Source: Prosopocoilus inquinatus
Lineage: Eukaryota > Arthropoda > Insecta > Coleoptera > Lucanidae
Direction of reading: 5' to 3'
NCBI GenBank assembly: GCA_036172665.1
Contig: CM069872.1
Location: 24,122,001 to 24,186,000 of the forward strand
DNA length: 64,000 nucleotides
Shown: positions 1-64,000 of the stretch, in pieces
How the letters are laid out: the number at the start of each line of letters is the position of its first letter
How positions within the stretch are numbered: position 1 is the first letter of the stretch
Made by a program: the position numbers and the translations under genes
The notes under the pieces: generated by a model
Told to the model about the DNA's origin: nothing
The model's input: only the letters and a program-made list of their open reading frames with translations
The model's database searches: none

Positions 1-2643
1 AGCCTTGTTTTCTTTTATGGAAAAGTTAAATAATTGAGGCACTATCTTGTCCGATGAAAATTATTAAAACAATATACATGTAATAATTTTATAGCGGACA
101 TTCGAAAAATTGAGATTTAAGGCGACGCTTCGCTATGGGTTTTGCAGCTACTTCGACAAAATTTATAAATTAAATGATAAAGTTTTTATTACAAAATTCA
201 TAATCATTTTTGCTCGGATATTTCCAGGAAAAACTAAATACTTGCTTCAGAAATATCTCCCGATATTTTCAGGGTCAATAGAACATCAGATCGCCCTTAT
301 AATTTTTTTCCCAAAAGTGAATTGTTTAAGCGGCGCGTTGGGGAGTCCAGGAACTCGTTGATCCGGAAGACGATCCACCACGTGCACTTATTGTTTATTT
401 GAAAGAAACACTGACACGCTATTTACAATATATATTTACAAAAGCTTTTCCTAACACAAACTACAAACAATTATAAAAACATTTAATCGCGGTTTTAACA
501 CTTAGCTGATATGAAAATTTGACGCATTGATTTCGCGACCTGAAAACCCCTTGTTTTCGAATGCGCCTTTTTTCCTTGTGTTGAGCAATTTAAAACTTTT
601 GATTCAGGAATTACAATGTGGGGGAACGATGAAACTATTGGTCGTTGCTAACGAATAAACCGGTGATTGGTTGGGCTTGATAATTTAGAGAGTGAACTAA
701 AGAAATATTACTAATATATTTTCCTAGAATGCTGAAGCCGGGAAAAACCGTGTCTTAGGGTTGCGAATAAGGTAAGGGCGCCTAATGCTAGCTTAAACAG
801 CAAGGGGTCGGCGAGTCCTTAAGGCGGAATGCAAACGATGACAATGGACGGAATTAGAAATTGATGCGTTTCGATGTAAAATGCTCATTTAGTAGGTCTG
901 AGCGCAAACATTGAAATAAACCTTACAGTGAACTGAATGGGGCATACACAGCGGGTGATGGAATTTTACTTTAATAGTTCGGTATGAGAATAATTCGAAA
1001 GATTTGGAAATGCCAGATTACTGACTACGCGGAATATCTTCGAGTAATGAAAATGAATAACGTACATGCCAATATGATTAAATTATAAAAATAAAGAAAA
1101 TTAGAATGTATAGTTTTAACCTTAATCTAAAATAGCATAATGCTTAACATGAATAATAATATTTTGCCAATATCTTCTGGAACCTTTAAGTTATTAGACT
1201 AGTATTTTAAATGTTGGTATAAGGCGTCTAACTGCTCATAAACAGCATATTTGTCAGATTCTCGATCCCCCCTTCTTTTTAAGGGATAATTTTGAGTAAC
1301 TTTTAGTATTTTATCCCTAACTTTTTATTTTTTACATATTTCATCAAAAATTTGTGAAGGAATTATTCTTTAGATAATTTGGCATAAAAGAAGCTTTCTT
1401 ATTGCATTTCCATAAACCAAACCGTTTTCGAGTAATTGAGGTTTAAATGTTAGAATACGTCTATTATCCCCTTTTAGGCTATGTTATGGTTTACGCCCAG
1501 CTCGGGTAAATGTAATGATAGATTTAGATTCTCCGTGAAAAAGTGCCTTAATAATGTGAAAGTTATAAATGTCTAGCTTTATCGGTTTTCGATTTAAAAA
1601 ATAAAAACGAAAATGAAAAATTTTAGATTTTTCTCAACAACTTCAAGACGAAAAGGAATAATTTAAATTGCTTTTTAGATTATTAATTAGTATGAAAATA
1701 CGCAACTTTGGTCTAATATAAGCCACCTCGTATCTCTTAATATAAGTGAGATCCCCATGCTTGGGCTCGTATACATGTCACTTTTGAAATAACTCAATTA
1801 CTTTCTACAAAAAAAAACAAAATAATATGCATACGCTCGGAAGCAATCGTTTTTTCTTCTGGCACACGAAATTTAAAGCACAGTTAGAGCTCATTTTAGT
1901 ATTTTCATTATTATAAAAATCTTTTACATTTATAACAATTTAAACGAGAAACTGCGACTTCATAAAATGCGGGCTGGTAATATATTGCGAGCGAAGAGCC
2001 TTAATAAATTCTTTCATTCATTCTTTCATTGTCAACTAAAAGAAGTTTTTTTTTGTTGTACCTTATATGTAAATATGAGATTCACTTAAATACAATCGCA
2101 AAATAATGCAAGAAGAAGAAATTATGCATCTTTTCGATCTTTTTCCTTCAATTCTATTTAATTACTATGAAGGGTAGTAACCGAATAAATTTTTAAGCAA
2201 ACTAATATGCAGAAAATTTGCCCGCACACGTGGTACCTGTCACAAAGAGGGCAACGTACGACAGGGTTCACGTTGATTTTCACTTAGAATGCTGTTACGC
2301 GGATGGTCGCGAATCGGATTCCTACTCACCAGAACCTGACCATGAAAACCATAAACCCGTTCACTATAACAGACGCTCTCTATCTAACGTGCGGAGGCTG
2401 GACGATTTTAAGAATATTTATGTGTCGGTGCACGTATTTAAGAAAATCTAAAGTGACAACGCCTTATCATTTACAGTTAACAGTTTATTTACCAATAGTG
2501 TGTAGGTATAACAAAGACATGTACAAACAGTAAAAAAACTTTCACCTTGTCTCTTTAATTTTGTTGTTACGATTCAGCTACCACCAGAAACTTTCATTTC
2601 TTGGTACCATCTGGCAGCTCATATGAGTTTTTTTTTGTTACAG
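1..2643. other. AT-rich stretch upstream of the LRR gene, no gene recognised
   Basis: No open frame here has a recognisable domain; the longest (110-361 and 2218-2451) are short and look like chance frames. The segment probably holds the promoter and 5' noncoding exon(s) of the LRR gene that follows, because a T-rich tract ending in an AG at 2642-2643 sits just before its start codon. Positions 300-850 are somewhat more GC-rich and could be an old repeat fragment, but I cannot name it. Confidence 0.4.
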
Positions 2644-2646
2644 TTT

Positions 2647-5600
2647 ATGATGATTAAATCGAAGATATGGATCTTCATTTACATATTTTCGATGGCATGT
2701 TGCGATGTATGCCGCGAGAATTGCAAGCAGAGCCGGATTCAAGGTCTTCTCAGTGTCGACTGCTATGACCAGAACCTCAGAGAAGTGCCCAATTGTCTTT
2801 CCAGCAATGTTGAGGTAGGTATGTCCTTCTAATAACACCAGCCTGCGAAGGTTTTGCGGATGACATCAAATTAGGTGTATGTAGTAGATTTGGTGTTCCT
2901 GAGTTCTATGTAGTAGATTTGGTGTTCCTGAGTTCGAGAAAAATATAATAATTTTTTCATCACGCACCACTTTTCTTTTAAATAACAGTATTTCAAAGTA
3001 GGTTTTTCAGTCACAATTTTCGAGAAGCCAACTGTTACTCACTGGTTTGCACATTTTCACTTGTCATTATTGACAGATTTGTGCCTAGGATTGCCTAAGT
3101 GTTTATACGTTTCATGCTATACGAAATATTAGTTTGATACTATACCGTGTATTCCTGTTTAAGCAAATATTGAGAAAAAAATGAATGATAAGGTAAATGT
3201 TTCTAAAAGAGGTTGTCTAAATAATTTGCTACATTTGTGGTTGAAACAAAAAAAAACACCAAAATAGGTTTGCTATATCCAAAGTTCGTTATAACCGGTA
3301 AATAAAAACGAAGTATGTATTCAGTAGGGTTATAAGCGAGAGTTCTCTACAAACGCATTCACTGTAGTGGGCTTTGACAGACAAACTACAATCGAACCTC
3401 CATAACTCAAATTTCAAGGGACCGGAAAATTACGAGTTATAGAAATTTCCAGTTAAAGAAATAGATAGCAGTTACATATAATGTGCAAAGACCATCACTA
3501 AATTTCGACTTACAGAAAACGTCGATTTGTGGAGGTTCGAGTTAAAGAGGTGAGACTGTGTATATTTTTGGAAGTAAAAAGAGGATTTTTTTTAATTCGA
3601 GAAAATTTACTGAATTTTTAATCTAAAATATTAAAGAAAATAGTTTTTAAAACTTTAACTGGACAGTTTTAAAATTGGATAAAAATCGACTTCAATTACA
3701 ATAACAAAGTTGATTCTCATTTCCAATCGTCACTTGTTTTTTTTTTTTAGTAAATTCTGGCGATTCAGGTAAATCCCTAAAACGTTTGCAATTAACATTT
3801 TTTTTTATATGTCTGATAATAAAGTGTGCAAGTACCGTACAAAATGTTAACAAAAACTCTCTAGACAGTTTAATTTTTTTTGGAACCTTGACGTGGTAGA
3901 AAAAAACTAATAACAGATTCCTTTTTATGATGTTGAAATCTTTGAAGAGCACAGTCTTATCTCATCCGCAAAAAAAATATCTTTTCGCAGGCTAGTGTAA
4001 TCATTTGTTTCAGCTTATTTTTTGCTGAAATTCATAATAATCTCTAAAAATCCGTAATAAATGGCTGGGAGGGGGTGTAATAAAAAACCGTTTAGATTTT
4101 ACTTAGTTATAGTTAGTCACACATAAAAATTCAAATTGTACTGCAAAGATCCCAATTTAAAACGCATTCACTGTTCTTCATTGCTTGCCGCTGAAAAAAA
4201 TTGGTACAGTAGCTGCAAAGAATCTAAGGTTAAATAATGATTGTGTCCGCGCCGCTACTTTAATTTATAAAGTATTAAATGATGAGAATACTGCGAGTAT
4301 CATTTTCTTTTGTTTTTTTGTTCAATTGATATTTTTATTGATGTTTTGCATTTTCCAAATCAACCTTTGTTGAACATGTTGCCCTTTCTAATCAGTCTTT
4401 CAACCCAGATAACACTTCTGTGTCCCTTTTACGTTGCACTTCAAAGACAATTTTGTTCTTGAACAAGTGATAGGAAACCACTCTCTTGTTCCTAAACTCC
4501 GCGTCAGGTTAATAAAACACAACGGTTTGACCGTAAAAAATATATTTTCTTCTCCTCATGTAACACCCAAACTCTCAACTATTCCACCCCACTCTTCTCT
4601 CACACTCCTCCATTTCTTTCACACTCATTGTTACCAACTTTGTTTTGCTTTATGTTCCTATCACTCGGCCAACCTGAATAAATCTTGGCCTCAAGATTCT
4701 ACTGTTACATTAAAAACTATTCTTTATTCTTAATCCTAATGCTTAATCTTAACTTTTTATGCTAATATTAACATTACATGTCATAGTCTTTCAAATAAGC
4801 TGGAACTTTCCGCTCTCGCTTTCCCGAACTGCACCCTTCATGTTGCTCGTCTACTTCTACCGCTTTACCCTGACTGGCCTCATCATCATCTTGGTCTTCC
4901 TGACTAACATCGTCCATTTTCTGTCTCTCCTCTTGATCGGCTTTGTCCTTCAAACTCATTTCATTGCTTTCTGGTTTATTCGGTTTCCATATTTTCAATT
5001 GTGAGACATGTGCTGTTGTCGCATAACATCTTCCTTTTTCCCTTTCTGCTAATTGAGCGACTCCATATGTATCACTGGGTAGGATCTTCGTTATTACCAA
5101 AGGTCCGCGAAACCTTCTTTGCATTTTCGTTGAATCTCCGGTAGCCACATGTGCTCTTTTCATGAATACTATGTCTCCAACGTCGTATTTCACGGTTGTT
5201 CGTCTGGATTGGTCGTATCTGGCCTTATACTTTTCCTGTTCTTGCCGAATGCGTATTTTTGCTTCTTCTCTTAATTGTTCTGGTTTTGTGTAATTTTCAT
5301 TCTCTATGGTTAATCTTCTTGTTCTCCCATCTCCTACACGAGGCATATATCCATACAGCAATTCAAATGCAGACTTTCCAGTAGTCTTATTGGTAAAAGA
5401 GTTTAAATCAAACTGCATTTTCTTCATGTTAACAACCCAGTCTGTCCCATTTTCTGTTGTAATCTGCATCATAGGCAGTAATGTTGCGTTCATCCTCTCA
5501 ACTAACCCGTTTGCTTGTGGATATCTCGACGAGTTTACCGTATGTCTGATTCCATGTTTCTGACAGAAATCTTCAAATCTCTTTGAGGTGAAACACGTTC

Positions 5601-8600
5601 CTCTGTCGCTTATTATCCTATCTGGCGCCCCGAAGCAATTCACAAATTCTTATAACCTTTTCAAGTTAGTCTCTGTTCTTGTGTCTCTTACAGGATTTAA
5701 ACTTACGTACTTGATTAAATTATCACACATTACTAACAAAAATTTATTCTTTTTCTTAGTACTGATAAAGGGTCCTAGGTGATCTACATGAACTACTGAG
5801 AAAGGACGGTCTCCTGGTGGAATCGGATGCAGATCTCCTGGCTGTCGTCCTACTGGATTCTTGCTTAATATACACTCAACACACATTTCAATATGTTCTT
5901 TAACATAACCACGCATGTTTGGAAAATAATAGTATCGTCGCATGTTGTTAAGTGTTCTTTCCACCCCTGGATGTCCCTTAAGATCATGATACTTGGTGGT
6001 TAGCGACTTTCGCATTGACTTTGGCACTACATACACCAATTGTTTATTTCCCGCACTAATTTCTGTCTCTTTGTGTAAAATACCATGTTTCAGTTTAAAA
6101 TCTTTTACTAGGTCCTTTTCACTTTTACTCACTTTAATTTCACCACCCTTTAAAACATCAATTTTCCTTTTTAAATCAACATCCGAATACTGGAATAGTA
6201 TTAGCCCTTCCTCTCGGTTTAGTACGGAAAATACCATTGGCTTCTCATCTTTCTGATTGGTGTTGTCTTTTTCCGGCAGTACACGGCTCAGTGCATCGAC
6301 ATGCCTCATCTTGTCTCCGGGTCTGTGCTTTATATCAAACTGATATTAGCTTAGCAGATTATGCCATCTTATTATTTGAGGATTCTTCGTACGATTTGCA
6401 TTTAAGTATATTAGAGCTTCACAATCAGTGATTATCGAAAATTTTATACCTATTAAGAATATTCGTAAGCGTCCCACAGCCCATACTATAGCCAACAACT
6501 CTAATCTTCTAGAATGATATGATCTTTCTACTTCTCATGTTCTTCTACTGATGGTATAAACTGGGTGCATTTGTCCATCCTCGTCTTCTTGCATCAACAT
6601 TGCCGCAAGTCCCACCGAACTAGCGTCTGTGTGAAGTTCCGTATTCTTCGATTTTGGATTCTAGATGTACAATACTGGTTCAGACGTCAAAGCATTTTTC
6701 AAGTCATCTAATGCCTTCTCTTGTTCTTCATTCCAGATAAAGTCTATATTCTTTTTCGTCAACTTCGTAAGCGGTTCGGCCCTCTCTGCGAATCTTTCCA
6801 CAAATCGTCTAAAGAAACTTGTAAGTCCTAGGAAACGCCTGAGCTCATGTACACTCTGCGGTCTTGGAAAATGATCGCCTCTTGTTTACCTAGTCCTGGT
6901 TTTATACCTTCTGCTGACACTATAAATCCCAAGTATTCCACACTGGTTTTCCCAAACTGACACTTAGACAGTTTAATAGTCAAATGAGCTTGACGCAAAG
7001 CTTCAAAGACTTCTCGAAGTTTCATCATTAAGTGCGACCAACTTTTGCTGAGTATTAAAATATCATCGAGATAAAATAATACAACTCGATTTCTCAAAGG
7101 GCCTAAGGCAATTTGCCTTAATTTTGAAAAATAGAACGGCGCATTCGTCAAACCGAACATCGCTCGTGTAAATTCTCCTGTCTCATCCGGAGTAATAAAA
7201 GCTGTCTTCTCTTGAGCGTCTTGTGTTAAAGGTAATTGTAGGTACCCATGCGCTAAATCCATCACCGTAAACATTTTGCTTCCAGCCAGCATTTCTAGAT
7301 GTTCATCTATGTTTGGTAGTGGGTATGATATTTTCTCCGTTTGCATATTTAGCTTTCGGTAATCCACAACTAATCTCGATTCTCCAGTTTTCTTCTTCAC
7401 CAACAAAACCGGGCTCGCATACGTCGAATTTGTCTCTGTGACTAAACCTGCTTGTTTCCAATCACTCACTATCGACTTAATGACTTCCCTCTCATTTGTA
7501 CTCGCTTTGTATGGTTTGGAATTTTTTGGTACGCTACCTGGTTTCTCTTTAATGTCCATATGAAGCAATTCAGTTTTCCCTAATTCATGTACGTTTTTGG
7601 CCACACAGTCTCTGTAATTATTCATCAATTTAACCAATTCTTCCAACTCTTCATTTGCAATGTCTCCCGTATTCAGTTCTTCTGCAGTGATGCCATCCCC
7701 TACCTCACGAATTGTTGATTCCATGATCTCAGCACTTGCAATTCTGCCTATTTCTTCTCCTATCACAATCCTTTTCTCTTCCCCTGAAATGTTCAAAATT
7801 GGCAAACAGACATTGTTGTTACACTCCTGTACATTAATGAAGTTCATCGAATTCTGTGGTAGTACTGCGTTCTCCTTTGCTACTAATTTCAAATTTTTAC
7901 TCCGCTTTTCTTGGGACTCTACCAAAGGTAATTGCAAATCATCTCTATGTTGAAACCAAAGCTTGTCATTACTTTAAAATAAGCTATATGAGGTTGTTCC
8001 GTAAAAGTTCTGCCAACAATTATGTCCAACGGTTGTACATCGTCTGGGACAACTCTTAAATTTACGTCACTTGCTTCTACCCCATCAACTGTCATTGTTG
8101 CGTTTACAGTGCCACACGATTTTACGGTAAAAGAATTGGGTCCGCAACCTTCTAATTCTGTTGGGCTTCGCTTTATGTCAAAATTCCCCTCAATGGCTGC
8201 GGTTGCTTTTATCGTGCAGTCAGAACTTCCACAATCAATCACAGCCGTATATTTCTTATCATTCACCTCTATTTCTTTGACATACTTATGGAAATTTTGC
8301 ATGCTCAGTTCATTATTTACTAAGTTTACATTACCTTGGTTTAGCTGTCCGCAATTCTTTGCAATGTGCCCTGTTTTTGAACATTTGAAGCAGGTCGCAG
8401 GCTTCTTTGGCTCTTTACAGTCTCGAGCTAAATGTCCTACCTTGGTGCAATTAAAACATTTTGGCTCTCTTATATCTCGCTTCTCACTAAGTTCCCCTTG
8501 ACTGTCCGTCTTCCTTAGATTAGTCACCACTTTTGCATTTTTTTCTCCGTAACTCTGCCTTTCACTTTTATTTTCACTTGTACCTCTTCTGTTCTCTTTG

Positions 8601-11600
8601 TATTTTGACTCTACTTTCTCCAGTCTTGCTCCATTTATTCTTTCATAGGTTAGAATGTCCTGGTAAACCTCATCCATGTCTTTGTGATGTTTTGCCATAA
8701 TTAAAGTACTTAGTTCCCGAAACCATAACCAAATTGCCACTTGCTCCTTGGTCTCACTGAACGATAACTTCAAGGCTTTACATAGCTTGACCTTTTCGTG
8801 GAAATACAAACTAACATTTTCTTTTGGTGATTGTGTTCTTGCTTGCATTTGTTTCCAACATTCCGTTAAGCTCAGTTCATGAATGAAAGTTTTCTTAAAA
8901 GCTTCCTTGAAATGTTCCCAACTTACTCTTTCATTATGTCTTCCTTCGAACCAATGACGTGCTGCTCCTTTGAAATGCATTCTTGCTTTTTCAAATTTGA
9001 ATGCATCTGGCCACCCATGTATATTAGCAGTGTTTTCTATTAAATCTAGCCACAATTTAGCTTAATCTTGTCCTCTTTCTGCAGTAAAATCATTCACATT
9101 CTTAGAAAGATCTGGTACAACACTAAAGTTTTTGACACTTTTGCGATTTTGCTGCTGACTCTGTAGCATGTTGATTAAAGTCATGTTTTATTGCATCATC
9201 GCATTTACAGTCATTAATACATCATTCACGGACACCTCTGCATTTCCCGTATTGCTATTTCTTTCTGTGCTGTCACTTCCAGCATTTTCCGCGTACTCCG
9301 TGCGCTCATCTCTAAATATTTCAGCACGCACATCTCTACTTACTGACGCTTCGTTCTGCCGCCTTTTACATGGAAGCTCTAACGTTTCGTTTTCATTTTC
9401 TGCAATGCTCGCCTACTCTTTTCACTCTGGGACATTTGCGCCACCACGAACTCCTCAAATGTGCTTGCTTGCACGTTAATTTCGCGATTGGACATTGTCA
9501 GTCTTCGCACTAACTTAACCTCACACTTTAGTTATAGGTAGTCACACACACCGCGTTTTTTATATGTATACCCGAACACCTGGATACACCACACACCTGA
9601 ATTGATAGGAAACCACTCTCTTGTTCCTAAACTCCGCGTCACGTTAATAAAACACAACGGTTTGACCGTAAAAAATATATTTTCTTCTCCTCACGTAACA
9701 ACCAAACTCTCAACCATAGAAAACCCTTTTCTAGAATACCAACCCAATGAAAACAAATTAGAACAGTTCGGCGCCATCTAGGTCTGGCAGGAAAATTAAT
9801 GCAGACGTCATGCGTGACGTCACAATAATTTTGAATTTTAAAGGCCAGTACTTTCATGTGATTAAATTTAATCGTTTATTAATTACTATAGAAAAAAAAG
9901 TGTATAGTAATTAACCAACGGTTAAAGTTAATCAGTGATGAAAATACAAGTCCTACGTGTATTTGTAGCGCAAAATATTTTATTTATTAATTATATTGAT
10001 AAGTGTTTGCCATATACAATCAGTATTTGAGAAATAATTTTATTTGCAACAACTTAGATTATTAATAGCAAGTTTAAACAAAATATAAACAAAAGCGTAA
10101 TCTCGCAACATTATATTTATTTTTATAAAATTTACAATACTTTATCATATCCTGCTCCAATTTATTCGGATCTTTTATATACATTTTTCCTAATGGAATA
10201 TTATTTAGTTTTTTTAAGTACGTATATATATATAATAAAATAAATTTTTTAAACATAACATTCTTAATGCTGTTAGTATGTTCACAATTGGCAAAATCAA
10301 AAGTAACGTGACAACTTATGTAACTTTCCAGTCTTTGTAATAAACAATTAACATGCAGTACAGAAGGTATGACAGCACGCAGAATATAATAAATATTTTT
10401 CATATTAACAAAAACGCTATTGTTTACATAATATAAATCACAACCTTCTCTTTCCTTCAATGTTATGAATTTATGATAGGGTTCTGGAGGCCCAATTAGC
10501 AATATGTTAAGTTTACATACAGCGCAATCTTTTATAATAGGTATAAGATTTTTAACTAAGTAGCCACTGATATAAGCTACTGCGGCATCTTCAATAACTG
10601 ACGTTTCCTCCAATACAAATTCAGGAGGATGCCATTTATCTGGAATGTCTATTTCTGTTTGTGTTTGTAACAACTGCTTTAAATCTACCGCTAGTAATCC
10701 ATAATCGTCTTCACAGTTTGAAACTTTCGATTGTGTTTTGGCAAAATTTTGAATTAATAATGATTTATAGTAGGTTTGAAATTGATAACAGCTAGGATTA
10801 GTATTTCTAACACCGTATTGCCTCACTAAACAAAAAAAATTTTCGATGGGGTCTTGATTGAAGTTTCTGGTTGAGAATGTTTTAAATCCGAACTTTGACA
10901 GTTTTTGTTTGATTAACAAAAATCCTTTTAAAGTTCTCAACCAACCATCTAAAACTGGAGGCTTACTGCGATCTTGTGGCTTCGTACAAATAAATTTCAT
11001 GGTTTCAAAAACTTTTAATGATTCAATCCAAAACTTTCCATGGAAAGACTTCTCAGACACTGGACCTTTGAATGGTTTACCTGCTGTGGAACTAGTCTTG
11101 CTGCAATTAAGACTATCGAACACTTTGTCTAAAAATAAAAATAATTCTGCTGTTTCCAATGCTTCAGAAGGGACACTAATTGTTCCATCTTTACTCTTAG
11201 CACTAAATGTTGCACAATATTTTATCGCCGCTGCTGCTGATTCACTGAATACTTGACTACATACAGAAACTTTCATTTTCTTAATTTTTTCTGGTATCAC
11301 ATGTATGTCAGTAAGTTTTCTCACTACTCTTATGTTGTATTCCTTATCAATCAAGTATGTATTGAGAATGTGTTCCCATTTGGCTGTATATTGCTTACCA
11401 TCTTTCATGAACATTAAATTTTTTGTTACTAAATTGTTCCTCATACTTTTGAGTAAATGTGGAACATCAAATATAGGTATAATATCCTCTTCATCTATTC
11501 TAATGGTTCCATTGTCCACAGTTTGACCATTTCTTATTGCTACTCTCTGCGTTTCTTCTAATAGCATATTAATAGCTTTTATATTAGTGGTGCTCTGATC

Positions 11601-14600
11601 ACAAACTGACGCAATTAGCTTCAAGCCTGTATATTTTGACATTCTTGCTATTTCTTTATAAAAATGTACTATTTCCACTGCTGCCATTGCTGCTTTTGTA
11701 TATCCATATCCTACTGGCTGTTTCCAATTTTTATTAATGCCACGTAACATGAAAACTATTACATGGTTTGCTACTTCATTAGTTTTGTGCCACCCATAAT
11801 CTTTAAAACCAACAATTTTGTCCTTATGTTGTAAATAATCCAGATGTGGCAGAAGTTGCATTTCATCGAAAATCAACGTGCATACGCGATCTTGTTTGTT
11901 ACACTTACTGAACTTGTTTTTTAATAAATTAAATATTGATTTTGAAATTCCAGGTTCCAATATGACACCATTTAATAAATTTCTTAATGTACTTATGGAC
12001 GGTAAGGTAAACAAATTTGACAATAGTTTATACATTTTTGGACTAGTTTTCCACAATGTCACAGCATCAGCTTTATCTTGAAAACTATATTTTCGAGCTT
12101 GTTTCTTTCTAGCAGCATTTCGTACCTGATTTTCAAAAAATCATAACTGGAAAGGAGTAAACTTTGCCGTTAACTTTTCAAATGCTGTTGTCTTTATCAA
12201 TTGTCGAACAGTAGATAATTGTCTTTTGTTGGTAGCATTCGTAGCTTCCAGTTTCCTAGCTTTTCTTCCCAACACCTTCAATTCCTCATGTAGAACTCGT
12301 TCCTTATGGGTCAAATTCTTTACTCTGGTAACTCCCAACAAAGATAAACCTGATCCTGTAAAATAAATTAATTACAAATGTATTATTTAGGCATTGCAAA
12401 CTTTTATACTTTTTGGATTCTGTTTCTGTTTTTCTGTTATTTTGGTTACCCTCTCTTGTGTAACGGAATCTAAACCGCAACCTTCTGCAAGTAGCTGTTT
12501 TCGTGCAGATACTGTTTGCAAATTAAGATTTTCGTATGATAGACCAGGTTGACTCACTGAAAATATTATTAAAAATCATTCTAAATACCTTAATTATATA
12601 GAATTTTACCTTCTACCAAAGATTCAATTTGTTTCTGAGTAGAAGGACCAGGCTGAGGTTCATGCATATCAATCGTCATTGCTTCATCCATTTTTGCCTT
12701 TGTCTCTAAATATATTCTTAGTGGAGAAATATTTAACTGTGTTTGTAAAGTTTCTGGAGTTCTTAATAAAGGCGATGGAGGTGTAATATTACATGCTGCT
12801 TGTTGTGCCTCATCCGAAATATCAATGTTAACATCAACATTTATTAGTCCTGCAATTGAAAAGAAAACAAATCTGTTATGCAACATCTACAGTATAAGTC
12901 AATTTCAAGCGATCGAGCTGTATTGTAATAGCTAATTCGATTGTATGTCCTAGAGAGCACCAGCATACTCTAGCTAAGAAAATGTGTTCGATATTTACAC
13001 ATTTAAGCTAAGGCATTGTGTCACATTCCAGTAGGTGTAATCGAAATTGCTTGAAATTAACTACAATATCTCTGTCATTTTTTTTAGGAAGTGTAAAAAT
13101 GTTAGAATGTTATCATTTTGGTAATTTCTAAGAACCCATCAACTAATACTAACATAACAAAACACTGATACATTTGCAGTTTTGAAGGTGTTCATATAAA
13201 TCTGTATAATTTAGAGAATGAAGTTTTACCTGGCAAATTAAGAGTTGGAATCACTCCTTTTTTTAAGCCTCGTCCAATGTAATCATCTGCTTTAAAATGT
13301 CTGTCACACACTCTTAGATTTTCATATACATAGTTCGCAGGTGTATGCTTCAGTTTTGGTTGTCCAATTACTTTTACCCATTGAAAATGTGTGTCCAAAT
13401 AAAATTTGGGGTTGGGAAAACGAAAAAATCTTCTCTTCGCATCCTTAGGTACACAACCAGGTACTGCACATTTTGTATGACTAGACATGTTTGAAGATAT
13501 TGACTTGGAAACACGTCGATAGTACAAATCTAAAAACGACAACTTATTTTATATTATTTTGGTTACTTACGAAATGTGTAATACAACTAGATGCCAATAA
13601 TTCAACAATTATTTTAAAACCTAAAACTCATCTTTATCAAGGATTTAACTTTGTTTTCAATACCGAACTATACCTAACTATATAATAAATATACTATACA
13701 ATAAATACACTAACTATATACTATGCACTAACTATAAACTAATATGAAATGTTCAATAAATATGTATACTAAAACACAAACAACAAACCAAACACAAAGA
13801 AAATATTTAACAACGCGTGCCATAAACTAACAAAACAAACATAAAGTCCATCAGTTTAGCCAATATTGCTAAAAGTAACTTAACAACTGTAAGAAATTGA
13901 AAATTCCTAGGTTCAGAGACAGCAACGCCATCTCATCTTGGCGGGGAAACTAATAAAATACCGGATTAATTGATACAATTTAAGTTGACACCCCCTGCTC
14001 TCAACTACTCCACCCCACTCTTCTCTCACACTCCTCCACTTCTTTCACACTCATTGTTACCAACTTTGTTTTGCTTTATGTCCCTATCACAAGTGTTTCC
14101 AAAATCGTCATTTAAAATCCCTATATCTTAACAACCAACCTGAGTCTTTAAAATTAATTTTTATGAATCGCTTAAATTTGTAATTTTTCACCCTGGCCTG
14201 GCTTTCTGAACGCGACCCCCAAATCTATATACTTTTCTACTTCACCGACTTTGTCTTCCGTGCCGGATGTTAGCCAATACATTTTCACCTTTCGCTACAC
14301 GTGCGTCTTCATTACTTGTAATTCAATTTTTTCAATTCTTTCATCAAAATGTAACAAACCTTGTTTTCTATTTTGATGCTGAAGATGGCCTTTATTTTGT
14401 ATTAAGACATGCCGAAACATATACCGGCTGTTTCAAATTGAGTGTGCACTGAAGGGATCTCCTAAACCGTAAGAGATACAAATTCGGTTAAAGGGAGGAA
14501 AAGTTGCACGAATTAATGCCTTCTTCGTATCCACAGACAGAATGATTTTTTTCTTATTTCTTCTTGAGATATTAATGAAAATGTAAAAAAAGTTGATTCT

Positions 14601-16945
14601 CTTTTTTCATCTGTGTCTCTCTTATTATAAATAATTTCGATATTCTGATTTAACTTTCTACTGGCACTTTTTGATTTTGTTTCGAATAGGGGCGGCAGAA
14701 TTGAAGTCAAGCGTTTCGTCTTTCCACAGCCATCATCAGTTTCGATTTTTTAAATGCAACATATATCTTTTTATTGTTCTATTCGATAGCATTTTTTCTC
14801 CTGATTGTTATATGTCACACCTTAACAGTTGATATTAATGTGAAGCTTAAATAATACAGATTTTTATATGAAAATTTTATTTAACACATAATTTCAAATT
14901 TTGGTTTCAGAGATTCCTTCAATGCACAATCAATTCGAAACAGCCGGTGTATACATATGTATGTAGCGCTTACATTAAATCTCGTCTGAAGTAGATGAGA
15001 GTTTTCTTTTTCTTTAATTCGTTAACCTATAACTTCACTATGAGCTGCACGAGTGGGTCCTCTTTGTTTTGTATAAAAAAAACTGTAAATCGCAGAACCA
15101 AATAACACAAAAACTGAGACGTCGCCGGGTTTTACGGCCGGTCTCGCCGTTTAGAATAAACAGTTCTCACGCGAAACTCGGAAACGTAGCTGCAGACGCG
15201 TTGCATCAGACTGTGTAATCAACGCTAAAAATAGAAACTCCGGGCGATAAAATTCACTTATGGCAATAAAAAATGCCGAAATAGCGAGAATTATATGGTT
15301 ATTTATGATGTACGCAAAAAGAACAGTATGCGAATAGCAACAGAAAGCTAAAACGGCGTGAGACCATTTACGTTATAAAAATTTAATTATTTTCTGAAGA
15401 GGATTAATTTTTAACGTATTAAACGCGGGCGAGAATCTATACCGCCAAGCGTTCCACACGATTTCCGAAAATTATGACATCGAAAATAAATGCGATTTAA
15501 AACTCGACTTGTACAGGTAGGTGACTTTTGGAAATCGGTTCAAACCGTTCAAACCGTAACAAGATTTCATACTATTATGCGCATGCCCAATATGATCTGA
15601 AGTTGCTCAGAGCAGTCACTCGAAAACGTCATCGGTTAGTTAAATCCGGCCCATGTGTTTTTGCTAGGAACAAACTGTAGATTAAACTTTACTAGATATT
15701 TTAGTAAAAGCATTCAACTTCGACCAAAGACTAGCTAAATCACTTTCTGAGTGAGTGACCCGAGATTTAAATAATGATGTTTTGACGTAGTATTACAGAA
15801 ACAAAGAATTTGTTTAAGATCTGTTAAAATGTTTTTCTATATATTTCCTGTCGTAAAAGTCAAATCAGTAGCGCCAAAAAATGAAGCAAGAGAGGCGAAT
15901 GCATTTCTTTAAATAAATATACACATGTTGATTCTACTTGCAACAAAGCCTCAAATATCAGATCGTTGCTTTGGTTGCAGGAAATTTCAGTTTTCATTTT
16001 TAAATTACAAATAAAATTCGTTCTTGGTGTTTTCTGATGTTGCTGTCTTTGAGATGGAAAAAACATCTTTTCTTTACTTGCACGATAATGTAACTAATAA
16101 ATGTATATTTTTTTATAGGTTCTGGACTTATCGCTAAACAGAATCCGTAAAATATCAGAAAATGACTTGACAACATACGGTTACATCCAAATATTATATT
16201 TAGCTGATAATGTGATCACAAACATAAGCGAAGAAGCACTACAAGATAAATCGGAGTTGCATACTCTAGACTTATCTTATAATGTTCTGTATGGTGTTCC
16301 AAGAACATTGTTCCATTTATCCAAACTTAGGAAATTGTATTTGAGTCATATTGAGAGTCCAAATATGGTGGAGGACATTGAGAATTCCAGACCAATCGAG
16401 AGTCCTTTGGTTTACTTGGATTTATCATACAATAAATTACACCGACTCCCAAATTTAGGGTTAATGCCGTCGTTAGTAACATATAATATATCAGGCAACG
16501 GCAAAATTCAACTTTCGCCAAGAGATTTTGCCGGACTGTGCAGTTTAGAACTGTTGGTCAATGATTTCACATCTTCCCACTTCGACAATCAATGCGACTG
16601 TTGGAAAGCTGAACTTTGGTTGCAAAAGCGGAATGTTACGTTTTCTTCATTCAACTGCAAACCAATAGGTAAACTTTTGAATTCACACGTAAAGCTTTAC
16701 ATTTAATAAGAAATTTGCATTTTACAGATTGTTCAGAGGAGGTGGCGCCAAAAGACCTGGAAATTTATAATAACTGTAGAAAATTGCACGAGGCGCAGAT
16801 GATAAAATCTTTTACATCGAAATTGCTAACAAATATAGGAATAGCCATAGCAGTAGTTATATTATTACTAATTTTAACGTTAGCTTACATCATAAGACGG
16901 AGAAAACAAAAAAAGATACCAAAAAATACCAAAATTCTATGTTGA
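2647..16945 (+). CDS. Leucine-rich-repeat single-pass membrane protein, three coding exons
   Basis: Coding exons are 2647-2814, 16119-16668 and 16728-16945. Donors GAG|GTAGGT and ATAG|GTAAAC and acceptors TTATAG|GT and TTACAG|AT keep the frame (phases 0 and 1). The joined product is about 311 aa. It has a hydrophobic signal peptide (MMIKSKIWIFIYIFSMACC), a Cys-containing N-terminal cap (CRENC, CLSS), several LRRs (LDLSLNRI, LYLADNVI, LDLSYNVL, LYLSH, LDLSYNKL), a C-terminal cap (CDCW and further Cys), then a hydrophobic span of about 22 residues (IGIAIAVVILLLILTLAYII), a basic stop-transfer RRRKQKK and a very short tail. I infer a cell-surface recognition or adhesion protein; the specific family is not recognised. 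I chose the ATG at 2647 because a TTTTTTTTTGTTACAG acceptor ends at 2643; an ATG at 2623 would lie inside that tract. Intron 1 (13.3 kb) contains several transposons, intron 2 is only 59 bp. An AATAAA-type polyadenylation signal lies near 16995. Confidence 0.8.
2878..2935 (+). repeat. 29-bp perfect tandem duplication
   Basis: Two adjacent identical 29-bp copies (2878-2906 and 2907-2935), beginning TATGTAGTAGATTTGG and ending CCTGAGTTC. It lies in the intron just downstream of the exon 1 donor. Confidence 0.9.
3387..3560. repeat. Short pogo/Tigger-like inverted-repeat element
   Basis: Left TCGAACCTCCATAACTC and right GGAGGTTCGAGTTAAAG (inverted) resemble the ends of pogo/Tigger-type miniature elements, which carry GAACCTC-type termini. 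It is about 174 bp with no coding capacity. It sits inside the larger inverted-repeat candidate at 2831-4004, as an insertion or as its core. Confidence 0.35.
4468..4663 (-). repeat. 3' LTR of gypsy family A
   Basis: This 196-bp segment is nearly identical to 9603-9714 plus 14006-14089, with TG...CA ends and a short terminal palindrome TGATAGGAA/TTCCTATCA. In minus orientation it is the downstream LTR. The preceding 4 bases CAAG repeat after the other LTR. Confidence 0.9.
4774..7937 (-). pseudogene. pol: Broken pol of gypsy family A (RT, RNase H remnant, integrase)
   Basis: Three open pieces remain. 6828-7937 encodes the protease-RT linker and most of the reverse transcriptase: SPVLLVKKK, RLVVDYRKLN, FTVMDLAHGYLQ, FGLTNAPF and the catalytic YLDD in FYLDDILI. 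RNase H (about 6310-6830) is riddled with frame breaks; a fragment reading HRPGDKMRHVDALSR marks its end. 5650-6309 carries the integrase zinc domain (HPGVERT...CVEC) and the first catalytic Asp (VHVDHLGPF). 4774-5643 holds the second Asp (ISDRGTCF), the Glu (PQANGLVERMNATL), then a GPLVI-containing GPY/F-like module and an acidic tail. Frame breaks separate these pieces, so no intact polyprotein can be made. Confidence 0.9.
7919..9495 (-). pseudogene. gag: Broken gag-protease of gypsy family A
   Basis: The gag start is probably the ATG at 9495 (MSNREINVQASTFEEF); that frame closes early and the long frame resumes at 9055. The 7919-9055 piece carries a capsid-like region, two CCHC knuckles (CFNCTKVGHLARDC and CFKCSKTGHIAKNC), then a retropepsin-like segment with AVIDCGSS around residue 273. 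The usual active-site triad is DTG/DSG; here the middle residue is Cys, either a mutation or a family variant. The protease-to-pol boundary overlaps the next frame by about 19 bases. Confidence 0.85.
9603..9714 (-). repeat. 5' LTR of gypsy family A, segment 1
   Basis: The first 112 bp (plus-strand left part) of the right-hand LTR match 4468-4579. It ends in CTCTCAAC, the 8-bp sequence duplicated by the nested P-like insertion. Confidence 0.9.
9715..13997 (-). mobile_element. P-element-like DNA transposon inserted in a gypsy LTR
   Basis: The 4283-bp element begins CATAGAAAAC and ends CACCCCCTG, and is flanked by a perfect 8-bp target duplication CTCTCAAC (9707-9714 and 13998-14005). Removing the element restores the LTR exactly as judged against the intact partner LTR. 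An 8-bp duplication and a THAP-domain transposase are both characteristic of the P superfamily. The termini start CA...TG but match each other only weakly as inverted repeats. Confidence 0.9.
10074..13488 (-). pseudogene. P-element-like transposase with THAP domain; one in-frame stop
   Basis: Minus-strand exons fit as 13488-13230, 12849-12610, 12556-12410 and 12355-10074, each junction GT/AG with consistent phase. Exon 1 is a THAP zinc finger: MSSHTKCAVPGC (first Cys pair), FRFPNP, a Trp, then CDRHF (Cys-x2-His). A coiled-coil-like segment follows (KERVLHEELKVLGRKARKLEA). The large last exon matches P/THAP9-type transposases, with an RNase H-like core suggested by LIFDEMQL, SVCDQSTTN and IFDVPHLLKSMRNNL. 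The reading frame is continuous except for a TGA at 12141-12143, between the coiled coil and the catalytic part. Otherwise the gene looks little decayed. As it stands, only a THAP plus coiled-coil protein would be made. Confidence 0.85.
13998..14089 (-). repeat. 5' LTR of gypsy family A, segment 2
   Basis: 13998-14005 is the second copy of the 8-bp P-like target duplication. 14006-14089 completes the 196-bp LTR and matches 4580-4663. CAAG follows at 14090-14093 as the gypsy target duplication. Confidence 0.9.
14094..16118. other. Remainder of LRR intron 1
   Basis: There is no coding sequence. It holds one inverted-repeat element (14421-14952, listed separately), two short CTGA..GAAAC-type motifs (see findings), and a moderately GC-rich patch at 15120-15480 without recognisable genes. 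The intron ends in a T-rich tract and TTATAG acceptor at 16118. Confidence 0.6.
14421..14952. repeat. Inverted-repeat nonautonomous transposon (about 530 bp)
   Basis: 14421-14455 (ATACCGGCTGTTTCAAATTG...) is nearly the reverse complement of 14914-14952 (...CAATTCGAAACAGCCGGTGTAT): about 35 bp of imperfect terminal inverted repeat. TA at both edges would suit a Tc1/mariner-type target duplication. No transposase is inside. Confidence 0.6.
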
Positions 16946-18764
16946 TTATCAGTAAACGAAATATTTCTCCGTTGTTTGTACTTAAATATTTTTTAATAAA
17001 AACAGTTTTTTTACCGCTGTCTATTTTCTTCTGAGGAAAACCACGTGGGAGCCAGTTGTACGGCTACATAAACACATAATGGTATACATAGAATGGGCAA
17101 ATTTTCCTTGCTGCACCGAATTCCCCGTTGATGAATTGCGTAATACTCTAACGCTCGCTCAGGGATAGCGGCGATGCTTTTAAGAAAGTGAAGGGTAGCT
17201 CAGTAGTATCGGGCGCCGTTTTAGTTATTTGGACCGAAGATCCGTCAGGAAATAAATCTGGAAAACTTACCGTTTTCCACCACTTTATCAGGCACACTTC
17301 CGGAACCGCTCAGAGGCCCCTTCCTGAGTTGGTTCCACGTCGCCTACTGATCGATTCATCGTGATCAATTGACCATGGATCTTGTCCACTCACCCCGCGC
17401 AATAACTACAATAAATTATGTACGAGTGTCTCGTGTTCGGTCGTTCGGTCGTGGTCGACTCGCAAATTCGGAGAGAGGTCGTGGATAAAAAAATGAGAAT
17501 TTCCAAAATAAAAAAAAACACATCAATTGTCAATATCAGTTATTTAAAATAGATGTCGATAGATGTCAACTGAAGTAAATAAATACACCAAAGGTGTTCA
17601 GCTCTCTGTATATTTTGTAAAATCTGGCTAAAAAGTGTTCCGGACTAATAATACATAATCATTCAACAACTATTTTTAATTGCAACACAAAGAACGCATA
17701 TTAAAAATGTTGCCTCATCTTAACTTTGTGCTACTCAAAAATCCGAAGCAAATTTAATTCTGCAATTCTGAGATCCATCGTAACCATCGTAACGTATTAT
17801 CGTGCCATTTAAATGTACAGTGTGGTCCATTTTTGATGGTTTTACAGCGTTTCTCAGTCATTTATAGGAATAGAAGAAAACCGTTTTCGCGACCCAATGC
17901 TAGTTTTTCAAGGAAAACTCGGTGGAGAAAACAAAAGTTAGCTATCTCGATTCGTTCGGGAAATATCGGCCGAAAACGAATTTTTCCGATAAATTATTTT
18001 TTACAATATCTCAGTTGTTTGACAAGATATTTTGAAAATTTAAAAACTGTTTTATTCAGAAATTAACACTGATTTTACTGACAGTATTATCTTTTGTAGA
18101 AATTGCACCAGTTCTGAGAAACAGACAATAAGTTTCTAATTTTAAATGGAAACCGTAGTTGGCTATGACACAAATAAATTGCTACTTTAATGAGGTTTTC
18201 AAAAATATAAAGTTTGATATAATTATTTTTATAAATAACAAAGATACTAATTTTCATTATTTTGCAGTATCTATCTATGCTATTGCAAGCTATCTATGCA
18301 ATAGAAACAAAAGAAAATTCAGTTGTTTTTCTCAAAAAACTATTATTAGAATAAATAATACAGGTAATAAATTTAACAAATTAAATATCTAATGCTATTA
18401 GAGAACTCATAAAACTACAAGTAATGTAAATATGGATTAACTGTCAATGCAGTTTTGAAGAATTATATATTGTATGTTCCTTTGAAATTATAAAATCTTA
18501 AATTTTATAATATCAAAAATTCTGAGATATGTTTATTTCACTTCTATCCGCGATTGTATTGTATACAAAAGTTCTTGAAAACATTATTAAACTTAAGAAA
18601 TATCCGACATTTCAATAATTCCTGAAAGAAATGCATTAATTTATACAATTTAAAATTTATAGAAATCTCTCAACTATTCTCATTAATAATTAAAGAAATG
18701 TTTAAATAGAGTTAAATTCATTCTTCCATACTTGTGGTTTTATGTCAGTCTCTAATAGATATAC
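16946..18764. other. Intergenic region after the LRR gene
   Basis: It contains the LRR gene polyadenylation signal (AATAAA near 16995). A GC-richer patch at about 17100-17480 includes, on the minus strand, a good splice donor (AACG|GTAAGT, exon side at 17271), so it could be a short 5' exon of an unseen minus-strand gene; the evidence is weak. 17500-18760 is AT-rich with nothing recognisable. Confidence 0.4.
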
Positions 18765-19089
18765 TGTTACGTTTCTAGGGTTTAAATTTATTTATTTAAA
18801 CGAATAAAACACTCGGTAAAAACTTAACCGTAATTTAATACTGCTTACGAACTAATTTATTTGTAACAATTTATTTTCACACTAAAATCTAACTTCAACG
18901 ATCGCTGTTAGAATTCGACTGACTCCTGAGTCCTCCCCGGCCGATTTTATATCCTTTGCTGCCCTCTCGAATTTTCTAACGTTGGAAGATTCGAGTTTGT
19001 TCGATGGTGGCGTGACCGCCGATGACGCATAATAATGAACCGACTTCTTGACGCCGTCAGTGTGACGTAGTGCTGAGTGGCTCGCCACA
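18765..19089 (-). repeat. 3' LTR of gypsy family B copy 1
   Basis: This 325-bp segment is homologous to the LTRs at 34236-34579, 36907-37250, 56099-56424 and 62369-62694. In element orientation it runs TGTGGCGAG...GTAACA and carries the same GATATAAAAT TATA-like motif. Confidence 0.9.
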
Positions 19090-22000
19090 CTGCCCCCTTC
19101 TTAAAAACGTTTCGTCTCGAAATGTTCCTGGCGATAGTCTTGAAGGAGGATGTCGGAATCTACAAGCTGGCCCATTCTTGCAACTTCCCGTTTGGAAGAA
19201 GTAGCAGTCTACGGTTTTGCTGTTGCTGACTGTTGCCTGTGGGTGGTGGCTGCAGACTAGGACTTCAATTCCCGTTCTGTTGAAGATGACTTCCAGCATG
19301 CTTCGAATTACTCTCCAGTCTAGTATGTCCAATCCGCAGCTCAATTTGGGGATGGCTAACTTCATCTGGTGGTTCTCTATTAGCTGTCTCCTCAGGCTAT
19401 ATAGGGCTCTCCACATACTTTGATAATCAGGTTTACCGCTTGATGTCTTCTTAGTGAGGAAATAATGCACGTGGCGCCTCCGATCTGCCCTCGAATCAAT
19501 GATCTGCAGATTCTTGCCTACCACGGGATGCTGTCTTCGGAGCTCCTCGATTTGGCCAAATTTCTTCCTAAACACCTGAGCGATTCCTTTGGACATTTTT
19601 AGGTCTTCTGCTACGCAGTGGGCCAGACTGTACTCCCGTGGCAGTTTAAAGAGATCTTCTTGCTTCTCCGTGGTCACTCCAAACCGTGCCTTACTTCCTT
19701 CAGCGTGATGAGACATGAAGGTTTCGAAGTTCACTTCGGAAACTTGCGCCCTTTTTACTGTCCCTTCATTTGCTTCTCCATGGTAAGGGTCTATCCGGTT
19801 GAAGTGGATTACTTTGGGTTTGCCTTGGGGGACCTTCTTGATGCGGTAAACGACGTCGTTGATCCGTTTCATCACTTTGTAAGGACCTTCCCAAGAGGTC
19901 TGCAGTTTTGGAGACAGGCCTCGACGCCTTTGGGGGTTATAAAGCTAGACTAGTGCTCCAGGTTGGTATCCCCCGTGTTGAGCGTTGATGTCATAGTGCT
20001 CCTTCATCCGATCGCTGGCCGTCTGTATATTGTGACGCATTTGGTTGTGGATGTCGTCCATTTTCCTGCGTAATTTGCTCACGTAATCTTCGTCGGCAGA
20101 GACATCGCCAGGTTTCACACCAAACTTCAGATCCCAGGGCAGTCTCGGCTCTCGCCCGAATACCACTTTCGCTGGAGTCTCCCGTGTTGTCTCATGAACG
20201 GACGAGCGGTATGCCATTAGAAACAGGGGAATGTACGTGTCCCAGTCCCTCTGATGATCGGAAACGACCTTGGACAAATGTCGGTTGATGGTTCTATTGA
20301 ACCTTTCCACCATTCCGTCCGACTGTGGGTGGAGTGCAGTTGTTCTAGTTTTTCGTACGCCGAGCAGAGTACACACTTTCTTGAACAAGGCCGATTCTAA
20401 GTTCCTTCCTTGGTCTGAATGCAGTTCCATAGGTGCACCATACCGACTGATCCATTCCCTGACAAGGACTTCCGCAATAGTGACTGCCTCTTTGTTAGGT
20501 AGGGCGTAAGCTTCAACCCACTTGCTAAAATAGTCCATTACCACGACGATGTACTTATTTCCACCATTCGTTTCTGGAAACGGACCGGCTACATCGATGG
20601 CAACTCTCTCAAAAGGACTTCCAACGTTGTACTGTCTCATGGGGGCCTTGCCCCGCCTGTGGTGACCGTTACTGGCTGCGCAGACTGCACACTTTCTGCA
20701 CCAATCCTTCACGTCTTCCTTGCAGTTGACCCAGTAAAATCTTTCGCGCACCTTCTCCATAGTTTTCTTAACTCCCAGATGCCCTCCCGAAGTTCCATCG
20801 TGAAGTTCCCTCAGAACTTCTGGCACCCTATTCTTGGGGATTAGTAACTGTGTCTTCTGTTCCATGCCTTCCTGATTCTCTATGCTTTGTCTCAGAAGAC
20901 CACGATCCAACACTATGGAGTCCCACTGCGCCCAGTATGATTTTACGGACGGTGCACATGGTGCTACCTCTTCCCAAGTAGGCCTCGCATCCCTGCTTTT
21001 CCACTCTAGCACTAATTTCAAATCCGGGTCGTTCTCCTGGTCTCTTCGCAGTTCTTCGCCTTGCCATTTGTCGTCAACAATGGCAGTCCTCGCAGTCGTG
21101 GCTACTTTCTCGTCCAAACGACTACAGTGCTTACAGTCTTCGGCACATTTTAGAGCGGCATGGTCGGTCCTCAGCAGAAAGCGTCTACCATACAAGTTAC
21201 TTGTAGAAGTGTTCTATCATTTTTACGACGGCTAGCAATTCCCTTCTTGTGACGAAATAGTTTCGTTCCGGCTTTGATAGGACTTTACTGAAGTAGCCGA
21301 TCACCTTCTCTTGCCCCTCTTGTATCTGGGAGAGTACGCCACCAATCCCAACGTTGCTAGCATCTGTGTCCACGACGAATTTGCCTTCCGGGAGAGGATA
21401 ACTCAGAATAGGAGCACTAATCAAGTACTACTTTAGTTGTTCAAAACCAGTTTGACACTGTTGGACCCATTCAAATGGACGACCTTCTTCAGTGAGTTTA
21501 GTCAACGGCTTAGCAATGTCTGCAAATCCAGGAACGTAGCGCCGATAGTAAGTGCACAGGCCAAGGAAACTCCTTATTTGGTATTTATTTCTGAGAGTTG
21601 GCCAGTCTTTCACCACCTGAATCTTCACAGGATCCACGGCGATTCCATTTCCATTAACGATGTGCTCCAGGTAATGCACTTTATGCATGCACGTTGTCCA
21701 GGACAGACCTTTCAGAACCATCTCCATTAACCTCTCGAATGTCGCTGGGGCATTACATAATCCGAATGGCATCACTGTGAACTGCCAGAGACCCATACCA
21801 ATGGAAAACGCCGTCTTTTCTCGATCTTCAGGCGCCAGCTCCACTAGCCAATATCCACTCTTTAAGTTCAAAGTTGAGAAGATCTTTGAGCCGGCCAGGG
21901 CGTCCAGGGTATCATCAATCCGTGGCAGGGGATAGCTGTCCTTCTTGGTGACATTGTTGAGTAACCGGTAGTCTACACAGAACCTGGTGGACCCATCCTT

Positions 22001-23162
22001 CTTCTTCACAAGCACTACTGGTGACGCTCACGGACTGCTTCATGGTTCTATGACATTATCCTTTTCCATCTCACGAATAATGCGTTCCGCTTTCTCACGC
22101 TTCGCCAACGGTAATCGCCTTGGAGCTTGACGGATGGGTCTTTCTTCACCAGTCTCTATTTTGTGTTTCACGACATCAGTTCTTCCCTTGAATCCTTTTT
22201 CTACCTCGAATACATCTTGATAGCGGCCGATCAGATTCTTTGCTTTTGTCTTCTGGTCTGGAGTCAATTCCTGGGCTGTTGACATAACCATTTCCCATAA
22301 TTTCTTTGGGACTTTCGCTTCTGGCAAGTTTGTTTGAAGTTGGCGGGAGATGGAGGACACCATGGTGCAGCTTCCCAAGATGGTTCCTTTCTTGATATTG
22401 ACGGAGAAACAATTGACGTTCATCAGGCGGACAGGTACTTCCTCCTTCGCCGTCACCAACATTTTCCCAACGAGGACTCCTCTTTCAATCTTCTGATCAT
22501 CAGTATTAGGTTCAACCATAATGACTTGCCCGTCTTGAAAAACACCGTCCATTTTTGCGTCGACGATAACCTCAGTCCTGCTGGGTAATACAACGTCTTT
22601 AGCGAGGGCCTTTGAATACGGGTCGACGTTTACCCCTCTGCACCGACCCGGCTTAGTTTAACTGTGGCTTCCTTGGATCCTGTCTGGACTTTGGACACCG
22701 CCTGCGAACATGTCCTTCCTCCTGGCAATTCCAACACACCAGCGGCTTCTTCTGCTTGAAGACCTGTTCCACAATGCGCCGAATATCCTCGGCGGTGGGA
22801 TATTACCTGGGTCGCTCCTTTATAGCAGATTCCACCTTGGAGTTAGCGGATTCTTCTCTTCTTCCTCTTGGAAGTCCGTAGCCGCTCGCACTTTGACATG
22901 CCCTCTTGAAACTCGTCTCGCCGCTTCAAATTCCAAGACATAAGCCAATGCGTTCTTGGACGTCTTCGGATGGGTCATTCTCAATGCCTGCTGGTTGTCT
23001 GGGTCACGGATTCCATCTATGAAGGTCTGCACCGTCAAACATTTGAGGAATTCAAGAGGAGCTGTGGGATGTGCCAACTGGGCCAGATGCGCTACGTCCG
23101 CTTCGAATTCCTGAAGACTTTCTCCGGATTTCGTAGTGACGTAGTGCTGAGTGACTCGCCAC
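19057..23162 (-). pseudogene. Broken gag-pol of gypsy family B copy 1
   Basis: Open pieces: 22820-23164 gag (ESLQEFEADVAHLAQ); a CCHC knuckle CWNCQEEGHVRRRC in the minus frame near 22690-22735; 22040-22552 (linker up to the RT start); 21428-22015 RT; 21197-21424 RNase H start; 19945-21195 rest of RNase H plus integrase (zinc domain, VAIDVAGPFP, HSDQGRN, MVERFN); 19057-19875 GPY/F, macrodomain and CCCH finger. Compared with copy 3, the protease is missing, RT lacks the block containing YLDD, and RNase H lacks the segment ending ADALSRR. Trp or Gln codons have become stops at 19945 and 21428 and near 22030, and there is a 1-base insertion near 21196. Confidence 0.9.
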
Positions 23163-23163
23163 A
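23133..23163 (-). repeat. Remnant of the 5' LTR, gypsy family B copy 1
   Basis: About 30 bp match the outer end of the family-B LTR (CTGAGTGACTCGCCACA on the plus strand) and join directly to gag sequence at about 23132. More than 290 bp of LTR, the leader and the gag N-terminus are missing. Confidence 0.8.
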
Positions 23164-23578
23164 ATACATTTTAGATACATTTTGAACTTCCATAAAAACA
23201 GCAGACCTTGGCGGAAATGTAACCTCCGATTTTACAGTCTCTTTCTTTTGATTTTCCCCTCTTGTTAATTATGTTTTCCAGTTTGTCTAATGACTGTTTT
23301 ATTTAAAATGCGATTTGATAGTTTAGAAACTTGAAAATTATTAAAAAAAATTGGGAAAGATAATTGACAAAAGGAGAAAATCAAAAGGAAAAGACTTATT
23401 GTTGATTTTATCAATTTTTCTTGATTGTGGAAACGCTCTCTCAGCTACAACAAGGTTGCAACTAAGGATTCTAGATTCATTTGACATTTAACTTGTCTGA
23501 TACGGAAGTAGGGTCATTTCTGTTGGTAACTTTATATTTTACGTTGACTTGATTTTTTAATTACTTATCAGCTTGCCC

Positions 23579-24392
23579 AAGCAGCAAGGTGCCGTCTTTT
23601 TCATGTCAAAAATTGGTCATCGTTTACTTCGAATGACCAATGTCAATGACGTATTAAAGACGTAAAAATGACGGGCAAATGTCACAGCCCGGCGACGTCA
23701 TTTTTGTACGTCAAATGGTCGTGTTTTTCTGACGTCATTTTTAATTGTATCTATGACGCATAAGTAACCAAGAAACTAAATCATATTTTAATTTTTATTC
23801 AAATATCAAATATATTTATACATGTGTATACAGATACCTACGAACAATAAATAAATAATATTTTAAATAAATTCATACATATTTTTTAAAATTCCAAATA
23901 AAAATAACACAAAAAGCTATTACTAAACAGTTTGATTCGTACAAATAGATTAGTTAGCTAATACATAATAAATTAACGCTTAAAAACGAATCGCACTAAA
24001 CTTAAGCACCGCGGGCACTACGATAACGATTCGCAAGAACAATGCCCCAATGTCGAGTGTCGGCGCATGCGTCGCATACCCCGTAATACATGGAAGTCTA
24101 GTAAATTTCTTATGTATTAAAATGGTATTAATTAATAAATTCAATCATGTTTATAATTTATATTTTCGTATAAAATCTAATATCTTGTCAAATCTATAAC
24201 TAAATTTATTATCGAAACGAAACTTTTAGTGTCAAATTTATGTCATTAAACTGACGTTCTATTCACGTGATTTATAAACGTCAAATTTTAAATAAAATTT
24301 TTACGAAAAAATGACATTTAAAACTGGTCATTCGACGTCCTTGACCAATTTTGACCAAATAATGACGTGATAAAAACGACTGCTTGCTGCTT
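23579..24392. repeat. Inverted-repeat element with multiple TGACGT subrepeats
   Basis: The left end AAGCAGCAAGGTGCCGTC and the inverted right end AAGCAGCAAGCAGTCG frame an 814-bp segment. Both subterminal regions contain further mutually inverted copies of TTGGTCA, AATGACC and TGACGTCATT-like blocks. No coding capacity is seen. This is typical of a nonautonomous, foldback-like DNA transposon. Confidence 0.6.
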
Positions 24393-24711
24393 AGTTATTG
24401 ATCAACTTACCAAGGTAAATTTTCTATTTAAAAAGACATACTGCTGAAAAAAATTGTGAAAATTATCACAGATTTCAGTGTGTACATTATTCACATATTC
24501 ATACGAAAACTTCGTCAATTTTCACAAAAAAGTCGATTTGGATCGCAAATAATACCGTACCTCCACTACTGCGTAAGTTATTGAATTTTACACTTGCAAG
24601 TATCTTGATACACTGCAGATACTTTTTTTGTATCTGTATCTAGATACATATTTGTGAAAATATCTGCATCTGTATCTAGATACTATTAGAAATGTATCTT
24701 TAACAACACTG

Positions 24712-24775
24712 GTCCGGTTTAGGGTTAAAAACAATTTCGTACAACTTTCATCAGACAAGAGTCGACTTCAATCAG
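24712..24775 (+). repeat. Dispersed repeat fragment, copy a
   Basis: It shares TCCGGTT..GGTT.AAAAC and the 17-base block GACAAGAGTCGACTTC plus neighbours with 47141-47206, in the same orientation, 22 kb apart. The identity of the repeat family is unknown. Confidence 0.5.
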
Positions 24776-25108
24776 GAATATTTCTTGGATTTAGAGAATT
24801 ATATTAAAAATTTTCTGTACTCTACATTTTCACCACCCGATCAAGATATTTTTTTTATTAAGCTAGATTCGAAATCATTAAATGGAAAAGATATTGAGTT
24901 TAAATTGCAATGGATTTTTTGAGAGCGATTACGTGCCTTGAATTGTTAAAAAAGAAATCGTCTAATTTTGAAGAAATGAACAGTATTTATTGAATGTCGA
25001 GTCTATTTTATATTTTATTAAACATTTTTGAAATCAATTCTGTCGAACAAAATAATACATTAATTTTTTTGCTTATTAGAAATATGTACAAATTTAAAAA
25101 GCAAACTT

Positions 25109-25153
<45 letters not shown>

Positions 25154-25154
25154 T
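25109..25154 (-). repeat. (TTTA)n microsatellite, 3' tail of a non-LTR element
   Basis: About 11.5 copies of TTTA, read as (TAAA)n on the minus strand. Its position downstream of the minus-strand ORF2 suits the simple-repeat 3' tail of some non-LTR retrotransposons. Confidence 0.8.
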
Positions 25155-25595
25155 CAATCAACACTACATGGTCAGTCAACAGGTTGCAAAACCCTATTAC
25201 AGACTAACACAAAGTACTTAAAAATAGAAAAATGCGACGAATGCTAATATTAATGTAAAACTAAAAAAAAAAAAAAACTAAATAAAAATATTTTAGAAAA
25301 ATTTTGTGCAAATCGTTTTTGATTGCAGTGAGAACCTCGAGCAGCCTCTGGACAGCTGTTTCAAAAAAAGATTTTAGAAAAATTTTGTGCAAATCTTTCA
25401 TTATGCTTTGACAGCAAGCATGGCCGCCTTGCATGGGGGACTCATTAGGAGCAAATCCCGCTTCAATTTGTCTATCCTACTGCAATGTTAGGTCAAAAAG
25501 CGATAGTAAGATGTCGCTATTTTATATGTAAATAAAAATAGTTAGCGGGCGACGGCAAATATGAAAAATAAAATTTAAAGTATGAAACGGAAAAA

Positions 25596-28452
25596 CTAAA
25601 ACAGGTAAATCAAAAATAAGAATGAACGGGATAAATTTGATATAATTTGTTTAAATGCAGAAAACGGTCCGAAAAGTAAATCAATATCATTAATACGATC
25701 GTTATAATCTCTCATCATTCTGGGGATTGGAGAAAACTTTGTGACATTGGAACAATAAATCGGTACCCTAAAAACGTAATTGTCACGCAGGTATTTAGAA
25801 GGAACATTAAAGCAAAGTTCTTGAAGTAAGTAAGGGGAGTCAAATTTATTTATAATGTTAAATAAGGATATTAAACAGGCTGTTTTCCTCCGATCTTCTA
25901 AAGAAGTTAGATTCAAATAATTTAAACGTTGAGTGTAGTCATCATAACTTACGTTCATGCCCCGACAAATGACTCTAGTGAATTTTCGCTGGATAGATTC
26001 TATCCTTGCAATATGTACTACATAATAGGGAGACCAAACCATACTTGCATATTCAAGATGTGATCTGACATATGCACTAAATAAACTTTTTTTTGCATCA
26101 ATACCTAAGAAATGCTTGGTTATCCGAAGAGTTAATCCAAGCATAGTGTTTGCTTTTTTAACAATATTATTTACGTAACAAGTAAAAGATAGGTTGTTGT
26201 CAAAGGTAATCCCTAGGTCCTTAATAGAAGTTACACATTTCAGAGGGTTATTATTTACAGTGTATAGTGTAGTAATAACAGATTTATTAAGAGTGTAGTG
26301 CATATACGAACATTTGTCAACGTTCAACAAAAGCTTATTTTGTAAGCACCAATCATTTAAAATATTTAAATTATGTTGAAGAAGAAAGTCGTCGGCGTAT
26401 AACAGATGTTCGCAATTTAAACAAGAAGATAGGTCGTTTATAAAAACCAAAAACAAAGTGGGTTCAAGATGTTAGCCTTGGGGAACGCCTGATGTGACCA
26501 ATATTTCATCAGAGTAACAGCCTGCAATTACTACTTTTTGGATTCTATTGTTGAGGTAAGATCTAATCCAAGACAAAAAGAAGCCAGAAACGCCGTAATG
26601 GTATAAGTTATCGATCAGTATATTGTGATTAACTTTGTCGAAAGCTTTCGAGAAATTTGTGTAAACTACGTCTAGCTGCTTACGCTGGTTAAAGGTCTCA
26701 ATGACTCTACTCACAAAGCATAACAAGTTAGTGGTAATAGATCTTTTCGATACAAAACCGTGTTGATTCTGGGAAAGATAAGGATTTAAATGGTTTAGAA
26801 GCTTGGAATTAATAAGTGATTCAAATACTTTGCCAAACATACTTAATTTTGAGATAGGTCTATAGTTTTTAGCGGATTGTTTGTCACCAGATTTGTGAAT
26901 TGGGGTTTTATAAGCTAATTTCCATTGACTGGAAAAAACACCCGTAGAAAGAGATTTATTATATATCAAAGACAACGGATATGCTAAGACTTGTCCGCAT
27001 TCTTTTATAAACAAAGGACTTACTCCATCGGGTCCATATGATTTAGTAGTATTGATTTTACCAAGTAAAAACAATATTTCATCTTGAATCACAAGTACAT
27101 TTGAGAGAGCAGAGGAATTAGAAAATTTTGAAAATTTAGAATAAGGAGCTAAATTAGTTAAATTTGTACGATTTGCTTCAGAGGGCTCATAAATTGAGGC
27201 AAAATATTGTATAAAAGCTTCACATACGGCGAAAAGGTGAAAAGGCATGGAAATTCTCAAATTATACAGATGCAGGAATACTATTGGACGCTTGTGTGGA
27301 TTTCACGTAAGACCAAAACGTTTTAGGGTTATTTTTAATGTTACGCTCTGTATTTAGTATGTAACGTCTGAAACATTGTTTACTTAATACTAATATCGGA
27401 GCGAAGTTTCATAAATTGGACATAATCGTACCTGTTGTTGTATCGTTTGTAGCGTAATCTAAATTTATTTTTACGTTTAAATAGGGCAATGAGCAATGAG
27501 CTCTTTGGAAAAAAAGGCGGGATATTTATTACATCTACGAGTAATAACGGGAACATTGTTTTTAATACAATTATTAACTACAGAGTAAAAATTTTCAACG
27601 GCAGTGTCGATGTCACAACAATTTAAAAGTAGGGACCAATTTATCGTTACCAACTCATTGCATATATTGATGTAATTCGATTTTCGGAACTGATAACTGC
27701 TGTAGCTAGTATTTTGAATTAATTTAGTTAAGTTCAGTTCAATATTGCAGCATAATGGAGGATGGTGATAATCAACGCGCGAAGGACTACTCTCTAAACA
27801 TGATGACACTAACAATTAAATCCGATAAAACAAGATCAAGCATACGACTATTAACATTAGAGATGTCATTATATTGACTAAAACCACAAAATGCCATAGA
27901 ATCAACCAATAGGTCTGATACAATTGTATAATTATTAATACAAGATAACTGGACACCGCCATTTTCCATATACCATTCTAATTCACTAATATTATAGTCA
28001 CCAAGTATAAGAAATTTGTCATTGTTATTAGAATTTATGAACATTTCACGCATTCTATCAAAATGGGATTTATATGTGTCCATTAAAGAGTTCGGAAGAA
28101 AATAAACCGCACAAATATAAAGAAAACTTTTAGTGTTATCAATTAAACATTCTAACTTTATCCATAGTTCCTCAGAACGTAGATTACTGCTAAAAACTAA
28201 TTTCTTTATAAACTTAGTTTGCAAAGCTATTAATACACCTCCACCCAGAGTAAGATCAGTTGCACAGTAGTCTCTGTCAATACAATAAACATTATAGCGG
28301 GAGTCAAACAATTCATTTGAATTAATTGAAGGTAGCAACCAAGTCTCTGTCAGTAAGATAACATCATAATTATTCGCAGATACCTGAACTTTAAAGTCAT
28401 TGGTTTTAGTCCTTAGACCTCTAACATTCTGATAATATACAGACAAGGACAT
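25596..28452 (-). pseudogene. ORF2 (endonuclease-reverse transcriptase) of the CR1/Jockey-group element, broken
   Basis: 27787-28452 starts with an AP-endonuclease-like domain (YYQNVRGLRTK, VILLTETWL, LGDYNIS). 27477-27815 continues in another frame. 25596-27260 is the reverse transcriptase: SYGPDGVSPLFIKEC, NYRPISKLSMFGKVFE, HGFVSKRS, FSKAFDKVNH, SGVPQG and LLYADDFLL, interrupted by a TAA at 26472-26474 exactly after SGVPQG. Residues just after YADD appear deleted relative to related RTs (YADDFLL runs straight into QHNLNILNDWC). The 27260-27477 joint is also damaged. Confidence 0.85.
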
Positions 28453-28553
28453 TTCACTAACGGACTTATATAACTAATAAGTAAGTTAAGTAATTAGATT
28501 ATAAGATTAGACCAAGATCAGACTTATTCGCAATTCTCATAACTCGGGAGTTA

Positions 28554-29397
28554 TCAGTTTTGCGAATTAGAATCTTTCGCGTCTCGCACCCACACATACT
28601 TATACCCGCGTTCACGGCACATCACCCTAACTGTGTGAAGTAGCTCTTTCTTACATGGAGACAGATGTTCGTTGATGAAGATTTTGTTACGCTCTCCAGG
28701 GAAATCCAGAATTGAAGTATCGATTGACTTATTAACATGAACAGCCGAGATAACTTTATTTTTGGTTTGACGAGTTGCAAATTTAACAACTATAGCCTTT
28801 GGACGAGTTGCTTCTTTATTCAGATTCTGAATGCGATGAGCATTATCAATGTCCGTGATTGCAACCTTACAGCCAAGTTTTTCACTTAGAGTAGTCGTAA
28901 GCGTGAAAACATTTTCATTACTACGTTCTGGAATTCCCTGTCTCTCAATGTTATTCATTCGTGTATATTGTTCCAAGTTTTCCATCCTTTCCATTAAGTC
29001 CTTGTTTGCAATTAGTCTCATATTCATTAATCTTTTTCGAGCAGAAATCGATTGAAATTATTATGTCATTTTGGGTAGTTTTTATGCCGTTTATTTCAGA
29101 CTTCAGCTCTAAAAGTAATTTAATTACATCCTTCAAAGAGTAATTATTTTCATCTATTTCAAGATAATCTATCGGTGCTTTGGTTTTTGAGTATTCATTA
29201 TTATCAGTTGCGATTTTTACTGTGGTGTTTTTGCAAGACCCACATTTGAAGTTTTGAGCGGTCTTGCTACCGGGAGTAATACCGATATACTTGTAATGAA
29301 CTGGTTCGGTGCAAATTTTGCAGATTTAGCCACTATTTGCCCGACTAGCTGATACTAACTTATTGCACTTGTAACAATTATTCGGATCGGACATCAT
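28554..29397 (-). pseudogene. ORF1 of the CR1/Jockey-group element, broken
   Basis: The likely start is the ATG at 29397 or 29394. A PHD-like Cys/His-rich finger follows (CYKCNKLVSAS, CKICTEPVHYKYIG, FKCGSC), interrupted by a stop where a residue before CKIC is expected. After another frame break, 28554-29027 encodes a charged, RRM-like nucleic-acid-binding region (MENLEQYTRMNNIERQGIPE, KAIVVKFATRQTKNKV, CKKELLHTVRVMCRERGYKYVWVRD). This architecture (zinc finger then chaperone-like region) is known from CR1-group ORF1 proteins. Confidence 0.7.
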
Positions 29398-29460
29398 ATC
29401 ACAAGGAAATAAGAATAACGAGTAATTTTGAATATGTCTCACTAGCACGATGTCGCTCAC

Positions 29461-30654
29461 GAGACTTTTAAATTCGATTTTAAGTGCAATATTGTAATTT
29501 TAATGTTTTACATATTGTATATTCTAAAGCTCTATTTTAGGAGTCTGTTTAATGTTTTCAGACGCTAATAAAAATAGATTTCCATCTTTCACAGTTTGTA
29601 TTTTTAGAAACGAATATTTTTTTTATGAATCTGAAATCTAAAAATCAGTTAACTTCGAATACTTTGATGTGACTTCGATAAATACATGAAATATAAATAG
29701 AATCATAAAATTAACAAAAACGAAAAGTTTCCTAAATGTAGGCAACCCTCTACACGAATTCATTCGTTCTATCCGAACTGCTATTCGGATCTGGGCAACG
29801 GTACGTTTGTAATTTTGATTTCGACGAGTGCGCATCCTAATAGACTAGGAAAGTAAATGTCACAGAAGACGGAGCTGAGTCGTTTACTATCTTTGTCTAA
29901 TAAATCAAACGTGTGTCGTAAATTACTCTCGTTGTAACGCCGAAGTTGAGCTGATGTACGAAATACCCACATCACTGTGTTGACGAAAATCTTGGGTTGC
30001 AGTGTCAGCACAGTACAAACATCAATCAGTAGGGACAGCTTCTGTCGGCACCTTTGAAGTTCATACTACAATTTTCCAAACCCAAGAAGGCGGGCAGTCT
30101 TTCTAATGCTACCAGATGTCGCTACTTGAAAAACTTATTTATTTCGTAAGATATGCTTCTTATTTTAAAAAACAAAAGCTTGTTTTATTAGAAAAATTAC
30201 AAGTGAGCTCAAAATAGTCGAAACATGATGAAATTCGATAAGATAATCTAATGGTTACTTATCCACCAAAACAACTAATCGGTAATTGACGGCCATATTG
30301 AATGTGTGTCGGAATTCTGGCGGAACGTCCGTTGGCCATGTTCAGATGATCACCGAGCCTGAATGCAAACCCTGATGCAGACTCAGCATATTGAAAGTTA
30401 ACAACTCGTGTTCTTAAAGGGTTAATCTGAGAATACTAACTGCTGAAGCTTGTCACTCCAAAAGCATGTCTGTTCAATAGCTATGTTGAATTAGTAACTC
30501 AGCTCCTGTGGTTACCTGAACGAGGCCATCAACCATTGACTGTTGCGCCGCGCTCGGCCTCTTGATGAATGCGCGCTCATTTCGCACATGCGCTCTCAGA
30601 AACGGTAAAAGCGAAAAGCCCAAGCTGTCCCGACTGATTGATGTGTATACTGTG
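29461..30654. other. Intergenic segment, no recognised gene
   Basis: The open frames here (29638-29835 and 29781-30011 minus, 30562-30780 plus) show no known domain. A block of about 38 bp around 30013-30050 (minus) resembles 30612-30654 plus the sequence continuing at 33634: AAGCTGTCCC.ACTGATTGATGT..ACTGTG. These may be two inverted copies of one unknown repeat, the second split by the hAT-like insertion. Confidence 0.35.
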
Positions 30655-31025
30655 CAGGGTTGTCAATATGAGCGATTTGTCGCCAATTGGGCTACCTTTA
30701 ACATCTGTTTTGCGACAAAAAATATATATTGGCGACAGGCGACATGCGACATGCGACATTTTGGGTTACATAAAAAATAATTTAGGCGATTTGGGCTACA
30801 TTTTGCTAAAATAAGTCAAAAATTCAGAAATATGCTCAGTGTAATCAAATTCACAAGGTTATTTTTATTTAAATGTTGGTGAGAAACTTAACAACTCGCC
30901 GTGGAGGGTGCCGATGGCAGTCCTGATTGTCAATTCAGAGTATGTCTGTTAGTGTTGTTAAATTACCGGTAATTTATTTTTAAAGTTACCTTACCGGTAA
31001 TGTTACCGTAATATTACCAATTACA

Positions 31026-31085
31026 TAAGGTTCTAAATCAACACACTTCGTGTTCACACGTAAGTGTGTTGATTTAGTGACCTTA
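31026..31085. repeat. 60-bp hairpin
   Basis: TAAGGTTCTAAATCAACACACTT is answered by AAGTGTGTTGATTTAGTGACCTTA in inverted order, giving a long near-perfect stem with a short loop. It is surrounded by repeated ACCGGTAA motifs (30964-31014). It is probably a tiny foldback element. Confidence 0.7.
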
Positions 31086-31490
31086 TAATTACAGCTCACG
31101 CGGCGACATCTCACAGCACAGTTACCAATTACACTTTTAACTAAAAATGTGATATTTACTAAATTTTCTAATTAATTTGATATCGGATACACATTATATT
31201 TTTGTCCTTTGATAATCAGGTTTCCAATATTTAATTTTATGTATTTCCACAAAAAAATTCACTTGTCAACGAAAATCATTTTAGGTTATGAAATATTTAT
31301 TTCCTTTTTTCTAGTATTTATGTTTTTCTTAAGTAATCAAAAATATTCCTTGACCTTTTGTTTCATAGGTTTGCTTGCGTTTTGCAAATGTACAACTCAA
31401 AATTACCTTATGTTGACAACTGAGGTAACAAATGAATGTTGCCTTACCGGTAACATTGGAAATTTACCGCAAGGTAACGTGGAAATATTA

Positions 31491-31659
31491 GCTGTTTTCC
31501 CGTTACGCAATTTGTGCACCCAAACGAGCCCAAAAGCGCAAAAGAGCGCGAAACGCACGCTCCAGTTAGCCAACTTTCCATAAGTTTATAAATGAAGGTC
31601 ACGCGTTTAAAACCCAAATGTGCTTGAAACGCAAAATTGAGAGCTAACGGGAAAACACC
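31491..31659 (+). repeat. Small MITE, copy 1
   Basis: Terminal inverted repeats GCTGTTTTCCCGTTA... / ...TAACGGGAAAACACC are flanked by TA. The copy is 169 bp. The interior matches 31973-32123 in opposite orientation (AATTTGTGCACCCAAA, TTCCATAAGTTTATA, GTGCTTGAA). Confidence 0.75.
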
Positions 31660-31972
31660 TATTACCGACTCACAACATTAATGTCAGTTGTTAAAACGTT
31701 TACATTTTCTGTATCGTTACTATGGTATAAACTGTAGAGATAAAATTCAGATGTATCTACCTATACTAAAAATAGAAGTAAAAGACGGAGTTCAATCAGA
31801 TTGAAAATCAATTGACTGCTCTTCCACTCAGTTTAGGAAAAAGGCTAAAATATAAAGAACAAACAAAAATCGAAAGTCCGTAGAATACTAGTGTCAAGCG
31901 GTAGACTAGAAAAAGAAATGAAAAATCGGTTAATTTACCGAAAAATCGGTAGTGTAACCTGTATACTCATTA

Positions 31973-32123
31973 GGTGTTTTCCTGTTAGCTCTGAATTTTG
32001 CGCTTCAAGCACACTTGGGTCTTAAACGCGTCACCTTCATGTATAAACTTATGGAAAGTTGTCTAACTGGAACGTGCGCTTCGCGCTCTTTTGGGTGCAC
32101 AAATTGCGTAACGGGAAAACACC
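31973..32123 (-). repeat. Small MITE, copy 2 (inverted)
   Basis: The same family as 31491-31659, inverted, about 151 bp, with perfect ends GGTGTTTTCC...GGAAAACACC and flanking TA. The interior differs by small deletions. Confidence 0.75.
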
Positions 32124-32207
32124 TATTGTAAAGGCAAAGATCCTAGTAAAGTAGGCGATTTGGGCGACATCTGTTAATTTATATGGCGACTTGTACTATG
32201 AAAATAC

Positions 32208-33606
32208 CAGAGACATAGAGGAGGGGAGAATTCGCGTCGACCTGCGCGAACTAACCAAGATTGAATATCGCCATTTTGACGCTCTATTTTGCGGGAAATT
32301 TAAATAAAAGAATTTAAATGTTAAAATTAAGTTGACGCAGTACTCACATTTAAACAGAAATAAAAGTACACCTTATTAACAGACATGATTTGCGTTATAA
32401 AAAAATACGATTTCGTAAAAGTTACAGTAGAATAAAACAACCCTGAATTAATATTACATTACGGAAATTTAAAGTTAAAATATTTCTGTCTTGTGCTAGT
32501 GTATGTGAAATAATAGTTATTTTAATGCGAGGTCTGATAAATGTACCGTTTAAAATTACTGAAGACGTAGACTATTTCATTGCAAAATATTGACATAATA
32601 CCACCATAGAAAAAAATGGATTTGCAGTATTTTTCAATTTTAATATTAGTAATAAATCATTAACAAAATGAACTACAAAGGTAATATAACATGAAAATCT
32701 ACCTATATTCAGTACATACACAATTAACCTATTGTATATTAAACTGTACAATTGGGGAGAAAACAAAATTTGTACAATTGCGGATAAAACTGAATTTGTA
32801 CTTAAAAAGCTAAATAAATTCTCTAGGCCTGGTACAATTTTTGTTGGTTCTGGAGATGTTTCTTTTTTACAATCGTATATTTAGTTTTTATTTTCTCCGG
32901 ACGTACACTAAAAATTATAATAAACTGAAAACACTGTATTTCATTTTTAGATTTAAATCTCACCTGTAATTATGTACTGATTTGTTCGCTGATTTCTTTG
33001 ACTACTACTTGTAACAAATGGTACTGCATCTGACTTAAAAACGCATTGATCACCTTTAGCAATAAAATCTTCGGGACTAAAATGTTGAGAACAAATGAAT
33101 TTCTTTCTTGTCCAAAACTCATGTTTCAATATCTTTTTCGAGAACTTGCAACCACTTTCTCACTAATTCACCTTGAGGAAATCTGAAAGAATTGTACCAA
33201 TAATGAATCTTTAGTACATGCTTTTAAACAATCCCTGCTGCATAAATGAGTACAAATAACAACTTACGTGTGAAAAGAAACATCTTCAGGCTTAAATCTT
33301 CGAATGTTTGAAAATCCTGGTACAGAACAAGACATCTTGTAGTAGATATAAAGTACCGAATAATCCCATAAAATATAAAAACCACACAAAACTCACAGAT
33401 TATAATAAAAAAACAACTCCACGAAAAAACAATATGCCATAACCCCATAACCACAACACGCTCTGATATACCGTATAACGCCGTATATAAAGCACCTGCG
33501 GCGGTCGTATTTAATATATGAACGTCAAAATGGCGGCTTCCATAGATTTGTCGTAAATTTGGATGTGCACTCGTCGAAGCGAATTCTCCCCTCCTCTATA
33601 TCTCTG
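32208..33606 (-). mobile_element. Short P-like element nested in the hAT-like terminus
   Basis: The 1399-bp element has about 34-bp terminal inverted repeats (CAGAGACATAGAGGAGGGGA at left; the right end inverted reads CAGAGATATAGAGGAGGGGA). A perfect 8-bp target duplication GAAAATAC lies at 32200-32207 and 33607-33614. It carries only a THAP-domain segment, with no room for a transposase. The repeats are distinct from those of the 9715-13997 element, so this is a different family. Confidence 0.85.
32964..33335 (-). pseudogene. THAP-domain gene remnant in the short P-like element
   Basis: Minus exon 1 (33335-33268) encodes MSCSVPGFSNIRRFKPEDVS and ends at a CAC|GTAAGT donor. Exon 2 (33182-32964) begins after TTTCAG and reads TFPQGELVRKWLQVLEKD, then after a frame break KFICSQHFSPEDF. 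The FP, Trp and Cys-x2-His positions fit a THAP zinc finger; the second Cys of the N-terminal pair appears replaced (VPGF where VPGC is usual). The frame break and missing Cys argue that it is inactive. Confidence 0.65.
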
Positions 33607-33633
33607 GAAAATACTGGCAACCCTGATACTGTG

Positions 33634-34235
33634 GTCAGCGGAATGCGTTGATAATCTGCGAGATCGGACCTATCGTTGTGCTTTGTTTGTTTTAAAATAA
33701 GATGACTCCACTATTGGCGTCCTGAGTTTGTAAAACAAAGAATCAGTCTTGCATTAAAAGTTGTATTAAGGGGACGTGTTCGATTTTCTTTCATTTTTAC
33801 TAAATTATCTAACACTGAACATAACCTAACATTTAAGAATGTGAAGACAACGCGATTAAACAAATTATTACACTTTTATAGGCTGCTATCTTGTACAGTG
33901 ATAAACTCATTGCATGCTTTCCCACCAGAGACATTTTTTTTGTTTTGTTAATGTTTAATGACAAATAAATGAACTAAGTACGTACAATAAGGACAAGTAA
34001 AATAATTTCATTGAAGCTTTTCATCCGAAATTTTAGCGATAAACAAAAGTTTACACAACAGCTCTTTGTGAAGCGAGTATTTTCAGTTTGTTTGGCGTAA
34101 CCAATGCATTTTTACAGTCCAATAGACTCCGTTTCAAATTTCGCACCAGCTTTAGGAGTCATATACTTATTACAGGCATGTCCTTTTATTCATAAAAGAG
34201 CTAAGCACACTCATTGGAAAAACATCAAAGCGTAT
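33634..34235. other. AT-rich spacer, nothing recognised
   Basis: About 600 bp between the hAT-like element and gypsy family B copy 2, with no coding frame or repeat that I can identify. Confidence 0.5.
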
Positions 34236-34579
34236 TGTGGCGAGCCGCTCAGTGCTGCGTCACGCTGAGGGCGTCAGGAGGTCGGTTCGCTGTTGTGCGT
34301 CATCGGCCATCACGCCACTGGGGCCTACACCGGGGTCACATCGAACAGACTGGAATCTTCCCGCATAGAGAGTTCCAGACGGCGGCGAATGATATAAAAT
34401 CGCCCCGGGTTGACTCACGAGTCAGTCGAATTCGAACAGCGAACGTCGAAGTTAGATTTTAGTGTGTAAATAAATTGTTACAAATAAATTAGTTTTTAAG
34501 CTTTATTAAATTACGGTTAAGTTTGTATCGAGTGTTTTATTCGTTTAAATAAATAAATTAAAACCCTAGAAACGTAACA
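34236..34579 (+). repeat. 5' LTR of gypsy family B copy 2
   Basis: 344 bp, TGTGGCGAG...GTAACA. A TATAAAA box occurs in GATATAAAATCG near 34394, and AATAAA-type motifs lie in the 3' part. The sequence directly after it, GTGGTGTCGGTGTGCGG, is the likely primer-binding site. Confidence 0.95.
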
Positions 34580-34679
34580 GTGGTGTCGGTGTGCGGGTTT
34601 GTGCAAATAAATAAACAATTTAAAGTAAATTAAATTTAATCAGATTATTAAATAAGTACAGTATCGAAAAAAAAAAACA

Positions 34680-36731
34680 ATGGCTACGAGAAAAGTGTTG
34701 TTGAAAGACTTAAAAGTGGCCGAATTAAAAACCGAATTGGAAGAACGAGAGTTAGAAACCGGTGGTTTGAAAGGCGCACTTCAACAGCGTCTCCGATCCG
34801 ATTTGTTGACAGCTGGCGAAGATCCAGAGACCTTCCTTTTCGAAATTTCGTGTGGTCCCGCCGATTTTAATAAAATCCTAAAAGATGAACTTCGAGAACA
34901 ATCCAGAAATTTAGAGCAAAAGCTTCTAGAACAATCTGGAAATTTCAAGGACGAACTTCGAGAACAATCTGGAAATTTCAAGGACGAACTTCGAGAACAA
35001 TCCAGAAATTTGGACGAGAAGTTTCAAGAACAGTCTGGAAATTTAGAGAAACTTCGAGAACAATCCAGAAATTTAGAGGAAAAGCTTCTAGAACAATCTG
35101 GAAATTTCATGGACGAACTTCGAGAACAATCCAGAAATTTAGAGGAGAAGCTTCTAGAAAAATCTGGAAATTTCAAGGACGAACTTCGAGAACAATCTGT
35201 AAACTTCAAAGACGAGTTGCAAACTAAATTGATGGAACAATCCAGAAATTTAGAGGAGAAGCTTCTAGAACAATCTGGAAATTTGGACAAATTACAGAAT
35301 AAATTGTTGGAACAATCTAGAGACTTAGACGAGAAATTTCGAGAGCACTCCAGAAATTTTGACGAGAAATTTCTAGAACAAACAAAAGGACTCGAAGATA
35401 AATTAGTGGTAAAAATATCAGAAGAAACAAAGAACCTGCAAGAAAATGTGGAGGAAATAATATTTCAGCAGGATAACAAAATCAAAAATCTGGAACAAAT
35501 CATGGCGGGGTTGCGAGTGTTCGGGGATCAGCCACCAGTAGAAACACTAGAAAATAATGAAACCCGAATTGTGGAAGGACCAGCAGAAAATTCGAAATTA
35601 AAAATAAAACCACCGACGTTCGATGGAAAATCTTCTTGGCCCAACTACTTCAAACAGTTCGAAGCAGCAGCAAAGGCAAACAGATGGACGGCCAGCGAAA
35701 AAGCCACTTCGTTAATTGTGGCCTTGAGAGGAGACGCTATCGATGTGCTACAGACGATGCCGCCAGAGGAACAAGAAGACTTCGACAAGCTTGTGAATAG
35801 GATGGAAATGCGTTACGGACAGGCCCATCTGACCGAGGTATACCATGCGCAGTTGAGGAATCGCTGTCAGAAATCCGGAGAAAGTCTTCAGGAATTCGAA
35901 GCGGACGTAGCGCGTCTGGCCCAGTTGGCATATCCCACAGCTCCCGTTGAATTCCTCAAATGTTTGACGGTGCAGACCTTCATAGATGGAATCCGTGACC
36001 CAGACAACCAGCAGGCATTGAGAATGACCCATCCGAAGACATCCAAGAACGCATTGGCTTATGCCTTGGAATTTGAAGCGGCGAGACGAGTCTCAAGAGG
36101 GCATGTCAAGGTGCGAGCGGCTATGGACTTCCAAGAGGAAAAAGAGGAAGAATCCGCTAATGCCAAGGTGGGATCTGCTATAAAGGAGCGACCCAGGGAG
36201 TATACCACCGCCGAGGATGTTCGCCGCATTGTGGAACAGGTCTTCAAGCAGAAAAAGCCGCTGGAAAGGCCAGGACGAAGGACATGTTCGCAGGCGATGT
36301 CCAAAGCCCAGACAGGATCCAAGGAAGCCACAGTTAAACTAAGCCGGGCCGGTGCAGAGGGCCAAACGTCGACTTGTATTCAAAGGCCCCCAAAGACGAA
36401 AGCCAAACAAGTAATATCCCTACGGCAGTTAACCAGCAGTGTCTTCGTGGATGTCACCATTGATGACATTCCTCACACCATGTTGTTGGATACGGGTGCG
36501 ACGAAGACCATCCTAAGACCCGACGTCATTAAGTCATCTGGACGCACCGAGCCGACCAAGTGGAAACTGAAAACTGCAACTGGAACATCAGCAACTGTCC
36601 ACGGTGAAGTAGAGGTTATCATCACCATTGGTTCAATTGGCCATCCCCAAATTGGGCTGCGGATTGGATGGACTAGACTGGAGAGTAATACGAAGCATGC
36701 TGGAAGTCATCTTCCACAGAACGGGAATTGA
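34680..36731 (+). CDS. gag: Gag-protease of gypsy family B copy 2, with SAP-like N-terminus and coiled-coil repeats
   Basis: 683 aa. Residues about 9-40 (DLKVAELKTELEERELETGG and on through LQQRLRSDLL) fit the SAP motif, a DNA/RNA-binding helix-extended-loop-helix. Residues about 70-240 are roughly fifteen copies of an 11-residue unit of the type LREQSRNLEEK, predicted to be a long coiled coil. Next comes a gag capsid-like region (PPTFDGKSSWPNYFKQFEAAAKANRW, YGQAHLTEVYHAQLRNRCQKSGESLQEFEADV in two parts). The nucleocapsid knuckle is lost: a short deletion turns the CCHC into LERPGRRTCSQAM and shifts the frame so that gag reads straight into protease (FVDVTIDDIPHTMLLDTGATKTIL, active site DTG). 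The protein ends shortly after the deletion junction with out-of-frame sequence. Confidence 0.85.
   Translation: MATRKVLLKDLKVAELKTELEERELETGGLKGALQQRLRSDLLTAGEDPETFLFEISCGPADFNKILKDELREQSRNLEQKLLEQSGNFKDELREQSGNFKDELREQSRNLDEKFQEQSGNLEKLREQSRNLEEKLLEQSGNFMDELREQSRNLEEKLLEKSGNFKDELREQSVNFKDELQTKLMEQSRNLEEKLLEQSGNLDKLQNKLLEQSRDLDEKFREHSRNFDEKFLEQTKGLEDKLVVKISEETKNLQENVEEIIFQQDNKIKNLEQIMAGLRVFGDQPPVETLENNETRIVEGPAENSKLKIKPPTFDGKSSWPNYFKQFEAAAKANRWTASEKATSLIVALRGDAIDVLQTMPPEEQEDFDKLVNRMEMRYGQAHLTEVYHAQLRNRCQKSGESLQEFEADVARLAQLAYPTAPVEFLKCLTVQTFIDGIRDPDNQQALRMTHPKTSKNALAYALEFEAARRVSRGHVKVRAAMDFQEEKEEESANAKVGSAIKERPREYTTAEDVRRIVEQVFKQKKPLERPGRRTCSQAMSKAQTGSKEATVKLSRAGAEGQTSTCIQRPPKTKAKQVISLRQLTSSVFVDVTIDDIPHTMLLDTGATKTILRPDVIKSSGRTEPTKWKLKTATGTSATVHGEVEVIITIGSIGHPQIGLRIGWTRLESNTKHAGSHLPQNGN
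34888..35390 (+). repeat. 33-bp coding minisatellite in gag, copy 2
   Basis: Tandem imperfect units of 33 bp encoding LREQSRNLEEK-like or LREQSGNFKDE-like hendecads, with a few 30-bp or longer variants. Compare 56694-57180 in copy 3, where unit order and number differ. Confidence 0.9.
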
Positions 36732-36939
36732 AGTCCTAGTCTGCAGCCATCATCCACAGGCAACAGCCAGCAACAGCAAAACCGTAGACTGCTACTTCTT
36801 CCAGACGGGAAATTGCAAGAATGGACCAGCTTGTAGATTCCGACATCCTCCTTCAAGACTATCACCAGGAACATTTCGAGACGAAACGTTTTTAAGAAGG
36901 GGGCAGTGTGGCGAGCCGCTCAGTGCTGCGTCACGCTGA
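36641..36939 (+). pseudogene. Residual macrodomain C-terminus and CCCH finger, gypsy family B copy 2
   Basis: After the deletion junction the frame reads LAIPKLGCGLDGLDWRVIRS, then VLVCSHHPQA and the CCCH finger CYFFQTGNCKNGPACRFRH. It is out of frame with the upstream gag-protease frame and has no natural start. It continues into the 3' LTR, stopping at 36939. Confidence 0.85.
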
Positions 36940-37250
36940 GGGCGTCAGGAGGTCGGTTCGCTGTTGTGCGTCATCGGCCATCACGCCACTGGGGCCTACA
37001 CCGGGGTCACATCGAACAGACTGGAATCTTCCCGCATAGAGAGTTCCAGACGGCGGCGAATGATATAAAATCCCCCCGGGTTGACTCACGAGTCAGTCGA
37101 ATTCGAACAGCGAACGTCGAAGTTAGATTTTAGTGTGTAAATAAATTGTTACAAATAAATTAGTTTTTAAGCTTTATTAAATTACGGTTAAGTTTGTATC
37201 GAGTGTTTTATTCGTTTAAATAAATAAATTAAAACCCTAGAAACGTAACA
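36907..37250 (+). repeat. 3' LTR of gypsy family B copy 2
   Basis: 344 bp, identical to the 5' LTR at all but about one position. It is preceded by the polypurine tract AAGAAGGGGGCAG and followed by GTAT. Confidence 0.95.
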
Positions 37251-37783
37251 GTATTTTTATTCATCATACATTTTGCGATTAATCATTCTGGTCTTTTATT
37301 TTTTGTTGAGGTAATCTAAATCTCATCCGTCAACTGAATTGATTACTAATGAACCAATAGTTTGTCTTTTATTTGCACGTCAGATCAGTTCACTTTTACC
37401 CTAGATCACTTATTCAAAAATTTGTCTGTTTTATTTGGCTACACGATCTAACCCAACCCACTAAGCAAAAAAATGTTATGTAAACATTTTGTGAACGTTA
37501 TTTAGTCAGACGTAATGTTTCCGGTTAAACGTGTTTAGTGTAGAAAGTAACGTTATGCCGATAGTTCTATGTCCTAGTAAGCGATGTTGCAGAATAACGT
37601 TATAATAAAAATGTTGATCCGACGTTTCTTTATTAACGCTGTATAAACATAAATTGCAATGTTTTATTAATATTTAAACGTAATATTATCATTATGTTTC
37701 CTATACTTGTTTCATGAACGTTGCTTTAGGAATGTGTCATTGACGTTCCTTTAGAAACATTGCACTACTATTACAAGATAACA

Positions 37784-38108
37784 CACTGTATTTCACTTCT
37801 CATCTACACACATCTGTACTTTTTTAAAATTTATTAACGGATCGATTTTAAAATTTCGCCTTGTTTAATCATGAAAAGTTATTTAAAAAAGTTGTTTAAA
37901 ATTAGGAAATAACCCCAAATTTCTTTATAACTTTTCGTGATTAAACAAAGTCCAGTATGTTAATTTCTTGCAATTTGCTTTTGACTGCGGCTTTATAATC
38001 AGAAAATGTTGGTTTTAAAAGGACGCACAATTGACAAAAATTTAGAATCGATCCGTAAATAAATTTAAAAAGTCAGGGGTTTGTAGCTGAGAAGTGAAAC
38101 ACAATATG
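37784..38108. repeat. Foldback MITE of about 325 bp
   Basis: 37790-37855 (TTTCACTTCTCATCTAC...TTAACGGATCGATTTT) is the inverse of 38040-38102 (AATCGATCCGTAAATAA...GTAGCTGAGAAGTGAAA): about 65 bp of inverted repeat. It is nested in the 37457-41657 element. Confidence 0.75.
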
Positions 38109-39917
38109 TAACTTTGAAGTAAAACGCACATTAGCATCGCATCATTTTACAAACTAAAAACTGCAGCAATCACTACCTAACATATTTTTTGTATGTTACT
38201 TCATTCTGTACTTATTGGTGCAAATTTTTAGTTTAGCAATATGAAGCAATCCAACACATGCTAACGTCCACTTCAATAAAGCTGCTTTAACACTTGTAAA
38301 CTTTAAAATGTTTGATTACTTCGCGATCCCTCTGCTGAGGAGCCCCCAAACAGGGTCGAAACAGCTGTCCAAAGGGTGCCATTTTAATCGGAATTGTATT
38401 CATAATAAGTAGTTACAAAGGAGATATTTCTTATTTTGTGAGAGAGAGATAGAGATAGATTTAATAAATTCCAAATGCAAAGATGAAGTATATCTAGTAT
38501 TAAAGTATCTACTTAGATTATATTTTCTAATTGTAACACAGAAGGAATCTTACTATGCCAAGTGTTTATTAATACAATTAATGAAACGTTGGTGGTATGT
38601 ATTTACAATCAAAATAATATATTGAAACACCAAATATAAAAATACAAGCCGTGGAGATCATAATAATTATTAAATCTAATCCGCTTATTAAATACTGAAC
38701 GAGCGAAATAGGCGTACTTGCAGGCGGGGGACAATAGAATGTAATCAGCTGTGTCTATTTGGTAAGTTAAGTTTGGTCCAAAACTTCTATGTAATCGCTG
38801 TTAATCATAAATTTGTTTTAAAAAATTGTATGCCTTCACCATTATTTTCTCGTGCTAAAAATTTTGTTCTCGGTGAGGTTACAAAATTCTGTAAATATAA
38901 ATGAAGAAAATGATATATAAATACATTATAATGTCAAAACAATTAAAAAAATCGTATTACTTACCCTTCATCAGTTTTTCAACAATTTTTCCTTATTAAC
39001 ATTATTGGTAAAAACATTTTAGATGATGTGACTGAAAATCTGAAATGTATCTCTTTTAAAAATACGTAAAATAAATAAAACATTTTACCTCTATATTTTT
39101 CACGTGTGTTCTTTGAATTCTGTATTCTAACTTTAAAATGTAGCATCACTTTCGAGGATTTATCGCAAAGCGATAGTGCAGCCTAACTGCAGCGGTTTTT
39201 TCCCTTTTCCTAAAGCAATGTCACTTTTTAATTAGGAGTAATTTTTAAGTGTGTACTTCTTATAACGAGCCTTCAATAAAAAAACCACGTCGAGTAGCCT
39301 TGGAAACAAAAGTACGTACCGTAGATTGAACAGTACACAGGGCCCCCGTAACCGTATGTGCAAAGCATGCAGTGCACGCGGGCGCCATGTTCAAGGGGCG
39401 GCAATTAACATCTTGGTCATTTGACATATTTTGTTATTTTTTTCGCCCAAGAAAAGAAAAATAATGGGAAACAGTTTCTTGTCTGGTATAAATTATTCGA
39501 AAAACTAACCACAAGTTTTGATGAAGCCGTCAACCTCACGGCAAAACGTCGACTAAAATAGAACAGTTAACTGCGGCAATTAAAAGTAGAAAAGTCTAAT
39601 TTATGTAATTTTCGTTTGCTAATTTTTTCATAAAAATTTAATAATTTTATTAGGTAAAAAAATAAATTATGTAAGCTGTTGCGGTTTGGTTAACAAAAAA
39701 ACAAATTAATTTTCCCATTTAAAGTTTTTATAAATTTATGTTCCTTTTGCTTTTGTGATTTTGTTTCTTTTTTTTAATATTAGTAACTAACGGGCTTCGC
39801 CCACTTGCATTCTGGGGTGGGGGGGGGGCGTCTAAACAGAGGTCTTGTCGGTCAGATGAGAAGAAAGCGCTTCCCTTCGTTTTTGGGGGCTAGCGGCAAC
39901 TAGGAACTTGAAAAAAT

Positions 39918-40095
39918 GAAGGAAAATATTTAAATCAAAGTGAAGGAGAATGCTTAAAAAAATGTAGGAAAATGTTTAAATCAATGTGAAGGAGAATGCT
40001 TAAAAAAACGAAGGAGAATGTTTAAAAAAAGTGAAGGAGAATGTTTAGAAAAAGTGAAGGAGAATGTTTAAAAAATGTGAAGGGAAATGTTTAAA
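39918..40095 (+). repeat. Imperfect 22-24-bp tandem repeat
   Basis: About seven units of the type GTGAAGGAGAATGTTTAAAAAA, diverged from each other and strongly purine-rich. Noncoding. Confidence 0.85.
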
Positions 40096-40416
40096 TTTTT
40101 TTCTGTTTTTTCCATTTCTTTTCTTTTAATTTTTAATAATTTTGATAATTGACCGTTTTTGTTTGCCCCAACTCAAATCTGTCAGAGGGCGCCAAAATAT
40201 GGATTGGCACGCGGGCGGCTCTTGGCCTCGCGGGGACCCTGACAGTACAGGTTCTGTGATATTCGCAATAACTGTCAAAATACAAAATTAAATATAGTAT
40301 AGTAAAATAGTACTTTAAATTTCTTCTGGCACTGAACACTTTCACCAACAAATATGCAAATTTGCAGATATTTAAAAAAAAATTGAATCTTAATATCCAC
40401 ATTTTAAAATTAACTC

Positions 40417-40552
40417 ATAGCGTTTTCTACTGACATGCACTAATGCACTGAGTGCGCACTCAGTGTATCTCCCACCTTCTTCTAACCTCATGTAATAAAA
40501 TGAGTTGGAGATACACTCAGTGCATGTAGTGAACGTTAGCAGAAAACACTAT
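40417..40552. repeat. 136-bp foldback MITE
   Basis: ATAGCGTTTTCTACTGACATGCACT... is mirrored by ...GTTAGCAGAAAACACTAT. The whole unit folds back, with CACTGAGTG/CACTCAGTG inner repeats and GGAGATACAC/GTGTATCTCC arms. Confidence 0.75.
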
Positions 40553-42379
40553 CAGTTTGTGTCACGTGTAAGAAGTCGAGATATACCGGATGTTTAAATT
40601 GCCAGTACAAAATAAATTGGTTATTGGGAATGGTGAGTTGATGTTCGGCAAAAAAAATTCCAATAAAAGTCCTTTAGTTTTCGAAATAAAAATTACTAAA
40701 AATTTGGCTAAAATTGTTGTTACGCCACTGAGTTAAGATGATAAGCTGTCACAATAGTCACAGCTTGCTACATTGTTATTACTGAAATGAATGCCGCTTA
40801 CATGAATAATGAGGTGACGGAAATGGCGTTATTTTATGGAAAAAAAAAATAAAAATAATAAAAGAAATTTTTTTTATTGTTTTTGGATTTCTTAGGACTT
40901 CCAGATGCCACATTTTTTTTTTGTACTAGCAATTCTCAAACACCCTGTATTTTCTCGATTGTCAGATATTTTATTTTTCTTCAGGAAGCTATGATTTAAC
41001 GTTCCTACTCCTTTTCATTTTACGTTTTTAACAATTAACATTTGAAAGAGGTAGGAGATAGTACAAATTCAATCTGCGACATATTGCGCGTATGTTAATA
41101 CAAGATATTTTCCAAATATATGTATAATATATATTACATACATATGTATAGTATACTTAAGGTGTCACATTCAGTTTTATACGTAAAGTAGAAGTATTAA
41201 ATTAGTCCATAAACTGTTTACCTGTTCATTAAATAGATGATGTTTCATGTCCCCAAATTAAGAACAGCAACGACAATCAGCACTATCAGTAGCAATCGGA
41301 AAATACCTAAGTCTAGTAAATTATCGAAACTAGTGAGCAGCAAAAGTTGCGACGCCATATTATTACGCACAGGCGCATTAAATAATTGAGAAATATCGTT
41401 GAATTTGGGTTGTTATTATAACATTTAAATAAAACTTTACTTATCATAAAAGTATCATGTTTCAACAATATTATGTAAAGTTATTTCGATATTTTCAATA
41501 AATGTTATTATTCTGTTATGTAGTAACATTACATTGGTGTTTCATAACATTCCACATATCATTTGTAATATTCTATCAACATTTTGTTCAAAATATTGCT
41601 GTATTGTTGTGTTGAAAACGTTTCCGAAATGCTACGTGACATTTTATGCTTAGTGGGAAAGTGATCCAAAACACTTCCCGCCTCGGAAATTCTAGATCAG
41701 TTTGGATCAGTTGGTTCACTTGTAGAGGGGATGTTATTTCAACTGTTTGTCAAATTACATTACTCGTCTAAACAACCTTAAATTTTTGCTAAACTCACTG
41801 TAAAGTGATGCAAAATTAATATCTTCATCTGAAGATTAAAATACAGTAATCACATCTCGCATGTTTTATTTACTATTAAATCGATCACTTAAGATCAGTT
41901 CACTTTGGGTTAAACTGAACTGACCTGAACTAATCTGCGTTGCAAATAAAAGACAACTAATGAATAAAAGAATATACTCTGTTTAGGTTTACAACGGCTT
42001 GCCATATTCAACAGAGAAATAAAAGATGTGAAAGCAATAATTGAACATTACTTTTCAAGTTTACGGTGTTGCCTTCGATATAAGACGCAACGCACTTGTT
42101 CTTACTACGCGTTCGTGTTGAAAGCTGAACGTGGCTGAACGTTGGTTCAGGGTCGCGTTTTCTTGTTATTAAGTTTTCTAGTAACATCCATGCAACATAT
42201 GGGAGGTTTGGAAATTATATGCTGAAATAATATGTGTAATTTGTGTTAATAACTAATAATACATTTATTTTTTGTAAATTTCCATACATCATACATACAA
42301 CAAAATTAAAGATTCCAAGTTCGTCCAGGTTACCGTGTATTCTCCCTACTTTACCTCTAGTGCACCTTACTTTACACGA
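40553..42379. other. AT-rich flank leading into the histone cluster
   Basis: There is no recognised gene. It includes the right ends of the nested inverted-repeat elements. Composition rises sharply in GC at about 42300-42400, where the H1 remnant begins. Confidence 0.5.
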
Positions 42380-42749
42380 TACACAATGAAGTTGGCTCAA
42401 TTGACATTTGCGCAATTGCAAGACCTTGACTGTTCCCTTGCCCTTGGTCTGGACGAGGACGCCCGAAGCGACGGCCGCCTTCAAGTATTTCTTGATGAAC
42501 GGAGACAGCTTTTCGGAGTCGATCTTGTAATTCGAGGCGACGTACTTCTTGATCGCCTGCAGCGAAGAACCGCCGCGCTCTTTCAGGCTCTTTATGGCGC
42601 CGTTGACCATCTCCGAAGTGGGAGGGTGGGACGGTTTCGGAACGTGGATTTTTCACCTTTTTGCCGGCGGGAGAGGCGGCGGATTTCTTCACGGGCGCCG
42701 GGGCCGCCGCGGAGACGACGGTCTGCTGGGGCGATGCGACGTCGGTCAT
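42380..42749 (-). pseudogene. Histone H1 pseudogene (frameshifted, C-terminal tail missing)
   Basis: The N-terminus MTDVASPQQTVVSAAAPAPV starts at 42749. The H15 globular domain reads [20 protein letters not shown] and on through [18 protein letters not shown] in another frame. One extra base at about 42638 shifts the frame before the globular domain. After KGKG the typical Lys/Ala/Pro-rich tail is replaced by unrelated sequence and stops, leaving about 115 of the roughly 200 or more residues usual for insect H1. No histone 3' stem-loop follows. It is the leftmost member of the cluster. Confidence 0.85.
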
Positions 42750-45632
42750 CGTTCGTCGAAAAATGCAAAAAAGCAAAGAAAAAAAATAAAATTAACGAAG
42801 AGTGCGCCTTGCTCGACTGTTTGCCACGGTTTGTGCGCGTCACGCCGACGAACGTATGGCAATGTAGACGGCGAGTCCGCGTCGCCGGATGGTCGGCTAG
42901 TGCGCGCGAACCGAAGCCGAAATTTCAGGCGTGTTACCCGCCACCAAACCGCCCCTGAGGGAATTTTCCGATTTCCCCCAATTAATCGGAAAATCAAAGA
43001 ACGGTCACTGCGCTAACTAGCGATTTCGACTCGCCGTATACTCAATATAAAATATTCGTTCTTTTTTCTCTTCTTTAAAAAAATACCTGGGAAAACCGCT
43101 AAACAGCGCGGTTTCACCCCCTTCCTGGCCGAATTAAAACCCCTTTCCCGCGCGGAAAACTCCCCTAAACGCCTCCCCGTCCTTCTTCTTGATGCGACCA
43201 TAAAGAAGACAAAGGGCCCGGACTTCCAAGACGAATAACACCTGTCCCGGATAACGGATCCGAACGGGACAAACGCGAATCGACGCCTCCGACGTCCGCA
43301 GACAAAGCCCCGATACGGGCATCTCCGTCTTCGTCCCGCGACGCCCGTTAATGAGGAGAAAGCGCGCGTCCTTTGTCTGGAGTTCCGAGAATTCGGGGTC
43401 GGTGGCCGTGACGTCATGGAACTTTCCGCCGAACGCTTTCTCCGGACACGGATGCGGCCCGGGATTGGTCCGTTTCAGGGGGTGGACCATCGCCTCCGAC
43501 ACCAAAAGGGATAAAAAAGCCTGAAAAAGTGGACAAGGAGGTCTTTTTTTCGGGTGCCAAGGGAGGCTGTGACACCTACGCGGCTCGCTGTTGTCCCGCA
43601 CGCCAAGGGTGGCTGTGTTTCTCTTGTTTTGTGTGTGTTTCGTGCCCGTGTGTGTGCCCAGGACCATACGTGTGAGACTCTTTTTTTTTGTATATATTAG
43701 TCGTGCTCCACCTTTTTTTCCTTTACTTTGTTTTTTTTAATCAATTTATTTTATTAGTATTAAGGATCTTAACTTAGTTTAGGCGCGCACTTTGCTGTCT
43801 AAGCGATAAAATTTTGTTATTTACTTTTTTTCTTGTTTTCGGCCTGCTTAACTTTCCCTTGATCCATTTGCATATGTCACCTTTCTCTCTCGATAAGGGT
43901 CGGGTTGCTTGACCGCCGCGCAGCAGGCCACTTTCACCCGTTCTCTCTCACGCTCACCGGCCGTAATCCTTTTGTTAACGCCAACCCTTGTGGCGAGTCA
44001 GGACACCTGCCCCGTTGTTAGTGGCACGCGCCGGAGAGAGGGTGAAGTCGGCCGCTTCGGCTTACCTGTGGGTCGAGCGACCGTTACGTAAGGGATCCCC
44101 GTTGTTAGGGTAATTTCCCCATTGTATTATTTCACTTATTTGTAGTGTTTGCTCTGTTTTAGTTTATCTTAGGCCACCCCTTTTTTTTTTTCCTCTCTCT
44201 GTGAATAAAGACACTCCTCCCGTGGGCTTTGCTTATTTATTTATTATTTTTTTTTTTTGTTTGTGCCAACCATTGGTTGACAGTCTTCCTGTGTTTTTCG
44301 TCAATATCGATTCGCGAGCAGGCCCGCGCCCGGACCCCCTCCGGGCGATAGAGATAGAAGGTGAGTCGTTCGGCGCACCCGGATTAAGTTGCCGGCCCTC
44401 CTCCCCGCGCCGTCGGGCCACAACGCTCCGCAACCCCGCGGCCCCCTCCCGCCTCTCTGGTCCCTTCCGGACTGGAGGCCGCGTCGTTACGAACAGGGGA
44501 CGGAGTCAATCAGCCCGTTCTCCCGTTTATTTTTATGCTTCCATTTTTCTTTTTTGTCATTTATTTTACTCTGTTTTATTATTATCATTTTATTATTTCC
44601 AATCTTATTTTTTTTATTTTATTTATTTATTTTATTTTATTTTTTTTTTACTTCTTTTCTTCCTCCTTGTTTTTTTTTCTTTGGTTATTTTAATTGTCCC
44701 CGCGGTCCCCTGGTAACAGGCGGGTACGGGAAACGTGCGCACCGTCGCAGGTCGGTCTTGCCGGTGTTCGCGGGACCGCGAGTTTTCGAGTCCTCCGGCT
44801 CCACAGGTGGACCGTCGACGACGGAAAAGCTGGGACACGCTGCGGACGACGCCGGAGCGTCACCCGGCCGCACCATTTCCGGAGCGGCGTCGCCCGAACT
44901 GTCGCAATGTCGAGCTCGAACGCGGGCGTTCCTCGAGACGGAGTCGTTCGTCGCCGTTCAGGAGGCGGCCTCGGCGTCGGGGGATAGCCCGCCGTCCGGA
45001 CGGCGGCGACGGAGGGATCGTCGTTCCTTTCCCTCGCGGATTCCGTCCGGCAGGTGGTCGCCGCTCGCCGGAGGGGACACGCGGAAACGCCGAAACGATC
45101 CGGTTCTACACCGACGGGGAGAAGCGGTCTCCTGCCTGCGCGTCGGCGTCCTCCCGTTCGAGCGGCTCTTTCGCTGGAATTTCGCCGGCGCCGTCTCGCC
45201 GGAGAGGATCGCCCGCTCCGCGACGATCCTGCCCGGTAATTTTAGGAAGGCGACGCTAGTTTTTAGCGGGCGAAACGGCGTAGAACGGGCCGGCCGGAGC
45301 GCGACTCTTCATTCCGAAGATCGCCAACGTTCCCTTCCGAAACGAAGTTGGACGCGGTCGGAAACGACCCCGGCGGGGTCGTGTAGATCGCCGTAGGAAA
45401 AAGATCAAGCGTAGATGACAACCGTTCGTCGGCGGGAGACGCGCTAAGAAATAATAACGAGGAGGCCATCTTTATTCTATCGCATCGTTACGTTTCGATT
45501 CGACGTGTTCTTCTTCGCTTGTTGTAAAATAACGCCCCGAGCGGACGACAACGACGCTCGGGGATGATCCTTAACGGGGTGATGTGAAGGAAAAGAAGAA
45601 CACGAGAAAAAAAAAAAAAAATATGCTAGCTC

Positions 45633-45657
45633 GATAGATAGATAGATAGATAGATAG
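45633..45657 (+). repeat. (GATA)6 microsatellite
   Basis: Six copies of GATA directly after a poly-A run (about 45605-45620). Confidence 0.9.
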
Positions 45658-46832
45658 AATTAGGTCCGAACGCGCGGCGGAGAGGAGAGGAGAGGGGAGA
45701 GGTGAGCGGCGTTCGGATTTTGTAACGCGGCGGCGGGGCGGCTCGGGGTCGTTTTTCGTTTCGCGGACGCGCGAGACGACAAGAAACGAATTCTTTTCGC
45801 GACACAACAAAGGAGGCGACGTCGGGTTTCCTTTTTTTTTTTTTTTCCACTGCTGTTCACCCGCCACAGAACCCTCGGCGACAGGCAATTTCGGCCAGCC
45901 GATCTGAAAGCGATCCAAAACTGTTCCGTTCGTTTGTTTGGCAACACTGCAAGGTTGTCGGTAGGTATCGAGAGAGGGAGAACTCTGGGGCTCGCTGCCC
46001 CGTTTGTCCCTAATCGAAGCACATCGCGGACCACAGAGAAAATTGATTTAGTTTTCCGGAACGGTTCGTCTCGCAGGCTCTGAAAATGATGCGGAGCGTG
46101 CACGGCTTCAACTCGAAAAGTTGAAAGAAACGCAGGAAACGGGCGGTCCCCCGCCTCGAGGTGAACGATAATCGGTTCATAATCGGTGTCGTCTCCCTTC
46201 CTCCGCAAACCTCGAACGAAGCCTGTCGACCTGTAACGTGTTGTTCAATTAAAAATTAAATTTCTACCTAAGCAAGCGAGACAAAGAAAATTGTTTTATT
46301 TACCTACCCGACTCTCTTTCTTTTTTTTTCTTTCTTTCTATTCCTTCCTTCCTTGGCTTCAATGTGAGAAGAAAAGCGTTCTATTAAGCGACGAAGAGGA
46401 CGTGAGAAAATCTACGCCTGAATTGAGACGAAAACAAAACGGCGACGTCAAAATTTGACATTTGACACGGTCGGATTCGCATTCGGTGGTTCGCTCGGGC
46501 GGGAAGTCTGGTAACGTCCGGCCGCGCGACAAGATTACAGATTTCTTTCCTCTCTTAACGCTCACCACTTATGTACGTCCAACAGGATTCAGCGTTTCGG
46601 CGGAGCGACTTCGAGCTCGAATTGAACTGCCGCAATCGCGTTCGACGATTTCATTTCGGTGAACTCTGACTCGGCGTAACCTAGCGACGACGACGACGCC
46701 GCCGCAATCGGACAGGGAAGATCGATTCTTAAATCGATCCCCGAAAAGTCGACGCAAATTTTTCCAGTTCGCGTACCTGAAGCGGTAACGAGTCCGGTTT
46801 TTGAACGAATTTTCTTTCAGAGTGCGTTATGA

Positions 46833-46996
<164 letters not shown>

Positions 46997-47140
46997 GCGA
47001 TGTTCGAAATTCGAGAAACGTGCGTCTCGATGCCGGCTGGCGCTTTCGCTCTAGCCAACAACTAACGAGCAGCTGACGAATTTAAACTGTGATCTGAGTC
47101 ACTAAAAATTAACAAGAGACGATAATTTTAACACCCAGCG

Positions 47141-47206
47141 TCCGGTTAAAGGTTTAAAACATGTTTTCTTACAAAAATAAATATCATCGGACAAGAGTCG
47201 ACTTCC
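47141..47206 (+). repeat. Dispersed repeat fragment, copy b
   Basis: Similar to 24712-24775 (TCATCGGACAAGAGTCGACTTC versus TCATCAGACAAGAGTCGACTTC, plus a GGTT-rich block upstream). Confidence 0.5.
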
Positions 47207-47380
47207 ATAACAAATTTATTGCTATTCGTCATAGTAAGTGTCTTTAAAGGCTCTTTCGTTGCGCGTAATAGAGCGATCAGCCGAAAACGCTATTGGCGAG
47301 CAGGTGTTGGAAAGAAAAAAAAAAAATGCGACATTCTGAAGTATTTTGTCCACCTGCATCGCGTATATCTATCTCATCAT

Positions 47381-47420
47381 CTAAGCTAAGCTAAGTTAAG
47401 CTAACTTAACCTAACCTAAC
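47381..47420 (+). repeat. Degenerate pentanucleotide array resembling insect telomere repeat
   Basis: Eight pentamers CTAAG, CTAAG, CTAAG, TTAAG, CTAAC, TTAAC, CTAAC, CTAAC. The last units are the complement of the insect telomere repeat TTAGG in register. Confidence 0.7.
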
Positions 47421-47455
47421 TATATTGGCTGACCGCATTGGGAAATAACACGAAA

Positions 47456-47486
<31 letters not shown>
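47456..47486 (+). repeat. (TTA)n microsatellite
   Basis: About ten copies of ATT/TTA. Confidence 0.9.
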
Positions 47487-47488
<2 letters not shown>

Positions 47489-48432
47489 CATGTCTCGAAC
47501 AAAATGAAAGTCGTCTTCTTTCTGCCGAATTCCGTTCTCGAAAGCTGATTTTTTAACCCGGGTTTAAATTGCAGTCGATCTGTTGAACGTTCAGTTTCAG
47601 GAAGGGTGGAAAATTCAGAGACGCTCATTAAATCGTTTAATTTAACCGTCTGACCGGAGCTAACGAACGTGAACTTGGATGCGAGCGGCCGTTGTTCTAA
47701 TTAATTGCAATCAGCACTGAAGGTCACGAAATAAAACAAAATGCAATTTAAGTAAGTGATCGCAATAATAAACGTGCGATTTTTTTTTTTTTTTTTACAT
47801 CGGGCGATCCCGCTCCTCGCATATTAAAGTAGTGTGATAAAGTAGTAGTATTATTAGAGTCGGAGGAAGAAAACTCGGTCGGCGCTAAAAAATTCGCTTC
47901 GCAGAAATCACGCTTCTTCAAGTGTTGGGGATTTTAGGAAATTTCGTCGCTTCGAGGCTGTTATCGACCGCCGCGCGCGTCCGATCCAAGAGGCGATGTA
48001 TTTCTTATCCGAACAGGAAACTGCAAAATCTCACGTTCTTTTTTCTTCATTTAATTACATAAATCGCCGCAACGGTGCTGCACCCACCGAAATTAGCGGC
48101 ATCTCCTTTCCTTTCCGACCGTTTGGTTCGTCTTCCGCCGCCTGAGCAGCGCCCGTCGACCATTTAGAACGTACGTCGTTCTTTGCAAAACGTCGCGCGT
48201 GTGAAAATCACGCGCGCGCTCGCTGACCCGATGATCGATCGATTTACTATTAACCGAACAAATAGTCAAATAAATAAATAAATCCGTCGGGTCGGTACTC
48301 CGCGACCGCTAATAAATAAATAAATAAATAAATGAAGAATAAATAATAATGAAAAAATTAGAATTAAAATCAACAAAATCATCAATTCCTGCTTGCGGAT
48401 ACGGTCGAACGCCTTGGACGTGTAAGTTTTGT

Positions 48433-48448
48433 GGTTCTGAAAAGAACC
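48433..48448 (-). terminator. Histone 3' stem-loop of H2B
   Basis: On the minus strand GGTTCT-TTTC-AGAACC, a perfect 6-bp stem with a 4-base loop, 49 bp after the H2B stop. It is the processing signal of replication-dependent histone mRNAs. Confidence 0.95.
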
Positions 48449-48496
48449 GATGTTTTGTTCGCGGTGGCGCGCGATCAACGACGACGACGTCGCCGC

Positions 48497-48868
48497 TCAC
48501 TTCGAGCTGGTGTACTTGGTGACGGCCTTCGTCCCTTCGCTAACGGCGTGCTTGGCCAGCTCGCCGGGAAGAAGCAGTCTCACGGCCGTCTGAATTTCGC
48601 GGCTCGTTATCGTCGATCGCTTGTTATAGTGCGCCAAGCGGGAGGCCTCCGCGGCTATCCGCTCGAATATGTCGTTGACGAAGCTGTTCATGATGCTCAT
48701 CGCCTTGCTCGATATTCCGGTGTCCGGGTGCACCTGTTTCAGGACCTTGTATATGTAAATGGCGTAGCTCTCCTTCCTCCTGCGTTTCTTCTTCTTGTCG
48801 CTCTTGGAGATGTTCTTTTGGGCCTTTCCCGCCTTCTTGGCCGCTTTGCCGCTAGTTTTCGGTGGCAT
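48497..48868 (-). CDS. Histone H2B
   Basis: 123 aa, [20 protein letters not shown] to KYTSSK, a full-length canonical insect H2B with a Lys-rich tail followed by the histone fold ([46 protein letters not shown]). Upstream in-frame codons exist (to 48970), but the start is the MPPK Met as in all H2B. It is divergently arranged with H2A (304 bp between start codons), with a perfect stem-loop downstream. This is the only H2B in the window. Confidence 0.97.
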
Positions 48869-49025
48869 TGTGCTCTGGCAACGGTGCGCGCTCCTAACGA
48901 TGCAAGGAGAATCTGTCCCGCGATCGACTTTCGCCCGACTTTTGTCGGCGCGCCGTCCTCGCTCCGGCAACGCCCATCTAGCCGACCGGCGCGCTTCGCG
49001 TCACCCATTGGCCGCCTGCTTTCCC

Positions 49026-49031
49026 TATAAG
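49026..49031 (+). promoter_or_regulatory. TATA box of H2A-1
   Basis: TATAAG in CCCTATAAGTACTCAA, 146 bp upstream of the H2A-1 ATG in the H2B-H2A bidirectional promoter. No equivalent is present before H2A-2. Confidence 0.6.
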
Positions 49032-49138
49032 TACTCAACTGCGGCGCGTGCGGACGTCATTCTTCCTGCATTCGCTTCGATCACGAGCTGCGGAGCGCCA
49101 ACGGACGCCGCGCTATTTCGAAAGTACAGAGGATTTAG

Positions 49139-49546
<408 letters not shown>

Positions 49547-49596
49547 GAACGCTAGCTCGCTCGTTTCGTCGTTCGTTCGTTCGACGCAGCATGACC

Positions 49597-49612
49597 GGCC
49601 CTTCTCAGGGCC
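49597..49612 (+). terminator. Histone 3' stem-loop of H2A-1
   Basis: GGCCCT-TCTC-AGGGCC, a perfect stem 50 bp after the stop codon, followed by ACAAAATC. Confidence 0.95.
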
Positions 49613-50153
49613 ACAAAATCATTCCGCACGTATTTCGCTTGCGAGACGCTTTTCCCGCTCACCAACTTCACTTCACGTGTACTTCTCGTTCGTTTTACAA
49701 AACGACTTTTTTTTTTTTTTCGATCGCAGCTCGATTAACGCCCGATTCTATTCTCTTACGATTTTCCATGGATTTGATCGCAAAAAAAAAAAGTAATAAT
49801 ACGGTAAATAAAAGGCACGGCCGGCGGTAAAATTTCAATAGTTATTAGAAAATTTGAAATCGTCATCGTAATAATTCCGTCGTATAATATAATATAATTC
49901 TCTTTGTTATTACTATTATTGGCTATTCTATTATTTTTTTCTTTCTTTCAATAATTTCACTGTGGAAGAAGAGGGACGAGGTGTATCCGGCCGAAGAAAC
50001 ACGCCGCGGACCGGGATTTATTCGCAACGTTTTATTAATTTAAGTAATAAGCGGCCAAAGTCGTCGCCGCCAGATTTACTTCTTAAATTAATCATTAATG
50101 CCGCGGTGAGTGTGCCTTTGGAATCAGCGAAATCTCGAAAGAATCGGTTTTGT

Positions 50154-50169
50154 GTTTCTGAAAAGAACC
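50154..50169 (-). terminator. Histone 3' stem-loop of H4-1, with a stem mismatch
   Basis: The minus strand reads GGTTCT-TTTC-AGAAAC; the duplicate H4-2 has AGAACC. The second base pair of the stem is therefore lost (G opposite A). Confidence 0.85.
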
Positions 50170-50231
50170 TTTATTATTGAATTTATGTACGTCTCTCCGT
50201 TCGTCGTTAAACGTCTTCGTCTTCGGTGCGT

Positions 50232-50546
<315 letters not shown>

Positions 50547-50771
50547 TTACGGTTACGATTCTCTGCCTCAAAATGTGTTCGAAGAAAAATCAATCGACGC
50601 TGCGTTTCGCTACGTAGGCCCTCGCGAAGGATATGTTCGGCGGCGGCCTTCTGTGGTTTCTCGTTTTTTCTTGAAGTGTGAGCACAATCGCTTTAACTTA
50701 CCGCTTCTCGGGTGGGTCATCTTTAATTTGTTCTCTAAATATTTTTCTTTCCGCTTTTTGATTCAATTCGC

Positions 50772-53429
50772 CTACAGTAACAAGAGCTTTGGCCGCTTGT
50801 ACCTGTAGTGCGGATTTTCTGCGTCGTACTTTCCCAGATCCCTTATCAAGGGGTTCGTCGCGTCCTCGGCTTTGGCGTAGAGGATCTTCGCCTTAAGCTT
50901 CACAAAGTCGGCTATATAGAGTAGCTTCAGGTCGTTGTGCAGCGTCTCATTTCTGACAAACTTCCACGATCCTGTCATGGAGCGAAGCGTTCGGTTTTGA
51001 AATACTTGGAGCCGCTTCAGAACCGTCGGTGAAGACGCCCACGCGGCGCTTGCGTACGTCAGGATGGGTCGTAGCATACTCGTATACAGCAGTCTTTTGT
51101 TGTTTAACGAGAGTGTGGATCGGTGATTCAGCAGTGGATATAGCTTACAGAATTGTCCGTGCGCCCTTTTCAGTGCGTAATCGGTATTCGCTCGGAAGTT
51201 TAGCCGCTTGTCCAGGATCACTCCGAGATATTTGGCTTGACCTTTCCACTGTATCGTCGTATTACAGAGCGTCAGCTCCTCCAAGTCGCCAGGAAATCTT
51301 CTGGTGTACAGGACTGCTTCGCTCTTATCGGCATTCACTTTGATTCTCCAACGGGCGTAATACTTTTCTAGCGCGTGCAGGTGGGTTTGCAGTTTCCGGT
51401 GGATCAGCTTGACGCTTCGCGATTGTGCAAAGACCGCCGTGTCATCCGCGTAGATGGAGGTTCTCTGGTCCGTCGGTATGTCATTGACATACAGGTTGAA
51501 CAGAACCGGCGCGACCACACTTCCCTGCGGGACGCCTGCTTCGATGGACTTAACCGACGACTTGGAGTCTACGCAGCTGACATAGAACTTACGGTCGGTC
51601 AAGTAGGAGTTTATCAGACGGATATAGACTCTGGGGAAGTTTAGCCTGGCTAGTTTGTACAGCAGACCGTCGTGCCAGACCTTGTCGAATGCTTTCTCAA
51701 TGTCCAGGAAGACGCAGCCGGTGTGTTGCTTGTCGTTGAAGCCTCGGGTGATGTGTTCCGTTGTTCGCAGAAGTTGTTCGACGGTGCCGTGTTCTTCTCG
51801 GAATCCGAACTGTTCGTTGATTAACAGGTCGTTGGCTGTTATATGGTTGACGATTCTGTCGTAGAGAGTTCTCTCGAATATTTTGCTGAGTCCTGAAAGC
51901 AGACTGATGGGCCTGTAGTTGGACGCCTTTTTCAGCTCTTTGCCTTGCTTCGGAATCATGATGACCTTGGCGAGTTTCCAGCATTTCGGGAAGTGGGAAC
52001 ACGAGTATATGCCATTGCAGATGCTCGCAAAAACGCTTACGGCTTCTTTCGGTAGGAATTTGATGGCGGTGTTGCTTATGTCCTCGTCGCCGGGTGCTTT
52101 CTTGCATTCCAGCCTCTGGATTTTTTCAACGATTTCTTCTGCCGTTACGTGCTTGGCGGGTGATTCGACCGGTCTGGCCAGAATGCGCTGGACGGTGTTC
52201 GTAATTTGGGTGTTGAATCGCTCGTACTTGACCGGATTTGCTTTAAACTGTCTTTCCAGGGAGTCCGCGAACAGTTCAGATTTCGCTGAAGGATCATCGG
52301 CCATCTTCCCCTGCTCGTCAACTAATGCCGGGGCGTAGGTGCGGGATTTGATTAGTCGCCTGGTGCATTTCCACAGGGAATTGCTGTCCGTTGTTAAAGC
52401 GGTTGTTGTCTTTGCCCACGTTTCGTCTCGGTGCTCTTTGACAGCGTCTCTGACTTGATGTACCAAGGCGTTGAGCCGTGCGTGCTGTCTCGGCTCTCTG
52501 TACTTTTGCCAGAGTTTTCTGATGCGATTTTTCTTCTAGAGGAGAAGCAGAACGTCTTCGGGAAGTTGAAAAAGAGGACGATTTCTCGTGCGCAGCGTGG
52601 TGCACTCGTCCAGGCAGGCCTTGATGTTGCTTGTTAAGTTGGCCGTTTCGCGTTCGACGTCCTCTGGTGAGGCCATTCTGACGTTGGGGTCGACAATTGC
52701 AGAAAGCTTGTCGCGGTAAAGCTCCCAGTCAATTTTGTGCACGAGTCTGGCAACGGGAGGACAATTTCTGAATTGCAGATCAGTCAGCGTTAGTAGAACT
52801 GGATTGTGGTCCGAGTCTAGCTCTGGGAGAGACCATAATTCGTAGGCGCTGGTTATTTCGCTGAGCACGGCGATGTCTAGGACGTCGCTGCCGTGCTGGT
52901 GAAAATGCGTTGGGTCTTCGGGTGCGGCGACTGCTAGTCCATTCAGGTTTGCGTAACGACGCAGCGTTTGCCCTCGTGCGTTCGGGACTCGGGAGTTCCA
53001 AGAGGAGTGCTTTGCATTTAGGTCTCCGGCGAGAATGGCTTTCGTCTTAATGCTTAGTAGCTTCGTGATGTCGTCTGTGTCCAAATGTTTCGTGGGACTG
53101 TTGTATACTGCCGCCAGAAGAATCTCCTCGCCTCCTAACTTGGTCATTACTGTTGTCGCTTCAATTGTGTTTAGATCAGGACAAGCTGTTTCGTAGTGAG
53201 GTATGCCTCTCTTCACCAAGATTGCTGTACCGCCGCGGGGACTGTTTAACCTGTCTTTCCGGTAGACCACGTAGTTGGGCAACTTGAAGTTAGTTTGCGG
53301 CTTCAGGTGCGTTTCGCAGACGAGAATCACATCTGCTTTGTGTCTTTCCGCTGTTTCTCTGAGCACGGCGGCTTGGTTACGAATGCCGTTGGCATTCCAG
53401 TAAATTATGTTTGCTGGTTTACTGGCCAT
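50772..53429 (-). pseudogene. Jockey ORF2 (endonuclease-reverse transcriptase) with one in-frame stop
   Basis: The N-terminal AP endonuclease reads IIYWNANGIRNQ, VILVCETHL, GGTAILVKRG, LAGDLNAKHSSWNS, and LDSDHNPVLLTL. Then comes the reverse transcriptase: KKAPGDEDISNTAIKF, NYRPISLLSGLSKIFER, FGFREEHGT, FLDIEKAFDKVWHDGLL, AGVPQGSVVAPVLFNLYVND and SIYADDTAVFAQS (catalytic YADD). The single frame is interrupted only by a TAG at 52536-52538, between the two domains. Total length is about 885 codons, normal for Jockey ORF2. The frame overlaps the end of ORF1 by 11 bp. Confidence 0.9.
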
Positions 53430-54626
53430 TTTGAATGCCTAGGGGGCACTGTGATACTGCTTCAGCCAGCGTTAACACTAACTGCAGGGCATCTTTCTGC
53501 TGGGCCTCGCGCAGGGCGGGCAGGTATTTGTCAGCCCACAAACGTAAGGCTTGGAAGACAGCTGTGCAGCCTAAGAATCCGTCCAGGAGTGAGGCAGAAG
53601 CAGTTTTGCGAAGCGGTGCTGAGGCGATATTCTTCTCGTTTTGTTTCTCAAGTCGGATGGGGTTTTGTGCCCGATTTGGAGGAGGAGGAGTGGGAGTGGG
53701 CTTGCCTGTCTTGCTGCTGCTCTGCAACCCTGCTTGCCTTGTAACTTCATTGCTCTTCAGTTTACGCTTGTTTTTCGGCGTCTTCACATCAGCACTGGTA
53801 GGCCGGGGGGGTAGTTCTTGCTGGGTCACGCGCAGGACAGAGTTTAGCTCCTCCAGGTCGGTGTCTCCTGGCGAGTCCTGGTTCATCAACTCGGACAGCG
53901 ACGATCCTTGGCTGGCTTTGACCACCTCTGCGTAGGTAGTTTTTCCCACGATCGCAGGCTTTCGGATTGGGAGCGGCGACGTTTGCTCTTGTATCACGGT
54001 TGCGAGCTGTTCTTCCTTCTTGTTTCGTTGCTCACGCTTCGCAGGATTTGCCTTGCCCCTGGGGTTAGACTTGAGGGCGGCCAGGGACTGGCATCCTCTG
54101 TAGCTGGCGGGATGTGCTCCCCCGCAATTGCAGCAGGTTGCTGCCACTTCGTTGGGCCTTTTGCAGTTCTTGGCCTCGTGGTCTTCGCCGCACCGGACGC
54201 ATCTCGGTTTTGAGTGGCAGAAAGCAGAAGAGTGCCCGAATCGCTGACATCGGAAACACTGTGCGGGTCCGTTTCTACCGCGGAAGATTTCAACTTTCAC
54301 TGAAAGGCTGCGAATTTCGCTAACCTCCGTCAGCGACCGAGTGTCGGGGTTGTTCATATATACTAGAAATAGGGGTGCTGCTTTGCCTCCTACCTTAAGC
54401 TGGACCACGTGCTTCGGCTTTACGCCCAAATCGTTGAGGTTGTTTTTGATATCGTCTGGCTTCGTTCTCAGAGGTAGCCCTCTAATAACAAATTTAGAAT
54501 CGCGCTCTTCCTTCAGGAGAAACGAGTGGAATTCAACTCCTGCGTTTATGAGGAGTCGCGTTTCTTTGTATCACGCGTTGCATTTGCGCTGCAACTTGCA
54601 GGAGCTAACGTTGAGTTTGCTGCCAT
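53419..54626 (-). pseudogene. Jockey ORF1 (gag-like), 5' part damaged
   Basis: The likely original start is the ATG at 54626 (MAANSTLAPASCSANATRDT), whose frame closes after about 26 codons. The Jockey-typical region resumes in another frame (EFHSFLLKEE, FVIRGLPLRT), continuing through GVKPKHVVQLKVGGKAAPLF to the three knuckles CFRCQRFGHSSAFC, CVRCGEDHEAKNC and CCNCGGAHPASYRGC, then a low-complexity tail ending at 53419. A deletion or frameshift has removed most of the N-terminal half. Confidence 0.8.
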
Positions 54627-54760
54627 CTTTGGATAGCTTTGTTGCCTTATTAAAGGCAGATATGACTGTACTATTTAACACTCTTCACGTACCAACGATA
54701 CAAACGCTCCTAGTCGATTTCGTCAACGTCAGAAACAAATTAGTTTCCGCCGTCTAGAAA

Positions 54761-55330
54761 CGTCTGTGTGACAATAATTTTCGACTTCGACGTACTTGAT
54801 TCTTTTTTGTTCGTTAATAATTTCAACTTTTAATATTAAAATAATTAAATTATGACGCACCTATTCTTCTGGTAATGTGTATTTTGTAATAAACCGCGTA
54901 ATTGATTAATAGAAACTTAATTGACTAATAGAAACTGAAATTTCTTTGAAATGTTTAGTAGTAGATAAGTATATGCAAGCGACACTCCATAAAACAAACG
55001 TACTGTTACTGTCAGTTATGAACTGTCATGAATCACGTTTCAAATATTTAAAAATTACTATAAAAGTATTTAAAAATCATTTGGCATCAGTGTTTAAGGC
55101 TTGATGGAGGACATTTTGAACAATTATGTATTTATTTAAAAAATAATTACCAATTTAAAAAACAAGCAGTAAAATGATATTCCTTTCATCATGTTTCATC
55201 ATAGGTTGCTTGACCGTATGTTCTAAAATTTTGAAATAATATCAGCGAAATGAATTACTCAGAGAAAGGAATGACGAAGGGCCAAAAAGAAAAGAAAGAA
55301 GGCATTCTCACATTCAAATCGAAGGCTGCA
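54761..55330. other. AT-rich non-histone filler between Jockey and H2A-2
   Basis: No gene and no similarity to the H2B-H2A promoter seen in the first unit. Homology between the two units begins only at about 55335 (CTATTTCGAGAGAACAGAGG versus CTATTTCGAAAGTACAGAGG). Confidence 0.6.
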
Positions 55331-55355
55331 CTATTTCGAGAGAACAGAGGATTAA

Positions 55356-55760
<405 letters not shown>

Positions 55761-55814
55761 GAACGCTAGCTCGCTCGTTTCGTCGTTCGTTCGTTCGTTC
55801 GACGCAGCGTGACC

Positions 55815-55830
55815 GGCCCTTCTCAGGGCC
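55815..55830 (+). terminator. Histone 3' stem-loop of H2A-2
   Basis: GGCCCT-TCTC-AGGGCC, perfect stem, identical to the H2A-1 stem-loop. Confidence 0.95.
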
Positions 55831-56098
55831 ACAAAATCATTCCGCACGTATTTCGCTTGCGAGACGCTTTTCCCGCTCACCACCTTCACTTCACCTGTAC
55901 TTCTCGTTCGTTTTACAAAACGACTTTTTTTTTTTTTTTTCGATCGCAGCTCGATTAACGCCCGATTCTATTTTCTTACGATTTTCGCGAAAAAAAAAAA
56001 GTAATAATACGGTAAATAAAAGGCACGGCCGGCGGTAAAATTTCAATAGTTATTAGAAAATTTGAAATCGTCATCGTAATAATTCCGTCGTATAATAT

Positions 56099-56424
56099 TG
56101 TGGCGCGCCTCCCGGCTTAGCTCAAGGCGTCAAGAAGTCGGTTCGCTGTTACGCGTCATCGGCCGTCACGCCACCGGGGCCTACATCGAACAGACTAGAC
56201 TTCTCCAGCGTGGAGGATTCGAGACGGCCGCAAAGGATATAAAATGGGTCAAAGTTGACTCACTAGGCAGTCGAATTCGAACAGCGATCGTCGAAGTTAG
56301 ATTTTAGTGTGAAAATAAATTGTTACAAATAAATTAGTTTTTAATCTTTATTAAATTACGGTTAAGTTTTTATCGAGTGTTTTATTCGTTTAAATAAATA
56401 AATTTAAACCCTAGAAACGTAACA
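56099..56424 (+). repeat. 5' LTR of gypsy family B copy 3
   Basis: TGTGGCGCG...GTAACA, 326 bp, with a TATA box TATAAAAT near 56238 and AATAAA motifs downstream. Compared with copy 2 its U3 has an 18-bp shortening. Confidence 0.97.
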
Positions 56425-56445
56425 GTGGTGTCGGTGTGCGGGTTT
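56425..56445 (+). other. Putative primer-binding site
   Basis: GTGGTGTCGGTGTGCGGGTTT directly follows the LTR; TGG one base after the LTR end is typical of pairing with a tRNA 3' CCA. The same sequence follows the copy 2 LTR (34580 on). The tRNA is not identified. Confidence 0.6.
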
Positions 56446-56522
56446 GTGCAAATAAATAAACAATTTAAAGTAAATTAAATTTAATCAGATTATTAAATAA
56501 GTACAGTATCGGAAAAAAAACA

Positions 56523-58136
56523 ATGGCTACGAGAAAAGTGTTGGTGAAAGAACGAGAGTTAGAAACCTGTGGTTTGAAAGGCGCACTTCAACAGCGTCTC
56601 CGATCCGATTTGTTGACAGCTGGTGAAGATCCAGAGACGTTCCTTTTCGAAATTTCGTGTGGTCCCGTCGATTTTAATAAAATCTTGAAAGATGAACTTC
56701 GAGAACAATCCAGAAATTTCAAGGACGAACTTCGAGAACAATCTGGAAATTTCAAGGACGAACTTCGAGAACAATCCAGAAATTTGGACGAGAAGCTTCT
56801 AGAACAATCTGGAAATTTCAAGGAAGAACTTCGAGAACAATCTGGAAATTTCAAGGACGAACTTCGAGAACAATCCAGAAATTTGGACGAGAAGTTTCTA
56901 GAACAATCTGGAAAATTCAAGGACGAACTTCGAGAACAATCCAGAAATTTGGACGAGAAGTTTCAAGAACAGTCTGGAAATTTACAGAAGCTTCGAGAAC
57001 AATCCAGAAATTTAGAGGAGAAGCTTCTAGAACAATTTGGAAATTTCGACAAATTACAAAATAAATTGTTGGAACAATATAGAGACTTAGACGAGAAATT
57101 TCTAGAGCAATCCAGAAATTTCGACGAGAAACTTCTAGAACATTCCGGAAATTTGAAGGGTGAATTTCTAGAACAGACGAAAGGACTCGAAGATAAACTA
57201 GTGGTAAAAATATCGGAAGAAACAAGAAACCTGCAAGAAAATGTGGAAGAAATAATATTCCAGCAGGATAACAAAATCAAAAATCTGGAACAAATCATGG
57301 CGGGGTTGCGAGTGTTCGGGGATCAGCCACCAGTAGAAGTACTAGAAAATAATGAAACCCGAATTGTGGAAGGACCAGCAGAAAATTCTAAATTGAAAAT
57401 AAAACCACCAACGTTCGATGGAAAGTCTTCTTGGCCCAACTACTTCAAACAGTTCGAAGCAGCAGCAAAGGCGAACAGATGGACGGCCAGCGAAAAAGCC
57501 ACTTCGTTAATTGTGGCCTTGAGAGGGGACGCTATCGATGTGCTACAGACGATGCCGCCAGAGGAACAAGAAGACTTCGACAAGCTTGTGAATAGGATGG
57601 AAATGCGTTACGGACAGGCCCATCTGACCGAGGTATACCATGCGCAGTTGAGGAATCGCTGTCAGAAATCCGGAGAAAGTCTTCAGGAATTCGAAGCAGA
57701 CGTAGCGCGTCTGGCCCAGTTGGCATATCCCACAGCTCCTGTTGAATTCCTCAAATGTTTGACGGTGCAGACCTTCATAGATGGAATCCGTGACCCAGAC
57801 AACCAGCAGGCATTGACAATGACCATCCGAAGACGTCCAAGAACGCATTGGCTTATGCCTAGGAATTTGAAGCGGCGAGACGAGTCTCAAGAGGGCATGT
57901 CAAGGTGCGAGCGGCTATGGACTTCCAAGAGGAAAAAGAGGAAGAGTCCGCCAACGCCAAGGTGGGATCTGCTAATAAGGGGCAATCCAAGGAGTATACC
58001 ACCGCCGAGGATGTTCGCCGCATTGTGGAACAGGTCTTCAAGCAGAAGAAGCCGCTGGAAATGCCAGGACGAAGGACATGTTCGCAGGCGATGTCCAAAG
58101 CCCAGACAGGATCCAAGGAAGCCACAGTTAAACTAA
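56523..58136 (+). CDS. gag: Gag of gypsy family B copy 3 (SAP motif truncated, frame scrambled near the end)
   Basis: 537 aa. Compared with copy 2, 12 residues are missing near the N-terminus (MATRKVLVKERELETCG), removing the first helix of the SAP-like motif. The 11-residue repeat array covers residues about 58-220. The capsid-like region is intact to about residue 435 (ALTMT); then a 1-base deletion near 57826 shifts the frame, and the shared 8-base deletion in the zinc knuckle near 58060 shifts it back, so the protein ends in the original gag frame (KCQDEGHVRRRCPKPRQ...PQLN). About 75 residues in between are out of frame and the first CxxC of the knuckle is lost. The gag stop at 58134-58136 implies that protease-pol is normally reached by frameshifting. 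Confidence 0.85.
   Translation: MATRKVLVKERELETCGLKGALQQRLRSDLLTAGEDPETFLFEISCGPVDFNKILKDELREQSRNFKDELREQSGNFKDELREQSRNLDEKLLEQSGNFKEELREQSGNFKDELREQSRNLDEKFLEQSGKFKDELREQSRNLDEKFQEQSGNLQKLREQSRNLEEKLLEQFGNFDKLQNKLLEQYRDLDEKFLEQSRNFDEKLLEHSGNLKGEFLEQTKGLEDKLVVKISEETRNLQENVEEIIFQQDNKIKNLEQIMAGLRVFGDQPPVEVLENNETRIVEGPAENSKLKIKPPTFDGKSSWPNYFKQFEAAAKANRWTASEKATSLIVALRGDAIDVLQTMPPEEQEDFDKLVNRMEMRYGQAHLTEVYHAQLRNRCQKSGESLQEFEADVARLAQLAYPTAPVEFLKCLTVQTFIDGIRDPDNQQALTMTIRRRPRTHWLMPRNLKRRDESQEGMSRCERLWTSKRKKRKSPPTPRWDLLIRGNPRSIPPPRMFAALWNRSSSRRSRWKCQDEGHVRRRCPKPRQDPRKPQLN
56694..57180 (+). repeat. 33-bp coding minisatellite in gag, copy 3
   Basis: Tandem units of GAACTTCGAGAACAATCCAG-type sequence, mostly 33 bp, encoding LREQS(R/G)N(L/F)(D/K)(E/D)K/E. 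Unit order differs from copy 2, indicating expansion or contraction between copies. Confidence 0.9.
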
Positions 58137-61100
58137 GCCGGGCCGGTGCAGAGCGGCAAACGTCGACCCGTATTCAAAGGCCCCCAAAGACGAAAGCCAA
58201 CCAAGTAATATCCCTACGGCAGTTAACCAGCAGTATCTTCGTGGATGTTACCATTGATGACATTCCTCACACCATGTGGTTGGATACGGGTGCGACGAAG
58301 ACCATCCTAAGACCCGACGTCATTAAGTCATCTGGACGCACCGAGCCGACCAAGTGGAGACTGAAAACTGCAACTGGAACATCAGCAACTGTCCACGGTG
58401 AAGTAGAGGTTATCATCACCATTGGTTCAACTCCAATAAAACACCGTGCTCTGGTGGCAGATATAGAGGACGAGGCAATTTTGGGCATGGACGTCATGTG
58501 TGCCCACGGGTTCCAATTGGACTTAAAGCGTGGCGTGATGGCGGTCAATAATGAGGAGTTGGTTCTACATCAACGAGGGGACGTGGCCGCTCGAGTAGTC
58601 CTCGCTGAAGACATTGTATTACCCAGCAGGACTGAGGTTATCGTCGACGCAAAACTGGACGGTGTTTTTCAAGATGGGCAAGTCATTATGGTTGAACCTA
58701 ATACTGATGATCAAAGGATTGGAAGAGGAGCCCTCGTTGGGGAAATGTTGTTGACGGCGAAGAAGGAAGTACCTGTCCGCCTGATAAACGTCAATTGTTT
58801 CTCCGTCAATATCAAGAAAGGAACCATCTTGGGAAGCTGCACCATGGTGTCCTCCATCTCCCGGCAACTTGAAACAAACGTGCCAGAAGCGAAAGTCCCA
58901 ATGAAGTTATGGGAAATGGTTATGTCAACAGCTCAGAAATTGACTCCAGACCAGAAGACAAAAGCAAAGAATCTGATCGGTCGTTATCAAGATGTATTCG
59001 AGGTAGAAAATGGATCCAAGGGAAGAACTGATGTCGTGAAACACAAAAGAGAGACTCGAGAAGAAAGACCTATTCGTCAAGCTCCAAGGCGATTACCGTT
59101 GGCGAAGCGTGAGGAAGCGGAACGCATTATTCGCGATATGGAAAAGGATAATGTGATAGAACCATCAAGCAGCCCGTGGGCGTCACCAGTAGTGCTTGTG
59201 AAGAAGAAAGATGGGTCCACCAGGTTCTGTGTAGACTACCGGTTACTCTACAATGTCACCAAGAAGGACAGCTATCCCCTGCCACGGATTGATGATACCC
59301 TGGACACCCTGGCCGGCTCAAAGATCTTCTCAACTTTGGACTTAAAGAGTGGATATTGGCAAGTGGAGCTGGCGCCTGAAGCTCGAGAAAAGACGGCGTT
59401 TTCCATTGGTATGGGTCTGTGGCAATTCACAGTGATGCCATTCGGGTTATGTAATGCCCCAGCGACATTCGAGCGGTTAATGGAGACGGTTCTGATAGGT
59501 CTGTCCTGGATAACGTGCATGGTGTACCTTGACGACATAATTGTCGTGGGAAAAACGTTCGACGACCACCTGAGGAACCTGGAAGGAGTGTTCCAGCGGC
59601 TTCGCGGAGCTGGACTAAAGCTTAGCCTCAAGAAGTGCCACCTGTTCCAGAAGGAAGTGAATTACCTGGGGCACATTGTTAATGGAAATGGAATCGCCGT
59701 GGACCCTGTGAAGATTCAGGTGGTGAAAGACTGGCCAACTCCCAGAAATAAACACCAAATAAGGAGTTTCCTTGGCCTGTGCACTTACTATCGGCGCTAC
59801 GTTCCTGGATATGCAGACATTGCTAAGCCGTTGACAAAACTCACTGAAGAAGGTCGTCCATTTGAATGGGACCAACAGTGTCAAATTGGCTTTGAACAAC
59901 TAAAGCAGTACTTGATTAGTGCTCCTATTCTGAGTTATCCTCTCCCGGAAGGAAAATTCGTCGTGGACATAGATGCTAGCAACGTTGGGATTGGTGGCGT
60001 ACTCTCCCAGATACAAGAGGGGCAAGAAAAGGTGATCGACTACTTCAGTAAAATTCTATCAAAGCCGGAACGAAACTATTGCGTCACAAGAAGGGAATTG
60101 CTAGCCGTCGTAAAAACGATAGAACACTTCTATAAGTACTTGTATGGTAGACGCTTCCTGCTGAGGACCGACCACGCCGCTCTAAAATGGCTTCTCCGTT
60201 TCAAGAACCCAGAAGGGCAAGTTGCACGATGGATCGAACGACTTCAGGAGTACGATTTTGAAATTCAGCATCGGGCAGGAACTAGCCATCGAAATGCCGA
60301 TGCTTTGTCGAGAAGACCCTGTGCCGAAGACTGTAAGCACTGTAGTCGTTTGAACGAGAAAGTAGCCATGACTGCGAGGACAGCCATTGTTGACGACAAA
60401 TGGCAAGCCGAAGAACTGCGAAGAGACCAGGAGAACGACCCGGATTTGAAATTAGTGCTAGAATGGAAAAGCAGGGACGCGAGGCCTACCTGGGAAGAGG
60501 TAGCACGATGTGCACCGTCCGTCAAATCATACTGGGACTCCATAGTGTTGGATCGTGGTCTTCTGAGACGAAGCATAGAGAATCAGGAAGGCATGGAACA
60601 GAAGACACAGTTACTGATCCCCAAGAATAGGGTGCCAGAAGTTCTGAGGGAACTTCACGATGGAACTTCGGGAGGGCATCTGGGAGTTAAGAAGACTATG
60701 GAGAAGGTGCGCGAAAGATTTTACTGGGTGAACTGCAAGGAAGACGTGAAGGATTGGTGCAGAAAATGTGCAGCCTGCGCAGCCAGTAACGGTCCCCACA
60801 GGCGGGGTAAGGCTCCCTTGAGACAGTACAACGTTGGAAGTCCTTTTGAGAGAGTTGCCATCGATGTAGCCGGCCCATTTCCAGAAACGAATGGTGGAAA
60901 CAAGTACATCGTCGTGGTAATGGACTACTTTAGTAAGTGGGTTGAAGCTTACGCCCTACCTAACCAAGAGGCGGTCACTATTGCGGAAGTCCTTGTCAGG
61001 GAATGGATCAGTCGGTATGGTGCACCTATGGAACTGCATTCAGACCAAGGAAGGAACTTTGAATCGGCCTTGTTCAAGAACGTGTGTACTCTGCTCGGCG

Positions 61101-62512
61101 TACGAAAAACTAGAACAACTGCACTCCACCCACAGTCGGACGGAATGGTGGAAAGGTTCAATAGAACCATCAACCGACATTTGTCCAAGGTCGTTTCCAA
61201 TCATCAGAGGGACTGGGACACGTACATCCCCCTGTTTCTAATGGCATACCGCTCATCTGTTCATGAGACAACAGGGGAGACTCCCGCGAAAGTGGTATTC
61301 GGGCGAGAGCCGAGACTGCCCTGCGACCTGAAGTTTGGTGTGAAGCCTGGCGAAGTCTCTGCCGACGAAGATTACGTGAGCAAATTACGCAGGAAAATGG
61401 ATGATATCCACAACCAAGTGCGTCACAATATACAGACGGCCAGCGATCGGATGAAGGAGCACTATGACATCAACGCTCAACACGGGGGATACCAACCTGG
61501 AGCACTGGTCTGGCTTTATAACCCCCAAAGACGTCGAGGCCTCTCCCCAAAATTACAGACCTCTTGGAAAGGTCCTTACAAAGTGATGAAACGGATCAAC
61601 GACGTCGTTTATCGCATCAAGAAGGTCCCCCATGGCAAACCCAAAGTAATCCACTTCAACCGGATAGCCCCTTACCATGGAGAAGCAGATGAAGGGACAG
61701 TACAAAGGGCGCAAGTTTCCGAAGTGAACTTCGAAACCTTCATGTCTCATCACGCCGAAGGAAGCAAGGCACGGTTTGGAGTGACCACGGAGAAGCAGCA
61801 AGATCTCTTTAAAGTGCCACTGGAGTACTGTCTGGCCCACTGCGTAGCAGAAGACCTGAAAATGTCCAAAGGAATCGCTCAGGTGTTTAGGAAGAAATTT
61901 GGCCAAATCGAGGAGCTACGAAGACAGCATCCCATGGTAGGCAAGAGCTTGCAGATCATTGATTCGACGACAGATCGGAGGCGCCACGTGCATTATTTAG
62001 TCACTAAGAAGACATCAAGCGGTAAACCTGACTATCAAAGTATGTGGAGAGCCCTATATAGCCTGAGGAGACAGCTAATAGAGAACCATCAGTTGAAGTT
62101 AGCCATCCCCAAATTGGGCTGCGGATTGGACGGACTAGACTGGAGAGTAATTCGATGCATGCTGGAAGTCATCTTCCACAGAACGGGAATTGAAGTCCTA
62201 GTCTGCAGCCACCACCCACAGGCAACAGTCAGCAACAGCAAAACCGTAGACTGTTACTTCTTCCAGACGGGAAGTTGCAAGAATGGGCCAGCATGTAGAT
62301 TCCGACACCCTCCTTCAAGACTATCACCAGGAACATTTCGAGACGAAACGTTTTTAAGAAGGGGGCAGTGTGGCGCGCCTCCCGGCTTAGCTCAAGGCGT
62401 CAAGAAGTCGGTTCGCTGTTACGCGTCATCGGCCGTCACGCCACCGGGGCCTACATCGAACAGACTAGACTTCTCCAGCGTGGAGGATTCGAGACGGCCG
62501 CAAAGGATATAA
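57905..62512 (+). CDS. pol: Pol of gypsy family B copy 3: protease-RT-RNase H-integrase-macrodomain-CCCH
   Basis: 1535 aa, fully open. Protease DTG at about 127-129. RT at about 416-640 with [34 protein letters not shown] and YLDD at 541-544. RNase H has VVDIDASNVGIGG, RRELLAVV and LRTDHAALKW. Integrase has an HHCC zinc domain (about 915-960), VAIDVAGPFP, HSDQGRN and MVERFN supplying D, D, E, then a GPY/F module (WKGPYKVM). The extra part is at about 1306-1432: LAHCVAEDLKMSKGIAQVFRK, HVHYLVTKK, and AIPKLGCGLDGLDW, matching the TARG1/OARD1-type macrodomain, with both a Lys after the central strand and the Asp of the GCGLD loop retained. Then a CCCH finger, CX7CX5CX3H, at 1450-1468. The last about 48 codons lie in the 3' LTR. 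The Met at 57905 is internal; translation is probably by gag frameshift. Confidence 0.9.
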   Translation: MRAAMDFQEEKEEESANAKVGSANKGQSKEYTTAEDVRRIVEQVFKQKKPLEMPGRRTCSQAMSKAQTGSKEATVKLSRAGAERQTSTRIQRPPKTKANQVISLRQLTSSIFVDVTIDDIPHTMWLDTGATKTILRPDVIKSSGRTEPTKWRLKTATGTSATVHGEVEVIITIGSTPIKHRALVADIEDEAILGMDVMCAHGFQLDLKRGVMAVNNEELVLHQRGDVAARVVLAEDIVLPSRTEVIVDAKLDGVFQDGQVIMVEPNTDDQRIGRGALVGEMLLTAKKEVPVRLINVNCFSVNIKKGTILGSCTMVSSISRQLETNVPEAKVPMKLWEMVMSTAQKLTPDQKTKAKNLIGRYQDVFEVENGSKGRTDVVKHKRETREERPIRQAPRRLPLAKREEAERIIRDMEKDNVIEPSSSPWASPVVLVKKKDGSTRFCVDYRLLYNVTKKDSYPLPRIDDTLDTLAGSKIFSTLDLKSGYWQVELAPEAREKTAFSIGMGLWQFTVMPFGLCNAPATFERLMETVLIGLSWITCMVYLDDIIVVGKTFDDHLRNLEGVFQRLRGAGLKLSLKKCHLFQKEVNYLGHIVNGNGIAVDPVKIQVVKDWPTPRNKHQIRSFLGLCTYYRRYVPGYADIAKPLTKLTEEGRPFEWDQQCQIGFEQLKQYLISAPILSYPLPEGKFVVDIDASNVGIGGVLSQIQEGQEKVIDYFSKILSKPERNYCVTRRELLAVVKTIEHFYKYLYGRRFLLRTDHAALKWLLRFKNPEGQVARWIERLQEYDFEIQHRAGTSHRNADALSRRPCAEDCKHCSRLNEKVAMTARTAIVDDKWQAEELRRDQENDPDLKLVLEWKSRDARPTWEEVARCAPSVKSYWDSIVLDRGLLRRSIENQEGMEQKTQLLIPKNRVPEVLRELHDGTSGGHLGVKKTMEKVRERFYWVNCKEDVKDWCRKCAACAASNGPHRRGKAPLRQYNVGSPFERVAIDVAGPFPETNGGNKYIVVVMDYFSKWVEAYALPNQEAVTIAEVLVREWISRYGAPMELHSDQGRNFESALFKNVCTLLGVRKTRTTALHPQSDGMVERFNRTINRHLSKVVSNHQRDWDTYIPLFLMAYRSSVHETTGETPAKVVFGREPRLPCDLKFGVKPGEVSADEDYVSKLRRKMDDIHNQVRHNIQTASDRMKEHYDINAQHGGYQPGALVWLYNPQRRRGLSPKLQTSWKGPYKVMKRINDVVYRIKKVPHGKPKVIHFNRIAPYHGEADEGTVQRAQVSEVNFETFMSHHAEGSKARFGVTTEKQQDLFKVPLEYCLAHCVAEDLKMSKGIAQVFRKKFGQIEELRRQHPMVGKSLQIIDSTTDRRRHVHYLVTKKTSSGKPDYQSMWRALYSLRRQLIENHQLKLAIPKLGCGLDGLDWRVIRCMLEVIFHRTGIEVLVCSHHPQATVSNSKTVDCYFFQTGSCKNGPACRFRHPPSRLSPGTFRDETFLRRGQCGAPPGLAQGVKKSVRCYASSAVTPPGPTSNRLDFSSVEDSRRPQRI
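62356..62368 (+). other. Polypurine tract
   Basis: AAGAAGGGGGCAG immediately upstream of the 3' LTR, the plus-strand primer site; it lies inside the pol coding frame. The same tract precedes the 3' LTRs of the other copies. Confidence 0.85.
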
Positions 62513-62694
62513 AATGGGCCAAAGTTGACTCACTAGGCAGTCGAATTCGAACAGCGATCGTCGAAGTTAGATTTTAGTGTGAAAATAAATTGTTACAAAT
62601 AAATTAGTTTTTAAGCTTTATTAAAATACGGTTAAGTTTTTATCGAGTGTTTTATTCGTTTAAATAAATAAATTTAAACCCTAGAAACGTAACA
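62369..62694 (+). repeat. 3' LTR of gypsy family B copy 3
   Basis: 326 bp, differing from the 5' LTR at three positions (for example AATGGGCC versus AATGGGTC). It contains the last 144 bp of the pol frame. ATAT follows. Confidence 0.97.
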
Positions 62695-62964
62695 ATATAA
62701 TATAATTCTCTTTGTTATTACTATTATTGGCTATTCTTTTATTTTTTTCTTTCTTTCAATAATTTCACTGTGGAAGAAGAGGGACGAGGTGTATCCGGCC
62801 GAAGAAACACGCCGCGGACCGGGATTTATTCGCAACGTTTTCTTATTTTAAGTAATAAGCGGCCAAAGTCGTCGCCGCCGCCAGATTTATTTCTTAAATT
62901 AATCATTAATGCCGCGGTGAGTGTGCCTTTGGAATCAGCGAAATCTCGAAAGAATCGGTTTTGT

Positions 62965-62980
62965 GGTTCTGAAAAGAACC
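62965..62980 (-). terminator. Histone 3' stem-loop of H4-2
   Basis: The minus strand reads GGTTCT-TTTC-AGAACC, a perfect stem. Confidence 0.95.
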
Positions 62981-63042
62981 TTTATTATTGAATTTATGTA
63001 CGTCTCTCCGTTCGTCGTTAAACGTCTTCGTCTTCGGTGCGT

Positions 63043-63357
<315 letters not shown>

Positions 63358-63472
63358 TCACGGTTACGATTCTCTGCCTGAAAATGTGTTCGAAGAAAAA
63401 TCAATCGACGCTGCGTTTCGCTACGTAGGCCCTTGCGAAGGATACGTTCGGTGGCGGTACCGGTCTGTCGGC

Positions 63473-63479
63473 TTTTATA
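63473..63479 (-). promoter_or_regulatory. TATA box of H4-2
   Basis: TATAAAA on the minus strand, about 119 bp upstream of the H4-2 ATG, within the H4-H3 bidirectional promoter. The H4-1 flank diverges before this point. Confidence 0.65.
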
Positions 63480-63681
63480 CAGGTCGGGGCGTGGCCCGAC
63501 CGGCCAATACGAGCGCGTCCTGGCCGACCTCCGGCGCACCGTAAAAGAACGGCCGCAAAGCGTAGATCCACCATTTGCTTCTAGATTTCGCGAGCAGGGC
63601 GACGACGACGACGACGACGACAAATTCGACGCTTTCGTAATTAATTATCCACGCACGTTGTAATCGTCATCATCGTCATAA

Positions 63682-64000
<319 letters not shown>

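Follow-up and report, generated by a model that had tools for sequence, protein, structure and literature searches.

A TARG1/OARD1-type macrodomain at several positions in the Pol polyprotein of Ty3/gypsy elements

The Pol polyprotein of a young Ty3/gypsy element in a beetle genome continues beyond integrase, in frame, into a TARG1/OARD1-type macrodomain and a CCCH zinc finger, and related elements carry the same kind of macrodomain at other positions of Pol. ADP-ribosylation serves as a signal in antiviral responses and in DNA repair, and viruses use macrodomains as counter-tools. The presence of the macrodomain at several positions of Pol suggests protection against a host mark or defence. 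We propose, holding the reading with about equal belief and doubt, that it is a Pol-borne ADP-ribosylhydrolase of TARG1 type that would remove host-added ADP-ribose from the cDNA or the proteins of the element.

The window element and its macrodomain

The window, which is the whole stretch of 64,000 nucleotides analysed, belongs to a 650 Mb genome (G000, contig C4) and contains the element at 56099-62694 (Table 1). The element is young, and ATAT is found on both outer LTR flanks, consistent with a 4-bp target-site duplication. Pfam and a structure search gave the Pol domain order protease (PR), reverse transcriptase (RT), RNase H, integrase (IN) H2C2, rve core, p58_C, macrodomain and CCCH finger; the order PR-RT-RNase H-IN with the p58 module, the paired LTRs and the target-site duplication identify it as Ty3/gypsy. 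Gag and Pol lie in different frames in the window copy; in several other genomic copies the macrodomain belongs to one open frame of about 1900-2200 aa. The zinc knuckle of Gag (zf-CCHC) scored 14.9 bits, under the cut-off of 20.8, and the tandem 33-nt units of Gag at 56652-57220, which keep the frame, gave weak apolipoprotein-type Pfam matches. Beyond p58 the open frame carries about 280 further residues, reads through the polypurine tract and ends within the 3' LTR, so that the macrodomain and CCCH fusion abuts the polypurine tract. Pfam matched no dUTPase family in the window Pol.

Table 1. Features of the window element and of two older copies in the window
Feature	Position	Strand	Basis and remarks
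5' LTR	56099..56424	+	TG...CA, 326 bp; 99.08% to 62369-62694, 3 mismatches
gag-like ORF, 537 aa	56523..58136	+	ORF list, Pfam; 33-nt repeats, weak zinc knuckle
pol ORF, 1535 aa	57905..62512	+	ORF list, Pfam; macrodomain and CCCH fused in frame
aspartic protease	58241..58498	+	PF13975
reverse transcriptase	59198..59680	+	PF00078, 2.8e-35
RNase H	59867..60253	+	PF17919/PF17917
integrase H2C2 and rve core	60617..61123	+	Pfam
integrase p58 C-terminal module	61571..61672	+	PF22938
TARG1/OARD1-type macrodomain	61781..62203	+	phmmer, E 8.1e-29 to 2eee
K1368, equivalent of TARG1 Lys84	62006..62008	+	structure-search alignment, multiple alignment, copy comparison
D1409, equivalent of TARG1 Asp in GCGLD	62129..62131	+	structure-search alignment, multiple alignment, copy comparison
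CCCH zinc finger CX7CX5CX3H	62252..62308	+	zf-CCCH PF00642, 27.8 bits against cut-off 20.5
3' LTR	62369..62694	+	LTR pair comparison; contains pol stop at 62512
copy 1: p58, macrodomain and CCCH frame of older insertion	19060..19944	-	Pfam, motif and DNA alignment
copy 2: 3' remnant of macrodomain and CCCH, beside protease fragment	36613..36936	+	DNA alignment, Pfam

Searched with phmmer against solved structures, the translation of 61715-62509 matched human OARD1/C6orf130 over query residues 23-163 (141 residues). By this full-domain match the extra region of Pol is classed as a TARG1/OARD1-type macrodomain, and a macrodomain fold is predicted from its similarity to the solved TARG1. With the Pfam Macro model (PF01661) the piece 61715-62509 reached 17.9 bits, copy 1 16.3 bits and the complete Pol 14.5 bits, all under the cut-off of 22 bits, so that such fusions may escape annotation; some relatives clear the cut-off (P0231, for example, at 32.5 bits). 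A second name of the solved relative, O-acetyl-ADP-ribose deacetylase 1, would suit an enzyme hydrolysing small molecules such as O-acetyl-ADP-ribose instead of macromolecular marks. There seems to be no clear reason for such an activity in Pol at variable positions, and we regard this as hardly probable at all.

D1409 aligns with the aspartate of the GCGLD loop of TARG1, presumably Asp125 in number and in role, and K1368 aligns with Lys84, described as the catalytic lysine of TARG1 (PMC8501950). Both residues are present in 166 of 167 aligned macrodomains, an alignment built from two protein searches after removal of near-copies and short fragments, with two window rows and human OARD1 added; the exception, Diabrotica P0047, has R and E. 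Among element-borne macrodomains the pair is kept in 84 of 86 rows, which include many close copies and are thus not independent counts, the misses being P0047 and L060 (P numbers denote public proteins, L numbers loci of the window genome). In this element-borne set the family pairs compared are only 36-63% identical in the macrodomain.

The nearest solved chains to the CCCH finger found by phmmer are those of CPSF4, and all four ligands of the finger are kept in 29 of 30 window-family copies compared. A sequence-only reading of the window had placed this part of Pol in the TARG1 branch from three motifs, with the Lys and Asp of that branch and a CX7CX5CX3H finger behind it. The three motifs occur in the window Pol as written, and the OARD1 match, the alignment of K1368 and D1409 and the zf-CCCH score agree with that assignment. 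The role it put forward, reversal of ADP-ribosylation, is a putative one.

The window contains other elements and genes. On the minus strand a histone 3' stem-loop (Rfam Histone3) at 62939-62985 and an H4 frame of 103 aa at 63043-63354, and on the plus strand the start of an H3 frame at 63688-63999, the two frames being recognised by eye, lie beside the element, which was therefore inserted next to histone genes. Another gypsy element, with a more distant RT and with RT and IN pieces broken by stops, is found at 4777-7973 (minus), where no macrodomain was detected. A 662-aa frame at 10077-12062 (minus), with TNP-like RNase H-fold and GTP-binding insertion domains, is presumably a P-element-type transposase. 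Finally, a non-LTR retrotransposon with RT and endonuclease frames occupies 50775-53429 (minus) and has five further copies of equal RT score on contigs C5 and C90.

Copies, selection and recurrence in gypsy Pols

Within the window, copy 1 has 95.4% DNA identity to the macrodomain across 654 bases (19090-19743, minus) and carries the motif variants HYFLTKK and SCGLDILDW, and copy 2 retains the 3' part of the domain (36624-36906, 94.4% DNA identity). The longer frame of copy 2 has a SAP domain at its N-terminus according to Pfam. A search of the same genome with the macrodomain region gave at least 144 scored matches, the best-scoring part of 3242 first-look candidates, and the matched stretch is free of stops in 128 of the 144 listed and has one stop in the other 16. 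A single-copy fusion was rejected in view of the many copies in this genome and the relatives in other species. A chance or frame artefact was likewise rejected on the OARD1 match, the mostly open copies and a dN/dS below 1.

Selection was analysed in 30 copies (the window copy, copy 1 and 28 of 29 further loci, L017 being dropped for poor alignment, 70.7%), the loci being the top 30 of the 144 listed protein matches to the macrodomain region, window first. Pairwise dN/dS was 0.25 in integrase, 0.38 (0.27-0.51) in the macrodomain, where dN is probably lowered because copies were chosen by protein score to that region, and 0.10 in the CCCH finger; it was 0.48 in the tail reaching into the LTR. 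None of the 30 copies has lost K or D. Stops were found inside the macrodomain in 2 of the 30 copies and inside integrase in 5, and gaps in integrase in 10. The window family, in copies chosen by score, looks constrained and shows signs of purifying selection. The earlier suggestion that the macrodomain is a family trait is borne out by copy 1, the 3' part in copy 2 and the matches in this genome. Lack of the junction in other species and a dN/dS near 1 in the extra region had been named as results that would speak against it; the junction of p58 and macrodomain recurs in Aromia, Molorchus, Diabrotica and further public records, and dN/dS there is below 1 in the score-selected copies.

When different families are compared, the macrodomain shows lower identity than RT-RNase H in 23 of 24 pairs (such as 59/81%, 42/80%, 44/77%, 49/73% and 59/86%, macrodomain first), the exception being the window against P0056 (46% and 41%), and it is less conserved than integrase in 12 of 12 pairs compared. 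This lower conservation also fits a weaker constraint on the macrodomain.

The best named protein matches to the window domain are from longhorn beetles. Three positions were found in the window genome, namely between PR and RT, between RNase H and IN, and after IN, and a fourth, before PR, was found only in the public proteins P0056 and P0234; at least four architectures exist, against the one described earlier. The protein searches detect only relatives sharing short words, and this breadth is a lower bound. The macrodomain follows IN, with a CCCH finger, in the window family, Aromia moschata, Molorchus minor, Diabrotica virgifera and further public records, and follows IN with no CCCH finger detected in P0072 (Carabus), P0077, L037 and L048. 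It lies between RNase H and IN in public proteins P0054, P0058, P0075, P0235 (Rhynchophorus) and P0232 (Leptinotarsa) and in L039, L040, L045, L056, L058 and, in decayed form, L060. P0233 and the loci L038, L041, L042, L044 and L050 carry it between PR and RT. In P0242 it precedes RT and no PR was detected; in P0228 it follows IN, though this protein is of the P0056 RT lineage; and P0082 has an additional RNase H domain, with the macrodomain at its end. Confinement of the macrodomain to one position is rejected by the carriers of the PR/RT, RNase H/IN and after-IN types. Around selected macrodomain matches, RT, RNase H or IN pieces were found on the same strand in 14 of 14 loci of the window genome. 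The L041 type has 23 listed copies, the query included, with an RT equal to the query over its full length, so that this family probably moved very recently.

These observations bear on the idea that the domain is a passenger, a trapped host TARG1 exon carried without function. It is less conserved than RT and IN and is absent or decayed in some lineages, as a passenger might be, but it is open in most listed copies with a dN/dS below 1, its catalytic pair survives wide divergence, it recurs at several positions, and it is present in the L041 type with its 23 listed copies of identical RT. This explanation, already disfavoured, we consider very improbable.

Many gypsy elements hold a chromodomain after integrase, and P0231 has the order IN, chromodomain, macrodomain. 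Such an arrangement would suit a reader and not an eraser, a domain that directs integration in the manner of a chromodomain by binding ADP-ribose on chromatin or at DNA breaks. Binding alone, however, would not need the catalytic pair that is kept in 84 of the 86 rows, and some of the positions are far from integrase; we judge this role improbable.

Several records deserve separate mention. Residues 690-766 of P0231, downstream of the macrodomain, gave a sub-threshold match to a rhabdovirus glycoprotein domain (19.3 bits against 22) and are perhaps an envelope-like part. L060 has an open Pol frame of 1273 aa (160-3979, plus); its macrodomain, placed between RNase H and IN, is decayed and has lost the catalytic Asp. 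Public records name some of these Pol proteins OARD1-like or even tropomodulin (P0091, P0232). P0040, of the window type, comes from a 5.4 kb contig filed under the fungus Erysiphe pulchra, which would mean contamination or transfer. In P0066, P0068, P0071, P0080, P0223, P0224 and P0229 a TARG1-like macrodomain match is accompanied by Pfam accessions that we take to be those of DNA ligase, and these proteins would form another link of the domain to DNA ends.

In an RT-RNase H tree of 33 rows, with P0242 coded as PR/RT despite the lack of a detected PR, the positions need at least 7 changes and presence needs 3. No macrodomain was found within the 4.3-4.5 kb examined at L055, L057 and L059, which represent three lineages; L057 nests within the PR/RT clade and L059 within a RNase H/IN clade (each 100/100), and L055 adjoins L038 (96/75). 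Since RT proximity or RT score guided the choice of the non-carriers, the tree shows interspersion and not frequency; L056, L058 and L060, picked as RT references, proved to carry a macrodomain or a decayed one. L061, which spans only PR through RNase H plus a downstream part in which no integrase was detected, has no macrodomain there and was left out of the tree. Trees of the macrodomain itself, with about 143 columns, are poorly resolved. The window type forms a clade in them (100/98 and 93/94), and a single origin of the element macrodomains is not rejected (p-AU 0.226) when 30 rows of a 73-row tree are constrained, 29 of these being labelled element-type (some short, with no RT or IN piece found) and the other being P0098. 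A 52-row macrodomain tree is unreliable because of the long-branch rows L058, L060 and L056. Both several captures and fewer captures followed by movement inside elements would be compatible with these trees.

One TARG1-like locus, L051 (contig C5, around 3752370-3753236), has two tandem macrodomain stretches and is apparently split by introns, and no retroelement pieces were detected in the 3.35 kb examined there. It is presumed to be a host TARG1-like gene, in which the tandem macrodomains are a possible gene duplication.

A proposed role in the particle

The macrodomain, with its predicted hydrolase activity, is part of the same polyprotein as RT and integrase and would consequently enter the particle and the preintegration complex. 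Inside the particle it would remove mono-ADP-ribose added by host transferases to the element's own material, the candidate substrates being nascent single-stranded cDNA and DNA ends, and RT, IN or Gag modified on acidic residues. In the window family the CCCH finger probably holds RNA or single-stranded DNA near the active site.

TARG1 is reported to strip ADP-ribose from glutamate and aspartate of proteins (PMC11102865) and to remove thymidine-linked ADP-ribose from DNA, where the K84A form gave no rescue (PMC8501950). Single-stranded telomeric DNA is described as being modified by PARP1, a modification reversed by TARG1 (PMC11102865). Reverse transcription makes single-stranded DNA, the kind of target relevant to this activity. 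The activity of TARG1 on single-stranded DNA, together with a placement like that of dUTPase, leads us to prefer an enzyme that travels in the particle and cleans cDNA or Pol proteins, and that would act against ADP-ribose as retroviral dUTPase acts against uracil. The wider claim, that Ty3/gypsy elements took up a TARG1-type enzyme more than once and use it in the particle to clean cDNA, much as dUTPase deals with uracil, is a tentative possibility. Judging from the sequences of the RT neighbours L055, L057 and L059, which were found without it, and of L060 and P0047, which lack catalytic residues, the macrodomain is not indispensable.

The main rival is a role in trans on the host, in which the macrodomain would reverse PARP-1-dependent modification of chromatin or repair proteins and would lift silencing or ease repair of the integration gap. 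The position after integrase would place the macrodomain at integration sites, but nothing in the positions before PR or between PR and RT suggests integration, and TARG1 targets terminal ADP-ribose, not PAR chains. In Drosophila parp-1 mutants 5 of 8 significantly misregulated mobile elements are reported to rise, and 9 of 10 further elements rising below significance belong to the gypsy superfamily, an effect that the authors call possibly indirect (PMC7712786). SIRT6 is also reported to repress L1 through mono-ADP-ribosylation of KAP1 (PMC4695847). Taken together, we find such a role in trans rather unlikely.

If the wider claim of repeated acquisition is correct, it would imply that animals possess a defence, so far undescribed, by which a host transferase places ADP-ribose on the cDNA or the enzymes of retroelements. 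It would also imply an arms race under which the catalytic pair is preserved while the rest of the macrodomain diverges quickly. Recurrence at several positions, which dUTPase also shows, would suggest that reverse transcription in insects meets a common obstacle. The question of whether ADP-ribosylation of cDNA or of RT and integrase limits retroelements thereby becomes testable.

Comparison with known systems

Human TARG1/OARD1 (C6orf130) shares with the window domain the full-domain match (8e-29), the catalytic Lys and Asp and the motifs LAHC..D..M..GIA and GCGLD, but it is a cellular single-domain enzyme of about 150 aa, whereas the window domain is part of a retroelement Pol and is followed by a CCCH finger. 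The macrodomains of coronaviruses and alphaviruses are ADP-ribosylhydrolases that counter host PARPs; they belong to RNA viruses and to a MacroD-like branch, unlike the TARG1-type domain of the window. The macrodomain of the antitoxin DarG is by description a structurally similar hydrolase, but it is a partner in a bacterial toxin-antitoxin system.

The dUTPases of retroviruses and of rotifer elements are, like the macrodomain, accessory enzymes of variable placement, but their fold and chemistry are unrelated to it and the likeness is an analogy of placement only. Retroviral dUTPases are described between gag and RT, between RT and IN, or after IN (PMC5408684), and those of rotifer elements between PR and RT (PMC4531489). 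In the lentiviruses BIV and JDV the dUTPases are reported to be truncated (PMC4531489), which may be likened to the decayed macrodomain of L060.

Among the papers listed by a full-text search of freely available literature, none was seen to describe a macrodomain in the Pol of a Ty3/gypsy element. Closest among the precedents found are some fish epsilon-like endogenous retroviruses, which carry macro-domain reading frames (Basta et al. 2009, as cited in PMC4977317). There too the macrodomain is carried by an LTR retroelement, but as described in that source it lies in additional frames of vertebrate retroviruses, whereas the window type is found in beetle gypsy Pol, belongs to the TARG1 branch and occupies several positions.
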